Shown piece by piece: positions 1 to 64,000 of a DNA stretch of 64,000 bases. This stretch comes from Pedobacter sp. MC2016-14 (GTDB taxonomy: Bacteria; Bacteroidota; Bacteroidia; Sphingobacteriales; Sphingobacteriaceae). Position 1 is the first letter of the stretch; the number at the start of each line of letters is the position of its first letter. The translations under genes and the position numbers were made by a program. The stretch is taken from assembly GCF_020991475.1 (NCBI RefSeq), contig NZ_JAJMPA010000005.1, positions 62,001 through 126,000 of the forward strand. Direction: 5' to 3'. The notes under the pieces are model-generated. The model did not search any database, was not told the DNA's origin, and saw only the letters and a program-made list of their open reading frames with translations.

Positions 1-174
1 CGCCAGCCCCCTCGACATTCCTTTGTGCTCAAGGAAGTTACATAAACTGATAAAAAGCATAGAAAATACCGCCGCCAGGGCCAGCGGAACTAAAACAGGA
101 GCTGCGAAATAAAGGCCTGCTATTGCCAGAAAAAATATCAGTAAAACATGTACCGATCGTTGGAGTTTGGTCAT
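1..174 (-). CDS. AI-2E family transporter (PerM-like permease), N-terminal fragment
   Basis: The reading frame starts at the ATG whose complement lies at 172-174 and runs off the left edge, so only the first 58 residues are visible. It has a short basic start (MTKLQRS), a hydrophobic stretch at about residues 9-30, then APVLVPLALA followed by another membrane segment and an FLEHKGMSRGLA tail. This pattern of a first helix, a PLxxA turn and an LExxGxSRxLA amphipathic segment is typical of the N-terminus of the AI-2E/PurR-like permease family. These are polytopic inner-membrane proteins, usually about 340-370 residues, with poorly defined substrates. It lies 32 bp downstream of the 207-833 gene on the same strand and is probably the last visible gene of that operon. 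The family call rests on a short fragment. Confidence 0.6.
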   Translation of the reverse strand, partial: MTKLQRSVHVLLIFFLAIAGLYFAAPVLVPLALAAVFSMLFISLCNFLEHKGMSRGLA

Positions 175-206
175 ACCCAAGCTTAACAATACTTTTCCCT
201 AAAAGT

Positions 207-833
207 TTATTTTACCAGCAAACCCTTTACTAAAGCTTTCCATTGCGGATATGAAAAACCAATTTTGGCCGCCCAGCCCACCAAAGTATTTCTAAGATTA
301 TCCAGCCCATTGCCGGTATCATTGTTGGCCACCTCATTTCTTCCGTGTTCTTCTGCAAAAATGACATTTCCAATGCGCTTTACCTGAAAAGTAGAGGTTG
401 CCTCATCCGTTAAAAAATGGGCAATTGCAGGATCAGCCTTCAAGGGATTTCGGGAGGGTCTGGCAGTGATGCTGATTACTTCCACATCATCCAGAAGTTG
501 CGCGTTAACCTCTTCCAGAACAACCCAATCGTAGCCTTCTCCAGCAGCTGTGCCGGGTCCCGGAATGTCTATCCTGATATGATCACCACTTAAAGCCGTA
601 CGCTGAACCAGTCCTCCACTGGCGTCGGTTAAAAAGAAATGAGCCTTTTCAACGCCAGCAATCTCTGACCAGCGGTTAACGTCCAGCAAACGATCTTTTA
701 CCGTTTTAAAAAAATGAATGGCCTCCCCTTCTGTGGGCAACTCAATCTTTTCTACTGCATTCATTTCAGTACCTACTTGTTGAGCGGGCACCTGTGCCGC
801 TCCTGGCTGTGGATTGGGATTATTCGTTTCCAT
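207..833 (-). CDS. Hypothetical protein of unknown function
   Basis: I do not recognise this 208-residue protein. The N-terminal 25 residues are Pro/Gln/Asn-rich and probably disordered. The rest is a mixed alpha/beta soluble sequence (EGEAIHFFKTVKDRLLDVNRWSEIAG), ending in a compact Trp-rich segment (LVGWAAKIGFSYPQWKALVKGLL). No signal peptide or membrane span is visible. Only 2 bp separate its start from the stop of the upstream MscS-type channel gene, and the AI-2E-type permease gene starts 32 bp beyond its stop. All three are probably co-transcribed, which hints at an envelope or osmotic-stress setting but does not define a function. Confidence 0.75.
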   Translation of the reverse strand: METNNPNPQPGAAQVPAQQVGTEMNAVEKIELPTEGEAIHFFKTVKDRLLDVNRWSEIAGVEKAHFFLTDASGGLVQRTALSGDHIRIDIPGPGTAAGEGYDWVVLEEVNAQLLDDVEVISITARPSRNPLKADPAIAHFLTDEATSTFQVKRIGNVIFAEEHGRNEVANNDTGNGLDNLRNTLVGWAAKIGFSYPQWKALVKGLLVK

Positions 834-835
834 AA

Positions 836-1645
836 TTATGATTTAGCGTCCATACCAGGGAGTTTTATCCCCGATCCTTTTAGATTTTGCATTAAGTTTT
901 CCTGAAAAACCAAACGTGCATCGTGAAAACCATGCGCATTTAGCCATACATTCACCATTATTTTGTAACCGCTTTCTTCCAGTGCAGAAATGCCTATCCG
1001 CTTTTCAGGAGTTTTTAAAATGGCTGTAGATTCAGCGATGGTTTGATCAATTACTTTTCTGACAGTGGCAAGGTCAATCCCATAACTGAACTTCAGCTCC
1101 AGATCAAGGCGTCTGCTGCCAAGCGCGCTGATGTTGATGATGACCTCATTAGACAGCTTGCTGTTTGGAATAATTACGGTGCGGTTGTCGAACGTGGTCA
1201 CTACGGTATAAAATAGCTTTATGGAAGTCACTGTTCCTTCCTGCCCCTGGGCTATAATATTATCAGAAACACTAAAAGGCCTCAACAACAGGATCAATAC
1301 GCCGGAAGCAAAGTTTTGCATGGTACCAGACAATGCTAAACCTGCCGCCACACCAATGGCGCCTACCAATGCCGCGAAAATAGTGAGGGGGATACCCAAG
1401 GTTTGCATAACCAGAAAGATCAGCAGTGCCCTTAATACAACGATGGTTACGTTTAGAAAAAAGGGTTTCAATGAACTGTTTACCTGATGGTGCTGCATGC
1501 GACCCTGCATCCATCGGGAGAAAATCCTGATGAGCCAAAGGCCGACGAACAAAAACACAATGGCCAGCAAAATATCGGGGCCTTTTAACAGCAACCAGTC
1601 GTAAAATTTGTCGTAATAGCTATCTACATTCTGAGTTAATTTCAT
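836..1645 (-). CDS. Small-conductance mechanosensitive channel (MscS family)
   Basis: A 269-residue protein of the usual MscS size. It has a short N-terminal region, membrane segments at about residues 22-42, 60-85 and 90-110, and the Gly/Ala-rich pore helix (AALVGAIGVAAGLALSGTMQNFASGVLILLLRPF). The family beta-domain follows with the motif VIIPNSKLSNEVI. MscS channels open on membrane tension and release solutes during hypo-osmotic shock. It is the first gene of a minus-strand operon with the 207-833 protein and the AI-2E-type permease, and diverges from the ferritin-fold gene at 1859. A second, longer MscS homologue lies at 33675-34550. The assignment is secure at family level. Confidence 0.93.
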   Translation of the reverse strand: MKLTQNVDSYYDKFYDWLLLKGPDILLAIVFLFVGLWLIRIFSRWMQGRMQHHQVNSSLKPFFLNVTIVVLRALLIFLVMQTLGIPLTIFAALVGAIGVAAGLALSGTMQNFASGVLILLLRPFSVSDNIIAQGQEGTVTSIKLFYTVVTTFDNRTVIIPNSKLSNEVIINISALGSRRLDLELKFSYGIDLATVRKVIDQTIAESTAILKTPEKRIGISALEESGYKIMVNVWLNAHGFHDARLVFQENLMQNLKGSGIKLPGMDAKS

Positions 1646-1858
1646 ACTATAATTTTAACATAACACTTACCCTAACAGGCTATAAACGCAGCAGGATTGA
1701 AAAAGTTTGAGCAAGCATGAAGCTCCGCCTGGTAAAATTTAGAGGTAAAATCTTTTATTTTAAAATTTACAAACAAAATTCATCCAGTACGGTTGTACAG
1801 CCCGGAGATCAGCAATAACGAGCTCTAACAAAACATCTTAAACGAAAAACAAAAAATT

Positions 1859-2413
1859 ATGGCAACTACAAAAAAAGCAGGCACAAAAGCGCCAGCGAAA
1901 TCGAAAACAGGTAAGATGGAGAATTCTGAATTTCATGAATTTTTCGTTGATGAATTAAAAGACATCTATTGGGCAGAAAAGCATTTGGCTAAGGCCTTAC
2001 CTAAAATGAAAAAAGCAGCGACAAGCCCTGAACTGGCTGCAGCTTTTGAAAAACACACAGAAGAAACGACCACACACATTGCAACCTTAGAGCAGGTATT
2101 TGCTTTGCTGGATGAAAAACCTCAGGCTAAAAAATGTGATGCAATGGAAGGATTGCTGAAAGAAGGTGAAGGTATTATTGAAGATACGGATTCGGGTACA
2201 TTGATTCGTGATGCAGGATTGATTCTTGCCGCCCAAAAAGTGGAGCATTATGAAATTGCTACTTATGGTACGCTTGTAGTTTTTGCCCAAAACATGGGAC
2301 ATACCGACGTTGCTGAATTATTACAATTTACATTGGATAATGAAAAAGCAACCGATGTAGCGCTGACTGAAATTGCCGAAAGTTTTGTAAACGAGCAGGC
2401 AGCAGCAGAGTAA
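1859..2413 (+). CDS. YciE/YciF-type ferritin-like protein (DUF892)
   Basis: A 184-residue protein with a basic Ala/Lys-rich N-terminal tail (residues 1-22) ahead of a DUF892 four-helix ferritin-like fold. Visible family features are FVDELKDIYWAEKHLAKALPKM in helix 1, EETTTHI in helix 2, AAQKVEHYEIATYGTL in helix 3 and a final helix with DNEKATD. The Glu and Glu-x-x-His positions expected to bind a di-iron centre are present. Such proteins are commonly stress-induced; their chemistry is not settled. The Lys-rich tail resembles tails thought to help DNA or polyanion binding, which is inference. A strong terminator follows at 2435-2461. A degenerate relative lies immediately downstream. Confidence 0.9.
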   Translation: MATTKKAGTKAPAKSKTGKMENSEFHEFFVDELKDIYWAEKHLAKALPKMKKAATSPELAAAFEKHTEETTTHIATLEQVFALLDEKPQAKKCDAMEGLLKEGEGIIEDTDSGTLIRDAGLILAAQKVEHYEIATYGTLVVFAQNMGHTDVAELLQFTLDNEKATDVALTEIAESFVNEQAAAE

Positions 2414-2434
2414 TATTAAACATTTTTTTTCAAG

Positions 2435-2461
2435 TCCTCCGGTGTAAGCCGGAGGATTTTT
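2435..2461 (+). terminator. Rho-independent terminator after the ferritin-like gene
   Basis: An 8-bp perfect stem (TCCTCCGG pairing with CCGGAGGA) with a 6-base loop is followed by five T residues. It lies 22 bp past the 1859-2413 stop codon and separates that gene from the next. Confidence 0.85.
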
Positions 2462-2514
2462 AGGATTAAATTATCCCCTTACCGGAGGCCATTAAAATTA
2501 ATTGATTTAAAAAA

Positions 2515-3009
2515 ATGCAGGACTTGCTCTACAAAGAATACCATAAACGCTTATCCGGTTTATTGGCTGCCGAAAACAAATACCGTAAAGTCTTTCAGAA
2601 ATTAGCTTCGGTGGCTAGTACTGAAGAACTAAAAAGTGCCATTATTCCTGAAAAAACGGAGGCTGAACAGCATATTGCGAGATTAAAGCAATGTTTGCAG
2701 CTTGCAGATTTAAAGGCAGAACGTTTAATTGATGAGCTTGATACCACATTACTAAGCTTAGTTGAAGCAACGCTTAAAGAGAAAAAAATGGACGCAATTT
2801 CAATGGATATTCAGATACTTCAGCGGGCTGTAGCGGTTTTCAATTCAAAGAAGGCATCGTATGAAATAGTACATAAAATGGCAGTTGCCTTGCAACAGGA
2901 ACTGGCTGCGCAGTTGCTGGAACAGTGTGCTAAAGACAATCAAAATAACTATGCCTATTTGCTGCAAATTGCGGCCAACATCATTTATCCTAAAGCCGTA
3001 ATCGCCTAA
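2515..3009 (+). CDS. Degenerate DUF892/YciF-like helical protein
   Basis: A 164-residue all-helical protein. It lines up by eye with the DUF892 protein just upstream: spacing of the first two helices is kept, and EAEQHIARLKQCL here matches the TTTHIATLEQVF segment there. In the third helix the Glu/His pair (VEHYEIATYG in the neighbour) is replaced by RAVAVFNSKKASYEIV, and the last helix also lacks clear metal ligands. It is therefore likely a ferritin-fold relative that has lost at least one half of the di-iron site. It has no signal peptide and sits alone between a terminator and the sod gene 50 bp downstream. Function unknown. Confidence 0.7.
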   Translation: MQDLLYKEYHKRLSGLLAAENKYRKVFQKLASVASTEELKSAIIPEKTEAEQHIARLKQCLQLADLKAERLIDELDTTLLSLVEATLKEKKMDAISMDIQILQRAVAVFNSKKASYEIVHKMAVALQQELAAQLLEQCAKDNQNNYAYLLQIAANIIYPKAVIA

Positions 3010-3059
3010 ACTAAATGGTCATTTGGTTTGTTATATTGAAAAGTATAAATCTTTAATAT

Positions 3060-3788
3060 ATGGAACCAATAGAAAGAAGAAAGTTTCTGGGCCTGAGTTT
3101 AACCGCGGCTGGCGCAGTGGCTTTGGCTGGAATTACCGGATCACCACTGGACGTCCTGGCATCATCAAAAGCCGCAACACCCTTTAACGCATTTGCATTT
3201 ACACAAATTCCATTACCCTACGCTTATAAGGCACTTGAACCGGCAATTGATGCGCAGACGATGGAAATTCATTATACGAAGCACCATGCTACTTACATCA
3301 AGAATGTAAATGAAGCTATAAAAGCAGAAAACCTACCTTATAAAACCGAAATGGAATTTTTCGCAAATGCATCCCGGCTTTCTGCTAAGGTAAAAAACAA
3401 TGCTGGTGGTGCATGGAACCATAATTTCTTTTGGGAAAGCATGCATCCTTCTCCTGAAACGGCCCCAACAGGAAAACTGAAAGCTGCAATTGACAAATCT
3501 TTTGGCTCGCTAAGCAATTTTAAAGAAGAATTTAACAAAGCCGCAGCTGCGCAATTTGGCTCGGGCTGGGCATGGCTGGTCCTGGAAAAAGGCAAATTGA
3601 AAATCAGCAGCACGCCAAATCAAGACAACCCCCTGATGGATACCGCAACTGTAAAGGGCAAGCCTTTGCTCGCCCTTGATGTATGGGAACATGCCTACTA
3701 TTTGAAATATCAAAATAAACGCGCTGATTATATCAATGCCTGGTGGGCTCTGGTAAACTGGGAAAAAGTGGCTCAGCGCATGGGCTAA
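3060..3788 (+). CDS. Superoxide dismutase (Mn/Fe family) with Tat signal
   Basis: A 242-residue Fe/Mn superoxide dismutase, which converts superoxide to oxygen and peroxide. The catalytic domain starts near residue 50 (PLPYAYKALEPAID). Metal ligands are visible as His71, His121 (AWNHNFFW), Asp207 and His211 (DVWEHAYY). Gly117 and Gln188 (NQDNPLM) sit at the positions that separate Mn-type (Gly plus late Gln) from classical Fe-type enzymes, so it is predicted to be Mn-type or cambialistic. Residues 1-38 form a twin-arginine signal: ERRKFLG, a hydrophobic stretch and ASSKA. That implies folded export to the periplasm or envelope, unlike the usual cytosolic enzyme. It converges with the transglutaminase gene, with 2 bp between the stop codons. 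Confidence 0.93.
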   Translation: MEPIERRKFLGLSLTAAGAVALAGITGSPLDVLASSKAATPFNAFAFTQIPLPYAYKALEPAIDAQTMEIHYTKHHATYIKNVNEAIKAENLPYKTEMEFFANASRLSAKVKNNAGGAWNHNFFWESMHPSPETAPTGKLKAAIDKSFGSLSNFKEEFNKAAAAQFGSGWAWLVLEKGKLKISSTPNQDNPLMDTATVKGKPLLALDVWEHAYYLKYQNKRADYINAWWALVNWEKVAQRMG

Positions 3789-3790
3789 AT

Positions 3791-4774
3791 TTATTGTTGC
3801 TGTTGCTGCTGCTGTTGTATTTGCTGCATCAGCTCCAGGTTTCTTCGGTAACTGTTTCCTTTAACCATTTCTACTACAGGTTCTGGTACCACTTGTTCTA
3901 CAACCGGCTCATGAACCTCAAGTAAACCGTTATCATAGCCTACAGTGACCTGAACAGCAAGTTTATGGTTGGAGGGGCCTTTATAAACGCCTTTTACAGG
4001 CGAACAATCATTGAAACTTCTCCCGTAAGCCAATCTTACATAGGTTTCATTGGCAATGCAGTTATTGGTAGGATCCAGGCCAAGCCAGCCATACGAAGGG
4101 ATATAGGCCTCTACCCAGGCATGGGTAGCGCCTTCTCCCCTTACGCCATTTTTATTGGGACAGATGTATCCGCTTACATATTTGGCAGGAATGTTAACCA
4201 TGCGCAGCATCTGACACAGCAAATGGGCAAAATCCTGGCAAACGCCGGCTTTCAACTGCCAGATTTCATCCAGCTGCGTTTGTACGGTGGTTACCCCCTG
4301 AATGTACTTAAACTCTTCAAAAATCATCTTGCAATAATCCAGCGCTGTTTGATATGGAGAAGCATCGGTTTTAACTTCCCCTCCCATCATTTCCTTTAAA
4401 TCTGGCAGGCTATCAAATGCTTCCCATTTTAAATAGTCGATATAGGGAACATGATGCCGCAGACTTTTTAACTCTTCCCATTGCAAGTTGCCAAACATCG
4501 TTTCAGCAGGCAACTCCCGGTGTTTGGTAGAAACGGTTAATTCCGAATAGATTTCCAGTTCACGGTGGCGCTCACTATAGGTAAAAAAGCCAATCTGGTT
4601 GCCGTAATAATCTGAAAAGGTATCTACTTTCGGATTACCGGATATTTTAAGGTCATGTTTCAGTACAGTTTGATAATCATCTTCAATTGGATACAAGATG
4701 ATATGGTTTACGCTGTCCCTAACCAGGGATTCGTAAGTATATTTTGTGATGTGTTTGATGTTGAATTCTGGCAT
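3791..4774 (-). CDS. Transglutaminase-like protein of the Anbu/ATP-grasp locus
   Basis: A 327-residue protein with an N-terminal bacterial transglutaminase beta-domain and a transglutaminase-like cysteine peptidase fold. The triad is visible as Cys179 (KAGVCQDFAH), His218 (GATHAWVEAY) and Asp234 (WLGLDPTNN). The start was set at the ATG giving MPEFNIKHITKYTYES, the normal family N-terminus, 10 bp after the upstream stop. A longer frame is possible, but it would overlap the upstream gene. The C-terminus is odd: after a Val/Glu/Pro linker it ends in QQI followed by eight glutamines encoded by CAG/CAA. This is the last gene of the ATP-grasp, alpha-E, transglutaminase operon, a grouping known to travel with Anbu peptidases. 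It probably cleaves or forms amide bonds on a substrate made by the neighbouring ligase; the substrate is unknown. Confidence 0.88.
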   Translation of the reverse strand: MPEFNIKHITKYTYESLVRDSVNHIILYPIEDDYQTVLKHDLKISGNPKVDTFSDYYGNQIGFFTYSERHRELEIYSELTVSTKHRELPAETMFGNLQWEELKSLRHHVPYIDYLKWEAFDSLPDLKEMMGGEVKTDASPYQTALDYCKMIFEEFKYIQGVTTVQTQLDEIWQLKAGVCQDFAHLLCQMLRMVNIPAKYVSGYICPNKNGVRGEGATHAWVEAYIPSYGWLGLDPTNNCIANETYVRLAYGRSFNDCSPVKGVYKGPSNHKLAVQVTVGYDNGLLEVHEPVVEQVVPEPVVEMVKGNSYRRNLELMQQIQQQQQQQQ

Positions 4775-4784
4775 ATCGGTGGTA

Positions 4785-5717
4785 TTAAGATAAGGAGAAA
4801 CAAGTAGTATTGAAGGCATTACCGATGCCATACAACTCTGATTTAATTTCGGCAAGGTACAAATGCAGATCGCCCTGTTTCAAGCCTTTGATGGAGCTAT
4901 ATTTTACCTTGCTCTGCAAACGACCGATCAAAAAAGAAAGGTTGCCGGCATTGATATGACCATCATTTTTAAGCCTGTCAAAATACTTGATCAGCTGGTT
5001 AAGTGAATAAATTACCGAGCGTGGAAATTCATTATTGAGCACCACTTGTGCCAGTACGTTCTCCGCTTCAAAACCCTGGCGATAGGTTTTAAGATAAAGT
5101 TCATAACCACCAATACTTAACAGCAGGTGTTTCCAGTAACTGGTATTGGTGAGCAAATCCGGATTGTGGTCTACTGAGCCAAATTTGACGTCCAGGATGT
5201 TCACAGATTGAATGCTCCGCTCCAGGTATTTGCCAATGCGCATAAAGCTACTTCCTTCATTTCTGGCCATGGTAATTTCTGTAGTTCCGTAAAAAAGCAT
5301 CCCTTGTTTAATGAGAATGTCCAGCACGGATATTGGATCATCTTTTTTAAGCATGTTATTGAGCTTAGGATCTTTGATGGTGTGGTAATATTCGTTAAGG
5401 CATTGCCATACATCTTTGGTAATGTGGTCCTGCACGCTGCGTGCGTTTTCTCTAACTTGCGTGATGATATTGACAATTGAATTTGGATTTTCACGGTCCG
5501 TTACCATATACTGAAGTGCCGCACGGCTTTTAAACTCCAGGCCCTCAAAACCCTCATCGTCGGGGCCGTAAAAGATCCGGGCTACCGGACTCCAGGAAAA
5601 ATCTGAAATTGCATCCTGCGAAGCAGCATAATTGATTTTAAGCATGCGCAGCATACCATCTGTTCTTTCAATGTAACGGCTTATCCAATATAAACTTTCT
5701 GCAACCCTGCTTAACAT
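4785..5717 (-). CDS. Alpha-E domain protein (DUF403)
   Basis: A 310-residue protein that starts with MLSRVAESLYWISRYIERTD, the hallmark opening of the alpha-E (DUF403) family. It continues as an all-helical sequence with the characteristic ITMARNEGSSFMRIGKYLER segment. The family has no established activity. It nearly always accompanies a circularly permuted ATP-grasp enzyme and a transglutaminase-like protein, and is thought to help that ligase. Here it sits between those two genes, 38 bp after the ATP-grasp stop and 10 bp before the transglutaminase start. Family call is secure; role is inferred from context. Confidence 0.93.
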   Translation of the reverse strand: MLSRVAESLYWISRYIERTDGMLRMLKINYAASQDAISDFSWSPVARIFYGPDDEGFEGLEFKSRAALQYMVTDRENPNSIVNIITQVRENARSVQDHITKDVWQCLNEYYHTIKDPKLNNMLKKDDPISVLDILIKQGMLFYGTTEITMARNEGSSFMRIGKYLERSIQSVNILDVKFGSVDHNPDLLTNTSYWKHLLLSIGGYELYLKTYRQGFEAENVLAQVVLNNEFPRSVIYSLNQLIKYFDRLKNDGHINAGNLSFLIGRLQSKVKYSSIKGLKQGDLHLYLAEIKSELYGIGNAFNTTCFSLS

Positions 5718-5755
5718 ATATAATGATGTATTTTGATTGTATGTTTAAAATATAA

Positions 5756-7204
5756 CTAAGACAACACCCAGGTGTCTTTACTACCCCCACCCTGAGAGCT
5801 GTTGACCACCAGTGAACCTTCTTTTAAGGCTACCCTTGTTAAACCGCCGGGAATAATGTCAATTCCATTGGGTCCGCAGACGGCAAAAGGCCTAAAATCT
5901 ACCCGTCTGGGCTGAAGTACGCCCTGCATGTAGCATGGTGCAGAAGATAAACTAATGGTAGGCTGGGCGATAAAAGCCCTGGGGTCTTTCATCACTTCAA
6001 TCTTATAGGCTTCAATTTCTTCAGGTGTGGCCGCATGCCCCATTAACATACCATATCCGCCACTTCCATTGGTTTGTTTGATCACCATTTTATTGATGTG
6101 CTCAAATACATGCGCACGCTCCTCTTTATTGCCGAGCTGATAAGTGGGGACATTTTTTAACAGCGGTTCTTCGTTGAGGTAGTACCTGATCATGTCTGGT
6201 ACGTAAACGTAAACAGCTTTATCATCTGCCACGCCGTTACCTACTGCATTTACAATGGTTACATTTCCTTTTCTGTAGGCATTCATTAAACCAGCTACCC
6301 CAAGCAAGCTGCTGGAATTGAATACCAGCGGGTCCAGGTAGTCGTCATCTACCCGGCGGTAAATTACATCTACCTGCTGCAGGCCAGCTGTAGTTTTCAT
6401 GAAAACTTTATGGTCTTCTACCACCAAGTCCGGCCCTTCAACCAGTTCAATCCCCATTAACCTGGCCAATGTGGTGTGCTCAAAATAAGCAGAGTTAAAA
6501 CTTCCCGGACTCAACAATACAATGGTTGGATTGGCAATTTGCCTGGGCGACAGTGAAAGCAGATTGTTGTACAAAACATTGGGATATTCAATAACGCTCC
6601 TCACCTTGCATTTGGGCAGCAGATCTGGAAAAAGACGTTTGGTAATTTCCCGGTTTTCCAGCATATAACTTACACCCGAAGGGGTCCGTACATTATCCTC
6701 CAAGATATAATAGGTACCATCATTGTCGCGGATCAGGTCTATGCCTGCAATATGAATATAGATGTCATGCGGTACTTTTACATTCACCATTTCCCTTAAA
6801 AAATGCGGGCAGGAGTAAATGATATCAATGGGAACAATTCCATCTTTAATGATGAACTGATCGCTATAAACGTCTTTTAAAAAGAGGTTGAGGGCCGTTA
6901 CCCTTTGCTTAATTCCTTTTTCGATGTATTCCCACTCTTCGGCTTTTATAATTCTGGGAATGATATCAAAAGGGAAGATCTTCTCTACACCTTCGCCACT
7001 ATTGTACACGGTAAAAGTGATCCCCTGGCTCATGAAAAGCACTTTTGAAAGTTCTTCTTTTTTGTTGAGCTCTTCTGCGGATTCTAAATCCAGGTATTCC
7101 ATTACCCTTTTATACTCTTCCCTTACCTGTTTCGTTTCATCAAACATCTCATCCCAGGTATTATGAGGCAGATTATACTGTTTTGCGTATTCGTTTTTAC
7201 TCAT
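5756..7204 (-). CDS. Circularly permuted ATP-grasp protein (DUF404/DUF407 type)
   Basis: A 482-residue protein matching the circularly permuted ATP-grasp type 2 family in length and motifs. It contains DNVRTPSGVSYMLENRE in the middle, LLSPGSFNSAYFEHTTLA, the metal/ATP region VDVIYRRVDDDYLDPL, and the flexible glycine loop NGSGGYGMLMG, followed by FIAQPTI and a conserved VDFRPFAV. ATP-grasp enzymes join a carboxylate to an amine using ATP, often making peptide bonds. The substrate in this family is not established. It heads the minus-strand operon with alpha-E and transglutaminase genes and is divergent from the Anbu peptidase gene across a 301-bp gap. Confidence 0.93.
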   Translation of the reverse strand: MSKNEYAKQYNLPHNTWDEMFDETKQVREEYKRVMEYLDLESAEELNKKEELSKVLFMSQGITFTVYNSGEGVEKIFPFDIIPRIIKAEEWEYIEKGIKQRVTALNLFLKDVYSDQFIIKDGIVPIDIIYSCPHFLREMVNVKVPHDIYIHIAGIDLIRDNDGTYYILEDNVRTPSGVSYMLENREITKRLFPDLLPKCKVRSVIEYPNVLYNNLLSLSPRQIANPTIVLLSPGSFNSAYFEHTTLARLMGIELVEGPDLVVEDHKVFMKTTAGLQQVDVIYRRVDDDYLDPLVFNSSSLLGVAGLMNAYRKGNVTIVNAVGNGVADDKAVYVYVPDMIRYYLNEEPLLKNVPTYQLGNKEERAHVFEHINKMVIKQTNGSGGYGMLMGHAATPEEIEAYKIEVMKDPRAFIAQPTISLSSAPCYMQGVLQPRRVDFRPFAVCGPNGIDIIPGGLTRVALKEGSLVVNSSQGGGSKDTWVLS

Positions 7205-7505
7205 ACCAGATCGTTTAATTTAAAATTCATTGAAATATAGCAAATTGTTTGATTGAATTGTCGATTTTACAATAAAAATCTAATAAAACACATTTTACAT
7301 CCCCTAAAAAATCAAAAGTTATCATTTTTACCAAAATTAACTTGAAAAAATAAAACAAAAAACACGAAAACAATTTTAGCACCACAAAGGTTAACAACAC
7401 ACCGGTTAATAAATAAAGGCGGAAAGTATAATTTCGAGCTGGAAACAATTGTTATAATCGGGCAGAGATTGATATATTTGGTCTTGCATTTGAACAACAA
7501 TCACT
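7205..7505. promoter_or_regulatory. Divergent control region between ATP-grasp and Anbu operons
   Basis: A 301-bp AT-rich gap with no convincing gene; short frames through it lack coding character. On the plus strand TTG at 7449-7451, a 21-base spacer and TATATTTG at 7473-7480 fit the Bacteroidota promoter pattern, placing the start of transcription about 20 bases before the Anbu ATG at 7506. On the minus strand TAATTTTG (complement of 7332-7339) could be the -7 box of the ATP-grasp operon, but I see no well-spaced upstream TTG, so that half is weak. Confidence 0.5.
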
Positions 7506-8249
7506 ATGACATATTGTTTAGGTATTAAAGTTAAAGAAGGGCTGGTGGCACTTGCTGACACAAGGATTACCTCAGGGACAGATACTACGGAAAAAAAGAA
7601 AATTTACCTTCAGCAGAGAGACAATTACTCGCTTTTTATCATGACCAGCGGACTCCGCTCGGTTAGGGACAAGGCAGTGCTTTATTTTAAGGAACTGATT
7701 GATGAAGGAACTGAGCACAACAAATTATATAAAGCCGTTAATGCATTTGGCGAGCAGGTAAAACGTGTGGCTAAAGAAGATAAGGAGGCGCTGGAACAGG
7801 CCGGTTTTAGATTTAACCTGCACACCATTATAGGCGGACAGCTTAAAGACGATGAGGAACACAAGCTGTTTTTGCTGTACCCTGAAGGAAATTGGGTAGA
7901 ACTTGGAAATGGCGCACCCTATGTGATTATTGGAAATGCAGGCCACGGAAAAGCGATTCTGAACAGGACGCTTACCAATGACTCTACTTTGCATACAGCT
8001 TTAAAAACAGGATTTCTATCTTTTGATTCTACCAGGGCCAGTGCAAATGACGTTGATTTCCCGATAGATGTGGTATTATACAAAAACAACAGTTTTGGTA
8101 TGATAGAACACCGCTACACTAAAAAAGATTTGGAAAGCATCTCAGAACAATGGGCAGAGGAACTGAAAGCCGCACTGAATAGAATACCTAATGACTGGAT
8201 GGAAATTGCGTTTAATGACGATCCGCTACCTAATGAAGATAAAACATGA
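7506..8249 (+). CDS. Anbu-type proteasome-like peptidase
   Basis: A 247-residue member of the Ntn-hydrolase proteasome beta-subunit superfamily, of the Anbu (ancestral beta subunit) type. The start reads MTYCLGIKVKEGLVALADTR. Removing Met exposes Thr1 as nucleophile, Asp17 falls exactly at the expected position (ALADTR), and a Lys cluster (KKKIY) at mature residues 29-31 lies near the Lys33 equivalent. No propeptide is present, as is usual for Anbu. Known Anbu proteins form open helical or ring-like assemblies rather than capped barrels, and their substrates are unclear. The stop overlaps the next ATG by 4 bases, so the transglutaminase at 8246 is translationally coupled. The facing ATP-grasp operon completes the conserved neighbourhood. 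Confidence 0.9.
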   Translation: MTYCLGIKVKEGLVALADTRITSGTDTTEKKKIYLQQRDNYSLFIMTSGLRSVRDKAVLYFKELIDEGTEHNKLYKAVNAFGEQVKRVAKEDKEALEQAGFRFNLHTIIGGQLKDDEEHKLFLLYPEGNWVELGNGAPYVIIGNAGHGKAILNRTLTNDSTLHTALKTGFLSFDSTRASANDVDFPIDVVLYKNNSFGMIEHRYTKKDLESISEQWAEELKAALNRIPNDWMEIAFNDDPLPNEDKT

Positions 8250-9088
8250 AATTTGAAATCTCTGCAAAAATAGCGTACCAGGCCCTCGCTCCTTCCACCC
8301 TGATCTTAAATATACAGCCTTTTCAATCTGAAGGACAACATATTATTGAAGAAAAATTTACTTCGGGACCTGATTTAAAAATGAAGGAATGTTATGCTGT
8401 TGGTGGTGAAAAGCGCTTTAGCATTATTGAAATACCCGAGCCAGGCAACATTACACTGAATTATAAAGCCATAGTGGAGACGCGTATACAGATAGTTCCG
8501 TCCAGGCAATTGGAAGATGTACCGATTGCTGAGATGACAGTTGAAGCCCTTTCTTACCTAAACCCAAGCAGGTATTGTCAATCGGACAAGCTTTACAAAT
8601 TTGCTTACAACAAATTCGGCAATATTGAACATGCTTTTGAAAAGGTGATGGCCATTAGGGATTGGATTAATAAGAATGTAGAATACAGTGGGGGTTACAC
8701 TACGCCACAAACATCTGCTTATGACACCATTACGCAACAAATTGGTGTCTGCCGCGATTTTGCACATCTAGGCATAGCGCTCTGCAGGGCTTTAACTATC
8801 CCGGCGAGATATTTTACCGGTTATGCCTATCAACTGAATCCACAGGACTTTCATGCCTGTTTTGAAGCTTACCTTGGCGGCTACTGGGTAATCATTGACG
8901 CTACCAAACTGGTGCCTATAAATGGATTGGTTAAAATTGCCACCGGCCTGGATGCTACGGACAATGCCTTTGCCAGCATCTTCGGAAATTTACAATTCCA
9001 GCAAATGGAGATCAGCACCACTTTACTGGAAAACGAATTTCAATACGCTGACAGCAATACTACATTGCAAGGATATTCTTACGTTTAA
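8246..9088 (+). CDS. Second transglutaminase-like protein, coupled to Anbu
   Basis: A 280-residue transglutaminase-like protein with an N-terminal beta-domain (residues 1 to about 100) and a core containing Cys169 (IGVCRDFAHLG), His203 (QDFHACFEAY) and Asp218 (WVIIDATK). The ATG overlaps the Anbu stop as ATGA. It is related to the 3791-4774 protein in fold and motif but clearly different in sequence, lacks the glutamine tail and has no signal peptide. The locus thus has two cysteine-protease-like enzymes, one on each side of the divergent promoter region. It may process or cross-link the same unknown amide-linked product, which is inference. Confidence 0.9.
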   Translation: MKFEISAKIAYQALAPSTLILNIQPFQSEGQHIIEEKFTSGPDLKMKECYAVGGEKRFSIIEIPEPGNITLNYKAIVETRIQIVPSRQLEDVPIAEMTVEALSYLNPSRYCQSDKLYKFAYNKFGNIEHAFEKVMAIRDWINKNVEYSGGYTTPQTSAYDTITQQIGVCRDFAHLGIALCRALTIPARYFTGYAYQLNPQDFHACFEAYLGGYWVIIDATKLVPINGLVKIATGLDATDNAFASIFGNLQFQQMEISTTLLENEFQYADSNTTLQGYSYV

Positions 9089-9109
9089 TCCTTGCAATAC
9101 ATAAATATA

Positions 9110-9721
9110 CTAGACGCTTTTTTTCCATTTGATGCCGCAGCCAATGGCCTTAGTGGCCGTAACTGCAGGTTCTTTACCGGCCAGTAATGCATTAACCGCA
9201 TTCTCAACATATTTTACCTTTTCGGTTTTAGTACCTTCTGTATCATCATCAATGGCCCCAATGTATTTAACTACATTTCCAGCTGCCGTTTTTTGCAAAA
9301 CATACACATGCGGTGTAGCTTTAGCGCCGTAGGTACGGGAAACAGCCTGACTTTCATCAATTAAATAAGGAAAGGTGTAGGATTTTTTAGCCGCTAATTT
9401 TTGCATATTTTCATAAGAATCGGCTGGTAGGGCCACAGGATCATTTGGGCTGATGGCAATTACAGGGTAGCCTTTTGCAGCATACTCTTTATCTAAAGCC
9501 ATGATCCTGCTTTCGTAAGCCTTAGCATACGGGCAATGGTTACAGGTAAAAACCACGATATAGCCCTTTGCACTTTTGTAGTTGGCCAGCGATACCATTT
9601 TTCCATCTACATTTTTCAATTTAAAATCTGTGGCTTTATCTCCCACAACATAGCCGTTGTCTGCCACTTTAAATGCCAGACCTGCAACAGCCATCATAGC
9701 AACTGTAATTAGTGTTTTCAT
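9110..9721 (-). CDS. Exported thioredoxin-family (redoxin) protein
   Basis: A 203-residue protein with a short signal-like N-terminus (MKTLITVAMMAVAGLA) and an AhpC/TSA-type thioredoxin fold. The motif FTCNHCPYAKAYE holds the Cys60-x-x-Cys63 pair, and PHVYVL carries the cis-proline segment near residue 138. Homologues with the CNHCPY signature are usually annotated as thioredoxin-family or redoxin proteins; a defined substrate is not known to me. A third Cys lies near the C-terminus (AIGCGIKWKK). It is 18 bp downstream of the TlpA-like gene and likely in the same transcript. Confidence 0.85.
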   Translation of the reverse strand: MKTLITVAMMAVAGLAFKVADNGYVVGDKATDFKLKNVDGKMVSLANYKSAKGYIVVFTCNHCPYAKAYESRIMALDKEYAAKGYPVIAISPNDPVALPADSYENMQKLAAKKSYTFPYLIDESQAVSRTYGAKATPHVYVLQKTAAGNVVKYIGAIDDDTEGTKTEKVKYVENAVNALLAGKEPAVTATKAIGCGIKWKKSV

Positions 9722-9739
9722 ATTTTTATAATTTGTTTT

Positions 9740-10210
9740 TTATTGACTACTGAGGTATAATTTATTGAGTTCCGCATAAGTAAACTCTTGTTCATAAAAC
9801 TTACGGATGCCTTTTTTGGCGTTCACAATTAGTGTACCGGGCAAAGCTCCTCCCCAATCTTTATCGATGCCATCAATCAGCTCCTGGTCACTGCTCCGTT
9901 CTGCAAGATACACTTCTGCTTTCAACTTATGTTTGACTGAAAATTGCTGTACAAGTTTAAATTTGGACTGAAAATCCATACTTATTAATAATACCTTTAA
10001 GGGTTTATCTTTATAAACCATCTGCAGTTTTTCGAAATTGGGGAGTTCAGCAACACAAGGGGCGCACCAGGTAGCCCAGAAATTTACTACGTACAGCGTA
10101 TCTGTATTGGCCACACGTTTATTGAGCTGCGCTAAACTGAGTAGTTTAACCTGGGCATTTGCAAAAAAACAGGACAGGGAGATGAGCAACAATAAAAGAA
10201 ATTTCTTCAT
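9740..10210 (-). CDS. TlpA-like periplasmic disulfide reductase
   Basis: A 156-residue secreted thioredoxin-fold protein. It has a signal peptide (MKKFLLLLLISLSCFFANAQ) and the active site WATWCAPC with Cys49 and Cys52; the cis-Pro region is GGALPGTLIVN. TlpA/ResA-type proteins reduce disulfides on envelope proteins such as apocytochromes. It is the first gene of a two-gene operon with the redoxin at 9110, and has an unusually long leader with a perfect hairpin (10281-10306). No cytochrome maturation gene is nearby, so the target is open. Confidence 0.88.
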   Translation of the reverse strand: MKKFLLLLLISLSCFFANAQVKLLSLAQLNKRVANTDTLYVVNFWATWCAPCVAELPNFEKLQMVYKDKPLKVLLISMDFQSKFKLVQQFSVKHKLKAEVYLAERSSDQELIDGIDKDWGGALPGTLIVNAKKGIRKFYEQEFTYAELNKLYLSSQ

Positions 10211-10354
10211 GCAGTATTAACGCTGGAACCTGCGTTTTAGTTTTGAGCTTAGATACAAGATAAAAAGCCTTAAAATTACAAAAGCCCTGACATCCATCAG
10301 GGCTTTAATACTAGGGATTGAAAATTTAGGTATTGTTCTTTCACTACAAATATA
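10211..10354 (-). promoter_or_regulatory. Leader of the TlpA/redoxin operon with attenuator-like hairpin
   Basis: Reading the minus strand, a perfect -7 box TATATTTG (complement of 10347-10354) is followed, after about 40 bases, by a perfect 10-bp hairpin. Arms are at 10281-10290 and 10297-10306 (AAAGCCCTGA with TCAGGGCTTT) and the loop has 6 bases. A T-rich run TTTTGTAATTTT comes next. The operon start codon is 71 bases further on. The layout resembles a terminator inside a 5' leader. No well-placed -33 TTG was found, so the promoter part is weaker than the hairpin. Confidence 0.45.
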
Positions 10355-10659
10355 CCACTGCAGGCGTCCAGATTTGTTGTTCACTTTGTTCAAGCGCAGA
10401 AGTTGCCTGAAATTACTGTTAGTAAGCATTTAACTATAAAAACCTAATTGTTCATTATATTCAGGTAGCGCTGCATCTGTAAGCAGCAGGCTGCATGAGG
10501 TATTGAATTGTTAAATTAAAGTGATTTTACAGATTAGATAAACTAATAATAGGCTTACTCATGAATATTCCGTTATTTTGGCGCTGTCATTCAGCATATG
10601 TTGTAACATGCAAAAACAGAGCGCTATGCTATTGGCTTATAACTAAGCAGTAAACAGAC
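10355..10659. other. Intergenic DNA upstream of ppgK, nothing clear
   Basis: This AT-rich stretch between the divergent TlpA and PpgK genes has no convincing gene. A near-match to the Bacteroidota -7 box (TTATTTTG, one base short in spacing) lies near 10573-10580 and may serve ppgK, but the fit is poor. Confidence 0.3.
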
Positions 10660-11418
10660 ATGTCAGATCAAAAGGAACAAGATAAAAGCGCACGTATATT
10701 ATCTATAGATATTGGCGGAACAAGCATTAAAGCTTGTATGCTGGACGAGGCAGGAAAGCCTTTAACAGAATATACCAAGTTACCTACCCCTGAGGATTCT
10801 ACACCTGAGGCCGTATTAGAAACCATTAAAGAGCTGGTAGGCGACTTAGGTGAATACGACAAAGTTGCGGTGGGTTTTCCTGGCTACGTTAAGTGTGGAG
10901 TGGTTGAAACCGCCCCCAATCTTGCCGAAAACAAATGGACCCACATTAACCTGGCGCAACAGATTGCAGATTTGCTGGGCAAACCCGTACGCCTGATTAA
11001 TGACGCAGACCAACAAGGTTTGGGTATTGCAGAAGGAAAAGGTTTTGAGATTGTAGTTACAGTGGGCACAGGATTTGGCACTTCGCTGCTATTTGATGGC
11101 GAGCTGTTGCCCCATTTGGAACTTGCCCATTTGCCTATTACCAAAAGTAAAGATTACGACGACTATATTGGCAATGCTGCGTTTGAAAAGATTGGAGATA
11201 AACGCTGGAACAACCGCTTAAAGAAGATCATAGAAATTTATAAAACGGTATTTAATTATGATACCTTATATATAGGTGGTGGTAATGCCAAACACATCGA
11301 TTTTGAACTAGAACCAAACATCAAACAATTTTCTAACCGGGATGGTATAAAGGGCGGCGCCAAATTATGGGCGGCCCAGGAAAAATATCACATATTTACT
11401 ACGCATCCAAAACAATAA
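10660..11418 (+). CDS. ppgK: Polyphosphate glucokinase (ROK family)
   Basis: A 252-residue ROK-fold sugar kinase. It shows the ATP/polyphosphate-binding start SIDIGGTSIKACMLDE, the segment GFPGYVKCGVVETAPNL, NDADQQGLG with the catalytic Asp, VTVGTGFGTSLLFDGELLPHLELAHLP and a final IGGGNAKHI. The combination of about 250 residues, NDAD and the LGxGxGxxLxxDGxLxPxxELxH stretch points to polyphosphate-glucose phosphotransferase rather than an ordinary ROK glucokinase. It makes glucose 6-phosphate, the substrate of Zwf encoded in the same operon; gnd starts 9 bp after its stop. Polyphosphate kinase is encoded 16 kb away. Use of polyphosphate versus ATP is inferred. Confidence 0.82.
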   Translation: MSDQKEQDKSARILSIDIGGTSIKACMLDEAGKPLTEYTKLPTPEDSTPEAVLETIKELVGDLGEYDKVAVGFPGYVKCGVVETAPNLAENKWTHINLAQQIADLLGKPVRLINDADQQGLGIAEGKGFEIVVTVGTGFGTSLLFDGELLPHLELAHLPITKSKDYDDYIGNAAFEKIGDKRWNNRLKKIIEIYKTVFNYDTLYIGGGNAKHIDFELEPNIKQFSNRDGIKGGAKLWAAQEKYHIFTTHPKQ

Positions 11419-11427
11419 ATTAAAACA

Positions 11428-12840
11428 ATGAACAAGTACACACTGGGAATGATAGGCCTTGGAACCATGGGCCGCAACTTATTGCTGAATATGGCAGATA
11501 ACGGTTTTGCCGTTACAGGTTATGATAAGGATCCGAAAATGCTGGCTAAACTGGAAGTGGATGGCAAAGCGCACAACTTAAAGGGTTTTAGCGTGCTGGA
11601 AGATTTTATTCAGAGTTTAGAGTTACCAAGAAGAATTGTGCTTTTGGTACCGGCAGGTGAAATTGTGGACAGTGTAATTAAAGAATTATCTCCTTTACTG
11701 GACAAGGGAGATATGATTATAGACAGCGGAAACTCGCATTTTACAGATACCAACAGAAGAGATCTTGAACTTAAGGAAAAAGGAATCCACTTTTTTGGAA
11801 TGGGTATTTCTGGAGGTGAAGAAGGCGCGCGTTTTGGCCCAAGCATTATGCCTGGAGGAGACAAAGTTGCTTATGGCTCTATGAAAGCTATTCTTGAAGC
11901 GGTTTCTGCTAAAGTAAATGGCGATCCTTGTGTGGCCTACATTGGTCCGGGAGCTTCTGGTCATTTTGTTAAAATGGTACATAACGGGATTGAGTATGGC
12001 ATGATGCAATTGCTTGCTGAAACTTATGGCATCCTGAAAAATGCGCTGGAATATACCAATGAAGAGATTTTTGCTGTTTTTGAAAAATGGAACAACGGGC
12101 GCCTGCAATCTTTCTTAATGGAAGTAACCAGAGATATTTTCCTTTTTAAAGACGATAAAACAGGTAATTTCCTGTTGGACATGATTAAAGATGAGGCGAA
12201 ATCTAAAGGAACCGGAAAGTGGACATCACAGGTTTCTATGGATCTGCAATTGCCTATTCCAACCATTAATGAAGCGGTAAGCACCAGAGATTTATCTAAA
12301 TATAAAACACTACGCGTAGCACTTGCTGATGTTTTTGGTGATGCTACCCCTTTGGTAGCCGATAAAGAAAAATTTGTTGTTGAGCTGGAACAAGCTTTAT
12401 ATTTTGCGGTGATCACTTCTTATGCACAAGGACTTCATTTGTTATGGCAAGCTTCTGCAACGTACAAATATGAGTTGAACCTGCACGAGATTGCGCAAAT
12501 TTGGCGTGGTGGCTGTATCATCAGGGCTGAGTTTCTGGAAGACATTTATCAGGCTTATAAAAAACAGCCTGATCTGGAGCATTTGTTTGCGGATAAAGGT
12601 ATTCAGGATAAGATCAAAGAAATTATTCCGGGAATGCGTTCAGTAGTGACGCATGCGGCTAAAAACGGAATGGCTATTCCAGCTTTTGCTTCTGCTTTAA
12701 CATATTTTGATGCTTTAAAGACAGCCAGGATGCCTGCGAATTTGATCCAGGCGCAGCGTGATTTCTTTGGTGCGCATACTTTTGAGCGTATAGATGAAGA
12801 AGGAATTTTTCATGCAAACTGGAATGCTTTAAAATCTTAA
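11428..12840 (+). CDS. gnd: 6-phosphogluconate dehydrogenase, decarboxylating
   Basis: A 470-residue enzyme of the long, classical type, converting 6-phosphogluconate to ribulose 5-phosphate, CO2 and NADPH. The Rossmann start MIGLGTMGRNLLLNMADNGF is followed by the family motif MGISGGEEGARFGPSIMPGG and the catalytic segment GPGASGHFVKMVHNGIEYGMMQ with Lys and Asn-Gly-Ile-Glu. The C-terminal helical domain contains IWRGGCIIRAEFLE and ends in a long tail. It is second in the ppgK-gnd-zwf-pgl operon; 86 bp with a weak inverted repeat separate it from zwf. Confidence 0.97.
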   Translation: MNKYTLGMIGLGTMGRNLLLNMADNGFAVTGYDKDPKMLAKLEVDGKAHNLKGFSVLEDFIQSLELPRRIVLLVPAGEIVDSVIKELSPLLDKGDMIIDSGNSHFTDTNRRDLELKEKGIHFFGMGISGGEEGARFGPSIMPGGDKVAYGSMKAILEAVSAKVNGDPCVAYIGPGASGHFVKMVHNGIEYGMMQLLAETYGILKNALEYTNEEIFAVFEKWNNGRLQSFLMEVTRDIFLFKDDKTGNFLLDMIKDEAKSKGTGKWTSQVSMDLQLPIPTINEAVSTRDLSKYKTLRVALADVFGDATPLVADKEKFVVELEQALYFAVITSYAQGLHLLWQASATYKYELNLHEIAQIWRGGCIIRAEFLEDIYQAYKKQPDLEHLFADKGIQDKIKEIIPGMRSVVTHAAKNGMAIPAFASALTYFDALKTARMPANLIQAQRDFFGAHTFERIDEEGIFHANWNALKS

Positions 12841-12926
12841 ACTGATAAAAATAGAATGGAAGATACGGGGGTGCTGAATTTTACCGGCACCTTGGTTAAG
12901 TTCCCGGATATAAATACGATAATTCA

Positions 12927-14438
12927 ATGAAAACATCAATTAATCTTAAGCCCACTATCTTTGTAATTTTTGGTGGTACAGGTGACTTAAACATGCGCAA
13001 ACTGGCGCCTGCTTTATATAATCTATATGCTGACGGCTTTATGCCTAAGAAATTTGCCATTATTGGTACCGCGAGGAAGAAACTTAATGATCAGAAATTT
13101 CAGGATACCATTAAAGAAGGAATTAACAGCTTTTCCAGATCTGGTAAAGTAAAGGATGATAAATGGGCCAGTTTTGCAGCAAATGTTTACTACAATCCGG
13201 TAGATGTTTCTGAGCCAGAAACTTTTGGTGTCCTTAAAACAAGTATAGAAAAACATAAAGCTGAATTTGGGGCAGATACGCAGGTAGTGTATTACCTGGC
13301 CGTTGCCCCTAACCTATTCCCGTTAATTGCGCAATGCCTGGCTACTTACGACCTTACAGGTGATGAGGAATCTGTTAGAATTGTAATTGAAAAACCTTTT
13401 GGCAGGGACCTCGAAACTGCGAAAGAATTAAACGCTTTACTTACAGGCATTTTTACCGAAAAACAGATTTACAGAATTGACCATTATTTGGGTAAAGAAA
13501 CGGTACAGAACATTATGGCCTTCCGTTTTGCGAACTCGTTTCTAGAACCGCTTTGGAACCGCACATATATAGATCACATTCAGATTTCTGTTACTGAGCA
13601 ACTGGGTGTTGGCGACCGTGGCGGTTATTATGACGGGTCTGGCGCATTGAGGGATATGATTCAGAACCATTTATTGCAATTGCTTTGCCTGATTGGCATG
13701 GAAACACCGGTAAACTTTGATGCTGATGAAATCAGGAATAAAAAAGTAGATGTGTTAAAAGCAATGCGTCCTTTCAGTTCTGACGATATCCGCATGAGCA
13801 CTGTACGTGGTCAATATGCTAAAGGTTGGGTGGAAGGTAAGGAAGTGCCTGGCTACCGCCATGAAACGGGGGTAGATCCGGATTCCAATACAGAAACTTT
13901 TGCGGCAATTAAATTCTTTGTTGACAACTGGAGATGGCAGGGCATCCCTTTTTATGTACGTACTGGTAAACGCCTGTTCCAAACTTCTTCTCTGATTACC
14001 ATTCAGTTTAAAGATGTTCCACATCATATTTTCCCATCTGCGGTTACCGAACACTGGCAACAAAACAGGCTGATCATTAGCATCCAGCCGGAAATGAGCA
14101 TCCGCTTGCAGGTACAGGGAAAACGCCCTGGGCTGGATATGGTACTGAATCCTGTAGACATGGTTTTTGATTACAAAGGTACTTATACCTCAGCTGCTCC
14201 TGAAGCTTACGAAACCTTGCTTTTAGATGTGATGACTGGTGACCAAACGCAATTTATGCGTGCTGACCAGGTAGAAATTGCCTGGGAATTGCTAATGCCG
14301 GTAGTTAAATCATGGGAAAGCAAAAAATCACTAAGTTTTCCTAACTACACTGCAGACTCATGGGGACCTGAAGATGCTGAGGCCTTAATTGCGCGGGATG
14401 GCTTCCACTGGTTTACTTTACCTTTAAATAAGGACTAA
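12927..14438 (+). CDS. zwf: Glucose-6-phosphate 1-dehydrogenase
   Basis: A 503-residue enzyme oxidising glucose 6-phosphate to 6-phosphoglucono-lactone and usually reducing NADP. The nucleotide-binding motif FGGTGDLNMRKLAPALYNL opens the protein, EKPFGRDLETA follows, and the substrate-binding signature RIDHYLGKETVQN is intact near residue 185. Length and C-terminal domain are normal. Its stop TAA shares a base with the pgl start (TAATG), so the two are translationally coupled, which matches their consecutive reactions. Confidence 0.97.
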   Translation: MKTSINLKPTIFVIFGGTGDLNMRKLAPALYNLYADGFMPKKFAIIGTARKKLNDQKFQDTIKEGINSFSRSGKVKDDKWASFAANVYYNPVDVSEPETFGVLKTSIEKHKAEFGADTQVVYYLAVAPNLFPLIAQCLATYDLTGDEESVRIVIEKPFGRDLETAKELNALLTGIFTEKQIYRIDHYLGKETVQNIMAFRFANSFLEPLWNRTYIDHIQISVTEQLGVGDRGGYYDGSGALRDMIQNHLLQLLCLIGMETPVNFDADEIRNKKVDVLKAMRPFSSDDIRMSTVRGQYAKGWVEGKEVPGYRHETGVDPDSNTETFAAIKFFVDNWRWQGIPFYVRTGKRLFQTSSLITIQFKDVPHHIFPSAVTEHWQQNRLIISIQPEMSIRLQVQGKRPGLDMVLNPVDMVFDYKGTYTSAAPEAYETLLLDVMTGDQTQFMRADQVEIAWELLMPVVKSWESKKSLSFPNYTADSWGPEDAEALIARDGFHWFTLPLNKD

Positions 14439-15166
14439 TGGAAAATCTACTGATCTATAAATCCAAAGATGAGTTGTTTAAAGATATCGCCAACTACATC
14501 ATCGCCATCGGTAAAAAGGCCATTGCAGAAAACGATTGCTTTAATTTTGTGCTGACTGGTGGTAATTCTCCGAAAGAACTGTACCATAACCTGGCGACAA
14601 CCTATAAAGACAGCCTGGATTGGAATAAGGTATTTTTCTTTTTTGGCGATGAGCGCAATGTATTGGCTGAGGATGCGAATTACAATGGCTTAATGGCTAA
14701 AGAAAGTATACTTTCGCCTTTAAATATTGCTTCAGATCATATCTTTTATGTAGACACAACACTGGCTCCTGAAAAAGCTGCTATTGAATATCATAAAGCA
14801 ATTTCTGCTCATTTTAAAGGTGCTGACCTGAGCTTTGACCTGATTTTACTTGGAATGGGCGATGATGCACATACAGCTTCATTATTTCCCGGAACCTCCA
14901 TTTTAGAAAATCATAATGTGGAAGTGGACAGTGTATTTGTAGAAAAGCTAGCTACACATAGAATTAGTTTTACTGCGCCACTAATTAATAAAGCAAAGAA
15001 CATTGCATTTTTAGTTTTTGGAAAAGGAAAGGCTGAAGCTTTGAAGCATGTAATAGAAGATGAAGAACAGCATACAGCACTTTATCCCTCACAATTGATT
15101 AAGCCCATTGCGGGTGGACTGACCTGGTTTGTGGACGAAGATGCGGCCAGTTTATTAGACAATTAG
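14438..15166 (+). CDS. pgl: 6-phosphogluconolactonase
   Basis: A 242-residue enzyme of the SugarP-isomerase-like (DevB/Pgl) family that hydrolyses the lactone made by Zwf. Visible motifs are NFVLTGGNSPKELYHNL, the FFFGDERNV segment typical of Pgl, and LILLGMGDDAHTASLFPG with the catalytic Asp-x-His region. It starts on the last base of zwf and closes the operon; a strong terminator lies about 100 bp downstream. Confidence 0.95.
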   Translation: MENLLIYKSKDELFKDIANYIIAIGKKAIAENDCFNFVLTGGNSPKELYHNLATTYKDSLDWNKVFFFFGDERNVLAEDANYNGLMAKESILSPLNIASDHIFYVDTTLAPEKAAIEYHKAISAHFKGADLSFDLILLGMGDDAHTASLFPGTSILENHNVEVDSVFVEKLATHRISFTAPLINKAKNIAFLVFGKGKAEALKHVIEDEEQHTALYPSQLIKPIAGGLTWFVDEDAASLLDN

Positions 15167-15472
15167 GCGGCCATAAACAAAACTATAAAATCAGCTAATT
15201 GTGTTTAGCTTATGACTGAATAAAATGAACATCTAAGCACCACAGCATAACACCTGATTACCAAAGCCTTACAGAGCAATATTCTGTAAGGCTTTTTTTA
15301 TGCATTGTATTTTTAAGCTTGTTTTGGGCTTGCTAAGCACCTTAAACTGAATGCAATGAATATAAATTCATCCTTAGTGTTGGATATTTTTGAATAACGG
15401 GAAAAGGCTTACGAAGCGCATTTAAAAACGCCTTCAAAACTGCCTGAAATTCAACATTCAACAGTACGCTCA
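15167..15472. other. Intergenic region after the pentose phosphate operon
   Basis: This 306-bp gap holds the terminator at 15263-15299 and, beyond it, an open but ATG-less extension of the next reading frame back to about 15398. Apart from these I see no gene or clear promoter. Confidence 0.5.
15263..15299 (+). terminator. Strong rho-independent terminator after pgl
   Basis: A perfect 13-bp stem (AAAGCCTTACAGA with TCTGTAAGGCTTT) and 7-base loop run directly into seven T residues. It ends the ppgK-gnd-zwf-pgl transcript. Confidence 0.93.
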
Positions 15473-17125
15473 GTGGTCATCAAAGTAAGTGTGTTCAGTA
15501 TTCTCTCCATCCTCTCATTAACATTATTGTTAATGGTTGTGGGAAGTACATTGGGATACGCACAGACCTGTACCGCCCCTGTAAAGACCTATGCAAATTA
15601 TGAAGATCATGGAGATTCTCACGTATTAGTCGCTTCTTCAAGTACATCTTCCACGTCAAGTGCTGTAGGTGCAAATCCCACTAACACACCGGCTGTTCTA
15701 AATGTAGTAACTGTCCTAGGTGCCGCGGAGGCTTGGATAGAACTCAAATTTGTGGGGAGCACGATACCTGCCGGAAGTACTACCTATGTGAAAATTGGTG
15801 GTAGCAGTGCTCTAAATGTGTTAAATCTGATAGGTGGGGCAAGTTCTCCAGTCTCTGCGTATAGTGGTGCTACTTCTGCGACGACAATTGCAGGTCAGGG
15901 TACACAGATAGCTGCTGCCAGCGTAAAAGTTAGCAACTTCTCAGCCGCTGATGGCTCTATTTACCTCGCCATAACTTCTGCTCTAGCCTATAATGCGGTA
16001 AAAATTGCCATAAATGCTTCGGTAATAGTAGGCACTGGGCAATTATTTATATACCACGCATATTTCCAGACTGCAGGCTACAGCTGTGACCCGGCAGCGG
16101 GATCGGCTCCTTCTGTTAGTGGTTTGCTAACACTTGGCGGAGCAGTTACCAATCCTAATAATGCTTTTGACAATGACAAATCAACCGCTACCGTATTTTC
16201 TATGGGGGTGGCAGGTGTTGGTACTACCTTAAAAGAAACCATTTATTTTCCAGGGCCATCTAATACGGGTGATGCAGCCACGATAACCTTCTCCATTCCA
16301 CCCGCTTTATTACTGGACCTAAGTCTATTGAATAATATATCCGTTACCCCTTATAATGGAAATGTAGCAGGGACTTCAGTTAGTTTAACTTCTCTACTCT
16401 CTTTAGACCTGTTGGCACTATTAAGGGCAAACAATAAAACCACCGTTTCTATTGTACCCAGTTCAACTTTTGACCGGATAGAAATTTCCATGAGTTCATT
16501 GTTGGGCGTTTTAGCACAAATGAATCTATATGAGGTACAACGAACAGCACCGATCCCAACATTTGTTTCTCCAGCGGCTCAAAATCCTTCCATTTGTTAC
16601 AACAACTCGACTACGCTGAGTGCAACTGCCGGTACTTGTAATGAGCTACACTGGTACACTGTTCCAACCGGTGGAACTGCTACTGTAGCTGCAACCTATT
16701 CTACAGGGAATTTGACCAGCACCACCACTTATTACGTAGCCGCTGCAAGGATAGGCTGTACCGCGGAATCGGAACGCGTACCTGTTAAAGTGACCGTAAA
16801 TCCGCTGCCCGCAATTACCCCTGGTAATACCACGGTTTGCAAAGGAATTACCACGGCCAGTTTACCCTATTCGGCAGCAACAAATACACCAACAACCTAT
16901 AGCATTACCTGGAATGGGGCAGCTACTGCGGCTGGCTTTCTGAATGTTACCGATCAGGCGCTCGTAACTACCCCTATAACACTTAGTGTACCCTCCGCAG
17001 CGGCTGCTGCAACATATTCAGGCACACTAACCGTAAAAAATGCGAATGGATGTACCAGCACAACTAACAATTTTAATGTGGTTGTACACCCCAAACCCCT
17101 TACCCCCCACATAGCAATACAGTAA
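15473..17125 (+). CDS. Secreted Ig-like repeat protein of a surface/T9SS locus
   Basis: A 550-residue secreted protein that I cannot assign to a named family. The N-terminus is a signal peptide (VFSILSILSLTLLLMVVGSTLGYAQ). Residues 31 to about 365 form a Ser/Thr/Ala-rich beta domain resembling surface-adhesin modules. From about 370 on come two Ig-like repeats: an ICYNNSTTLSATAG module with WYTVPTGG, and a TVCKGITTASLPYSA module. It ends abruptly at PKPLTPHIAIQ without a sorting domain. The start is uncertain: there is no in-frame ATG ahead of the signal peptide. GTG at 15473 is the best choice; an ATG at about 15533 would truncate the signal. It is followed at 49 bp by a second secreted protein and then by CHU_C and PorP/SprF genes. 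Confidence 0.75.
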   Translation: MVIKVSVFSILSILSLTLLLMVVGSTLGYAQTCTAPVKTYANYEDHGDSHVLVASSSTSSTSSAVGANPTNTPAVLNVVTVLGAAEAWIELKFVGSTIPAGSTTYVKIGGSSALNVLNLIGGASSPVSAYSGATSATTIAGQGTQIAAASVKVSNFSAADGSIYLAITSALAYNAVKIAINASVIVGTGQLFIYHAYFQTAGYSCDPAAGSAPSVSGLLTLGGAVTNPNNAFDNDKSTATVFSMGVAGVGTTLKETIYFPGPSNTGDAATITFSIPPALLLDLSLLNNISVTPYNGNVAGTSVSLTSLLSLDLLALLRANNKTTVSIVPSSTFDRIEISMSSLLGVLAQMNLYEVQRTAPIPTFVSPAAQNPSICYNNSTTLSATAGTCNELHWYTVPTGGTATVAATYSTGNLTSTTTYYVAAARIGCTAESERVPVKVTVNPLPAITPGNTTVCKGITTASLPYSAATNTPTTYSITWNGAATAAGFLNVTDQALVTTPITLSVPSAAAAATYSGTLTVKNANGCTSTTNNFNVVVHPKPLTPHIAIQ

Positions 17126-17174
17126 TTAACAGAATATTAAACAAACAATTATTAACACTTAAACAAAAAAAATC

Positions 17175-17927
17175 ATGAAAACAAAATTGACAAAACTAGG
17201 TGCAACTCTACTGTGTGTATTTGCCCTTCAGATGAGCGCTTTTGCAGTTAGCTATCCTTTGTACTTATGTGGTGGCGCTACTGCTGCTTTAAGACCCGAT
17301 GCTACGGTTACTGCGGCATTACTTCCGGGAGACAGAATTATGTGGCAGGAATTTCAGGCTGACGGAACAACACCAATTGGGACCGTTACAGAAATAGCCG
17401 TGACTACCGCAGCCACAGCTCCAGCCTATACAACAGCTTCCGGACTGGCGACAGGTGCGCATGTATATAAAGTATTTGTGATCTCGGCCGCTCCAAACAC
17501 CTGTTCTGGAGATGTTTCTGATCCATTTAGCTTATATGTATTGCCTACATCCAGTGTTACTTTAGGTGCACCAACAGTGGCTAATTATTGCGAGGCCGGA
17601 GGTTCTGCTACTTCATCTGTGGTTACTGCCACTCCATCAACATTTGATTCGTCTTTAACTGATGTAAGTTTTGCTTTTACCTGGACTGCCACTAAAGATG
17701 GTGCTGCTGTGTCTGACGTAACTACAGTAGGTACAGCTGCAAGTAATGTATTTACAATAAATACAACAGCTGTTGGAGAGTATACCGTTAAAACATCAAT
17801 TGCCTATACGGTATCATCTGGTGTATTAAAATCTGGCGACAGCGCTGGCTGCGTACAAAGTTCCGGCAGCTCAACTGCTGTTAAAGTTACCGCAAAACCA
17901 GGAAAACCTGTTATCTCATTTACCTAA
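17175..17927 (+). CDS. Small secreted beta-rich protein of the same locus
   Basis: A 250-residue secreted protein of unknown family. It has a signal peptide (KLGATLLCVFALQMSAFA) and then two beta-rich, Ala/Thr/Ser-heavy modules, each with a Cys pair (LYLCGG with NTCSGD; NYCEAGG with GCVQSSG) suggesting disulfides. Like its upstream neighbour it ends with a Lys-Pro-x-x-Pro-x-Ile tail (KPGKPVISFT). No sorting or anchor domain is visible. The CHU_C protein gene starts 20 bp later, so the three genes probably form one transcript and may assemble together at the cell surface. Confidence 0.75.
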   Translation: MKTKLTKLGATLLCVFALQMSAFAVSYPLYLCGGATAALRPDATVTAALLPGDRIMWQEFQADGTTPIGTVTEIAVTTAATAPAYTTASGLATGAHVYKVFVISAAPNTCSGDVSDPFSLYVLPTSSVTLGAPTVANYCEAGGSATSSVVTATPSTFDSSLTDVSFAFTWTATKDGAAVSDVTTVGTAASNVFTINTTAVGEYTVKTSIAYTVSSGVLKSGDSAGCVQSSGSSTAVKVTAKPGKPVISFT

Positions 17928-17947
17928 AGGTAGATTATTAATAAAGG

Positions 17948-18904
17948 ATGATGTTTAACAGAAAAATGAATTTTGCACTTAGTGTGCTGTTGCTTCCCGC
18001 AACAGCATGCTTTGCGCAATCTTCTGCTGGGCAACCGATCAAAATACCTTATGGAACATCGGGTACGCTACACGCCAATTCTGTTAATGCAGCTTCTTAT
18101 CAATGGATGAAAAACGGAAACATCATCCCGGGTGCCACACAACTGAATTATGTGGTAACAACCAGTGGCGTTTATACTGTGCAGGCTTTTAATGTCCATG
18201 GCTGTCCATCCGAAACTTCTGATCCAACTACGGTAATTGTGGAGCCAAACGCAGTGCTTAGCGCTGATGTAATGATTGCAAAAAGTGCTGAATCCAGGTC
18301 TGTATCGCTAAACGATCCCTTTGAATATTTATTAAAAATTAAGAACAATGGTGCCGGAACGGCAACGCAGGTAAGGGTTAAGGATGTTCTGCCTGATGAA
18401 CTTGTTTTTGAATCTTTAGTAAGCCCTGCTGTGGGAACGGCAAATTACAGTCAGGTAACAAGAACTGTAAGCTGGAACATAGACCAAATGTACAACGGGC
18501 AGACTGCCGAGCTGAGGTTGATGGTTAAAGCAATTAAGCCGGGCATAGTAAAAAATACGGCCACCGTTAGTTCTTTTGAAACCGACCCTGTTTTAACTAA
18601 CAATAGTGCTGCTGATTCTAAAATGATTGCGGGTATTATCATAGCCAATACATTTACACCAAATGGGGATGGCAAAAATGACACGTTTGTAATTCCGGGG
18701 ATTGAGAATTACGCAGATAATAATCTTGTGATTTTGAACAGATTTGGAAGTCATGTTTACGAAAGCAAAAACTATAAAAATGACTGGACGGGCGAAGGGC
18801 TAAATGAAGGCACTTATTTTTATATTCTAAAATTAAAAAATGCCGCAGGTGGCCTGGATGTTTATAAAGGCTACATCACCCTTTTACGGACCAAGACAAA
18901 TTAA
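17948..18904 (+). CDS. Secreted protein with Ig/DUF11-like modules and CHU_C gliding-type C-terminal domain
   Basis: A 318-residue secreted protein. Order of parts: signal peptide ending CFAQ, an Ig-like module (YQWMKNGNIIPGATQLNYVV) to about residue 95, a DUF11-type repeat (DPFEYLLKIKNNGAGTATQVRVKDVLPD) at about 105-225, then a gliding-motility-associated C-terminal domain. The last carries the hallmark NTFTPNGDGKNDTFVIPG and the ending GTYFYILKLKN...GYITLLR. CHU_C is a type B sorting domain for export through the type IX secretion system. It lies 17 bp ahead of a PorP/SprF gene, the usual partner for type B cargo. Confidence 0.88.
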   Translation: MMFNRKMNFALSVLLLPATACFAQSSAGQPIKIPYGTSGTLHANSVNAASYQWMKNGNIIPGATQLNYVVTTSGVYTVQAFNVHGCPSETSDPTTVIVEPNAVLSADVMIAKSAESRSVSLNDPFEYLLKIKNNGAGTATQVRVKDVLPDELVFESLVSPAVGTANYSQVTRTVSWNIDQMYNGQTAELRLMVKAIKPGIVKNTATVSSFETDPVLTNNSAADSKMIAGIIIANTFTPNGDGKNDTFVIPGIENYADNNLVILNRFGSHVYESKNYKNDWTGEGLNEGTYFYILKLKNAAGGLDVYKGYITLLRTKTN

Positions 18905-18921
18905 TCTTTAGCAGGCAGCTT

Positions 18922-19902
18922 ATGAAAAAGATGGTATTACCTTTCCTGTTTATCTTGTTTTTTGGCTTTGCAAAGGCGCAACAGGATGCACAGTTTACAC
19001 AATATGTGTTCAATGGACTGCATATCAATCCTGCTTATGCCGGATACAAGGAAGACCTTTTTGTTCAGTCTTTTTACCGCTCGCAATGGGAAGGTGTTAA
19101 GGGTGCGCCTAAAACATTTACGGTATCTGCAGATGTGGCCACTAATGAGGGTAATGTTGGGCTGGGCCTGATTGTTACCAATGATAAAATTGGCGCGCAA
19201 CGTTATTTAACCGCATTTGCGAATTATGCTTACAGACTTAGAGTAGGCTATGATGAATCTTCCAGACTGTCTTTTGGGATTGCCCTCGGGATTGCACAAC
19301 TTGGAATTGACGGTAATGAACTATCTACAATTCAGGATAACGACATCATTGTACCTACAGGTTTTCAAAGTATTAGGGTACCAGACGCCAGGTTCGGGAT
19401 ATTTTATTCAAACAACAACTACTATATTGGTGCTTCGGCCACCAACATCCTGGCTAAATACATGTCCAGAAACGCCACGGCACAAATTCTTGTTCCGGTG
19501 CCACAACCGCATTTGTATGTAACCAGCGGAGCTTTGTTTAGCTTAAATGATGCTATAAAAATTAAACCTGTGTTGATTTTAAAAGAAGATTTTAAAGGAC
19601 CTGGTTCATTAGACATCAGTGGTTTTCTTCTACTTAAGGAACAGGTATGGTTGGGTGCTTTTGCACGTACTTCTGTAAACCTGGTACCAAAAAACAATCT
19701 GCAGCGGGGTTTGACAAAAGAGAGTGCAATGGGCGGTATTATAGAAGTTTTTGCTGCGCCTAATCTTAGAATAGGTTACTCTTACGATTATTCGATAAAT
19801 TCTCTCCGCAATTTTAATTACGGGAGCCATGAGATTTCTATTGGCTTGTACCTAAAAAGCAAAAGGGCAGACAACGGAAGATTGCGCTGCTACGATTTTT
19901 AG
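18922..19902 (+). CDS. PorP/SprF-family outer membrane protein
   Basis: A 326-residue outer membrane beta-barrel of the PorP/SprF family. It has a signal peptide (LPFLFILFFGFAKAQ), the family opening QDAQFTQYVFNGLHINPAYAGYKEDLFVQSFYRSQW, repeated amphipathic strands, and ends in HEISIGLYLKSKR. SprF-type proteins retain or display large type IX secreted proteins bearing type B C-terminal domains. Here the cargo is probably the CHU_C protein just upstream. It ends 62 bp before the polyketide operon. Confidence 0.92.
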   Translation: MKKMVLPFLFILFFGFAKAQQDAQFTQYVFNGLHINPAYAGYKEDLFVQSFYRSQWEGVKGAPKTFTVSADVATNEGNVGLGLIVTNDKIGAQRYLTAFANYAYRLRVGYDESSRLSFGIALGIAQLGIDGNELSTIQDNDIIVPTGFQSIRVPDARFGIFYSNNNYYIGASATNILAKYMSRNATAQILVPVPQPHLYVTSGALFSLNDAIKIKPVLILKEDFKGPGSLDISGFLLLKEQVWLGAFARTSVNLVPKNNLQRGLTKESAMGGIIEVFAAPNLRIGYSYDYSINSLRNFNYGSHEISIGLYLKSKRADNGRLRCYDF

Positions 19903-19928
19903 ACCAAACAAAACCCCGCGCGCAATGT

Positions 19929-19936
19929 TATCTTTG
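19929..19936 (+). promoter_or_regulatory. Candidate -7 element of the polyketide operon
   Basis: TATCTTTG exactly fits the Bacteroidota TAnnTTTG box and lies 28 bp ahead of the first ATG of the operon, giving a short leader. I do not find a TTG about 20 bases upstream, so the promoter is only partly supported. Confidence 0.4.
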
Positions 19937-19964
19937 AACTTTACAATGCTGACATGACTTAAAT

Positions 19965-21104
19965 ATGCGCTACGAAACCGATATTTTAATAGTTGGTGGG
20001 GGTTTAGCTGGATTAACCAGTTCAATTCATTTATCCAGAGCCGGTTTTAACGTAATATTAGTTGAAAAAGATGCTTACCCGAAGCATAAAGTCTGCGGGG
20101 AATATATTTCGAATGAAGTCCTGCCCTATTTACAACAACTGGGTGCTGATCCTTCTTTTCTGAATCCTATACAAATTACAGATCTTGAATTTTCTACCTG
20201 CGCAGGTGAAAACATCCTGACCAAGTTACCACTAGGAGGCATTGGTCTTAGCAGGTATACCCTGGATCATTACTTATCGCTTAAGGCGGTGGAATTTGGT
20301 GTAAAAATCATCATTGATACGATAACCGAAATCCATTTTGAAAACTATTTCTTTTCAGTACATTCTATTGAACATGAATTTAAAGCGAAGCTGGTATTGG
20401 GTGCTTATGGAAAAAGAGCCGGCCTTGACCAGCAGTTGAAACGTAATTTTATAAAACATCAGTCTCCATGGCTGGCTGTAAAAGCGCATTACAAAGGCAG
20501 CTATCCGAAGCATGTTGTGGGCTTGCATAATTTTAAAGGAGGCTATTGTGGCGTATCTAACGTTGAGGAGGAGAAGATAAATATTTGTTACCTCACTGAT
20601 TATGCAAACTTTAAAAAGCATAAAAACATCAATGAGCATCGGGAAAACGTATTGTATAAAAATAAAAATCTTAAGAATGTTTTTGAAAGTTGTACTGTGG
20701 ATTTTGACAGCCCACTGAGCATCAGCCAAATATCTTTTGAAAGAAAGGAGCTTGTGAAAGATCATGTTTTAATGATTGGAGATACAGCTGGCCTTATTCA
20801 CCCGCTTTGCGGAAATGGTATGGGCATGGCCATTCATAGTGCCAAAATTTGTGCTGAGCTAATTGTACAATATTATGAGCGAGGAACGACCAAAAATCAG
20901 GGAAAGGAATTGAGGGCTGGCCTGGAAGATGCTTACAAAACTTTATGGCACAAAAATTTTAGGAAGCGCATGCTGATGGGACGCATGCTGGCGACGATAC
21001 TGAGAAAAGAATATGTAGCTGACAAACTATTTTGGGGTTTTGTTAAGTTTCCGGATTTGCTACCCGCAGTTATTAGACAAACTCATGGTAAACCACTAAT
21101 TTAA
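19965..21104 (+). CDS. FAD-dependent oxidoreductase of the type III PKS operon
   Basis: A 379-residue flavoprotein of the geranylgeranyl-reductase/halogenase-like superfamily. The FAD-binding motif is GGGLAG at residues 11-16, KVCGEYISNEVLPYL at 42-56 is typical of the group, and the second FAD motif is MIGDTAGLIHPLCGNGMGMA at 270-289. The tail is basic and amphipathic (KNFRKRMLMGRMLATILRK), compatible with membrane association. It is the first gene of the eight-gene operon; the methyltransferase starts 4 bp after its stop. By analogy with flavoproteins beside other type III synthases it may hydroxylate or oxidise the aromatic product. A reductase or halogenase role cannot be excluded. Confidence 0.85.
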   Translation: MRYETDILIVGGGLAGLTSSIHLSRAGFNVILVEKDAYPKHKVCGEYISNEVLPYLQQLGADPSFLNPIQITDLEFSTCAGENILTKLPLGGIGLSRYTLDHYLSLKAVEFGVKIIIDTITEIHFENYFFSVHSIEHEFKAKLVLGAYGKRAGLDQQLKRNFIKHQSPWLAVKAHYKGSYPKHVVGLHNFKGGYCGVSNVEEEKINICYLTDYANFKKHKNINEHRENVLYKNKNLKNVFESCTVDFDSPLSISQISFERKELVKDHVLMIGDTAGLIHPLCGNGMGMAIHSAKICAELIVQYYERGTTKNQGKELRAGLEDAYKTLWHKNFRKRMLMGRMLATILRKEYVADKLFWGFVKFPDLLPAVIRQTHGKPLI

Positions 21105-21108
21105 CAAG

Positions 21109-21843
21109 ATGCTTGTAAATACTACTTATAGAAGCGAGGCACAGGAGATTATGGATGATTTTTCCATGCAGGGAGAAATATTGAGGGATGCCCTGGATAA
21201 AATTGCCCGCATTAACCAATTGTTGGGCGGAAATAAAATTACACTTGAAGGCGTTGCAAAGTTACTGACCGGACATACGAAAAGGGAAATAACCATTGTG
21301 GATATAGGTTGCGGAAATGGCGACATGCTGAGGGCACTAGCGGTTTATGGGACACAAAACAACTTAACTTTGAAGTTAATTGGAATTGATGCTAATGCTT
21401 TTACCATTGGCTATGCTGAACAACTTTCTTTTGGGGTAAGGAACATTAGTTATAAGTGTGTTGATATTTTTGAAGAAAATGCCCTTCCTGAATGCGACAT
21501 TATATTGTGTACCCTGACACTGCACCATTTTAAAGACGATGAAATTATTTCCTTGCTGGGGACTTTTAAAAGCCATGCTACTTTGGGTTTTGTGGTGAAT
21601 GATCTGCATAGAAGTAAAATGGCCTATTACTTATTTGAGGCCTTGTGTTTTGTTTTTGGTTTAAACTACATGTCGCGCAAGGATGGTCTGGTATCTATAT
21701 TACGTGGATTTAAAAGGAAAGATTTGATTGCTTATTCTGTAAAGCTTGGGCTGAATGATTACAAATTGCGGTGGAAGTGGGCGTTTAGATACCAATGGGT
21801 AGTTAGAACGACAAAGAACGTATTAAAACCTATGGATCAATGA
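21109..21843 (+). CDS. Class I SAM-dependent methyltransferase
   Basis: A 244-residue methyltransferase with SAM motif I IVDIGCGNGDML at about residues 63-74, an acidic residue after strand 2 (LIGIDAN), and motif IV-like CDIILCTLTLHHF. The helical cap and the C-terminal KLGLNDYKLRWKWAFRYQWVV are typical of small-molecule O- or C-methyltransferases. Its TGA overlaps the ATG of the polyketide synthase (ATGA), so the two are coupled and the polyketide is the likely substrate. The methylated atom cannot be predicted. Confidence 0.88.
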   Translation: MLVNTTYRSEAQEIMDDFSMQGEILRDALDKIARINQLLGGNKITLEGVAKLLTGHTKREITIVDIGCGNGDMLRALAVYGTQNNLTLKLIGIDANAFTIGYAEQLSFGVRNISYKCVDIFEENALPECDIILCTLTLHHFKDDEIISLLGTFKSHATLGFVVNDLHRSKMAYYLFEALCFVFGLNYMSRKDGLVSILRGFKRKDLIAYSVKLGLNDYKLRWKWAFRYQWVVRTTKNVLKPMDQ

Positions 21844-22892
21844 GTGTAAAAATTAAAACAGTTGCTAAGGCTTTGCCTTCTTATTCGCGAAGTACGGAAG
21901 AAATTATTCCTTTTTTAGATACCTGGTTGCATGGACAGGACGAGCGTTTTGTACGGAAGGTAAAAAAGATCTTTGAAAATGCGGGAGTGGACAAACGTTA
22001 TTCACTAATGTCACCGGAAGAAGTATTTAGCAATACGTCTTTCGAAGAAAAAAACAACATCTATATTCGTGAGGGCATAAAGCTTGGGGCAGAATGCCTG
22101 GAGCGGGCATTAGAGAAAGCAAACTGGGCGCCAGCCGACATCGATTATTTGATTACGGTAAGTTGCACAGGAATTATGATCCCATCTCTGGATGCGTTTC
22201 TAATTAACAAACTAAAAATGAGACAGGATGTGGTAAGGCTGCCCGTAACTGAAATGGGCTGCGCTGCCGGGATATCGGGAATGATCTATGCAAAGAATTT
22301 TTTGAAAGCTAATCCTGGAAAACGTGCCGCAGTAGTTGCAATGGAATCTCCGGCTGCGACTTTTCAACTTGATGATTTTTCTATGGCCAATATTGTTAGT
22401 GCAGCGATATTTGGTGATGGTGCCGCCTGTGTATTACTCTCATCTTTTGATGATGATGAAGGCCCGGAACTGGTAGCTGAAGAGATGTACCATTTTTATG
22501 ATGCAGAACACATGATGGGTTTTAACCTGACCAATACCGGTTTACAAATGGTATTGGATATTGAAGTACCTGAAACAATTGCGACCCATTTTCCGGAAAT
22601 CATTTACCCCTTTTTAGCAAAAGAAAATTTGACCATAGCCGACATAGATCACTTAATTTTTCATCCCGGCGGTAAAAAGATTGTGCAGGTAGTTGAAGAG
22701 TTATTCGGGAAACTTGGTAAAAATATTGACGATACCAGGGAAGTACTGCGCATGTACGGAAACATGTCTAGCGCCACGGTTTTATATGTTTTGGAGAGAT
22801 TTATGGATGCGCCTCATGAAAAAGGCGAAACAGGACTGATGTTGAGCTTTGGACCTGGTTTTTCTGCGCAAAGAATATTATTAAGATGGTAA
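21840..22892 (+). CDS. Type III polyketide synthase (chalcone/stilbene synthase-like)
   Basis: A 350-residue type III polyketide synthase. The Cys-His-Asn triad is complete: Cys141 (TEMGCAAG), His275 (IFHPGGKK) and Asn308 (YGNMSSATVL). The final GPGFSAQRILLRW matches the family ending GFGPGLTxE. Such enzymes extend an acyl starter with malonyl-CoA and cyclise the chain into pyrones, resorcinols or naphthalenes. The position of Phe gatekeepers is not clear by eye, so starter size is open. Neighbouring ketosynthase, dehydratase, enoyl reductase and ACP suggest a dedicated fatty-acyl starter. It overlaps the methyltransferase by 4 and the reductase by 7 bases. Confidence 0.93.
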   Translation: MSVKIKTVAKALPSYSRSTEEIIPFLDTWLHGQDERFVRKVKKIFENAGVDKRYSLMSPEEVFSNTSFEEKNNIYIREGIKLGAECLERALEKANWAPADIDYLITVSCTGIMIPSLDAFLINKLKMRQDVVRLPVTEMGCAAGISGMIYAKNFLKANPGKRAAVVAMESPAATFQLDDFSMANIVSAAIFGDGAACVLLSSFDDDEGPELVAEEMYHFYDAEHMMGFNLTNTGLQMVLDIEVPETIATHFPEIIYPFLAKENLTIADIDHLIFHPGGKKIVQVVEELFGKLGKNIDDTREVLRMYGNMSSATVLYVLERFMDAPHEKGETGLMLSFGPGFSAQRILLRW

Positions 22893-23680
22893 GAGAGTTT
22901 GAAAAGCAGAACTATTGGGCCATTATTTTGGGCGGCAGCAGCGGTCTTGGTCTTGCTTCAGCTGCTAAACTGGCCGCTCATGGGATGAATATTTTAATTG
23001 TGCACCGCAATACGCGGGAGGAAATGAAGGTCATAAATCCATTATTTGAAGCCCTTAAAGTCCCCGGCATTGAGGTACTTACTTTTAATATGGATATCAC
23101 AAACCCAGCATGCCGGGCGGAGGTTGTTAAAGCTTTATTAGAAAAACAGGCGGCAGGAAAAATACGCTGTTTATTGCACAGTATTGCAAAAGGCAATTTG
23201 AAAGCGATGGTATCAGATACAGCAGCGGTATTGGAAAATGACGATTTTGTGCTTACTTTGCAGCACATGGCCATTAGCTTGTACGACTGGACTAAAGTTA
23301 CATTTGAGGCAAAATTATTTGCTGAAGATGCCCGTGTGCTTGCATTTACAAGCGAAGGCTCTGCCAAAGCATGGAAACATTATGCAGCGGTATCTGCGGC
23401 CAAGGCCAGTTTAGAAGCAATAACAAGAAGCATTGCACTTGAATTTGCACCTTATGGACTACGCGCCAATTGTGTGCAGGCTGGTGTAACCGATACCCGA
23501 TCTTTTAGGATGATTCCTGGAAGTGATCGGCTTAAGGAGCATAGTATTGAGAACAATCCTTTTAAACGTTTAACAACTGCTGAAGATGTGGCAAATGTAG
23601 TTTACCTGCTTTGCAAAGATGAGGCAGGATGGATAAACGGCGCCATAATTCCTGTGGATGGAGGAGCTGGCATCTGCTAG
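22886..23680 (+). CDS. Enoyl-ACP reductase-like SDR (FabL/FabI type)
   Basis: A 264-residue short-chain dehydrogenase/reductase. The cofactor loop is GGSSGLG at residues 16-22. The catalytic Tyr166 and Lys173 (HYAAVSAAK) are separated by six residues, the YX6K spacing of enoyl-ACP reductases FabI and FabL rather than the YX3K of ketoreductases. The following ASLEAITRSIALEFAPYGLRANCVQAG and final INGAIIPVDGGAG closely follow the FabL pattern. It would reduce the enoyl-ACP made by the dehydratase encoded next. It begins inside the end of the synthase gene. Role in starter synthesis is inference; fold and residue spacing are direct. Confidence 0.82.
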   Translation: MVREFEKQNYWAIILGGSSGLGLASAAKLAAHGMNILIVHRNTREEMKVINPLFEALKVPGIEVLTFNMDITNPACRAEVVKALLEKQAAGKIRCLLHSIAKGNLKAMVSDTAAVLENDDFVLTLQHMAISLYDWTKVTFEAKLFAEDARVLAFTSEGSAKAWKHYAAVSAAKASLEAITRSIALEFAPYGLRANCVQAGVTDTRSFRMIPGSDRLKEHSIENNPFKRLTTAEDVANVVYLLCKDEAGWINGAIIPVDGGAGIC

Positions 23681-23695
23681 AGATTAAATTATTTT

Positions 23696-24145
23696 ATGAT
23701 GAAAGAACAAGATATATTAGCAAAATTACCTTACAGTAGTCCCTTTTTATTTGTAGATGACCTGCAAGAGATTGACGAAAATGGTGTTACCGGTACCTAC
23801 ACTTTTAACAGCGGGCTGGATTTTTATAAAGGACACTTTAAAGACCATCCTGTAACTCCTGGGGTAATTTTAACAGAAACGATGGCGCAAATTGGGTTGG
23901 TTTGTTTGGGGATTTATTTAATGGGCGACCTGGAAGCGGGAATGACTGGCCATGTTATGCTAACATCTACCGCAATTGATTTTATGAAACCTGTTTTTCC
24001 GGGTGAGCAGGTTACGGTAGTATCCGAGAAAGTATATTTCCGGTTTAAAAAACTGCATTGTAATGTAGTGATGAAAAACGGGAACGGCGAAATAGTTTGT
24101 AAGGGAAGCCTTTCTGGCATGGTTACTACCAAGTTAAATGGCTAA
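23696..24145 (+). CDS. 3-hydroxyacyl-ACP dehydratase (FabZ-like hotdog)
   Basis: A 149-residue FabZ-type hotdog protein. The catalytic pair is His47 (KGHFKDHPVTPGVILTE) and Glu61 (TETMAQIG), within the classical GHF-x3-P-x3-PG-x5-E-x2-AQ arrangement. It opens with LPYSSPFLFVDDLQEID like FabZ. It removes water from 3-hydroxyacyl-ACP, between ketoreduction and the FabL-like step. The C-terminus overlaps the ketosynthase start by 8 bases. No ketoreductase is encoded in the operon, so a genomic FabG would have to supply its substrate. Confidence 0.9.
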   Translation: MMKEQDILAKLPYSSPFLFVDDLQEIDENGVTGTYTFNSGLDFYKGHFKDHPVTPGVILTETMAQIGLVCLGIYLMGDLEAGMTGHVMLTSTAIDFMKPVFPGEQVTVVSEKVYFRFKKLHCNVVMKNGNGEIVCKGSLSGMVTTKLNG

Positions 24146-25415
24146 CAGGGTTGTAATTACCGGATTGGGTGTAGTGGCGCCTAACGGAATTGGGCTAGCT
24201 CAATTTTCTGAAGCCATTAAACTGGGCAAGTCCGGAATTAAACATCAGCCTATGCTCCAGGATCTTGAATTTTCCTGCCAGATTGCGGGCAAACCTCCCC
24301 TTTCTGAAGCGTTAATTTCTCAGTACTTTAATCCGTTGGAGCTTAAAAACTTTAACAGCAGTGGTATTTTATATGGTGTGATTGCGGCAGTGGATGCCTG
24401 GAAGGATGCCGGACTGTTGATAAACGAATGTACGGAGCCGTACTGGGATTGCGGGACAATATTTGGAACGGGGACTTCGGGAATAGACAGGTTTCGTGAG
24501 GCCATTTACAAGATAGATGAAAAATTGGTACGCAGGTTGGGCAGCACAGTGGTACAGCAAACCATGGCAAGTGGGATAAGTGCCTGGATTGCCGCGAAAT
24601 TAGGACTTGGCAACCAGATCAGTACAAACTCTTCTGCTTGTGCTACAGGTACTGAAGCTATTTTGATGGCGTACGAGCGCATCTGCGCTGGAAAAGCAAG
24701 GATTATGCTGGCCGGCAGCACAAGCGATAGTGGCCCCTACATTTGGGGTGGTTTTGATGCGATGAAAGTTTGCACGTTTAAGCATAACGATTTTCCGGAA
24801 AAGGGTTCGAGACCAATGAGTGCCTCTGCAAGTGGCTTTGTACCGGGAAGCGGTGCCGGAGCATTGGTGATAGAATCTTTGGATAGTGCGCTGGAAAGAG
24901 GTGCCCGAATTTATGCCGAACTACTGGGAGGGAATGTGAATAGTGGCGGGCAGCGAGGTAAGGGTACGATGACTGCCCCCGGCCCTGTGGCTGTACAAAG
25001 GTGCATTGTAAATGCCATTAAGGATGCAGGCATTGAAACGCAGGATGTTGACGTGATTAATGCGCATTTAACCGCAACTGCCATGGATGCCTTAGAAATT
25101 GAAAACTGGAGTATTGCACTTCAGCGAAGCGGCACCGATTTTCCATATATAAATTCTTTAAAAGGAATGACCGGACATTGTATTGCAGCAGCAGGGAGTA
25201 TAGAAACTGTGGCTGCAGTATTGGAGATAAAGGAGGGATTTATTTTTCCAAACCTCAATTGTGAAGACCTGAATCCACACATTACGGAGATTGTGGATCC
25301 TATAAAAATACCACGTGAGCTACTGCATAAAAATATAAACATCCTTGCAAAGGCCAGCTTTGGTTTTGGGGACGTGAACGCTTGTATCATCTTAAAAAAA
25401 TATAGCCATGAATGA
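24138..25415 (+). CDS. Beta-ketoacyl-ACP synthase (FabF-like)
   Basis: A 425-residue KAS II-type ketosynthase. The triad is Cys168 (STNSSACATGTEAI), His310 (VINAHLTATAMDALE) and His347 (LKGMTGHCIAAAGS), with Lys342 in place. The acyl-pocket region and PGSGAGALVIES are normal. It elongates acyl-ACP with malonyl-ACP. All catalytic residues are present, so it is a true condensing enzyme and not a chain-length factor; there is no second KS in the operon. It overlaps both neighbours by 8 bases, indicating tight co-expression with the dehydratase and carrier protein. Confidence 0.93.
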   Translation: MANRVVITGLGVVAPNGIGLAQFSEAIKLGKSGIKHQPMLQDLEFSCQIAGKPPLSEALISQYFNPLELKNFNSSGILYGVIAAVDAWKDAGLLINECTEPYWDCGTIFGTGTSGIDRFREAIYKIDEKLVRRLGSTVVQQTMASGISAWIAAKLGLGNQISTNSSACATGTEAILMAYERICAGKARIMLAGSTSDSGPYIWGGFDAMKVCTFKHNDFPEKGSRPMSASASGFVPGSGAGALVIESLDSALERGARIYAELLGGNVNSGGQRGKGTMTAPGPVAVQRCIVNAIKDAGIETQDVDVINAHLTATAMDALEIENWSIALQRSGTDFPYINSLKGMTGHCIAAAGSIETVAAVLEIKEGFIFPNLNCEDLNPHITEIVDPIKIPRELLHKNINILAKASFGFGDVNACIILKKYSHE

Positions 25416-25659
25416 TGAAACATTAAAAAGATTGAGACCCATTGTTGCTACCTATGCACAAAATAAAGAGGCATTGGAAACGATTACGGAAGATACCGAC
25501 TTTATAAGGGACCTTAAAATTAACTCTGCCAACCTTGTTGATGTGGTGCTGGATATTGAAGAAGAGTTTGACATTGAGATAGACAACGATTCCATGGAAC
25601 AAATGCTAAATGTAAGGGTAGCTTTACAAGTGATTGAAGCTAAGTTACAACAGAAATGA
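25408..25659 (+). CDS. Acyl carrier protein of the polyketide operon
   Basis: An 83-residue acyl carrier protein with the phosphopantetheine site at Ser40 (DLKINSANLVDVVLDIEE). It uses INSAN instead of the usual ADSLD, so it is diverged from the housekeeping AcpP. The flanking helix pattern and acidic helix II are kept. It would carry the growing chain of the local ketosynthase, dehydratase and enoyl reductase. It overlaps the ketosynthase by 8 bases and the phosphopantetheinyl transferase by 4. Confidence 0.92.
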   Translation: MNDETLKRLRPIVATYAQNKEALETITEDTDFIRDLKINSANLVDVVLDIEEEFDIEIDNDSMEQMLNVRVALQVIEAKLQQK

Positions 25660-26126
25660 TAGGAATTGATCTGGTTGATTTACATGTGGCAAAGAGCGAG
25701 AGCAATTGGCGCAGAACAGGATATTTGGAAAAGATTTTTACAGGGGCAGAACAGGCGACCATAAAAAATGCGGTTGAACCAGAAATTATGGTTTGGTTGT
25801 TTTGGAGCATGAAGGAGGCCACATACAAGGTTTGGTCGAGAATGCATGCTAATCAAAGAGTTTATGCACCTACCAAAATATCCTGTGTAGTAGAGGAGCT
25901 GGAGCAGAAATGTATGGCTGGCCTGGTCACTTATATGGGGCAGGTATATCATACCCGATCTTTCTTAAGAGCGGATTGTATTTATACGTTGTCTGCTTCA
26001 CAGCCACAACTTTTTGAACAATCCACAATAAGCATAACGGAGTGGACCGGTAACGAAAAACCTTATCCAAAAGATAAGGCTATTACCGTAAGTCACCATG
26101 GCAAATACCTGGCGCTTGCCTGGTAA
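25656..26126 (+). CDS. 4'-phosphopantetheinyl transferase
   Basis: A 156-residue phosphopantetheinyl transferase superfamily protein. The magnesium-binding motifs are MIGIDLVDL (Asp5) and WSMKEATYK (Lys53-Glu54), in the order and spacing of a single AcpS-like domain with an extended C-terminal part. It transfers 4'-phosphopantetheine from CoA to the ACP serine, and the adjacent ACP is the obvious client. Its ATG overlaps the ACP stop (ATGA). It is the last gene of the operon, and its stop abuts the ppx stop on the other strand. Confidence 0.88.
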   Translation: MIGIDLVDLHVAKSESNWRRTGYLEKIFTGAEQATIKNAVEPEIMVWLFWSMKEATYKVWSRMHANQRVYAPTKISCVVEELEQKCMAGLVTYMGQVYHTRSFLRADCIYTLSASQPQLFEQSTISITEWTGNEKPYPKDKAITVSHHGKYLALAW

Positions 26127-27011
26127 TTAATCTTCTAAATTTTCGTCAATCAGCAGGTTAATGATACCATCTGCCAGGCCTACGCTGGGCACATAAATTT
26201 GTTTTATCCCTGTCCACTTCATTAAGGTGAGGTAAATTTCACAGGCAGGAATAATTACATCTGCACGGTCTGGCTTTAGGCTAAAAACAGTGATTCTTTC
26301 CTTTAAAGAGTGGCTGTTTAAATCATTAAACATACTCCTAAGCTTTAAAAATGGCAATGGATGTCCGTCTTTTTCGCCAGACATTTTGAAAAGCTTATTG
26401 ATATTACCCCCGGTACCTATACCAGCAAGATTTTTTAAATGTTTGGTCTGTTCCTTTACCCAAAGTCTCATTTCTTCCCAGGTTTCGTCTTTGTCCTGAT
26501 TATCTAAGATTCTGATGGTGCCAATATCAAAAGATCTGGACGCTACCGGAAGCTTATTCACAAATACCGAGAGTTCTGTACTACCGCCACCCACATCTAT
26601 ATAAAGATAACTTTTCCTGATGTCAAGCGTTTCTTCGATATGATTGGCATAAATGATATTTGCCTCACGCTGCCCCTCTATGATCTCTAAATCTATATTG
26701 GCTATCTTTTTGATCTTTTTAACAATCTCCAGCCCATTCTTTGCTTCGCGCATGGCCGAAGTAGCACAGGCAAGATAAGTGGTTACATGATAAACATCCA
26801 TGAGGTTTTTAAAGGCCGACATTGTTTTGATTAAATCCTCAATTTTACGGTCGCTGATTTTCTGATCCAGAAAAGCATCATCACCCAGGCGCAAGGGAAC
26901 TCTGACCAGCGTATTTTTTTTATATTCGTAACCCCGACTTGTTTTAGAAATATCGGCAATGAGTAACCTAACGGCATTAGAGCCAATATCAATGGCAGCG
27001 TATCTTAGCAT
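26127..27011 (-). CDS. ppx: Exopolyphosphatase (Ppx/GppA family)
   Basis: A 294-residue Ppx/GppA phosphatase, consisting of just the two actin-like half domains. It shows AAIDIGSNAVRLLIAD, the Glu-containing IIEGQREANIIY and DVGGGSTELSVF; GIGTGGNINKLFKM is in the second half. It hydrolyses terminal phosphate from polyphosphate, or the gamma-phosphate of pppGpp; the close link to ppk favours polyphosphate. The gene lies 6 bp downstream of ppk and is probably co-transcribed. The C-terminal HD-like domain of E. coli Ppx is absent, as in many short homologues. Confidence 0.9.
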   Translation of the reverse strand: MLRYAAIDIGSNAVRLLIADISKTSRGYEYKKNTLVRVPLRLGDDAFLDQKISDRKIEDLIKTMSAFKNLMDVYHVTTYLACATSAMREAKNGLEIVKKIKKIANIDLEIIEGQREANIIYANHIEETLDIRKSYLYIDVGGGSTELSVFVNKLPVASRSFDIGTIRILDNQDKDETWEEMRLWVKEQTKHLKNLAGIGTGGNINKLFKMSGEKDGHPLPFLKLRSMFNDLNSHSLKERITVFSLKPDRADVIIPACEIYLTLMKWTGIKQIYVPSVGLADGIINLLIDENLED

Positions 27012-27017
27012 GTAATT

Positions 27018-29075
27018 TTACTGGTGTTTGTTCTTTAAATAATTATATGTGTGGATTTGCGCCCGCACTTTAACGTCAAGCTTATTTTTATGGTACTTGT
27101 TATTATTCAATTTGGTAATGTCACGGGCCTTTACGTTATCCTGCAGCTGAAAATCTATAATATCACGGATTTCCTGCTTCACTTCCTTATCGAGAACAGG
27201 AAAGCCTACTTCTACCCTATGCTCAAAATTCCTGCTCATTAGGTCGCCTGAGGATAAATACATTTCTTCTTTACCATTGTTACCGTAGATAAACACCCGG
27301 GCATGCTCAAGGAATTTATCGACAATACTTATTGCGGTGATATTTTCACTAAAGCCAGGGATACCGGGCACAAGGCAGCAAATTCCACGAACAATGAGTT
27401 TAATTTTTACGCCAGCATTGCTGGCTTCGTATAATTTATCTACGATACCTTCATCGGCCAGGCTATTTACCTTAAAAATGAGATAAGCCGGTTTGCCTGA
27501 TTTGGCAATTTTTATTTCCCTGTCTATATTGGCATAAAACTTATTTCGTGACTCTAACGGAGAAATAATGAGGTGCTTAAAACCTTTGGTAACGGTTTTT
27601 TTGTTTAGTGCAGCAAAAAGCTTAACTAAATCTGTTGTAATTTCTTTTTTTGCAGTAAAGATGCTATGGTCACAATACAACCTGGCTGTCTTTTCATTAT
27701 AGTTTCCTGTAGCAAGGTTTGCATAATATACAGCTCTGCCCCGCTCTATACGTTTAACAAGGCATATTTTAGAGTGCACTTTATAATCCGACAGCCCATA
27801 ATTTACATGTACACCTTCTTCTTCCAAACGCTTTGTCCAGGAAATATTTGCCTGTTCATCAAATCGTGCTTTTAACTCTACCAGGCAGGTTACTTTTTTT
27901 CCATTTTTAGCGGCGTTGATCAATGCGTGAATCACCTTTGAATTTTCAGCAAGGCGGTATAACGTAATGTTGATTTCTGTTACCTTAGGATCTATTGCAG
28001 CTTCCCTTAAAAATAGAATGATATAATCATAAGATTGATATGGAAGGTTAACGAGGTAATCTTTTTCGGCAAGTTTGTTAAAGATACTCTCTGTACGGTG
28101 CAATCCTGCAACTTTTAGCGGGACAGTTGGCGCATATTCAAGTTCGGCAGCACCTACATTTGGAAAGCGGATAAAATCTCCGAAGCGGTGGTACCGATTT
28201 CCGGGAATGAGACTCTCAGATTCTATTTTCACTTTAGATACCAGTACGCTAAGCATATCAAAAGGCATTTCTGTATCGTAGAGTAAGCGCATTGGCTTGC
28301 CCTTTTTACGCTTATCGAGACTTGACTTTAGCTCATCAATAAATTTTTCACTAATGTTTTTATCTACATCCAGTTCCGCATCCCGCGTAAGCTGAATAGA
28401 ATAAGCATCAAGAGCATCGTAATTAAAGACATAAAAAATATCATCTAAACAGTATTTGATAATGTCTTCAACGAGGATAATAAATTTTAGTCCGTTTGTT
28501 TCTGGCAGTACCAGAAAGCGGGGAAGTCCATTTGGAAGTTCTATGAGGGCAAACTTCTCAGACCTTTTTGAACTGATTTTAGTAAGTCGTACAAAAAAAT
28601 AAAGGTATCTGTCTTTAAGTTCCGGAAATGGTTTTTCCGGGTCAATCATGATTGGAACCAGGTTAGAAAGGATTTTGTCTCTGAAATGATTGCGGACAAA
28701 CTCTCCCCTGGAAACGTTTAACTGGGTATCATTTAAAATAAAGATTCGATTTTGTGCTAGCTCATTTAGCAATGTAGCCTGAAAAAGCTGCTCAAACTTA
28801 CGCTCCTGTTTAACAACAATATTTTTAATTTCATTTAATACCTTTTTAGGATTAAAGCCCAACAGGGCCTTAGATTTATCATTTAAGTTGGCTAACCTTG
28901 TCATGGTAGCCACCCTTACACGGTAAAATTCTTCAAGGTTGGATGAAAAAATAGAAAGAAATTTAATCCTTTCAATTAACGGAACCGTTTCATCAGCAGC
29001 TTCTTGCAAAACACGTTCGTTAAAATGCAGCCAACTGATTTCTCTGTTTAAAAACGGTACTTTTTTCTTGGTCAT
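27018..29075 (-). CDS. ppk: Polyphosphate kinase 1
   Basis: A 685-residue enzyme of normal PPK1 length that polymerises ATP gamma-phosphate into polyphosphate. The N domain starts FLNREISWLHFNERVLQEA. The head domain follows, then the two PLD-like catalytic domains with YKVHSKICLVKR (phospho-histidine region), RLYCDHSIFTA and YLSSGDLMSRNFEHRVEVGFPV near the end. It forms an operon with ppx (6 bp gap). A lysine-rich protein gene lies 100 bp upstream on the same strand. Polyphosphate made here could supply PpgK encoded at 10660. Confidence 0.96.
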   Translation of the reverse strand: MTKKKVPFLNREISWLHFNERVLQEAADETVPLIERIKFLSIFSSNLEEFYRVRVATMTRLANLNDKSKALLGFNPKKVLNEIKNIVVKQERKFEQLFQATLLNELAQNRIFILNDTQLNVSRGEFVRNHFRDKILSNLVPIMIDPEKPFPELKDRYLYFFVRLTKISSKRSEKFALIELPNGLPRFLVLPETNGLKFIILVEDIIKYCLDDIFYVFNYDALDAYSIQLTRDAELDVDKNISEKFIDELKSSLDKRKKGKPMRLLYDTEMPFDMLSVLVSKVKIESESLIPGNRYHRFGDFIRFPNVGAAELEYAPTVPLKVAGLHRTESIFNKLAEKDYLVNLPYQSYDYIILFLREAAIDPKVTEINITLYRLAENSKVIHALINAAKNGKKVTCLVELKARFDEQANISWTKRLEEEGVHVNYGLSDYKVHSKICLVKRIERGRAVYYANLATGNYNEKTARLYCDHSIFTAKKEITTDLVKLFAALNKKTVTKGFKHLIISPLESRNKFYANIDREIKIAKSGKPAYLIFKVNSLADEGIVDKLYEASNAGVKIKLIVRGICCLVPGIPGFSENITAISIVDKFLEHARVFIYGNNGKEEMYLSSGDLMSRNFEHRVEVGFPVLDKEVKQEIRDIIDFQLQDNVKARDITKLNNNKYHKNKLDVKVRAQIHTYNYLKNKHQ

Positions 29076-29175
29076 CTATAAAAATCAAAAACATTCCGGC
29101 TTATATCCGGGAAGAGTCAAAAATGCATATTCTATTGTTAAGCAAATGTTAATTATAAAACATTATCAAATCATT

Positions 29176-29631
29176 TTATTCTTTTGCTTTACCTGGAATT
29201 GTTTTAACGGCAGTTTTTTTAACCGCTGGCTTAGTTACGGCAGACAACACCCTGGCAGCCTTTTCTTCTGATGCTATAGCTGTAACTTTAACGCTATTTG
29301 CCACAGGTCTTGCTTTGGAAACTGCTTTTTGAACCGTTTTCTGTGCCTTTTTAACTTCTTTGGTAACTGCCTTTTTAGGTGCCTGCACTGTAGGTTTTTC
29401 AGCAATATCTTCAATTTTTGTGCTTACAACTTCTGCGGCGGCAGCAACTTTTTTAGTGATTTTCTTTGCCGCCTTTTTACCTGCTTTAGCAAGATCTTCT
29501 GCGAGATGCTCTGCATCATGTCCGAGACTTTTTATGACTTCCAAAAACTTTTGCGTAAGTGTTTGTGCTAATTCATTTTTTACGTCCCTATTCACAGCTT
29601 TTTTTTGCACTTTTGTTTTCTTCGCTTTCAT
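29176..29631 (-). CDS. Lysine/alanine-rich histone H1-like protein
   Basis: A 151-residue protein of very low complexity. Residues 1-20 are basic, and 20-50 form an amphipathic helix (LTQKFLEVIKSLGHDAEHLAEDLAK). The rest is a Lys/Ala/Val/Pro-rich tail with AKKAAKK, APKKA and TKPAVKK blocks like those of histone H1 or bacterial Hc1/AlgP-type proteins. It has no membrane segment. Such tails bind DNA or other polyanions. The nearest gene downstream on the strand is ppk, 100 bp away, so a polyphosphate link is possible but unproven. Composition alone does not define the family. Confidence 0.7.
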   Translation of the reverse strand: MKAKKTKVQKKAVNRDVKNELAQTLTQKFLEVIKSLGHDAEHLAEDLAKAGKKAAKKITKKVAAAAEVVSTKIEDIAEKPTVQAPKKAVTKEVKKAQKTVQKAVSKARPVANSVKVTAIASEEKAARVLSAVTKPAVKKTAVKTIPGKAKE

Positions 29632-29679
29632 GAATTTATTTTCTAATCACTAAATCTAACAAATTAAAAGCTAATAATC

Positions 29680-30171
29680 ATGCCCACTTTTGATATTGTA
29701 AGCAAAGTAGACGCGCAAACATTGGATAACGCGATGAACAATGCTAAAAAAGAAATCTTAAACCGTTACGATTTCAATACCTCTAAAAGCACCATTGACC
29801 ACGATAAAAAAACAAATGTGATCACTATCGTTACTGAAGATGATATGCGCTTAAAAGCCATTGAAGACTCAATTATCTCCAGAATGATGAAGCAAAACCT
29901 GGATCCAAAAAGTCTGGATTTTGGTAAAGAAGTTTACGCTTCCGGAAACATGATTAGAAAGGAAATTTCTATCAAAGAAGGAATTGACAAAGAGACCGCA
30001 AAAAAAGTAATTGCAAAAATAAAAGCCAGCGGCCTTAAAGTGCAACCATCTTTAATGGACGATCAGGTTCGTGTGCAAAGCAAAAGCATTGATGACCTGC
30101 AAAAGGTAATTTCTTTGTGCAGGACTGAAGATTTTGGGCAGCCGCTTCAGTTTATCAACATGCGCAACTAA
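29680..30171 (+). CDS. YajQ family nucleotide-binding protein
   Basis: A 163-residue YajQ protein with the family opening MPTFDIVSKVDAQTLDNAMN, the EILNRYDFNTSKSTIDHDKK segment and the ending QVRVQSKSIDDLQKVI...PLQFINMRN. YajQ folds into two ferredoxin-like domains; some members bind cyclic di-GMP and others have been tied to nucleic acids. It diverges from the histone-like gene over 48 bp. The palindromic repeat element begins 8 bp after its stop. Confidence 0.95.
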   Translation: MPTFDIVSKVDAQTLDNAMNNAKKEILNRYDFNTSKSTIDHDKKTNVITIVTEDDMRLKAIEDSIISRMMKQNLDPKSLDFGKEVYASGNMIRKEISIKEGIDKETAKKVIAKIKASGLKVQPSLMDDQVRVQSKSIDDLQKVISLCRTEDFGQPLQFINMRN

Positions 30172-30179
30172 CCAACTAC

Positions 30180-30298
30180 GTCTGTTAATAGCGCTCGCTG
30201 CCGGCGTTACACTCGATCTTAAAAATGCTCATTTACAACATGTAAACTCCGCTTTTTTACCTCTTCGCGTGCCTTGCCAACAAACGCTATTAACAGAC
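30180..30298. repeat. 119-bp imperfect palindromic element, intact copy
   Basis: The element is bounded by perfect 14-bp inverted ends, GTCTGTTAATAGCG at 30180-30193 and its complement at 30285-30298. At the exact midpoint (30239) sits a second inverted repeat, TTTACA-ACA-TGTAAA. The arms between are partly complementary, better if G-T pairs are allowed, so the whole could fold into one long hairpin. No open transposase frame or target duplication is seen. A peptide-like frame crosses it but is repeated only because the DNA is. Confidence 0.8.
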
Positions 30299-30326
30299 TC
30301 ATCTACCGCACCCCAATATAAAGAAT

Positions 30327-30429
30327 TCGCTGCCGGCGTTACACTCGATCTTAAAAATGCTCATTTACAAAACGTAAACTCCGCTTTTTCACATCTTCGC
30401 GTGCCTTGCCAGCAAACACTATTAACAGG
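30327..30429. repeat. Second, left-truncated copy of the palindromic element
   Basis: About 102 bp repeat positions 30195-30296 of the intact copy at an offset of 132 bp with only a few changes. The right end CACTATTAACAG survives with one change. The left 14-bp end is missing and replaced by unrelated sequence. The remaining DNA to 30577, before the next gene, shows no gene or further copy. Confidence 0.8.
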
Positions 30430-30577
30430 CGCTCCCTACCGGTCCTCTCCCCTGCCAATCTGCTGGAATAGCGAGTGATTTAATGAGCCGGCCTTAGCTG
30501 GTTACCGCTTTAAAAAATTATTCCCGGAGCAAAAATCTGCGGTAAGCAGCTGCAGCCGGCGAATAAATTACGAGCGG

Positions 30578-31894
30578 TTACACAGTTTTCACATCCCCTT
30601 CGCTATATTCTTCAATATCAGAAATATACCCGTTAATAATTAAAAAATCAAACAAAGGCTTTGCTTCTTGTGTAACCGGCATATTAACAGTAGTAATAAC
30701 TTCCTGAGTTTTTTTATCCAGATATGGATACGCAAATAATTTCACGTTTTTGCTAAACATATCGCTCACATAACTTAACAGCTGGCTATAATAATTATCT
30801 CCGAAATTACCCGAATTAAACACAAATTTGAGGTTATTGATATTGGTTGAGATCCCTACGCTTTTAGGCTTACAGCGGTCGAGATATTTAGCCAGCTTAT
30901 TGTGCCGGGCAAAGTTAGAGACGATAACCAGATTGCCTGTATCACACATTTCTTGTGCCCTTTTTGCAACGGCTTCAAGATCTATATCTTCTGGAGCCTC
31001 GTCATCCGCTGTCAACACGTTGCTTAATAGCACTTCAATAAGTACACTGAGGTTTTCCTCCTTAACATTTTCTGACCTTACAAACTGATCAACTGCTTTA
31101 TTGAGCATGCTAAAGTTTGGATTGGACTTCTGAGCATATTTAGTCCGCAGAATCATGATGTCTTTTTTATATAAGAGGTCTTTGGGCAAGCGAGGCTTTC
31201 CTGAAGAATCAAAAATAGCTGCGCTTGAAAAATCTTTAACAATGAGATATAAATTAAGCAGAATATTATTGATGTGCTTAAATGCGGGGCCATCAACAGA
31301 AATCAGGTCAATTTCTACAGAGCCTATGGTAAGGTTATCTGCCAAAGATTCTACCATAGTTTTTGGATCATCAAGGTAATAAAAGGCAGCAAACATTAGA
31401 TTTACCCCCAGCGTACCCAATACATTTTGCTGTAAGGCGGCATCTGTATCCAGCAAACGAACGTGAAATAATATTTCATTGGCATCGCCATCTGGTTCTG
31501 ACTGAAATTTAAGACCAATCCAGCCATGTGGATCATTGGATTTATTGAAATTTAAGGTGGTAACTGTATCTGCAAAAGCGAAAAAAGTACGTTCATCATA
31601 TTTTTCACTACTTAACCGTTCATTAAGCAAACCATACTCATGGTTTAACATTTTCATTAGGCGCGACTGGCTTACATACCTACCCGACTGCTCTGCTCCG
31701 TAGATGGCATCACTAAATGTCATATCGTAAGCCGACATGGTTTTAGCAACTGTTCCGGAAGCTGCCCCAGCTGTGAAAAAATTTCGGGCTACCTCTTGTC
31801 CTGCACCAATTTCCGCAAAAGTTCCATAAATCTTTGGATTAAGATTTATTTTCAGTGCTTTACGTTTGGTATCCAGAATTTCTCTTTTTTCCAT
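30578..31894 (-). CDS. Conserved-looking cytosolic protein of unknown function
   Basis: A 438-residue soluble protein without signal peptide or membrane spans. I do not recognise a characterised family. The N-terminus LNPKIYGTFAEIGAGQEVARNFFTAGAASGTVAKTMSAYD is Gly/Ala-rich and looks strongly constrained. Later segments include HGWIGLKFQSEP, VNLMFAAFYYLDDPKTMVESL, VEIDLISVDGPAFKHINN and LVIVSNFARHNKLAKYLDRCKPKSVGIST. The last looks like a Rossmann-type strand-helix unit. Regular codon use and length indicate a real gene. A -7-like box (TATTTTTG, complement of 31899-31906) lies only 4 bases before the ATG, which would give an almost leaderless message. Confidence 0.8.
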   Translation of the reverse strand: MEKREILDTKRKALKINLNPKIYGTFAEIGAGQEVARNFFTAGAASGTVAKTMSAYDMTFSDAIYGAEQSGRYVSQSRLMKMLNHEYGLLNERLSSEKYDERTFFAFADTVTTLNFNKSNDPHGWIGLKFQSEPDGDANEILFHVRLLDTDAALQQNVLGTLGVNLMFAAFYYLDDPKTMVESLADNLTIGSVEIDLISVDGPAFKHINNILLNLYLIVKDFSSAAIFDSSGKPRLPKDLLYKKDIMILRTKYAQKSNPNFSMLNKAVDQFVRSENVKEENLSVLIEVLLSNVLTADDEAPEDIDLEAVAKRAQEMCDTGNLVIVSNFARHNKLAKYLDRCKPKSVGISTNINNLKFVFNSGNFGDNYYSQLLSYVSDMFSKNVKLFAYPYLDKKTQEVITTVNMPVTQEAKPLFDFLIINGYISDIEEYSEGDVKTV

Positions 31895-31955
31895 TTGACA
31901 AAAATAGGAGAAACTACCGGGATTGAGACCATAAAATTCCTATCTTGGTAATCTG

Positions 31956-33671
31956 ATGCTAAATGTAAAGAATCTAAATATACAGTTTCGAAACCAGGAT
32001 GACCATTCAGTTTTGAATGCGGTAGAGAATGTAAGTTTTGAGATCGAAAAGGGAAAAGTGCTGGGCATAGTTGGTGAATCCGGCTCTGGTAAGTCGGTGA
32101 CTTCCTTTTCTATCATGCGCCTGCACAACCCTTTAAACACGCTGATTAAAGGCGAGATTGAGTTTGAAAACATCGATCTCTTAAGTCTTAGCACCGAGGA
32201 ACTGAAAAAATACAGAGGGAACAGGATTTCGATGATTTTTCAGGAACCCATGACCTCATTAAACCCGGTGTTGACTTGTGGAGAGCAGGTTATGGAGGCG
32301 ATAATATTGCACCAACAATTGAACAATAAAGAGGCCCAACGTAAAACAATAGCGCTATTTAATGAAGTTCAACTACCGGATCCGGAACAGATCTTTGGTA
32401 AATACCCGCATCAAATTTCTGGTGGACAGAAACAGCGGGTGATGATAGCTATGGCTTTGAGCTGCAATCCGGAATTGCTTATTGCTGATGAACCTACTAC
32501 AGCACTTGACGTTACAGTACAAAAGAGCATTTTAACACTTTTACGTAAGCTTAAAAATGAACGGCAGATGGCTATGATTTTTATTTCTCATGACCTGGCT
32601 GTAATTGGCGAAATTGCGGATGATGTGGCAGTAATGTATAAAGGTAAAATAGTGGAGAAAGGAAGCCTTGAGCAACTTTTTAACCATCCGAAACATCCTT
32701 ATACCATGGGTTTAATGGCCTGCAGACCTTCTCCTTACCGTCAGCTAAAATGGCTGCCTACAGTTGCCGATTTTTTAAATGATACTGCCGAAGATGACGC
32801 AAAGCATTTATTAGCCACAAATAGCTTTACCCCTGCTGAGATCATGGAACGTAGAAACGCGCTGTATCTGCAACAGCCTTTACTTAAGGTAATAGAACTG
32901 AACACCTGGTTCCCAAACAAAAAAGGTCTGTTTACCAAAGAAAAAGGCTTTAACAAAGCGGTAAATGGCGTTTCTTTTGAGGTATTTCCCGGAGAGACTT
33001 TGGGCCTGGTTGGCGAATCAGGCTGTGGGAAGACTACCCTTGGCAGAAGTATACTCAGGCTGGTTGAACCTACTTCCGGAAAAATTATATTTGATGGTGA
33101 GGACCTGACTAAACTTGATGATTTGGAGTTAAGAAAAATAAGAAGAGATGTGCAGATCATCTTTCAGGATCCATATTCATCCCTTAACCCAGGCAAGACA
33201 ATAGGAAGCTCTTTAACAGAACCTTTGAAGGTGCACAAGATGTTTAAAAACGATATGGAAAGAAAAGCCCATGTGGTTAATTTACTGGAGAAAGTGGAAC
33301 TTAAAGCTGAGCATTTTGACCGCTATCCTAATGAGTTTTCTGGCGGCCAGAGACAAAGAATAGTTATTGCCCGCGCATTGGCGCTACAGCCAAAATTTAT
33401 CATTTGTGATGAGTCAGTATCAGCGCTGGATGTATCAGTACAGGCACAGGTATTGAATTTACTGAGGCAATTGCAACAGGAGCTTGGATTAACTTATATA
33501 TTCATTTCGCACGATCTAGCAGTTGTTAAACACATATCTGACAGGATACTGGTCATGAATAAAGGCAAAATTGAAGAACATGGCTTTGCAGATGAGGTTT
33601 ATGCGCACCCACAATCAGCCTATACTAAAAAACTGATTTCGAGCATCCCCGGAAAGCCTGTCGGCAATTAA
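31956..33671 (+). CDS. ABC transporter with two fused ATPase domains (oligopeptide/dipeptide type)
   Basis: A 571-residue protein fusing two OppD/OppF-type ATPases. Domain 1 has Walker A GESGSGKS at 40-47, signature SGGQKQR and Walker B LLIADEPT. Domain 2 has GESGCGKT, signature SGGQRQR and [12 protein letters not shown]. Each domain is followed by the oligopeptide-type C-terminal motif with HPKHPYT or HPQSAYT. Such fusions (YejF-like) energise peptide or nickel import. No permease or binding protein is encoded beside it, so the membrane partner must lie elsewhere. Confidence 0.93.
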
Positions 33672-33674
33672 ATT

Positions 33675-34550
33675 TTAGGATTTCAAAGAAGCTGATAATC
33701 GGATCAGTTCTGTATTTACCGTTCTTCTGATCTCTCTTTCTTTCACTTTATCGTAGTGTTTTAATAATACCATCGCTTTAAATACCACCACATCTTTATT
33801 AATAGAAAGGGTTTTCACGGTTAATCCGCCTGAAACAACATTTGCAGCATACTGTTCCATTACCTTTTTAAGATGGTTTTCAAGGTATTCTGGCGTGTAA
33901 CCATTGTGCAAACCCATCTCAAATTCTATACTGAGTTTTTTGGTATTCTGCTTGCTTTGATTGATGATAACGGAGCTGAAGGCTACTGAATTTGGAACAA
34001 TGACCATATCACTATCGTCATTCTGTAAAATCATATTGATTAGGGTGATGTCAAGTATTTTCCCTTCATGATCACCCATTTTGATGTGATCTCCCAGGGA
34101 AAGCCGATCAGAAAACATAATGATCAATCCATTGATCATATTGGTAACATAGTCTTTGAAAGTGAGTGCAACTGCCGCCGCAACGATGGATATGCCAGTA
34201 ATAAATTCCTTTGGATCAATGCCGAAAAACAGCATCAATGCTACGATAAATACCAGGGTGTTTAAAATGGAAACAATCCTGCTTATCCCCAGGATAAAAT
34301 TATCCCTTATGTTATTTTTGAAGTGATGTTTTCGGATGTACCAGTAAATGACTACAAGCCTTAAAATGGATAAGGTTAAACTGGGGCCTAAAAACACCAA
34401 TAACCCATAAAATACATTACTAAGGTGTGGATACTCCAGATAGAATGCAGGTTTATTGATGTTAAAGTAAACCAGTACCGCCCAAAGGACAGCCTTCACT
34501 AAAATCATTAGCAGCTCTTTTCCTGTTTTTCTCTCGTTACTTTCTATCAT
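33675..34550 (-). CDS. MscS-family mechanosensitive channel (second homologue)
   Basis: A 291-residue MscS-type protein. It has four hydrophobic stretches in the N-terminal half, at about 10-30, 45-70, 90-112 and 118-140. They are followed by the pore/beta-domain region ITGISIVAAAVALTFKDYVTNMINGLIIMFSDRLSLGD and VIVPNSVAFSSVIINQS. The pore helix has fewer glycines than that of the 836-1645 homologue, so conduction may differ. It is convergent with the ABC gene (3 bp gap) and divergent from rnr. Confidence 0.88.
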   Translation of the reverse strand: MIESNERKTGKELLMILVKAVLWAVLVYFNINKPAFYLEYPHLSNVFYGLLVFLGPSLTLSILRLVVIYWYIRKHHFKNNIRDNFILGISRIVSILNTLVFIVALMLFFGIDPKEFITGISIVAAAVALTFKDYVTNMINGLIIMFSDRLSLGDHIKMGDHEGKILDITLINMILQNDDSDMVIVPNSVAFSSVIINQSKQNTKKLSIEFEMGLHNGYTPEYLENHLKKVMEQYAANVVSGGLTVKTLSINKDVVVFKAMVLLKHYDKVKEREIRRTVNTELIRLSASLKS

Positions 34551-34571
34551 TTTAAATCAACATTGTCCTTG

Positions 34572-34605
34572 CAAAGGTACAAAATACAACAATGTTTGAG
34601 TTCAA
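34572..34605 (-). promoter_or_regulatory. Promoter of the second mscS-like gene
   Basis: On the minus strand TTG (complement of 34603-34605), a 23-base spacer and TACCTTTG (complement of 34572-34579) fit the Bacteroidota promoter. The start codon at 34550 is about 20 bases further on. Confidence 0.45.
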
Positions 34606-34637
34606 TTTGTTACCTTCGGGTGATTCATAGTTAAATT

Positions 34638-36773
34638 ATGGCAAAAAAGAAATCTGCTCACCTGGAACTTGTTTTGATACAACTTATTAGTGATGTATTA
34701 CAGAAAAACACCAAGGAAGCACTCAATTATAAACAAGTATCGGCAGCCTTAAACATCAATGATGCTGCTGCCAGAGAAACCATTTCTGAACTGCTGAAAG
34801 AGCAAGTTAAAAAGGGCGTATTCGTAGAAGCAGAGAAAGGAAAATATCGTTTAAAGGATCTTAAAACTTTTGTTTTAGGAAAGGTTGACATGACTGCAGA
34901 CGGTTCTGCTTTTATTATTCCGGATGACGAGTTTGAAAAAGACATTTACGTATCTGCCCGAAAATTACACAACGCACTGCATGGTGATAAAGTAAAGGTA
35001 TATATCTATGCGAAGAAGAGTGGTGGACGAAAAAATGAGGGTGAGGTTGTAGAAATTGTTCAGCGCAATAAGATGGATTTTATTGGTGTGATAAAGATCT
35101 CCGAACGTTTTGCTTTTGTGAACGTAGATGATCGCAAAATGCTGCAGGACATATTTATACCACTCTCTGATTTAGGTGGTGCCAAAGATGGACAGAAAGT
35201 ACAGGTAACCATTACAGACTGGCCGGAGGGTGTAAAAAATCCCATTGGAAAGATCAGCAATATTTTAGGAGAACAGGGTGAAAATGATACAGAGATGAAT
35301 GCCATCCTGGCTCAGTATGGCTTCCCATTGTCTTTCCCTGAAGAAGTTGAACATGAGGCAAATGCTATTCCAGAGCAAATCTCCGATTTGGATTTAAAAA
35401 ACCGTCGCGATTTCAGGGACACGACTACGTTTACCATAGATCCTGCTGATGCTAAAGATTTTGATGACGCCATTTCTTTTAAGAAACTGGAAAATGGCAA
35501 TTATGAAATTGGCGTACACATTGCAGATGTGTCTCATTATGTAACCCCTAACAGCGCTTTAGACAAGGAAGCCTATTCCAGGGCTACCTCTGTTTACCTG
35601 GTAGACCGGGTGATCCCGATGCTTCCTGAACGGTTGAGTAACGGTGTCTGTTCACTTCGTCCGCATGAAGATAAACTATGCTTTGCTGCTGTTTTTGAAT
35701 TGGATGAAAAGGCAAATATTATTACCGAATGGTTTGGGCGCACGGTAATTCATTCTAACCATAGGTTTAGTTATGAAGACGCGCAGGAAGTTATCGAAAA
35801 CAAAGCTGGCGATTACGCTGAAGAACTGTTAAAACTGAATGAACTTGCCTATATACTGAGGGATAAAAAGTTTAAAAACGGTGCCATTAGTTTTGAAAGT
35901 ACAGAAGTAAAATTTAAACTTGATGCACACGGTAAACCGATTGGTGTATACGTTAAAGAGCGTAAAGATGCGCATAAGCTGATTGAAGATTTTATGTTGC
36001 TAGCTAATAAAAAGGTAGCAGAATTTGTAGCCAAAAAAGGCAAAGGAAAACAGAAATATACATTTGTATACCGATCTCATGATTCTCCAAACCTAGAAAA
36101 TCTGGGGAATTTTGCACTCTTTGCCGCCAGATTTGGCTATAAGATCAATATGAAGTCAGACAAAGACATTGCCAAATCACTTAATTTCTTAATGGAAGAT
36201 GTAGAGGGAAAAAAGGAGCAAAACGTTTTGACGCAACTAGCGATACGTTCAATGGCAAAAGCTGTTTATACCACCAAAAAAACCAGTCACTATGGTCTGG
36301 CTTTTGATCATTATACCCACTTCACCTCTCCCATCCGCCGTTACCCGGATGTGATGGTACACCGTTTACTTGCAGCTTATCTGAACAAAGAAAAATCTGC
36401 AAATGAAGAAGAGTATGAAATTGCCTCCACACATTCATCTGCGATGGAAAAACGTGCTGCAGATGCAGAACGTGCCTCAATTAAGTACAAACAGGTAGAA
36501 TACCTGGAAGAAAATGTAGGGAATATCTTTATGGGCATCATCTCTGGGGTAACCGAGTGGGGAATGTATGTGGAGTTGACAGACAACAAATGTGAAGGTA
36601 TGATTAGGTTGAGGGATATAGCGGACGATTTCTATGTGCTTGACGAGAAAAACTATTGCATTGTTGGACAGCGTAAGCACAAAAAATACCAACTTGGTGA
36701 TGAAGTAAAGGTTAAAGTAAAAAAAGTAGATCTTTCTAAACGTCAGATTGACTTTTCATTGATACAAGACTAA
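34638..36773 (+). CDS. rnr: Ribonuclease R
   Basis: A 711-residue 3'-5' exoribonuclease of the RNB family. Order: winged-helix N-terminus (residues 1-70), cold-shock domains to about 220, then the RNB catalytic core. The metal-binding signature DPADAKDFDDAISF is near residue 270, followed by HIADVSHYV, FTSPIRRYPDVMVHR, and an S1 domain (GVTEWGMYVELTDNKCEGMIRL) at the end. The lysine-rich tail of E. coli RNase R is nearly absent. It degrades structured RNA. It stands alone, 42 bp ahead of the polyprenyl synthase gene with no terminator between them, so co-transcription is possible. Confidence 0.96.
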   Translation: MAKKKSAHLELVLIQLISDVLQKNTKEALNYKQVSAALNINDAAARETISELLKEQVKKGVFVEAEKGKYRLKDLKTFVLGKVDMTADGSAFIIPDDEFEKDIYVSARKLHNALHGDKVKVYIYAKKSGGRKNEGEVVEIVQRNKMDFIGVIKISERFAFVNVDDRKMLQDIFIPLSDLGGAKDGQKVQVTITDWPEGVKNPIGKISNILGEQGENDTEMNAILAQYGFPLSFPEEVEHEANAIPEQISDLDLKNRRDFRDTTTFTIDPADAKDFDDAISFKKLENGNYEIGVHIADVSHYVTPNSALDKEAYSRATSVYLVDRVIPMLPERLSNGVCSLRPHEDKLCFAAVFELDEKANIITEWFGRTVIHSNHRFSYEDAQEVIENKAGDYAEELLKLNELAYILRDKKFKNGAISFESTEVKFKLDAHGKPIGVYVKERKDAHKLIEDFMLLANKKVAEFVAKKGKGKQKYTFVYRSHDSPNLENLGNFALFAARFGYKINMKSDKDIAKSLNFLMEDVEGKKEQNVLTQLAIRSMAKAVYTTKKTSHYGLAFDHYTHFTSPIRRYPDVMVHRLLAAYLNKEKSANEEEYEIASTHSSAMEKRAADAERASIKYKQVEYLEENVGNIFMGIISGVTEWGMYVELTDNKCEGMIRLRDIADDFYVLDEKNYCIVGQRKHKKYQLGDEVKVKVKKVDLSKRQIDFSLIQD

Positions 36774-36815
36774 TAATTATAAACGATAAATTAAGATAAG
36801 CATATTAGCCAAAGA

Positions 36816-37784
36816 ATGTATACCACTTCAGAGCTGCAGCAAATTATTGAAAAAGCAATTCCTGCAATTGAATACCCTAAACATCCAAAAGATTTATACG
36901 AACCGATTACCTATATTATGAATTTGGGTGGCAAACGCCTAAGACCCGCATTGGTGCTTATTGCTGCCGATTTATTTAATGGTGACATTGATGAGGCGCT
37001 TCCAGCGGCGTTAGCTATTGAGACCTTTCATAATTTTACGCTTATCCATGACGACATCATGGATAATGCTCCGCTTAGACGAGGCAAAACTACTGTACAC
37101 GAAAAATGGGGTACAAATAACGCGATTTTAAGTGGCGACGTCATGATGGTGGAAGCCAATAAGCAACTGGCAAAAGTTGATAGTGTTTTCCTTAAAGACG
37201 TGTTAAATACCTTTAATGCCACAGCTCAGGGGGTATGTGAGGGACAACAGCTGGATATGGAATATGAAACGAGAGATGACGTGAGCATCAGTGCGTACAT
37301 AGAAATGATCCGCTTAAAAACCGCGGTACTTGTTGGTGGGGCGATGAAATTAGGCGCAATCATAGCGGGTGCGGATGAGTATGAAAGAGAACTGATTTAT
37401 CAGTTTGGAGAAAATCTTGGCATTGCTTTTCAGTTACAGGATGATATACTTGATGTTTTTGGTGATCCGGAGAAATTTGGAAAGCAAATTGCCGGTGATA
37501 TTATTGCGAATAAGAAAACATTCTTGCTCTTAAAATTGCAAGAGTTGGCTAATGAAAAGGACGCAAACAAACTTAAGCTTCAATTTGTAAATACAGACCT
37601 TAAAGACAAAATAGGCCAAATTACGGCTTTATATGAGCATTATAAGATTCGCGATCTTGCAGCAGAAGAAATGAAAACGTATTTGGATAAAGCATTTACT
37701 GCATTGGAAAAAATCCAGGTAGCACCCACGCAAAAAGCTACCCTGATTCAACTTTCAAATGAATTAATGAATAGAGAACATTGA
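36816..37784 (+). CDS. Polyprenyl diphosphate synthase
   Basis: A 322-residue trans-prenyltransferase. The first aspartate-rich motif is HDDIMDNAPLRRG near residue 78, and the second is FQLQDDILDVFGD near 208; GGKRLRPAL binds the diphosphate. It condenses isopentenyl diphosphate with an allylic diphosphate to make farnesyl, geranylgeranyl or longer prenyl diphosphates, for menaquinone or lipid carriers. Residues just before the first motif (ETFHNFTLI) lack a clear chain-length block at -4/-5, so product length is not assigned. It ends at a strong shared terminator. Confidence 0.92.
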   Translation: MYTTSELQQIIEKAIPAIEYPKHPKDLYEPITYIMNLGGKRLRPALVLIAADLFNGDIDEALPAALAIETFHNFTLIHDDIMDNAPLRRGKTTVHEKWGTNNAILSGDVMMVEANKQLAKVDSVFLKDVLNTFNATAQGVCEGQQLDMEYETRDDVSISAYIEMIRLKTAVLVGGAMKLGAIIAGADEYERELIYQFGENLGIAFQLQDDILDVFGDPEKFGKQIAGDIIANKKTFLLLKLQELANEKDANKLKLQFVNTDLKDKIGQITALYEHYKIRDLAAEEMKTYLDKAFTALEKIQVAPTQKATLIQLSNELMNREH

Positions 37785-37806
37785 GCCAAAGGATTGAAAA
37801 ATCAGA

Positions 37807-37854
37807 GATACAAAAAAAGGGCCTTCGCAAATGCGAAGGCCCTTTTTTTGTATC
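37807..37854. terminator. Bidirectional terminator between polyprenyl synthase and rpmA
   Basis: A perfect 22-bp inverted repeat (arms 37807-37828 and 37833-37854, GC core GGGCCTTCGC, loop AAAT) has seven A residues on one side and seven T residues on the other. It can stop transcription from both converging genes. Confidence 0.95.
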
Positions 37855-37865
37855 TTATTTTGAAC

Positions 37866-38276
37866 TCATTCTGCAGGAGCAGCTTCGGTTTCAGTTTCTG
37901 TAGACTCAGCTACTTCAGCCTTAACAGCTTTTTTTGCTGGTGCTTTTTTTACCGGTGCAGCTTCTTCTGCTTCAGCAACTTTAATTGCTTCAACTTTTTT
38001 CTCCACTACTGCAGCAACAACTTCTGCAGGTAAAATAGAAACGTATGATTTGTTATCTTGTTTCTTTTTGAAAATTACTGTACCATCTACTAAAGCGAAT
38101 AAAGTATGGTCTTTACCAATACCTACACCTTTATCTGGATGGTGTTTTGTACCACGCTGACGCACTAAAATGTTTCCAGCGATAGCCGATTGACCACCGA
38201 AGATTTTAATACCTAAGCGCTTGCTATGCGATTCACGTCCGTTCCTGGAACTACCGGCTCCTTTTTTATGTGCCAT
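37866..38276 (-). CDS. rpmA: 50S ribosomal protein L27 with long acidic C-terminal extension
   Basis: A 136-residue L27. Residues 1-84 are the standard protein, with [16 protein letters not shown] at the start, the part reaching toward the peptidyl transferase centre, and [25 protein letters not shown]. Residues 85-136 form an Ala/Glu/Lys/Val-rich tail absent from the usual 85-residue protein. There is no Firmicutes-type cleavable N-terminal leader. It lies 55 bp downstream of rplU in the usual L21-L27 order and ends at the bidirectional terminator. Confidence 0.96.
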
Positions 38277-38331
38277 TCTATTTTATCTTATAAAGTTGGT
38301 AAAACCACCTTTTAATTTAACGAATAATTAA

Positions 38332-38643
38332 TTACAAACTGATACCTTCAATTTGGATCTTAGTGAAATACTGACGGTGACCATTTTTCTTTTTGTAACC
38401 TTTTCTACGTTTCTTTTTGAAAACGATTACTTTATCACCTTTTAAATGAGACACGATTTTAGCTGAAACAGTTGCACCTTTCAATGCAGGAGCTCCTACA
38501 GAGATTTTACCACCATCTTCAACCAACAATACATTGTCAAATTCAATACTAGCGCCTTCATCTCCTTGCAAACGGTGTACAAAAAGGTGCTGGTCTTTTG
38601 CAACTTTGAATTGCTGTCCTGCTATATTTACTATTGCGTACAT
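38332..38643 (-). CDS. rplU: 50S ribosomal protein L21
   Basis: A 103-residue L21 binding 23S rRNA. The start was placed at the ATG giving [14 protein letters not shown], the universal L21 N-terminus; a longer frame upstream would run into the promoter. The basic [20 protein letters not shown] segment is the L21 signature. It heads the rplU-rpmA operon with a good promoter at 38685-38716. Confidence 0.97.
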
Positions 38644-38684
38644 TGTTAAATAATTATATTTTAAATTGTTTATTTTTAGAGGTG

Positions 38685-38716
38685 CAAATATAGAACTTAT
38701 TTTTATCAAATCACAA
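38685..38716 (-). promoter_or_regulatory. Promoter of rplU-rpmA
   Basis: On the minus strand TTG (complement of 38714-38716), a 21-base spacer and TATATTTG (complement of 38685-38692) match the Bacteroidota consensus. The L21 start lies about 40 bases downstream. Confidence 0.65.
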
Positions 38717-38750
38717 GTTTTTAAACTATTATCTGCCTGCAGTTAAAAAC

Positions 38751-39257
38751 CTACTTCTTATAACGGTCCTCAGCATCATTAATTGACTTCTCCAACATCG
38801 TCTTCATGTTTATCGCGATGTCCCGTAATTTTGGGATTTCATCAAAATCACTCACAAAATCTACAGTCTTGGTTTTAGTTTTATAATTAAATTGAATACG
38901 GTATCTAAGTACTTTAGTGGTTTTTAGATCTGTACCTTTATTGGCTACCAGGGATGGGAAATTCCAAAATCCCAATTCACTAGCTTGATGATGAATGTAC
39001 AGCAAGTCATCTTTCTTCAATTTTACACGAGTTATAATCAATGAATCTTTATTATTCAAGTATTGATATCTACCGGTGGCAGAATCATAAGAATTTTGAA
39101 GGTTTGGGCCTTCACCCCACTGGTATTGAAAAGAAACGAAATCTGCTGATTTAAAAGGTGCATTTCTTAATATAGGTGCGTAATAAACAATGGCATAAGC
39201 CAGGAAAGGGACGACAACACTCATCCAAATGAATAGTTTTTTAGTTCTGCTTGTCAT
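38751..39257 (-). CDS. Membrane-anchored hypothetical protein
   Basis: A 168-residue protein of unknown function. One N-terminal membrane helix (residues 8-28, LFIWMSVVVPFLAYAIVYYA) is followed by a beta-rich extracytoplasmic domain containing YQWGEGPNLQNSYDSATGRYQYLNNKD. It ends in a basic helix. It lies 21 bp downstream of the dicarboxylate symporter gene on the same strand and may be co-transcribed. No catalytic motif is seen. Confidence 0.75.
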   Translation of the reverse strand: MTSRTKKLFIWMSVVVPFLAYAIVYYAPILRNAPFKSADFVSFQYQWGEGPNLQNSYDSATGRYQYLNNKDSLIITRVKLKKDDLLYIHHQASELGFWNFPSLVANKGTDLKTTKVLRYRIQFNYKTKTKTVDFVSDFDEIPKLRDIAINMKTMLEKSINDAEDRYKK

Positions 39258-39278
39258 GTATTTTTATAGTTGTGATGA

Positions 39279-40664
39279 TTAATCCTGTGCAGGTGAAAGC
39301 TCCCCTTCCCATTTGCTAACTACCGCTGTAGCCAGGCTGTTCCCAATTACGTTTGTTGCCGAACGTCCCATGTCCAGCAATGGGTCAATGCCAATTAAAA
39401 GCGCAAGTCCGGCTTCTGGAATATTAAAGGTAGCAATGGTTCCTGCAATAACAACTAACGATGCCCTTGGCACTCCTGCTATGCCCTTACTCGTTAACAT
39501 TAAGATTAACAGCATAGTTATTTGCTGCTCAAAGGACAAATGGATGCCATAGGCTTGTGCAATAAATAACGAAGCGAATGTCATGTACAGCATGGAGCCG
39601 TCCAGGTTAAAAGAATATCCCAGCGGCAAGACAAAACTTACAATTTTATCTTTGCATCCAAAACGTTCTAATTGCAACATTGTCCTTGGATATGCAGCTT
39701 CACTGCTGGCTGTACTAAAAGCAACAAGAACAGGCTCTTTCATCCGGCTAACCAAATTAAATACCCTGCCTTTTAAAATAGCAAATCCGATAAAAATTAA
39801 GATAATCCACAATAACAGCATCGTAGAATAAAACTCCCCGATAAACAAAGCGTAGGTGGAAATTACGCTTAAACCTTGTTTTGCTACAATAGCTGCCATA
39901 GCGCCAAAAACTGCGAAAGGCGCAAAATTCATTACGTATCCGGTAACCTTTAAGATTACATGTGCCACGGCATCAAAAAATTCTATCACTACTTTTCCTT
40001 TTTCACCAATGGCAGCAGTTGCTACACCAAAAAACAGGGAGAATACCACAATCTGTAATATTTCGTTTGTGGCCATTGCTTCAGTCATGCTTTTAGGAAA
40101 AATATGAGAGATAAAATCTTTAATTGAAAAAGCGGCTTTTTGAAGCCCGGTATCAATATTTTCTGGAGGCAGGGGTAAATTCATTGTTTCTCCGGGACGG
40201 AAAATATTGACCATAATCATCCCCAGGACAAGAGACAATAGAGATGCACTGACAAACCACAACATTGTTTTTCCTCCAATGCGACCCACTGCTTTGATGT
40301 CGCCTACTTTGGCTACCCCTACAACAAGTGTAGTAAAAACAAGTGGTGCCACAATCATTTTAATCAGGCGAAGAAAAATATCACTTAATAATGTTAAAGG
40401 CTCTAATTTTTTTTCACGAAGCTTTTCATTCTCTACCCTGGTTTTTAAAGCCTGTTTTTTTGCGGCATTTAATGGCGCATAACTCACATCTGCGGTATCC
40501 TTAACTTTTAAAAGCGCAGCATCAACTTTAGCGATCTCCTGATCTGCATTAACGATAGCCTGATTGTAGCTATCAAAGGATTTTACATTTAAATAATAGC
40601 CAAACCCTACGCCAAGTACCAACGCAAGAAATATAAAAAACGTTAATCGATTGTTTTTAGTCAT
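39279..40664 (-). CDS. Dicarboxylate/amino acid:cation symporter (DAACS family)
   Basis: A 461-residue sodium- or proton-coupled carrier of the GltP/DctA family. It shows DIFLRLIKMIVAPLVFTTLVVGVAKVGD, MNFAPFAVFGAM, a hairpin motif VAFSTASSEAAYPRTM and the substrate/cation region PLGYSFNLDGSMLYMTFASLFIAQ. It ends with LDMGRSATNVIGNSLATAVVSKWEG. An unusual 50-residue insert after the first helix (residues about 30-80) is Lys/Ala-rich and probably periplasmic. The SEAAYPRT variant of the SSxxTLP hairpin occurs in some aspartate/glutamate or dicarboxylate members; substrate is not assigned. Confidence 0.92.
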   Translation of the reverse strand: MTKNNRLTFFIFLALVLGVGFGYYLNVKSFDSYNQAIVNADQEIAKVDAALLKVKDTADVSYAPLNAAKKQALKTRVENEKLREKKLEPLTLLSDIFLRLIKMIVAPLVFTTLVVGVAKVGDIKAVGRIGGKTMLWFVSASLLSLVLGMIMVNIFRPGETMNLPLPPENIDTGLQKAAFSIKDFISHIFPKSMTEAMATNEILQIVVFSLFFGVATAAIGEKGKVVIEFFDAVAHVILKVTGYVMNFAPFAVFGAMAAIVAKQGLSVISTYALFIGEFYSTMLLLWIILIFIGFAILKGRVFNLVSRMKEPVLVAFSTASSEAAYPRTMLQLERFGCKDKIVSFVLPLGYSFNLDGSMLYMTFASLFIAQAYGIHLSFEQQITMLLILMLTSKGIAGVPRASLVVIAGTIATFNIPEAGLALLIGIDPLLDMGRSATNVIGNSLATAVVSKWEGELSPAQD

Positions 40665-40807
40665 TTATCCCCTGATTATAATTTCTGAATCCGTAAAACT
40701 ACGATAATTATATTATTCTGTAAAGTTTGCAAAAAAGTGATACAATTACATTTACAAGCTGTAACATTTTCACATTATAAGCATCAAAACGCTATAAAAC
40801 GCCAATT

Positions 40808-41305
40808 TTGGAACAAAAAGAGAAATTATTTAAAGAAATCTTTGACAGTAACTCCAAAAAGATATTTCATCTTTGCTATGGTTACACGGGCGATACCGAT
40901 GCGGCCAATGATTTGTTGCAGGAAACCTTCTTAAAGGTTTGGCAAAATCTAGATAAATTCAGAAATAAATCGCTTATTTCCACTTGGATCTACAGAATTG
41001 CAGTAAATACCTGCTTAACTTACCTCAGATCTGAAAAAAGACAAGCTAAAGATGAGCTGACGGAAAACATAGTAGAAAATACTATTGAAGAGCATTCAGA
41101 AAAGAACGAACAGGTGGCCTTACTTTATAAAAGTATAGCCAAACTGGAAGAGAATGACAGACTAATTATCACCATGGTACTGGATGAATTACCGTATCAT
41201 GAAATTGCCGAAATTTCTGGCATTAGTGAGGGCAACCTTAGGGTGAAAATTCACCGTATTAAACAAAAACTGACCGATTTATATAACCAGCATGCAAGAA
41301 TTTGA
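40808..41305 (+). CDS. ECF-type RNA polymerase sigma factor
   Basis: A 165-residue sigma-70 family factor with region 2 (HLCYGYTGDTDAANDLLQETFLKVWQNLDKFR...TWIYRIAVNTCLTYLR) and region 4 (LEENDRLIITMVLDELPYHEIAEISGISEGNLRVKIHRIKQKL). There is no in-frame ATG before the conserved part, so the start is TTG at 40808. It overlaps the following membrane protein gene by 14 bases, the usual sign of a sigma/anti-sigma pair. It diverges from the symporter over 143 bp. Confidence 0.92.
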   Translation: MEQKEKLFKEIFDSNSKKIFHLCYGYTGDTDAANDLLQETFLKVWQNLDKFRNKSLISTWIYRIAVNTCLTYLRSEKRQAKDELTENIVENTIEEHSEKNEQVALLYKSIAKLEENDRLIITMVLDELPYHEIAEISGISEGNLRVKIHRIKQKLTDLYNQHARI

Positions 41306-41891
41306 TCACATACAGTCCCTTTGGCAATCACACACCATTGAAGTGAAAATTTCATCTGATGAAATGCTGGCACAGGTTAAAAAGGAAGTGTTTAACATTC
41401 GTCGCAAATCAACACTGAACCTGGTTGGAATGATTTTATCTTTTTTAGCAATTGCGGCGTTATGGGTATTCTTTGATTTTAAATCCTGGACTACTCATAT
41501 TGGCATTACCTTGATGATTACAGCCATTGCTGTATCTACATATAAGCTTTACCGCAGTCACCGCTTAATTTCGGATCATGATTTTACCGTACATCCGGAA
41601 AAATTTTTACAAAACCTGAAAGCCTATCAATACAGCAGGTTTGGCCTGTACCATACTATATATTGGTTTTATGCCCTGGCCCTATCTGCAGGTACAATGC
41701 TCTATTTTTATGGGGCCTTGCAAAGCTTAAATATACTACTACAAATTTTAATACTGCTTTTCTCCATCCTATGGATTTTACTCTGTGCAACGATGGTTAG
41801 AAAAGCTTATTTAAAAAGAGAAAAAGAGGGTTTGGATACATTAATTAATAAATTTGAACGCATCAGCGCGCAATTTAAAGAACAAAACTAA
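41292..41891 (+). CDS. Four-helix membrane protein, candidate anti-sigma factor
   Basis: A 199-residue protein with a soluble N-terminus of about 40 residues and hydrophobic segments at about 41-61, 68-86, 120-141 and 147-169. A charged cytosolic tail (KREKEGLDTLINKFERIS) follows. It overlaps the sigma gene by 14 bases. Position, size and an N-terminal domain that could hold the sigma factor make it a probable anti-sigma regulator. It has no zinc-binding ZAS motif or FecR domain, so this rests on context. Confidence 0.7.
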   Translation: MQEFDHIQSLWQSHTIEVKISSDEMLAQVKKEVFNIRRKSTLNLVGMILSFLAIAALWVFFDFKSWTTHIGITLMITAIAVSTYKLYRSHRLISDHDFTVHPEKFLQNLKAYQYSRFGLYHTIYWFYALALSAGTMLYFYGALQSLNILLQILILLFSILWILLCATMVRKAYLKREKEGLDTLINKFERISAQFKEQN

Positions 41892-41892
41892 A

Positions 41893-42510
41893 TTACTCTT
41901 TAACTTCAGATGAGGAGAAGGTATTGCCACTTAACCGGTACTGAATTGTCTTAATTGAATCCGGTTTTATGGTGCTATCTGATGGATTGATTACAGGAAA
42001 AGAACGAAATAAATCGCCGCTTTTTATGGTAAACTCATCATTACCTGCATAGTTCTTTTTCAAAGAATTGCTTAAGCCAGGAAAACTAATTTTATTAAAG
42101 CCTCCCCCTGCATATTCAAATACATTTAAATCGAGTACGTTAGTTTTACTTTTCAGTTGCACGTATATCTCAGGATTGCCATCATTGTCTAAATCCATAT
42201 TCCAGGCATCCGTAACAATTCCATTCCGTTCATCAGACAGGGACTTGAATTTATTTTTTGTAGAGTCCGACATTAGGATCAAATACCCGCCTATGCTATC
42301 TACCCCCTTACCCCAACTCACTACTTCAAAATTAAGTCCTGGTCTGATTACAATATTTTTATAAAAAGGAAAAGGGCCGGCAAGATGTTCTGCCACCACC
42401 TTTGAATTGTTAAGTGGTACGATCTGCTCAGGATTATTGGTGCAGGAAAATAAAAAAAGCAAGCCACCTACTAGGGCCGAGTTTACCATCTTGTAATTTA
42501 AATTCTTCAT
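41893..42510 (-). CDS. Lipoprotein of unknown function with Asp-rich repeat
   Basis: A 205-residue predicted lipoprotein. The start at 42510 gives MKNLNYKMVNSALVGGLLFLFSC, a good lipobox with Cys about 23; a 10-residue upstream extension is possible. One DMDLDNDGNPEIYVQL-type segment (WNMDLDNDGNPEIYV) resembles the calcium-binding loop of FG-GAP/VCBS repeats. I do not recognise the rest. It is convergent with the membrane protein gene, 1 bp between stops. Confidence 0.75.
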   Translation of the reverse strand: MKNLNYKMVNSALVGGLLFLFSCTNNPEQIVPLNNSKVVAEHLAGPFPFYKNIVIRPGLNFEVVSWGKGVDSIGGYLILMSDSTKNKFKSLSDERNGIVTDAWNMDLDNDGNPEIYVQLKSKTNVLDLNVFEYAGGGFNKISFPGLSNSLKKNYAGNDEFTIKSGDLFRSFPVINPSDSTIKPDSIKTIQYRLSGNTFSSSEVKE

Positions 42511-42586
42511 TAGCTTTACCAGGTGAATTAAAAATCCCAAGTTAGAGATTTAATTAAAGCAGGACAAGAGGGAAATCCAAAATAAA

Positions 42587-42618
42587 TAAAAAAGGCGCCC
42601 CGATGTTGGAACGCCTTA
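42587..42618 (-). terminator. Terminator after trxB
   Basis: On the minus strand AAGGCG pairs with CGCCTT across a loop that adds a CC/GG pair, and a TTTTTTATTT run follows. It lies 21 bp past the trxB stop. Confidence 0.75.
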
Positions 42619-42638
42619 TAGTATCTATTGATATTTTA

Positions 42639-43601
42639 CTAAAATAGTATTTTTACCTGGTCTTCTTTAGCTGCAAGATAACGTTCTGCATCTAATGCGG
42701 CCATACATCCTGATCCGGCAGCAGTAACCGCCTGACGGTAATAATGATCCTGAACATCACCACAAGCAAATACACCCTCCCTGTTTGTTTTAGTACTTCC
42801 AGGTATAGTCTTTAAATAGCCAGTCTCGTCCATTTCTAACCAACCTTTAAATATATCTGTATTTGGTTTATGCCCAATTGCCACAAAAAAACCTTCAACT
42901 GCTAAATCTGTTTCTTCCTGTGTTTGGTTATTTACTATTTTAAGACCAGTTACATTTTTGCCATTTCCTAATACCTCTTTTGCTTCACTATTGTAAATTA
43001 CCTCAATATTAGGTGTATTCAATACCCTGTTTACCATAGCCTTTGAAGCCCTGAATTCATCACGACGAACCAGCATATATACTTTTTTACAAAGTTTAGC
43101 CAAATACGTAGCCTCTTCAGCAGCAGTATCACCCGCACCAACAATAGCTACATCTTGTCCTTTAAAGAAAAATCCATCACATACTGCACATGCAGAAACG
43201 CCAAAACCATTATAATGCTGCTCACTTGGAAGCCCCAACCACTTTGCTGTTGCACCTGTAGCTATAATTACGGTATCTGCAGTCACTGTTTTTACTTCGT
43301 CAATAACCACTTTGTGCGGCATAGAAGAGAAATCTACAGAACTTACATAACCAAAACGTATTTCTGTACCAAATCTTTCAGCCTGTTTGCGAAAATCTTC
43401 CATCATTTCCGGTCCCATAATACCCTGCGGGTATCCCGGAAAATTATCAACATCTGTGGTCTGCGTTAACTGCCCACCGGCTTGCATCCCTGTATACATC
43501 AAAGGTTTAAGATCTGCACGAGCAGCATAAATAGCAGCGGTATATCCGGCAGGACCAGATCCTATAATTAAACATTGAACGTGTTCTATCTCTTGAGACA
43601 T
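42639..43601 (-). CDS. trxB: Thioredoxin-disulfide reductase
   Basis: A 320-residue low-molecular-weight thioredoxin reductase. FAD motif GSGPAG at 14-19, redox Cys138-Ala-Val-Cys141, NADPH motif GAGDTAAEEATYLAKL and the second FAD motif GVFACGDVQDHYYRQAVTAAGSGCMAA are all present. It uses NADPH to reduce thioredoxin. A well-spaced promoter lies at 43657-43688 inside the end of the upstream carboxylase gene, so it is probably transcribed on its own. Confidence 0.97.
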   Translation of the reverse strand: MSQEIEHVQCLIIGSGPAGYTAAIYAARADLKPLMYTGMQAGGQLTQTTDVDNFPGYPQGIMGPEMMEDFRKQAERFGTEIRFGYVSSVDFSSMPHKVVIDEVKTVTADTVIIATGATAKWLGLPSEQHYNGFGVSACAVCDGFFFKGQDVAIVGAGDTAAEEATYLAKLCKKVYMLVRRDEFRASKAMVNRVLNTPNIEVIYNSEAKEVLGNGKNVTGLKIVNNQTQEETDLAVEGFFVAIGHKPNTDIFKGWLEMDETGYLKTIPGSTKTNREGVFACGDVQDHYYRQAVTAAGSGCMAALDAERYLAAKEDQVKILF

Positions 43602-43656
43602 ATTATTATAAATTAAATGGTATTTTTTATGGCAGTTTTTTGCCGTTTAGGAAGTA

Positions 43657-43688
43657 CAAATTTAAGGACTAGGTTTGTATTATCCCAA
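43657..43688 (-). promoter_or_regulatory. Promoter of trxB
   Basis: On the minus strand TTG (complement of 43686-43688), a 21-base spacer and TAAATTTG (complement of 43657-43664) match the consensus. The upstream element lies within the last codons of the carboxylase gene. Confidence 0.6.
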
Positions 43689-45297
43689 CATTGAATTGTC
43701 TTTTTATTGGTGACTGGTTTGCGGCCTCTATTCCCATTGAAATTACCTTCCGGGTTTCAAGAGGATCAATGATCCCATCTACCCAAAGTCGCGAAGCGGC
43801 ATAATATGGTGTAGTCTGGCTATCGTACCGTTCTGTAATCTCTTTTAGTAATTCTGCTTCTTTTTCGGCTGAGGCTACTTCTCCCTTTACCTTAAGTGAT
43901 GCCTGCTGAATTTGAAGAAGTACTTTTCCTGCCTGGGCACCTCCCATAACGGCTATTTTTGCACTTGGCCAGGCATATATTAATCGTGGATCGTAAGCTT
44001 TACCACACATGGCATAATTTCCAGCACCATAAGAGTTACCCACTACAATTGTAAATTTTGGTACAACAGAATTGGCTACAGCATTAACCATTTTAGCTCC
44101 GTCTTTGATGATGCCACCTTGTTCAGAACGACTACCTACCATAAAACCAGTAACATCCTGTAAAAATACCAATGGTATTTTCTTCTGGTTGCAATTCATG
44201 ATAAATCTTGCCGCTTTATCGGCACTGTCTGAATAAATGACACCGCCAAACTGCATTTCTCCTTTTTTTGATTTAACAACTTTACGCTGGTTAGCTACAA
44301 TACCAACTGCCCAACCATCAATTCTAGCCAGTCCACAAATAATGCTTTGTCCATATTCCTTTTTATACTGTTCCAGTTCGGAATTGTCTACCAAACGCTC
44401 AATAATATCAAGCATATCATACTGCTTTTCTCTGTTTTCAGGTAGTAAGCCATATATTTCTTCAGAATTATGTTTTGGCGACATAGCTTTAATACGGCTA
44501 TAACCTGCATTTTCCGGAGCACCAAGCATGCTCATAATATTTTTAATACTATCCAGACATGCCTGATCATTGGGATGCTTATAATCTGTTACCCCCGAAA
44601 TTTCGGAATGAGTAGTTGCTCCTCCTAATGTTTCATTGTCTACTTCTTCACCAATGGCTGATTTAACCAGATAAGATCCTGCCAAAAATACTGAGCCAGT
44701 ACCTTCTACAATCATGGCCTCGTCACTCATGATGGGAAGGTAAGCACCCCCGGCAACGCAAGAACCCATAATTGCAGAAATCTGAACAATTCCATCAGCA
44801 GACATCAATGCATTATTTCGAAACATCCGCCCAAAATGCTCTTTATCAGGAAAGATTTCATCCTGCATGGGTAAATATACGCCGGCACTATCTACTAAAT
44901 AAATAACCGGCAAACGATTTTCCATAGCAATTTCCTGAGCTCGTAAGTTTTTCTTAGCGGTCATAGGAAACCATGCACCTGCCTTAACAGTGGCGTCATT
45001 GGCAACAATCATACATTGTCTGCCAGATACGTAACCTATTCCACACACTACACCGGCACTCGGACATCCACCCTGCTCTGCATACATACCCTCAGCAGCA
45101 AATGCACCAACTTCAAGAAATTCAGAATTCTCATCTAAAAGGTAGGCAATTCTCTCCCTCGCAAGTAGTTTACCTTTTTCTTTTTGTTTCGCAGCATTTT
45201 TTTCCCCACCCCCTTTATATATCTGCTTAAGCCTGGTTTTCAGTTCGTAAACTGTTTGCTTATTCAGGTCCTCGTTTTTATTGAATTCTAAGTTCAT
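43669..45297 (-). CDS. Acyl-CoA carboxylase beta subunit (carboxyltransferase)
   Basis: A 542-residue carboxyltransferase of the propionyl-/methylcrotonyl-CoA carboxylase beta family. Visible are GKLLARERIAYLLDENSEFLEVG, the acyl-CoA binding motif MGSCVAGGAYLPIMSDEAMIVEGTGSVFLAG, GGATTHSEISGVTDY and LVFLQDVTGFMVGSRSEQGGIIKDGAKMV. The length and sequence resemble methylcrotonyl-CoA carboxylase beta most, but this is not certain. No biotin carboxylase/BCCP subunit gene is adjacent, so the alpha partner is encoded elsewhere. Confidence 0.92.
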   Translation of the reverse strand: MNLEFNKNEDLNKQTVYELKTRLKQIYKGGGEKNAAKQKEKGKLLARERIAYLLDENSEFLEVGAFAAEGMYAEQGGCPSAGVVCGIGYVSGRQCMIVANDATVKAGAWFPMTAKKNLRAQEIAMENRLPVIYLVDSAGVYLPMQDEIFPDKEHFGRMFRNNALMSADGIVQISAIMGSCVAGGAYLPIMSDEAMIVEGTGSVFLAGSYLVKSAIGEEVDNETLGGATTHSEISGVTDYKHPNDQACLDSIKNIMSMLGAPENAGYSRIKAMSPKHNSEEIYGLLPENREKQYDMLDIIERLVDNSELEQYKKEYGQSIICGLARIDGWAVGIVANQRKVVKSKKGEMQFGGVIYSDSADKAARFIMNCNQKKIPLVFLQDVTGFMVGSRSEQGGIIKDGAKMVNAVANSVVPKFTIVVGNSYGAGNYAMCGKAYDPRLIYAWPSAKIAVMGGAQAGKVLLQIQQASLKVKGEVASAEKEAELLKEITERYDSQTTPYYAASRLWVDGIIDPLETRKVISMGIEAANQSPIKRQFNVGIIQT

Positions 45298-45374
45298 TGC
45301 GCAAGATAAATCTTAATTCTTTGATACTATAGTCTGATTTAGACTTTGGTATACTGCATTTGGGAGCGGAATGA

Positions 45375-45815
45375 TCAGGCTTTTTTTAGGGAAACGGCAT
45401 TCATGCAGTAACGCAATCCGCTTGGCGCTGGTCCATCCGGGAAAACATGGCCCAAATGGGCATCACATGTATTACAAAGTGCTTCTATTCTTTTCATTCC
45501 ATACGCATAATCAGCATGGTAAGCCACTGCATTTTCTTTAAGCGGCTGTGTGAAAGAAGGCCAGCCCGTTCCTGATTCAAATTTTTCCTGGCCGTCAAAA
45601 AGTAAGGTTCCGCAACATATACATGCGTAAATGCCAGGCTCAAACAGGCTGCACATCTCAGAACTATGCGCCCTTTCAGTACCTTTCAACCTGGTAACTC
45701 TATATTCTTCTTCAGACAATTGCAGTCTCCAATCTTCATCTGACTTTACTAATTTCTGATCAGGTTCTGGGTTTCCATGATCAGCATATTTGATAACATC
45801 TATCCACTTTAGCAT
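45375..45815 (-). CDS. msrB: Peptide-methionine (R)-S-oxide reductase
   Basis: A 146-residue MsrB that repairs methionine-R-sulfoxide. Zinc ligands are Cys65/Cys68 (CICC) and Cys114/Cys117 (CNTC). The catalytic Cys137 lies in RYCMNAVSL, and FESGTGWPSF and HLGHVFPDGP are the family signatures. Start set at MLKWIDVIKYADHGNPEPD; an upstream ATG in frame adds 11 unlikely residues. It diverges from the GNAT-like gene. A -7-like TAGATTTG (complement of 45865-45872) may serve it. Confidence 0.95.
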   Translation of the reverse strand: MLKWIDVIKYADHGNPEPDQKLVKSDEDWRLQLSEEEYRVTRLKGTERAHSSEMCSLFEPGIYACICCGTLLFDGQEKFESGTGWPSFTQPLKENAVAYHADYAYGMKRIEALCNTCDAHLGHVFPDGPAPSGLRYCMNAVSLKKA

Positions 45816-45962
45816 AAAATAGTTATTAATTGTATACGATACGGGCATACATTAATTATCGTACCAAATCTAAATGCGGCTACTATGGCATTTTATTTTC
45901 GAATGTACTGTCAATTCAGCACAAATGAAGATAAAGAATCTAAAAAATTAATACATTTAGAC

Positions 45963-46250
45963 ATGAATTATGAAGATTTAACCGTAGTTAACAACGTACA
46001 GGCCCACAACTTTGAACTGACTGTAAATGGTAAGAAGTCTTTTATCGACTATAAACAGAAAGGAAATAAAGTGTACTTAATTCATACTGAAGTCCCGAAA
46101 GAGCAGGAAGGACAAGGTATCGCAGCAGCACTTGTAGCTAAAACATTCCAATACATCGAAGAAAACGGGCTTAAAATAGTGCCATTATGTACCTATGTAG
46201 CGCATTATCTGAAACGCCATCCGGAGTGGAACAAAATAGTGACAGCATAA
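45963..46250 (+). CDS. Short GNAT-like acetyltransferase (YjdJ/GNAT-like domain)
   Basis: A 95-residue protein of the short N-acetyltransferase-like family. Start chosen at MNYEDLTVVNNVQAHNFEL, the usual N-terminus; a 26-residue upstream extension is not conserved in style. It carries VYLIHTEVPKEQEGQGIAAALVAKTFQYIEENGLKIVPLCTYVAHYLKRHPEW, where the EGQGIAAALV loop is the acetyl-CoA binding motif. The substrate of this small family is unknown. It converges on guaB over a shared terminator. Confidence 0.9.
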   Translation: MNYEDLTVVNNVQAHNFELTVNGKKSFIDYKQKGNKVYLIHTEVPKEQEGQGIAAALVAKTFQYIEENGLKIVPLCTYVAHYLKRHPEWNKIVTA

Positions 46251-46251
46251 A

Positions 46252-46280
46252 AAAAGCCTCCCGGAATGAAGGAGGCTTTT
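46252..46280. terminator. Bidirectional terminator between the GNAT-like gene and guaB
   Basis: A perfect 10-bp stem (AAAAGCCTCC with GGAGGCTTTT) and 9-base loop carry A and T runs on opposite sides, so it can end transcripts from both directions. Confidence 0.88.
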
Positions 46281-46299
46281 AACAGAATAACTTTATATA

Positions 46300-47832
<1,533 letters not shown>

Positions 47833-48001
47833 CTAAGCAACAGAAAAGAGTATAGATTTTGTGTCATAATTAAGCTTAATAATCAGATAATGAACAAAAT
47901 GAACAACACAATTATTTACAACAAAACGTATATTAGCTTGTACTAGCGGATTGTCAAATTAAGTATTGAATTCTGAATAATCAAAATTTAATCTGCTTAA
48001 T

Positions 48002-49291
48002 ATGAAAATCAAATCATTCATGATTATTATGGGGTTAAGCGCAGTCGCTCTATCCTGTAAAAAAAATTCTTCTGAAGAGGAAATCAAGGTAAAAACCATT
48101 GACGACATTGTAGTTCCTACCGGCTTTAACTGGGCGACCTCCAGAGACGTCAATTTAAGCATCGGGGTAAGTGACAATCGTTTTGCTGATGGCATTTTTG
48201 TAATTAGCGTCTATAACGGAGATCCGGCAAATAATGGTGCCCTTATTAGTCAGGGCTCTGCTACATTTCTCAGTCCATTTAATACAAGGGTTTCGTTACC
48301 AAATACCATTACGGAAGTTTATGCAGTGAAAACCGCGCCAGATAATACCTCAGTTACTCAAAAAATAACGGTAAACACTACAAATATTTCAGCTTCTATA
48401 GGAACCCAGGGTATCAGAAAAAGTGTAGATGGCATTGCTGTAAATGCACTATTTGATGCCGACAACGATGGCGTTCTCGATCTTCTTGATGCCTATCCAA
48501 ATGACGCGTCGAAGGCTTACAACAATTACTCCATCAATTACAATGGAGGAGGTTCCACAGCAGCATTTGAAGACAATTTTCCTGCTAAAGGTGACTATGA
48601 TGTAAACGACATTGTTTTATCTTACAAGTACAATGTGATTACGAATGCCAGCAACAGGGTCGCTGCTATATCAGCCACCTACGTGCTACAGGCAACAGGT
48701 GGTACCTTCAATAATGGTGCAGGTATACAATTTAATCTTTCTGCGGCTAGTGCGACCGGATTTACCAGCACAGGGGGAGCTTTCCTTGAAAGCGGGCAAG
48801 ATAGTGTAGTTGTCATCTTGTTTACAAATGGCCGAAATGAACAGGCAACCTATAATACGAGACCTGGAGAAAATGCCTCGGCTGCGAAAACCTACACGGT
48901 GAACTTTAATGTAACAAACGGACCATTATTGAGCATTTTTGGAGTAACAACGTACAATCCTTTCATTTACAATGGTACACCTGGTTATGGACGTGGATAT
49001 GAAACGCACTTATATGGCGATGCACCTACCAAACTGGCCAACGTCTCTTTGTTTGGCACCAGAGATGACCGCTCTGTAGCACCAAGATACTACGTCACAG
49101 CAAACAGGCTTCCATTCGCTATAGAAGTACCTACAGCAAACTTCAAGTATCCTATTGAAGGTGCCTCTATTAATGACGCCTATTTAAGGTTTGCCAACTG
49201 GGCTGAGAGCGGCGGACTTTTATTTGGAGACTGGTACGCCAACATTTTACTACCTGGATACCGGGACAACAGCAAACTTTACGGTAACTAG
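48002..49291 (+). CDS. LruC domain lipoprotein
   Basis: A 429-residue lipoprotein. The signal MKIKSFMIIMGLSAVALSC has a lipobox Cys at 19. A thrombospondin-type-3-like calcium motif, DADNDGVLDLLDAYPND, lies at about residue 155. The LruC domain follows with FEDNFPAKGDYDVNDIVLSYKYN and FNNGAGIQFNLS and runs to the end with LPFAIEVPTANFKYPIEGASINDAYLRFANWAESGG. LruC proteins are predicted surface lipoproteins of unknown role. It has its own terminator and stands alone. Confidence 0.88.
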   Translation: MKIKSFMIIMGLSAVALSCKKNSSEEEIKVKTIDDIVVPTGFNWATSRDVNLSIGVSDNRFADGIFVISVYNGDPANNGALISQGSATFLSPFNTRVSLPNTITEVYAVKTAPDNTSVTQKITVNTTNISASIGTQGIRKSVDGIAVNALFDADNDGVLDLLDAYPNDASKAYNNYSINYNGGGSTAAFEDNFPAKGDYDVNDIVLSYKYNVITNASNRVAAISATYVLQATGGTFNNGAGIQFNLSAASATGFTSTGGAFLESGQDSVVVILFTNGRNEQATYNTRPGENASAAKTYTVNFNVTNGPLLSIFGVTTYNPFIYNGTPGYGRGYETHLYGDAPTKLANVSLFGTRDDRSVAPRYYVTANRLPFAIEVPTANFKYPIEGASINDAYLRFANWAESGGLLFGDWYANILLPGYRDNSKLYGN

Positions 49292-49307
49292 TTATCCATT
49301 TTCTGAA

Positions 49308-49347
49308 TAAAAAAAGCAGCGGGTCGTTCTGATCCGCTGCTTTTTTT
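49308..49347 (+). terminator. Terminator after the LruC gene
   Basis: GCAGCGG (49316-49322) pairs with CCGCTGC (49334-49340), extended inward by three more pairs including one G-T. A-rich sequence flanks one side and seven T residues the other. Confidence 0.9.
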
Positions 49348-49377
49348 ATCCCCGGCTAATAATATGCCTAAGTCCTG

Positions 49378-49385
49378 TATCTTTG
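49378..49385 (+). promoter_or_regulatory. Candidate -7 element, possibly giving a leaderless thioesterase message
   Basis: TATCTTTG exactly fits the TAnnTTTG box and ends 4 bases before the ATG at 49390. If used, transcription would start at or next to the start codon. No TTG at the right distance upstream was found. Confidence 0.4.
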
Positions 49386-49389
49386 TAAA

Positions 49390-49815
49390 ATGGATTACTT
49401 AAACCTGAGATGGTCAGACCTTGACCCGAATTTTCATCTTCGCCACAGTAGCTATTATGATCTTGCTGCACAGCACCGTATAGAGATTCTAGATCAATAT
49501 GGCATTACTATAGAAACCTTAAAGGAGCATCATGTTGGTCCTGTACTGTTTAAGGAGCAATGCGAATTTAAAAGAGAAATTCATTTAAATTCTAAGATTT
49601 ACATCGTAACCAAATTATTAAAAATGAAGAGAGATGGTTCATTCTGGATTATCCAACACGATTTCATTTCTGAAGAGGGTAAACTTCATGCAATTATTAA
49701 AGTAGAAGGAAGTTGGATTGACATTATAAAAAGAAAACTTTCCAGACCTGTACCAGAAGTAATTTTCTCGGGCCTGGAGAATTTCCCAAAATCTGAAGAA
49801 TTCGAATTCATTTAA
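49390..49815 (+). CDS. Acyl-CoA thioesterase (4HBT-type hotdog)
   Basis: A 141-residue hotdog-fold protein. The opening LRWSDLDPNFHLRHSSYYDLAAQHRIEIL matches the 4-hydroxybenzoyl-CoA thioesterase type, in which the Asp of the RWSDxDxxxH motif is catalytic. Two strands and the long helix follow as expected. It hydrolyses an acyl-CoA of unknown type. It sits alone between the LruC terminator and a hairpin shared with the facing TlpA gene. Confidence 0.85.
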   Translation: MDYLNLRWSDLDPNFHLRHSSYYDLAAQHRIEILDQYGITIETLKEHHVGPVLFKEQCEFKREIHLNSKIYIVTKLLKMKRDGSFWIIQHDFISEEGKLHAIIKVEGSWIDIIKRKLSRPVPEVIFSGLENFPKSEEFEFI

Positions 49816-49822
49816 CATTAGA

Positions 49823-49856
49823 TCTGATTAGAATTGCGGAAATAATCCTAATCAGA
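49823..49856. terminator. Hairpin between converging thioesterase and TlpA genes
   Basis: TCTGATTAG (49823-49831) pairs with CTAATCAGA (49848-49856), extended inward after one mismatch by three more pairs. Neither side has a clear T run, so it is a probable but non-canonical terminator. Confidence 0.45.
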
Positions 49857-49899
49857 CCTGATGGGTTTAGTATTTTAACGATTCAAATTCTGAAATCGT

Positions 49900-51948
49900 T
49901 TAATTGTGTTTTTCTTTTTTCAGTTCATCTACAATATAGCTTACTTCGTCTGTAAGCGCTATAAGATCGCCACTAAAACCACCAGCAACCCAACGCACCA
50001 TACCATTTTGGTCAATAATTACTTTTTGAGGAATACCTGATAATTTCAATTGGGCTGCGTATTGATTAAATGTAAGCCCTAATCTCTTAATTGCGGGATC
50101 TTCTTTATCGTAAAGTACATTAAAATTGTATTTTTTAGCAGCTAAAAAGTCGTTGATTAACTTTTTATAATTTGGCGAGTGCTCTAAGGTAGCGATAAAC
50201 AAAAAATAGACATCTCCTGAAGGTTCATATTTATTTACCAGCATTTGCATGGCCGGCATGGCCTCTTTACAGGGGAAACACCAGCTGGCCCAAAAATCAA
50301 GCACCACAATTTTACCTTTTAGCTCTCTAAGGTCAACCTTTTTGCCGGTTAAATTTTCAAGGCTAAAATTGATGGCGGGGAGCCTTACCATGGCCGCCTT
50401 TAACTTGTCCTGCTTTTCCTTTAGTGACAGCACTGGCCTCATTGCAGTGTAGTAGGCATCGAAACCATTTGCGGAACCCTTTTTCTTGATGTAACTAATT
50501 TTTAAAAGTTCTACCATCTCGGGAGAGGCTGTATTTAATTTTACAGCTTCAGTAACAAAACCAGTAACTTCTGCAGTTTTACCAAAATGATGCAATAATT
50601 TGGCATATAAGGTATTGAATTCAATATTCTTATATCCAACAAAGGGTTTGAGCTGATCCATTAACTTCAAAGCATTATCAAATTGTCCGGCATTGCTTAA
50701 AAGTTCAGAGTGATGAATAAACACATAAGCATTAGCTTTCATTTCTTGAACGCTCCATTCTGAAGGCGCAAGAATACCCCTGTCAAGCAAATCTGCTTTT
50801 TGAATACGCTTCAACAAAACATCGGTAATGTATTTTGACAACACTAAAGCTTCCTTTTCTGTGATTACAGGGACTGGTGCACGGAAAGGAAAAGTTACAT
50901 AGTGATTATAAAAATAGCCTACCATCCCGAAAGGAGCATTAGCGGCCAATTCTCCGACTTTTTTCAATTCATGTTTTTGAAACCGGATGTTTGCCACGCC
51001 GTAATAAGCATTCATAAAGAATGAACGAAAGCTAAGCGTTGGATTTACATAATCACTAAAAGGAAAAGTTTCGGGAGGATACGCTGCTATAAACTCGTCC
51101 CATAATTTCACTCTTTTTTCCGCATTCATTTCTAAGTAAATAGCTTTTATTAGTTTTAACCGGTGTGCGAGACCATCGGGATACTTTTTTAGAATTAATT
51201 GATTTAAAGAGTCTGTAAGGGATTGGCTTTGTAAAATACTTTCATAAACCCGTTGCACAGTAATCATTTCTTTTTCGGTTACGTCTGGCAAATTGACAAT
51301 TTCTTCACCTGCTTTAAATAAAATAGAATCGGCTTTTTGTTTGGGCAAATAAACCTTAATGCCATTTGCCATTTCAAAAAACATATTTCGCTTAACAAGC
51401 GGATTCCCAAATTCTCTGGGAATCCAAAGCTGCATTAAGACTTTTGGCTCTATAAGCGCCTCTGGCGCAACAATTGGAGACATCAGGCCTTCAAAATTCC
51501 TTGAACGGAATAAGCCCCACTCAACATATCCACCGGGGTTCATTTTCTGGCCCGGTCCGTATACCACCATGGCATGGGGAAATCTGGCACCCCGATCTAT
51601 ACTGTCCCCAATAGCAAAGCGGTAAGCAACCATCGCCGTGCCCTCTGGTAAAAGGTAAGAGGAGATATATCCAGTATCAGTTTTTACTAAAGGAAGATCG
51701 TAGCCATGCCAGGAAAAGTTTTTAAAAATATAAACAGAGCCTTTTACCGGAACTTGCGGTTTAGCGGCACCTACTTCTGGGTTATAAGTTATGTTTACTT
51801 TTTCTCCACTGGTTAATATAGATGGAGAATATCGAAATACTGTTTTCGCCTTAACAGAAGAACCAACATGCTGTTGAGCATTTAACATTAATGGTATAGC
51901 TAAACTTAATCCAAGCAGAACTATAATTTTAGTTTTTAACTTATACAT
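49900..51948 (-). CDS. Large TlpA-type thioredoxin-fold protein
   Basis: A 682-residue exported protein. It has a signal peptide (IIVLLGLSLAIPLMLNAQ), an Ig-like beta domain at about 35-145 (RYSPSILTSGEKVNITYNPE), a long helical middle of TPR-like character, and a C-terminal thioredoxin fold at about 540-680. Its active site is LDFWASWCFPCKEAMPAMQML, with the cis-Pro segment SGIPQKVIIDQNG. It is expected in the periplasm as a disulfide reductase acting on a large partner held by the long N-terminal part. It is the last gene of the SusC/SusD operon, directly abutting the 434-residue TlpA gene with no gap. Confidence 0.87.
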   Translation of the reverse strand: MYKLKTKIIVLLGLSLAIPLMLNAQQHVGSSVKAKTVFRYSPSILTSGEKVNITYNPEVGAAKPQVPVKGSVYIFKNFSWHGYDLPLVKTDTGYISSYLLPEGTAMVAYRFAIGDSIDRGARFPHAMVVYGPGQKMNPGGYVEWGLFRSRNFEGLMSPIVAPEALIEPKVLMQLWIPREFGNPLVKRNMFFEMANGIKVYLPKQKADSILFKAGEEIVNLPDVTEKEMITVQRVYESILQSQSLTDSLNQLILKKYPDGLAHRLKLIKAIYLEMNAEKRVKLWDEFIAAYPPETFPFSDYVNPTLSFRSFFMNAYYGVANIRFQKHELKKVGELAANAPFGMVGYFYNHYVTFPFRAPVPVITEKEALVLSKYITDVLLKRIQKADLLDRGILAPSEWSVQEMKANAYVFIHHSELLSNAGQFDNALKLMDQLKPFVGYKNIEFNTLYAKLLHHFGKTAEVTGFVTEAVKLNTASPEMVELLKISYIKKKGSANGFDAYYTAMRPVLSLKEKQDKLKAAMVRLPAINFSLENLTGKKVDLRELKGKIVVLDFWASWCFPCKEAMPAMQMLVNKYEPSGDVYFLFIATLEHSPNYKKLINDFLAAKKYNFNVLYDKEDPAIKRLGLTFNQYAAQLKLSGIPQKVIIDQNGMVRWVAGGFSGDLIALTDEVSYIVDELKKEKHN

Positions 51949-53253
51949 TTAACCTTCTTTCTTGATTAAATCCACAACAATTTTAATTTCATCTGCAAGT
52001 TTAGAAGGACTTCCCCAATAAGAATCCGTATCAAAACGAACATATCCGTTTTTGTCAAGTATCATTTTACGTGGGATGGCTGTTATGCCCAAAAGATTTA
52101 CAACTTCATTATTCATGCCTTTTGTACCGATGTTATCAAACAGTACATTGAAAGGAAAGTTATTATCCTTCATATATTTCATAACTGTTGTTTTATAATC
52201 TCCACCATGTTCCTGATTGTCTATGTAATAAAATACTACATCTTTCTGATCAGCAAGTTTTTCCATTGCCATCTTCATTCCAGGAAAGGCCGCCTTGCAT
52301 GGAACGCACCACGAAGCAAAAAAGTCCAGTATTACTATTTTTCCTTTTAAGTTTTTTGTATCAATAAGTTGACCTTTACTATCACTAAGCGCAAATGTGG
52401 GAATCTTCTTTTTGATCATTGAAGCTGCAATTTCTTTAGCTTGATCTTCCTTACCTTCCTGACTTTTTAAAGATTCTACATAGGCTTCGAAATCATTTGA
52501 ATCTTTATTGGAAGCTAAATAGATTTCTCTAAGCATATCTAACATTGGCACCGTTGCCTGATTAGCATGCACAGAATTTTCCAGCGCTTTTTTCAATTTT
52601 TCCTCTAAGCCAGCTGTTTTTAAAAGCAGGACCACATCTTCATTTAATGAAGCTATGGTATAACCGTAGTGACTTAGTGCTTCGTCGGCAATAGTCAATG
52701 CTTCCTGAGTATGCCCTGTTACCCTTAGTAGACTTATATGCGTAAGCAAATCGCCAAAATAATTACTTTCACTCGTTTTTAACCATTGATCTTCAGGAAT
52801 ATCTGTCATTTCGACTGGCTTATGCGCTCTAAAGTAATTTAGTTTTTTTAGCAGAACTTCAGAACGAGGCAACAATACCTCGGCAGGCTTAAGCTTGTGG
52901 AGATGAAAAAGGTAAACCTGACGATAATATAATTCTACTGTTGTGAAGTAATTAAGCTGATCATAATAATGCTTTATTTTGGTGTCCACCCCAACTTTAG
53001 CTCTTGTAATCAGATTCATATATATCTTTGAATAGCTTATGCCAGCTGCTTTGTCTGCTTTGAAATCGGCCTTACTTTCTGGGTAATCCTTTAAAAAGGC
53101 TTCACCAAGTTCGATGACTTTTATGGAATCCCTTTCATGATAAGCGGTCAGAAAAGCTTTCTCTTTGGCACTTTTTTCTGGATTTTGGGCGTAGAGGGTG
53201 ACACTGACCCCTAAAAAAAGGGCCAGTGTTGTTGTGATTTTTTTAATATACAT
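51949..53253 (-). CDS. TlpA-type thioredoxin-fold protein
   Basis: A 434-residue exported protein with a signal peptide (ITTTLALFLGVSVTLYAQ) and a helical TPR-like region at about 25-280. A C-terminal thioredoxin domain has the site ILDFFASWCVPCKAAFPGMKMA and the cis-Pro motif TAIPRKMILDKNG. It is related in layout to the 682-residue protein encoded immediately downstream but lacks the Ig-like part. Both probably reduce disulfides in the periplasm for the SusC/SusD uptake system. It lies 31 bp downstream of the PKD-like lipoprotein gene. Confidence 0.87.
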   Translation of the reverse strand: MYIKKITTTLALFLGVSVTLYAQNPEKSAKEKAFLTAYHERDSIKVIELGEAFLKDYPESKADFKADKAAGISYSKIYMNLITRAKVGVDTKIKHYYDQLNYFTTVELYYRQVYLFHLHKLKPAEVLLPRSEVLLKKLNYFRAHKPVEMTDIPEDQWLKTSESNYFGDLLTHISLLRVTGHTQEALTIADEALSHYGYTIASLNEDVVLLLKTAGLEEKLKKALENSVHANQATVPMLDMLREIYLASNKDSNDFEAYVESLKSQEGKEDQAKEIAASMIKKKIPTFALSDSKGQLIDTKNLKGKIVILDFFASWCVPCKAAFPGMKMAMEKLADQKDVVFYYIDNQEHGGDYKTTVMKYMKDNNFPFNVLFDNIGTKGMNNEVVNLLGITAIPRKMILDKNGYVRFDTDSYWGSPSKLADEIKIVVDLIKKEG

Positions 53254-53284
53254 TGTTTTGTGAGTTGATTTTTATTTGGCTGGA

Positions 53285-54817
53285 TTAGGTTCCTGTTCCA
53301 CGGAATTTTGTCATCATGCCATTGATTCTACCGAATCCTGAATAGGTATTTAAAGGTTGTGCCGTAATAACGCCATTTACCGGATTTACCCTAAGCTCAT
53401 AAACCTTTCCTTGTGCACCATCCCAGGTTGACAAATACATTATTGAATTATTGGAGGTAACAAACTCTGCTGCTGAAGCATATCCATTTAACAGGGGTTT
53501 GAAGAGTTTCATCCCCGTGATCGTTTCATTTGCACCAATGCCGCTGAAAGATATGGCGGCAGTATTTGTGCCAGAGTACTCATAGGTATAAACTTTTTTA
53601 TCAGTTGCATAATAGGCAATATTTCCCAGATCACTGGTTTGGTAGTATTTAGCATCTTGAATTTCCGGAAGCGCAGACATATCATATTTTGCTACCGGAA
53701 CATTATCCTCGTCCGTAGATGACTGGTTCAGCACATATAGATAACGTCCAGCACCAGTTTTGTCCTTAAAGAAAGCATAAGCATAGTCCTGAAAACCATG
53801 ATCCATAAATAGCATATCCTTGCCGATGTTATTTGGATTAAATGCTTTAGTTTGATCTGTGATGTCCTTAAATGTTTTGAAAACCAAATTAGTAACTACA
53901 TTGCCCGTATTTAAGAACCTGCCATTTTTTTGATCGTACAACAATGCTCCAAAACTATAGAAGGAGTAGCTATAGATGTATGGCGCTAAAACGTAATCGC
54001 CGGTAAACTCTCCTGAATACAAAGCATCTGTTGGAGTACCCCAGGATATTACCTGCAAACGACCATCATTAATCAGGAACTCATTACCATAGTTATTAAG
54101 ATGGGCTTGAGGGTTAAAAGTTGTTGCTGAACGACGGAAGAGTTGTGCATCTGTGCCCCACAAGGCAAAGGTAAAGCCGTTTACCCGCTTTATATGCTGA
54201 CTAGTTCCAATAGTCACCCAGTTAAACAACGAATTTGGACGTCTGCTGAATCCTATCATTTGACCCGTTCCCGCCATTTTGCTGCCTTGAGTTGATAGTA
54301 GAAGATTACTTATTCTCTTTTCAATCCCTGTAGGAAGAAGGTTTTTACTTGCGATAAAGTCAACGTCTGTCTCATTATTTAATGTATGCATAAACAACAT
54401 ACCGGTTTCTATTGGGGCAAGAACATTTAATAGTGTGCGGCTAGTGGATATGCTCTGGTTAGATTTATCTGTAACAATTAATTCAAGGTAATAAGTACCT
54501 GGCGCTAAACTCACTTTTGTACTTAACACTCTGCTATTTCCCATCTGTGTTGCTGGACCAATGGTTACGCTAGATAAAGATCTAACATATGCAATCCATT
54601 GATAGCTTAAATTATCTCGGTTTCCATTAAACTTTATTTCAGGACTAATGGTCAAATCTGCGTTTTGCTCTACATCATATACTGATTTAACCGAACTTGC
54701 CTCTGTTACCGGCACGTCGACATCGTGATAGGTATAGTTTCCTAAGTCTTTTTTACATGCATTTAATGCTATAGTTAAACCTATTAGCATGGGAATAAAT
54801 ATTTTTTGATAATTCAT
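53285..54817 (-). CDS. PKD-like lipoprotein of the SusC/SusD locus
   Basis: A 510-residue lipoprotein with lipobox LIGLTIALNACKKD (Cys at about 20). Residues about 30-135 form PKD/Ig-like strands (ISPEIKFNGNRDNLSYQWIAYV and LAPGTYYLELIVTDKSNQSIS). The rest is repeat-like beta sequence with YYATDKKVYTYEYSG and IMYLSTWDGAQGKVYEL, suggesting a propeller-like domain. Such PKD-like family lipoproteins recur next to DUF4843 genes and may be surface-exposed ligand-binding partners of the SusCD pair. Function not established. It is 17 bp downstream of the DUF4843 gene. Confidence 0.8.
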   Translation of the reverse strand: MNYQKIFIPMLIGLTIALNACKKDLGNYTYHDVDVPVTEASSVKSVYDVEQNADLTISPEIKFNGNRDNLSYQWIAYVRSLSSVTIGPATQMGNSRVLSTKVSLAPGTYYLELIVTDKSNQSISTSRTLLNVLAPIETGMLFMHTLNNETDVDFIASKNLLPTGIEKRISNLLLSTQGSKMAGTGQMIGFSRRPNSLFNWVTIGTSQHIKRVNGFTFALWGTDAQLFRRSATTFNPQAHLNNYGNEFLINDGRLQVISWGTPTDALYSGEFTGDYVLAPYIYSYSFYSFGALLYDQKNGRFLNTGNVVTNLVFKTFKDITDQTKAFNPNNIGKDMLFMDHGFQDYAYAFFKDKTGAGRYLYVLNQSSTDEDNVPVAKYDMSALPEIQDAKYYQTSDLGNIAYYATDKKVYTYEYSGTNTAAISFSGIGANETITGMKLFKPLLNGYASAAEFVTSNNSIMYLSTWDGAQGKVYELRVNPVNGVITAQPLNTYSGFGRINGMMTKFRGTGT

Positions 54818-54834
54818 CGTCGTCAGTTAATGGT

Positions 54835-55581
54835 TTAAGGGAAAGAAACAGCTAAGTTAAATTCGTCTGTTAAAGGCGTATTTGGAGACAAATTGCGAAT
54901 GATCAATGCGGCTTTCAATTGTGCTTTAAAATCCAGCATTGCCGCATTTGAATAAAAACTCGCTCCAGGAACCGGTGCAACCAAAGGGAAAGAAGTGATT
55001 CCTAACGTTTCAATAATGAATTTCCACTTTACCATACTATATACACCAAAATAGGAAGCTAACCCTGGAAAAGTATCCCAATTTGCGGGTTTAATTAAAG
55101 CTTCATTCCAATTGATGGTAAATATGGAATTTTCAAGGGTTGCTGGTTTGAAGTCGCCCGAATTTGAAATTTTAAGCACCAACGTTTTTGTAATTTTATC
55201 AAGTCCAGGGATTCTGTACACAATCACATTGAGCGTTCCGGTATTCTTATTTGCGGCAATAGTTCCACCTAAGATCCTATAATCTGTACCTTGTGTGGCA
55301 TTTGTTAAACCAGGCACAGCCTCTGCACTAAAAGATCGATCCTTATTAGAATTTTCGCCCATTATTTTTACCTGTACAGGTATAATTTGTTGGGTTACAG
55401 TACCGGGTTGTCCTGCAAAAGAGAAAGATCTTGAAGTAATAATTGATTTAGCTGCTGTTGCTTCCTCCTCATAAAAATAGAGTCTTGGATCGTCTACATA
55501 AGCTATTATCTCCTTTTTACAAGAACCCATTACTAAAGTGATTCCAAAAAGAGCAACCGTTAATATATTATAAATTTTCAT
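54835..55581 (-). CDS. DUF4843 lipoprotein
   Basis: A 248-residue lipoprotein. The start at 55581 gives MKIYNILTVALFGITLVMGSCKKE with a clear lipobox; a longer frame would overlap the SusD gene. DUF4843 features visible are YVDDPRLYFYEEE, SFSFAGQPGTVTQQIIPVQVKIMGE and the ending PLTDEFNLAVSFP after a W/F-rich part (NWDTFPGLASYFGVYSMVKWKFIIE). DUF4843 proteins accompany SusC/SusD pairs; their role is unknown. It lies 16 bp downstream of susD. Confidence 0.85.
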   Translation of the reverse strand: MKIYNILTVALFGITLVMGSCKKEIIAYVDDPRLYFYEEEATAAKSIITSRSFSFAGQPGTVTQQIIPVQVKIMGENSNKDRSFSAEAVPGLTNATQGTDYRILGGTIAANKNTGTLNVIVYRIPGLDKITKTLVLKISNSGDFKPATLENSIFTINWNEALIKPANWDTFPGLASYFGVYSMVKWKFIIETLGITSFPLVAPVPGASFYSNAAMLDFKAQLKAALIIRNLSPNTPLTDEFNLAVSFP

Positions 55582-55597
55582 TTCGTAATGTTTTAGG

Positions 55598-57040
55598 TTA
55601 GTTGATACTGCCGTATATGATTTCATTGTCTGGCTTAGGCAAAACGTACACCGTCTCGCTACCTGGTACTTGGGTAAATTCTATCCGTGATAGATTTAGA
55701 CGTTTGTAATAAAAAAACAATTGCCCTTCGGCCATGAAATCTTTACGATATTCTTTAAATATCTCATCCTGAATTTGACTTTCCGTTAGCGTAGTAGCTA
55801 AATCATTATTAATAGCCATACTTCTACGTACAGTATTTAAATATGCAATGGCTGTTAAAGGCTCCGTAGTCTTCAAACATTCTGCAGCGATATAATACAT
55901 CTCCGTAAAACGCATTAGTGGTAATCTATTGGCAGCAAGAGTGGATGTATTTTCAGCGGGACGAAATTTAATAGTAGTCCGAATCCCAGAAGGCGATACT
56001 GCTGTTTGGTATACATAACGATAGTCGGTGGCTCCCCCACTGCCCGTCTCGTACACCGTTGCCCACTCCCCAGTTGAAAGTGACATCCCTGTGCTCAGGG
56101 CACCTGTAGTTGATGGAAAATTTTGCGTATTAAGATCAGCTAAATTATTCATATTCAGATTGAATATGATTTCTGAACTCATTATTTTGTCACTCTGTGT
56201 AGTCTGTGTTATTTCATACGAATATGGGGCTCGAAATTTACCAGACTCAAAAACTTCCTTAGCACAGGCCAATGCATTTATCTTATCTCCATTGTACAAG
56301 TATACCCGCGCCATTAGTGCTTTTACTGCATAATAATTGAATTTAAAAGGCCGATCACGTAAATAGCCACTTGCTGGGACAACGATCGTACTTCCTTTCA
56401 CAATTGGATCGGCAGGTTTTAACGCATCAGCTGCGATCTGAAGGTCTGCAAGTATTTTATTGATAAACTCTGCAACTGTAGGTTGCGCAACTACCTCTCC
56501 TGATAACCGTGTACGGTACGGTATGGCTAAGGTTGTTGCCGCAGGACTGGCAGATGGTGCCGGAGCAAATAAGCGCAGCAAATCAAAATGATTAAAAGCA
56601 CGAAGGCCATAAGCCTCTCCCCTGATCACATTATAATTTGTTTCAGTAAATAATGATCGGTCTGCTTTATCGATATTTTCAATAAGATTATTGATATTGG
56701 CTATGGTACTATATCCTGTAGACCAAAGACCATCTATACGGCTCTTCGTTGTAGAAAACAAATAATTATATTTAGAATCCTCAAAGTAACCATGAGCATT
56801 TGTGAATTGGGTATAGTTTTTACCAAGTACCTCAATAAATCCAAAACTTAGCTCTTTGCCGTAACTCCCTGGCGAAGTCATGTTCACGTATACACCCGTC
56901 AGCGCATCTTTAAATCCTTGTTCATTTGAAAAGTTTGATGTGGATTCTATTTCTGTCTTAGGCTTAACATCTAGCCATTTTTTACAGGAAGTTAACCCTG
57001 CAAGGGTAAGAATTAATACTATGTTATAAAACGTCTTCAT
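55598..57040 (-). CDS. RagB/SusD-family outer membrane lipoprotein
   Basis: A 480-residue SusD-like substrate-binding lipoprotein. It has lipobox LAGLTSCKKW, the SusD opening KWLDVKPKTEIE, TPR-like helices (GEAYGLRAFNHFDLLRLFAPAP, FNYYAVKALMARVYLYNGD) and the ending RLPLMRFTEMYYIAAECL...IFKEYRKDFMAEGQLFFYYKRLN. It caps the SusC channel encoded 10 bp upstream. The substrate is not identified; no glycoside hydrolase is nearby, and the DUF4843/PKD/TlpA neighbours suggest something other than a plain glycan, perhaps peptides. Confidence 0.95.
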   Translation of the reverse strand: MKTFYNIVLILTLAGLTSCKKWLDVKPKTEIESTSNFSNEQGFKDALTGVYVNMTSPGSYGKELSFGFIEVLGKNYTQFTNAHGYFEDSKYNYLFSTTKSRIDGLWSTGYSTIANINNLIENIDKADRSLFTETNYNVIRGEAYGLRAFNHFDLLRLFAPAPSASPAATTLAIPYRTRLSGEVVAQPTVAEFINKILADLQIAADALKPADPIVKGSTIVVPASGYLRDRPFKFNYYAVKALMARVYLYNGDKINALACAKEVFESGKFRAPYSYEITQTTQSDKIMSSEIIFNLNMNNLADLNTQNFPSTTGALSTGMSLSTGEWATVYETGSGGATDYRYVYQTAVSPSGIRTTIKFRPAENTSTLAANRLPLMRFTEMYYIAAECLKTTEPLTAIAYLNTVRRSMAINNDLATTLTESQIQDEIFKEYRKDFMAEGQLFFYYKRLNLSRIEFTQVPGSETVYVLPKPDNEIIYGSIN

Positions 57041-57049
57041 ATCTAAAAT

Positions 57050-60000
57050 TTAAAAGGTAGCTTGTAGAGAAAGAGAAATGGTTCTTGCAAATGGATAATC
57101 TAAGCCACGCTCCGTTTTAACAGAGCCAATACGGCCAAGTTCATTTGCATTAGCCTGTACACTTAGTGTGTTCATATTTAATGCCTTTACGAACTTTAAT
57201 TTACTAAAATCGTATCCCATATTTATGGAAGAAAAGATGATTTCATTGTCATTTTGAACAAAACGAGAGGAGGCTTTTGTTGGAATCCTATCTTTTATAT
57301 CCTTGAACAGTGCTACCTGGCCAGGCGTTTTCCAACGTCCTTCCAGAAAACGAACATCAACATTGTAATTGATATCTGCATTCTCTACTTTATCAACCAA
57401 AGCCTGATTGTACATCTGCCCTCCAGCACGATAAGTAAATGCAAAATTGAAAGTAAAGCCTTTATATTGAAGATTGGAACCGAAACTACCTGCATATTTT
57501 GGATTTGCATCACCGACCACAACCTGATCTGCAGCAGACCAGATTTGCGTCAATGAACCGTCTCTTTTCACAAATATCTCCTTTCCATTGGAGGGGTCGA
57601 TACCTAAGGACGGTACAGCCCAAATTGCAGACATGGACTGATTTTCTGCGAACCTGGTTAATGGTTTTGTATTAACTGGTCCATTTACGCCGTTATAAAC
57701 ACCATTAAATTTTGCATCCTGTATGGCATTAAGTGCAGACAGCGCGTCCGAAAGTTTTATTAGCCTGTTTTTATTATGGGCCATGCTGGCGAATACATTG
57801 ACGTATATTCTATTTGCCGGATTGCTGTAAACTCTGGTATTCATATTTAATTCTACACCCTGGTTCCTTGTTTTCCCAACGTTTTCTTTATAAGTATTAA
57901 ATCCACTTGATGGAGCTAAAGTTTGATCGGAGAGTAAGTCCTGAGTATCTTTCTGATAAAAGTTAAAGCCCAAGGTTACTCTATTGATAAAACCAATGTC
58001 AAGGCCAATATTCTTATCTAAAATCTGTTGCCATTTCAAGTTGGGGTTGGCCATTGCAATCAACTTTAAGCCCATTTCTCCACTATAAACTTGATCGTTT
58101 GCATATCTATAGGTAGTGAGCGCTTGATAAGCACTAAAATTTTGTGTACCACTTGACCCGATTGTTCCTCTTAATTTGAATTGATTAACAAATGTTAAGG
58201 GTTTCATAAATGCTTCGTTATGAATATTCCATCCTAAACCAGTAGACCAGAAAGTACCCCATCGGTTGTCTGCTCCGAATTGCGAACTGGCGCTTGCACG
58301 TATGGAAACGTCTGCCAAATAACGATTGTCATACGAATAGTTAACTGCAGAGGTGACTCCCATACTCCTACTTGTATTTTCAGTTCCAGTCGCTTTACTT
58401 CCGGTGGCATATTGGCGACCGAAGGATATGTCATCCAGGCGGTCATTTGGAAAGCCGACCATGGTCATACCATTATTATTATTAGCGGTTTCCTGAATGC
58501 TATAGATTAAGTTGGAAAATACCTGATGCTTACCTAAAATAAAAGAATAGGCTGCCGAAATATCACTACTAACACTACTTGCACGTCCATTACCAATGGT
58601 GTATTCACCACGGTTTAGGTATTCTGGACTGGAAACACTAACATTTGAATACCTGCTATGGGTGGCCGGGATAAAATATACCGTATTATTGGCTTGAGAA
58701 GCTAAACCAACTCTTGCTGTAAAACGGAGGTTCTTTTTTGCCTCCCATTCTGCATAAAAATTTTCAGTAATATTCGTATATTTAGAATAATCCTTTGAAT
58801 TGAGCGTTGCATCATACAAAGGATTGATCACCACGCTGCCCCCAACAGGATAACTAAAAATTAGTTTTCCGTCGTCTCCATACATTTTCCAGTAAGGATT
58901 CATTAGACTAAATGCGCTAAAACTTCCGTATGAACTGTTTGTACCTTTATTTTGGTCAATTGAAAGATTGTTCCTGAAAGAAAAGTTTTTGGTACGGTAT
59001 TGTAAATTCACTAAGCCCGAAAGTGTACGTCTATCTGAGCCTTTCATGACACCTTTAAGGTCATTATAATTTAGGCCAGCCGAATATGACATGGCGTCAG
59101 TTCCGCCATCTGCATAAATATTGTGTTTTTGGCCAATACCATTTTGCAAAGGAGCAGCCAACCAATAGGTATCCACCCCGCTTAATGCTAACTGCTGGTT
59201 TGCAGCATATTGCTGAGTTAGCGGGAATTGATTTTCTGGATAGGCAGACACATATTTATCACCGAGCACTTCTGCCTGGACCTTTTGTATTGAATTTGCC
59301 ATTTGATAACTTGTTAAGTCTGGCGCTGTAACATCCAGGGATCCAGTGTAGGATAGGCGTATATTTCCCGGTGCCGGCCTCACAGTCTCAATCACGACCA
59401 CTCCATTACCAGCTTTAGAGCCGTAGATTGCTTTTGCAGAAGCATCTTTCAATAAAGTAACGCTGGCAACCATGTTCATATTCAGATCATATACTTTTTG
59501 AACAGTAGTCTCAAAGCCATCAAGGATAAATAAAGGAAGATTAGGTGCATTTTGATACGTGGAATTTAAATCAGGGATCCCAGCGGCTCCCCTTAAAGTA
59601 ACCTCCGGCAAACGGTTAGGATTTGATCCAAAACTTGTATTATCGGCAATTCTAAATGATGGATCCAGGATAGCAAGACTCTGTATTACATTGACGTTAC
59701 CAACACGTTTTAATTCTTGTTGACTAAATGATGAAACCGTACCTGTAAAACTTTCCGCCTTTCTGGTAAATAGCCCTGTGACCACTACTTCTTTCATTGC
59801 TTGTACGCTTTCCACTAAGGAAACAGTTAATAGCTCGGCATTTTTAACAGTCACTTCTAGTGGTTCGTAACCTATAAATGTTATTTTGAGGCGGTCGCCA
59901 AGTTTTACAGGTATTTTAAACACCCCTCTTGAGTCGGCATTAATCCGCGCTACCTTGCTCAAAACAGTTGCACCAGGTACAGGCAGGCCGGTTTTACTTT

Positions 60001-60589
60001 CTAATACTTTACCTGTTAAAACAAATATTGAGTCTTGAAGTGGATTTGAGTAGAGATTTTTATCATTTGCTTTTATATTTATTTGGATTGATGCTTTTTT
60101 GTTGATTACTATTCGCTGGCCTACCTGCTTGAATGTCAGCGATGAACCTTCAAGTAATTGTTCCAGCAAAGCACTTAATCTGATTCGCTCATCTTTAATA
60201 TTCAGCGATTCTACTTTTATAATATCTTCATTACGATATAAAAATGTAAATGAGGTTTGAGCTTCTATTTTTTTAAAGGCCTCTGTTAAACTTTCTCCTT
60301 TAAGCTCAATTTTCACCTGAACATCCTCCATTGCCTGCCCTTTAACTGATGATGCGATCAGCAAGTTTGTAGAGACGATAGCAGTGATAAATAAAAGTAA
60401 ACTTACACGCATAAACAGTATTATATAGTAATCGGTTACGAATTGGGCAATATTTGCCCTGCATTTTGCAGCTATTGCAAAAAAAGTCATATTTTTGGTT
60501 GGTTTAGTGAATAATACTTTTGTGAGTTGACAACACATAACCGGGTGAGATCTTCCTGATGTCATCACCGGAGCAGCAATGGTTTTCAT
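57050..60589 (-). CDS. SusC/RagA-type TonB-linked outer membrane transporter with STN domain
   Basis: An outer membrane TonB-dependent transporter of up to 1179 residues. The longest frame starts at 60589. The signal sequence proper begins at Met60 (MRVSLLLFITAIVSTNLL, start at 60412), and an ATG at residue 34 is also possible, so the true start is uncertain. The STN domain follows (about 85-160, LTEAFKKIEAQTSFTFLYRN), then a carboxypeptidase-like domain (LTGKVLESKTGLPVPGATVL), the plug (VTLLKDASAKAIYGSKAGNGVVVIET) and a barrel ending TISLSLQATF. The STN domain is the part that signals to FecR-type anti-sigma factors, matching the fecR and sigma genes upstream. Confidence 0.95.
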   Translation of the reverse strand: MKTIAAPVMTSGRSHPVMCCQLTKVLFTKPTKNMTFFAIAAKCRANIAQFVTDYYIILFMRVSLLLFITAIVSTNLLIASSVKGQAMEDVQVKIELKGESLTEAFKKIEAQTSFTFLYRNEDIIKVESLNIKDERIRLSALLEQLLEGSSLTFKQVGQRIVINKKASIQINIKANDKNLYSNPLQDSIFVLTGKVLESKTGLPVPGATVLSKVARINADSRGVFKIPVKLGDRLKITFIGYEPLEVTVKNAELLTVSLVESVQAMKEVVVTGLFTRKAESFTGTVSSFSQQELKRVGNVNVIQSLAILDPSFRIADNTSFGSNPNRLPEVTLRGAAGIPDLNSTYQNAPNLPLFILDGFETTVQKVYDLNMNMVASVTLLKDASAKAIYGSKAGNGVVVIETVRPAPGNIRLSYTGSLDVTAPDLTSYQMANSIQKVQAEVLGDKYVSAYPENQFPLTQQYAANQQLALSGVDTYWLAAPLQNGIGQKHNIYADGGTDAMSYSAGLNYNDLKGVMKGSDRRTLSGLVNLQYRTKNFSFRNNLSIDQNKGTNSSYGSFSAFSLMNPYWKMYGDDGKLIFSYPVGGSVVINPLYDATLNSKDYSKYTNITENFYAEWEAKKNLRFTARVGLASQANNTVYFIPATHSRYSNVSVSSPEYLNRGEYTIGNGRASSVSSDISAAYSFILGKHQVFSNLIYSIQETANNNNGMTMVGFPNDRLDDISFGRQYATGSKATGTENTSRSMGVTSAVNYSYDNRYLADVSIRASASSQFGADNRWGTFWSTGLGWNIHNEAFMKPLTFVNQFKLRGTIGSSGTQNFSAYQALTTYRYANDQVYSGEMGLKLIAMANPNLKWQQILDKNIGLDIGFINRVTLGFNFYQKDTQDLLSDQTLAPSSGFNTYKENVGKTRNQGVELNMNTRVYSNPANRIYVNVFASMAHNKNRLIKLSDALSALNAIQDAKFNGVYNGVNGPVNTKPLTRFAENQSMSAIWAVPSLGIDPSNGKEIFVKRDGSLTQIWSAADQVVVGDANPKYAGSFGSNLQYKGFTFNFAFTYRAGGQMYNQALVDKVENADINYNVDVRFLEGRWKTPGQVALFKDIKDRIPTKASSRFVQNDNEIIFSSINMGYDFSKLKFVKALNMNTLSVQANANELGRIGSVKTERGLDYPFARTISLSLQATF

Positions 60590-60650
60590 ACGTCCAATAT
60601 GAATTCTGTTGCTGTTTCTATTTTATGGGGCTTGATTTTGAATCATTTGT

Positions 60651-61616
60651 TTAGTTGATAGTTGTAATGATAAATTGATTATCTTGTTTTATATACCTGG
60701 CACCATTATAATCGCAAATGGTTTGTAAAAAGCTATTAAGGTTTTCATTTGCCGTGAGCGAAATGGTGAATTTTTTTGCTTTCAGGCTTTCATTTTCAAT
60801 ATGTATTTTTACATCGTAACGCTTTTCCAGCTGCTTACAAATGGCTTCAAACGTAATGTCGTTCAGCAACATATCCTGTTTGGCCCATTGCATCTCTTCT
60901 TGTGCATTTACATCTGAAAAACTGGATTGATTTTTTTTATTATGGTAGGTGATTTGTTTATTTGGAAGTAAATTACCTAGGCTACCTCTATCATTAGCAA
61001 CATTTACTTTACCACGAATTACCCTTACTGTAACCTCATCCGATCCGGGGTTGGCACTGATGTCAAAAGCGGTACCTAATACTGTAGTTTTTATTTTACC
61101 AGAATGTACGATAAATGGTTGCGAGGGCAAATGTTTAATATCGAAAAAGCCCTTGCCTGTTAAATATACTTCCCGGGATTTTGCCCCTTTAAAAGACTTA
61201 GCAAAGGTGAGCTTGCTTCCTTTGTCCAGTATAATAATACTACCATCTTCAAGTTGAATCAAGTTATTCTCTTTAGCAGAAGTTACAATAGTTTGCGTTG
61301 CTGCCGGGATACGCTGGTTTCCATTCTTGTAAAAAAATACGCCAACTGAAAGAATTACCGCAACTGTTGCCGCTACAGAAAAGATTTTCCAAAGTTTAAT
61401 TGTCTTAGAGGTAGAAGCCCGGGAATTTAGCATTTGATAGGCTAAAATCGAATTCCATATTTCAGCTTCCTTTTCTTCGATCTGAGCAAGGTTAGCGATG
61501 TCACCGTCCTTAAGTTCGCGATTATACCAACCCTCTACAATTGCTTTCTCTGCTGGTGTACATTCACCGGACAGATATTTACTTAAAATTCCTTTTGAAA
61601 ATTCGATCTTTCTCAT
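60651..61616 (-). CDS. FecR-family anti-sigma regulator
   Basis: A 321-residue FecR-type regulator. The ATG at 61616 (MRKIEFSKGILSKYLSGECT) is preferred over a GTG 12 bases upstream. Order: cytosolic sigma-binding region, a membrane helix at about 80-101 (KIFSVAATVAVILSVGVFFY), the FecR domain with IQLEDGSIIILDKGSKLTFAK and KTTVLGTAFDISA, then a C-terminal STN-like DUF4974 part (MLNDITFEAICKQLEKRYDVKI). It receives the signal from the SusC protein and controls the ECF sigma factor encoded upstream. Confidence 0.93.
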   Translation of the reverse strand: MRKIEFSKGILSKYLSGECTPAEKAIVEGWYNRELKDGDIANLAQIEEKEAEIWNSILAYQMLNSRASTSKTIKLWKIFSVAATVAVILSVGVFFYKNGNQRIPAATQTIVTSAKENNLIQLEDGSIIILDKGSKLTFAKSFKGAKSREVYLTGKGFFDIKHLPSQPFIVHSGKIKTTVLGTAFDISANPGSDEVTVRVIRGKVNVANDRGSLGNLLPNKQITYHNKKNQSSFSDVNAQEEMQWAKQDMLLNDITFEAICKQLEKRYDVKIHIENESLKAKKFTISLTANENLNSFLQTICDYNGARYIKQDNQFIITTIN

Positions 61617-61697
61617 GATAAAAGACACCCAACTAGAAGTGTTCCTATTAACATGTCGATCTTATTACACTTTGGTAGTAGAAGAAATTGAAATTAT

Positions 61698-62264
61698 TTA
61701 CAAAAAAAGCATGATTGCATCACTAAGCTTGATTTTAAGAATCTTCAGTGCATTATTTATTTGCTTTTTTACAGTTTTATCAGAAATATCAAGCATTTTA
61801 GCAATCTCCTTATGAGACAATTGCTGATTTCTACTCAATTCAAAAACAATACGCATCTTTTCTGGTAAAAGGAGTATAGCCCGCTCCATCTGAAAGATCA
61901 ATTCCTTTTCAATAAGCTTCTCATCTGCTACGCTCTCCCCTGCCTCCGAATAATTATACAGGGAAAGCAAATAATTTTCACTTACTTTTTTATGCTTGAT
62001 TTTATCCAACACCTTATAGCGAATGGATGAATAAAGATAAACAGAGAGGGAGACACTGATTTGTAGCCGGGCTCCTTTATCAAGAAAGGAAATGAATACT
62101 TCCTGGACCACATCTTTAGCCTCATCTTCATCTTTTAGAATTTTGCAGGCCGAAATATAAAGCAATGACCAGTACCTCCTATAAATTTCTTCATAAGCTT
62201 TCTGGTCTCCATGCTTAAACAATTCTAAAAGATCTACATCGCTAAAAGCTTCATATAGGCGCAT
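61698..62264 (-). CDS. ECF sigma factor of the SusC/SusD locus
   Basis: A 188-residue ECF sigma factor of the Bacteroidota FecI-like type. Region 2 is KAYEEIYRRYWSLLYISACKILKDEDEAKDVVQEVFISFLDKG, region 4 is LLLPEKMRIVFELSRNQQLSHKEIAKMLDISDKTVKKQINNALKILK. It forms a pair with the fecR gene 81 bp downstream and should direct transcription of the SusC operon. It lies 78 bp downstream of the M16 peptidase gene. Confidence 0.95.
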   Translation of the reverse strand: MRLYEAFSDVDLLELFKHGDQKAYEEIYRRYWSLLYISACKILKDEDEAKDVVQEVFISFLDKGARLQISVSLSVYLYSSIRYKVLDKIKHKKVSENYLLSLYNYSEAGESVADEKLIEKELIFQMERAILLLPEKMRIVFELSRNQQLSHKEIAKMLDISDKTVKKQINNALKILKIKLSDAIMLFL

Positions 62265-62342
62265 TATACAATAATAACGTAAATTAGCAATAATTCAAAA
62301 AGTGTAAGGAGATCTTCAATGATCCCCTTTAAATCTTACAAA

Positions 62343-63617
62343 TTATTGTGCCCCTGCTATAACTTTTGTGAACGTATCTGTATCTAGATATTTTTTGGCC
62401 AATTCCATAAGTTCTTTGGCATTAATGCTTTTTACGGTTTGAATATAGCTATCGTAATAAGAATAATCCAAGCCTGAAAAATGTACATTCTTGAACTTGT
62501 CTGCGTGGGAAAAAGCATTCTCAAGACTCCCCAGCATAGAGCCCAGCATGTAATTTCTTACTAAATTAAGTTCCTCGTCCTCTACAGCCTCTGTTTTCAA
62601 AACTGTAATTTCATTTTCTATTTCCTGCATTGCAGATGAGCATACATCGGTTCCAACTTCTGTGGCGATAAAAAAATATCCGGCATTTTTTAAGGCAACT
62701 ACTGCAGATCCAATTCCGTAGGTATACCCCTTGTCTTCGCGTATGTTAGCCATAAGTCTTGAACCAAAATAACCTCCAAGAAGGCAATTTAAAACCTGAA
62801 GGCCCGGAAAATCAACATGATTTCTGCCAACAGCAAGTCTTCCTATCCGAATAGCAGATTGAATAGAATCAGGACGTGGTATTAAAACCTGGCCTGAGCG
62901 ATAGGTGTCAAAGCTAAACTGATTGACTATTGCATCAGCATCATTTAGCCAATTTTTACCCATTACTTCATTTAGCGTGCTAAATTCCTTTTCTCCAAAG
63001 TTTCCAGCTACAATTATTGTACAATTTTCTGGTTTAAAAGCTGCTTTAAAATAAGACAAAAGATCAGCTCTCTTTATCGCATCATAATGTACAGCGTCTA
63101 CATTTGAACCATAAGTTGTATCACCAAACAATGCATGAGCAAAATGTTTCCGTGCCAAAAAATCATTCTTCTGCATATTTACCTGCAAAGATTGTTTTTG
63201 ATTTTGAATAAAAATTGCCAGTTCCTGTTCAGGAAAAATGCTTTCGTTAATAATGGAGAAAAGCACTGGAAGTACTGAGGCCAGATGCTTATTTAGGGTA
63301 TATAATTTAACACTAATTTGATCTGCTCCGTATTCCGTTTGCAAAAAAGCGCCGTAAAAATCAACTTGATCTGCGATTTCCTTTGCATTTAGCTTAGCAG
63401 TTCCATTATTGATTAAATGACTAACAGAAACAGCCTGCACGGGCTTAGCCATATCCCAATTTACATTTTCAAAGATCAGTTCTATACGTACAAGTTCTTG
63501 TTTTCCAGCATTAATAGTGTAAACGGGAATTCCATTGTCCATTTGACGCTTTGAGGGCTCAATAAATTTGATTTCATCAACCTGTTTAAACTCTGGGGAT
63601 AATGTACGATTAAGCAT
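62343..63617 (-). CDS. M16 peptidase family, non-catalytic partner subunit
   Basis: A 424-residue M16 (insulinase/pitrilysin) family protein. The zinc-binding HxxEH motif is absent: the equivalent segment reads AVSVSHLINNGTAKLNAKEIADQVDFYGA. The C-terminal half keeps the R/Y substrate-binding pair in LMANIREDKGYTYGIGS. This is the pattern of the inactive partner in two-subunit M16 peptidases. It has no signal peptide, so the pair is probably cytosolic. Its start overlaps the end of the upstream M16 gene by 8 bases, as expected for partners. Confidence 0.9.
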   Translation of the reverse strand: MLNRTLSPEFKQVDEIKFIEPSKRQMDNGIPVYTINAGKQELVRIELIFENVNWDMAKPVQAVSVSHLINNGTAKLNAKEIADQVDFYGAFLQTEYGADQISVKLYTLNKHLASVLPVLFSIINESIFPEQELAIFIQNQKQSLQVNMQKNDFLARKHFAHALFGDTTYGSNVDAVHYDAIKRADLLSYFKAAFKPENCTIIVAGNFGEKEFSTLNEVMGKNWLNDADAIVNQFSFDTYRSGQVLIPRPDSIQSAIRIGRLAVGRNHVDFPGLQVLNCLLGGYFGSRLMANIREDKGYTYGIGSAVVALKNAGYFFIATEVGTDVCSSAMQEIENEITVLKTEAVEDEELNLVRNYMLGSMLGSLENAFSHADKFKNVHFSGLDYSYYDSYIQTVKSINAKELMELAKKYLDTDTFTKVIAGAQ

Positions 63618-64000
63618 TTTGGTCTGATAAATAATATAAGGTGGACGATTGTTCTTTTATAAATGTTCTTTTTGCTGCATTTAAAATACGTTCCTGACTT
63701 ACAGCATGGTATTTTTCAATTTCGGTATTTAATCCGGCGGCATCTCCCAAAAGTTCATAATGAGCTAAATTCATCGCCTTATCTAGCAGGCTCATTTCAG
63801 CAAAAACCATAATGGATTCAGATTTGTTTTTTACTTTAGTAAGCTCTGCTACAGTTACCATTTCTAAAGTAAGCTTGGTAAGCTCTTGCCAGATTGCTTC
63901 TTCTGCAGTTTCCATAGCTACTCCTTCAACTAATTTGCCTTCAATAACAAATAATCCTTCGTCTATACTACCAGTCATATAGGCATGAATATCACTAAAT
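63610..64000 (-). CDS. M16 peptidase, C-terminal fragment (runs off the window)
   Basis: The last 130 residues of an M16 family protein. The frame stays open upstream of the first visible ATG (codons reading FSDIHAYMTGSIDEGLFVIEGKLVEG) and continues past position 64000, so the start lies outside. The visible part (FVIEGKLVEGVAMETAEEAIWQEL and KAMNLAHYELLG) matches the C-terminal M16 domain. Its downstream partner lacks the zinc site, so this one is predicted to be the catalytic subunit with HxxEH outside the window. Confidence 0.85.
   Translation of the reverse strand, partial: FSDIHAYMTGSIDEGLFVIEGKLVEGVAMETAEEAIWQELTKLTLEMVTVAELTKVKNKSESIMVFAEMSLLDKAMNLAHYELLGDAAGLNTEIEKYHAVSQERILNAAKRTFIKEQSSTLYYLSDQNA

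Follow-up and report, generated by a model that had tools for sequence, protein, structure and literature searches.

What would a bacterium make with an operon that joins a type III polyketide synthase (T3PKS) to enzymes of fatty-acid type, and do such genes belong together? The window, by which we mean the whole analysed stretch of 64,000 nucleotides from Pedobacter sp. MC2016-14, contains eight such genes at positions 19965-26126, all on the + strand. A sequence-only reading had located these open reading frames and assigned them to families, and both their tight spacing and the families are confirmed by ORF positions, Pfam and NCBIfam. The junctions are FAD-MT +4, MT-PKS -4, PKS-SDR -7, SDR-DH +15, DH-KS -8, KS-ACP -8 and ACP-PPT -4 bp, for the following genes:

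19965..21104, + strand: FAD-dependent oxidoreductase (FAD; geranylgeranyl-reductase / flavin monooxygenase superfamily), predicted ring hydroxylase or oxidase; Pfam FAD_binding_3, NCBIfam, predicted fold
21109..21843, + strand: class I SAM-dependent methyltransferase (MT), predicted ring C- or O-methyltransferase; Pfam Methyltransf_25, kin in T3PKS-MT-FAD trios
21840..22892, + strand: type III polyketide synthase (PKS), C141/H275/N308; Chal_sti_synt_N and _C (PF00195, PF02797)
22886..23680, + strand: SDR of enoyl-ACP-reductase type (Y-x6-K), optional operon part; adh_short_C2, FabL the best NCBIfam model
23696..24145, + strand: FabZ-like (hotdog) 3-hydroxyacyl-ACP dehydratase (DH), H47 and E61 conserved; Pfam FabA-like, NCBIfam FabZ
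24138..25415, + strand: FabF-like ketosynthase (KS), C168/H310/K342/H347 conserved; Pfam ketoacyl-synt, NCBIfam FabF
25408..25659, + strand: acyl carrier protein (ACP), S40 conserved; Pfam PP-binding
25656..26126, + strand: small phosphopantetheinyl transferase (PPT; ACPS family); Pfam ACPS

Because all listed NCBIfam matches of the operon proteins fall below the model cut-offs, these names hold at the level of the family, not of the enzyme.

A conserved candidate operon in Bacteroidota

Near-identical gene sets recur in species of Pedobacter, Flavobacterium, Chitinophaga and Dyadobacter. The clade of the window PKS (at least 65% identity; next match, 39%) is present in 33 of 395 sampled Bacteroidota genomes, and a KS of at least 57% identity accompanies it in all 33, on the same strand and no more than 1.6 kb away. 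The search for the ordered gene set that the sequence-only reading had proposed has a positive outcome, and a fatty-acid-type ketosynthase goes with this PKS clade throughout. Five further genomes have a KS at 48-52% identity, all of them without a PKS of the window clade. The genome searches open with a loose first pass, and absences hold at that sensitivity. As a side observation, the KS match in one genome (G084) contains one TAA.

Gene order was compared across 80 named loci, the best-matching of at least 566 relatives, a selection that favours those most closely related to the window. The order FAD-MT-PKS-DH-KS-ACP-PPT is kept in 68 of the 80, and in 5 more with the SDR added. The other seven comprise four loci cut by contig ends (L054, L084, L099 and L109), two rearranged loci from Dyadobacter, and L055, which departs from the order only through a spurious 26% SDR match. 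PKS and MT are present in all 80, DH and KS in 79, and ACP, PPT and FAD in 77; the misses of DH, KS, ACP and PPT are contig ends. No FAD gene was found in the 19 kb fetched around each of the two Dyadobacter loci. This recurrence of order shows that the arrangement is not due to chance and that the genes form one conserved unit.

A candidate Bacteroidota promoter, TANNTTTG, starts 36 bp upstream of the FAD gene of the window. Of 75 upstream regions, 7 contain the motif, compared with 6.9 in shuffled sequences and 11 on the reverse strand; as it is no commoner across the 75 loci than in shuffles, the idea of a shared promoter was dropped. In this analysis each gene was taken to begin at its furthest upstream start codon, a choice that makes overlaps look larger than they are.

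A separate clade of type III PKSs

The window PKS has the thiolase fold and Cys-His-Asn triad of a type III PKS and exceeds the cut-offs of both PF00195 and PF02797. It is the only PF00195 match over the cut-off in its genome; a second match, below the cut-off, looks FabH-like by eye. An alignment of 18 sequences, that of the window among them, shows no variation at C141, H275 or N308; across 110 sequences, conservation of these residues is 97% or higher. The best Foldseek matches are type III PKSs, and the nearest solved folds are Mycobacterium tuberculosis Pks11, which makes alkylpyrones (TM 0.92, but 31% identity), and cyanobacterial CylI, which makes a resorcinol product (TM 0.91, but 25% identity). 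In a sequence search of the PDB, two Pks11 sequences (175 and 171 bits) are followed by tetrahydroxynaphthalene synthase (THNS; 149 bits), the third-best distinct match.

We built a tree of 71 rows from 35 chosen of the 110 clade PKSs, 34 distant T3PKSs of Bacteroidota and two PDB fragments. The distant loci are part of the T3PKS matches in 134 other genomes, for the most part the top-ranked ones, and their PKSs share 27-38% identity with that of the window. The window clade is separate and starred, on a long stem (1.5 changes per column); Pks11 lies outside it, grouped with row L121. Among these sequences, the window PKS and its close kin form a clade apart. RppA/THNS identity was considered and rejected: the structure 1u0m has fold rank 32 and, on a long branch of the tree, falls outside the window clade, although with weak placement (91/48). 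The sequence-only reading had named tight clustering with a naphthalene synthase as the result that would count against it, and neither tree nor fold rank reveals such clustering, although by sequence alone THNS comes third among the distinct PDB matches. The phylogeny that it had called for against SrsA, ArsB/C and RppA is answered in part: THNS falls outside, and the clade is separate from the PKSs of Bacteroidota trios (below), in a tree that does not contain SrsA, ArsB/C or HidC.

The predicted acyl-chain cassette

The sequence-only reading had proposed a private fatty-acid pathway. What stands is a cassette of KS, DH, ACP and PPT; what does not is a complete type II synthase (KR, DH, ER, KS, ACP, malonyl transferase and FabH). 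Pfam and NCBIfam identify no malonyl transferase or FabH among the eight genes, and there is no separate ketoreductase unless the SDR is one. With a single SDR in the operon, either KR or ER is absent.

The sequence of the SDR suggests an enoyl reductase. Y-x6-K is the catalytic motif of enoyl-ACP reductases of the FabI/FabL type, and it is found in 17 of 17 operon SDRs; one of the seven other SDRs examined in the genome fits it, and that one also fits Y-x3-K. FabL is the best NCBIfam model, at 131 bits (cut-off, 328), and in sequence matches glucose/ribitol dehydrogenase equals FabL, both at 87.6 bits. The FabL-like reductase claimed for the operon is present in the window as described, but the SDR occurs in 13 and is missing in 20 of the 33 clade genomes, and only 8 named loci among the 80 have a true SDR. 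The gene is missing from all ten named loci where the operon lies, as in the window, in front of ppx. A mere relocation was also rejected, as 20 of the 32 other clade genomes have no match anywhere at E 1e-50. Given these absences and the Dyadobacter loci in which FAD was not found, neither SDR nor FAD is a constant member of the operon. The window species may have either kept or regained the SDR; in the SDR tree only 5 of 17 forks are firm (starred). No DarB was found near L116, one of the rows of that tree.

Outside the window PKS clade, the cassette occurs in five sampled genomes, two of which have DarB beside it: in G391 and G099, SDR-DH-KS-ACP-PPT lies about 3 kb from DarB (profile scores of 614.7 and 634.8 bits; cut-off, 550). 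DarB is found at E 1e-80 in only 33 of the 395 genomes. The proposal that the cassette feeds a resorcinol-type synthase gains from its presence beside a second such synthase.

Kinship of the predicted tailoring enzymes

Strong homologues of both FAD and MT surround a more distant T3PKS in 8 of the 34 distant loci, and T3PKS-MT-FAD operons also occur on plasmids of Falsirhodobacter and Paracoccus. The window MT is kin to the methyltransferases of such trios. In midpoint-rooted trees the joining forks are moderately supported (FAD, 82/87; MT, 80/80), and the FAD group that adjoins the window clade includes L165 and L167, homologues from settings without a T3PKS. Rows L116, L140 and L143 of the FAD tree score only 19, 34 and 28 bits against the FAD profile and have very long branches; they may disturb the midpoint root and were left out of the trio count. 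L140, L143 and L144 have MT matches of 77-110 bits without a strong FAD match and stand outside the eight trio loci. The cassette is absent from all 34 of these distant loci; a trio can therefore do without a starter pathway of its own.

For the cassette as for the tailoring pair, relatives occur at other loci of resorcinol type or with a T3PKS. The operon looks like a mosaic, with MT and FAD akin to those of trios, a cassette that also occurs beside DarB, and a PKS of its own clade.

Proposed pathway and alternatives

We think that the cassette probably builds an ACP-bound acyl starter from which the PKS makes an alkylresorcinol or alkylpyrone, the ring then being decorated by MT and the FAD enzyme. 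The PPTase would arm the dedicated ACP, on which the FabF-like KS and FabZ-like DH, with the SDR where present, would lengthen an acyl chain; ketoreductase, malonyl transferase and initiation would be borrowed from housekeeping fatty acid synthesis. The acyl thioester would pass to the type III PKS, which would add two or three malonyl units and cyclise the product to an alkylpyrone or alkylresorcinol. The SAM enzyme would then methylate the ring and the flavoenzyme hydroxylate or oxidise it, possibly to an alkylquinone. We infer the type of ring, resorcinol or pyrone, and the final quinone. In a species without the SDR, either enoyl reduction falls to a housekeeping enzyme or the chain must stay unsaturated, and the distribution of the FAD and SDR genes means that their steps are not general. 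The starter-fed and tailored PKS of the sequence-only reading is partly supported, by the conservation of the unit, the constant company of the KS and the cassette beside DarB, but the fatty acid synthase is incomplete, and SDR and FAD vary.

The FAD enzyme might instead saturate the chain, as a geranylgeranyl-reductase-like enzyme, and leave a methylated alkylresorcinol or alkylpyrone with no quinone step, a possibility to which we give some limited weight. Among NCBIfam models, the enzyme scores best against that of the geranylgeranyl reductase superfamily (96.9 bits; cut-off, 158.8), the geranylgeranyl-reductase-like 3oz2 is among the top folds of its predicted structure (pLDDT 86), and work on Gimesia left the part played by the FAD gene undecided (PMC10896814). 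However, UbiI and 3-hydroxybenzoate 6-hydroxylase appear in the same list of folds, and the enzyme accompanies T3PKS and MT in loci without a cassette.

It seems unlikely that the PKS takes housekeeping acyl-CoA or acyl-ACP and that the KS-DH-ACP cassette makes a second acyl group, later joined to the ring. The eight trios without any cassette would fit such a scheme, as would flexirubins, which join an aryl-polyene acid to a dialkylresorcinol as an ester (PMC3992019), and DarB is also present in 14 of the 33 clade genomes, where the operon coexists with flexirubin-type genes rather than replacing them. But the eight genes include no acyltransferase or esterifying enzyme, and no neighbour is widely conserved (the commonest family outside the operon occurs at 28 of 66 loci). 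Membership of the window operon in a flexirubin or dialkylresorcinol locus was rejected, with no DarB match in its genome at E 1e-10.

We consider it quite improbable that the PKS uses malonyl-CoA alone, in the manner of DpgA or naphthalene synthase, and that a small aromatic primes the KS-DH cassette to give an aryl-polyene-like chain, especially in SDR-less species. DpgA, a malonyl-CoA-only enzyme, is the best NCBIfam model of the PKS (NF042429), THNS is among its best PDB sequence matches, and frequent absence of the SDR would be expected of a polyene builder. Yet the DpgA score (184.7 bits) is far under the cut-off of 425, the operon contains no other Dpg-type gene and no aryl-activating or ammonia-lyase gene, and the folds of Pks11 and CylI are nearer than that of THNS. 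Halogenation of the ring is very improbable: FADH2-dependent halogenases such as Bmp2, PltA and Mpy16 are the top fold and profile matches of the FAD enzyme, but flavin-dependent halogenases have the motif WxWxIP, and the pattern W.W.I occurs in 0 of 75 relatives, 69 of which have GGYCGV.

Returning to the starter-fed PKS, we speculate, with little confidence, that the cassette has been traded between unrelated ring synthases (type III PKS and DarB), that gain and loss of the enoyl reductase switches between saturated alkyl-resorcinols and polyene-bearing resorcinols, and that SDR-less Pedobacter and Flavobacterium make an undescribed class of polyene phenolic lipid. Full-text literature searches yielded no product attributed to this gene set, although type III PKS clusters are a sizeable fraction, 10.74%, of those predicted for Flavobacteriaceae in a 2,680-genome survey (PMC10734526). 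If the proposed pathway is right, a conserved lipid of common environmental genera awaits identification, and a comparison of species that have the enoyl reductase with species that lack it amounts to a natural experiment on chain saturation.

Comparison with known systems

Streptomyces srsABC is a T3PKS-MT-FAD trio, and the window operon likewise unites PKS, MT and FAD oxidoreductase. The precedent cited by the sequence-only reading is sound: such trios are a known alkylresorcinol pathway in planctomycetes and cyanobacteria (PMC10896814, PMC8086630). Planctomycetal trio T3PKSs yielded pentadecyl- and heptadecylresorcinols, and co-expression with the MT and FAD genes added one methyl, probably C-bound (PMC10896814). 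The hierridin genes hidABC of cyanobacteria and the planctomycetal three-gene operon share these three families with the window operon, which adds KS, DH, ACP and PPTase; the accounts of the trios consulted describe no acyl-chain cassette. In make-up the window operon resembles such a trio with a type II cassette added, but its PKS is of another clade than those of Bacteroidota trios.

The second precedent, Azotobacter, applies less closely. In A. vinelandii, the ars genes encode type III PKSs and, with them, a synthase of fatty-acid type from which the acyl portion comes (PMC3098273). The ars system uses large FAS/PKS proteins, whereas the window operon has discrete type II proteins in an incomplete set and no type I synthase (ArsA/ArsD). 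Among DarA/DarB (dialkylresorcinol) and flexirubin loci, 2 of the 33 DarB-bearing genomes share the SDR-DH-KS-ACP-PPT cassette beside DarB, which belongs to the StlD/DarB ketosynthase family and is not a type III PKS. The remaining comparison is with bpsAB-like pairs of a T3PKS and an ICMT-family methyltransferase, the family to which we take BpsB to belong; these occur at 17 of the 34 distant Bacteroidota T3PKS loci and on a Lysinibacillus plasmid. Their PKSs score highest against that of the window (160-247 bits, compared with 142-166 for the eight trio PKSs), but their methyltransferase is of another family, and they lack the FAD enzyme and the cassette, both of which the window operon has.

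The operon and its setting

The sequence-only reading described eight consecutive open reading frames, all on the plus strand with junctions of −8 to +15 bp. Their positions hold, and Pfam and NCBIfam bear out the proposed gene families at family level. In order, they encode an FAD oxidoreductase (FAD), a methyltransferase (MT), a type III polyketide synthase (PKS; T3PKS in general), an enoyl-reductase-like SDR, a FabZ-like dehydratase (DH), a FabF-like ketosynthase (KS), an ACP and a phosphopantetheinyl transferase (PPT).

15473–19902, upstream: run of repeat-rich proteins that look secreted from their sequences
19965–26126, plus strand: the eight-gene operon
26127–29075, running towards the operon: putative ppx-like (294 aa) and polyphosphate-kinase-like (685 aa) genes

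One repeat-rich protein ends in what we take to be a gliding-motility-type C-terminal domain, and a presumed PorP/SprF-like protein closes the upstream run, 62 bp before the FAD gene.

The listed NCBIfam scores of the operon proteins fall under their cut-offs, and the enzymes are therefore diverged. In a profile search of the 5.04 Mb genome, only the operon PKS exceeds the PF00195 cut-off; a second, weak match is FabH-like as judged by eye. The genome also holds three other FabF-like ketosynthases (30–33% identity to the operon KS) and 16 other SDR matches (E 1e-5), so that separate genes are present for housekeeping fatty acid synthesis.

Conservation across Bacteroidota

Among 395 Bacteroidota genomes, drawn evenly from a larger group, 33 carry a window-type PKS at ≥65% identity (clade genomes), and the next match is at 39%. 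Searches with KS recover the same 33 genomes at ≥57%, in each case on the same strand and ≤1.6 kb from the PKS, and five further genomes at 48–52%. The gene set recurs in named genomes of Pedobacter, Flavobacterium, Chitinophaga, Dyadobacter and MAGs. Among the best 80 loci, out of at least 566 relatives, PKS and MT each occur in 80, DH and KS each in 79, and ACP, PPT and FAD each in 77. Truncated contigs (loci L054, L099 and L109) account for every miss of DH, KS, ACP and PPT. FAD is missing from one truncated contig (L084) and from two Dyadobacter loci, each taken with 9 kb of flanking DNA, in both of which the (SDR)-DH-KS-ACP-PPT cassette is turned round. Median intergenic gaps over the loci are −8 to +11.5 bp, with starts set at the most upstream codon. 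No neighbour beyond the operon is widely conserved, the commonest outside family occurring in 28 of 66 loci; ten named loci (eight labelled Pedobacter, two other MAG loci) nevertheless have the operon at the same chromosomal position as the window, with the same ppx-like gene at its end. This synteny suggests that the window derives from a Pedobacter-like member of Sphingobacteriaceae.

SDR is an optional part of the operon. It is found in the window genome and in 12 of the 32 other clade genomes, in each of those 12 no more than about 100 bp downstream of the PKS; the remaining 20, both sampled congeners among them, have no match anywhere at E 1e-50. It occurs in 8 of the best 80 named loci of at least 566 (L055 left out) and in none of the ten with ppx downstream, where the PKS–DH gap is 21–74 bp, compared with 803 bp in the window. 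All 17 operon copies have Y-x6-K, the signature of enoyl reductases; one of seven other window-genome SDRs inspected fits it, and that one also fits the FabG pattern.

Separate affinities of cassette, tailoring pair and PKS

Five cassettes were found and inspected away from the window PKS clade. In two genomes (G391 and G099), some 3 kb separate SDR-DH-KS-ACP-PPT from DarB, the ketosynthase-family enzyme of dialkylresorcinol synthesis (614.7 and 634.8 bits; NCBIfam cut-off 550). A nearby flavodoxin-like protein is presumably DarA, judging by its position and sequence; NCBIfam gives that name in neither locus, nor does Pfam in locus L113. Because DarB is found in only 33 of the 395 genomes (E 1e-80), its occurrence next to two of the five stray cassettes can scarcely be coincidental. 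DarB occurs elsewhere in the genome in 14 of the 33 clade genomes, and the operon is therefore no replacement for it. The other three cassettes adjoin a GNAT-like protein and a glycosyltransferase (Pfam confirms one and two of these, respectively); PPT has no match in these three, nor SDR in two. In one lipid-looking locus (L116, genome G077, 3851–14246), a KS-DH-ACP-SDR cassette from this family is accompanied by a GNAT-like protein and a family-2 glycosyltransferase, and a BioF/serine-palmitoyltransferase-like enzyme lies several kb away; L115 and L117 have a similar set without SDR.

The tailoring pair is kin of a set other than the cassette's, the T3PKS-MT-FAD trio. Among 34 loci that surround more distant T3PKSs, strong homologues of both FAD and MT occur in eight and the cassette in none; the trio also occurs on Falsirhodobacter and Paracoccus plasmids. 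In the FAD tree, 18 window-clade rows (support 94/98) adjoin nine Bacteroidota rows (87/91), of which seven belong to trios and two come from other contexts, with the joint fork at 82/87; the MT tree is similar but looser. Clustering places a UbiA-like gene in five of the eight trio loci (L146, L147, L148, L149 and L151), and the sole copy scanned, in L146, matches PF01040.

At 16–18% identity, the closest folds to the FAD enzyme are those of halogenases, of GG-reductase-like proteins and of UbiI-type hydroxylases, which leaves several candidate reactions. Halogenation is very unlikely, the halogenase pattern being absent in 75 of 75 relatives. A homologue at 34% identity on Hymenobacter swuensis plasmid pHsw1 (L167, 4941–6125) is preceded by genes for an isonitrile synthase and a TauD-type dioxygenase, a setting quite unlike the operon.

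The window-type PKS joins neither of these sets, forming a 35-row clade with 100/100 support and a long stem. In 17 of the 34 distant loci, as on a Lysinibacillus plasmid, the T3PKS is paired with an ICMT-type methyltransferase; the window PKS scores 160–247 bits against these and a little lower, 142–166 bits, against the eight trio PKSs. In six genomes (L118, L119, L122, L125, L128 and L137), such a pair lies near putative lipoyl-synthase-like and dihydrolipoyl-acyltransferase-like genes.

Proposed pathway and known systems

We favour a pathway in which an acyl chain would be built on the dedicated ACP and passed to the PKS, which would close the ring before its methylation and oxidation. We do so because the predicted PKS model (pLDDT 87) has Pks11 and CylI as closest folds, and because the functional residues of KS (C168, H310, K342 and H347), DH (H47 and E61) and ACP (S40) are conserved. 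Going by their entry titles, Pks11 and CylI are long-acyl-chain users or resorcinol formers.

A literature search that covered few subscription journals yielded no product for the eight-gene set. Surveys of Flavobacteriaceae count T3PKS clusters, and the parts consulted hold no description of the window-type set (PMC10734526, PMC7440613); a text search of a Bacteroidetes-wide survey found neither type III PKS nor T3PKS (PMC9248904). In a planctomycetal study, trio T3PKSs expressed in Corynebacterium gave pentadecyl- and heptadecylresorcinols, co-expression of MT and FAD added one probable C-methyl, and the role of the FAD enzyme was left open (PMC10896814). Hierridins are described as the product of a similar trio (PMC8086630). 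The operon would thus make a phenolic lipid in a known way, through a T3PKS assisted by MT and FAD; its apparent novelty lies in the joining of these three to a type II chain-building cassette that is also seen beside DarB.
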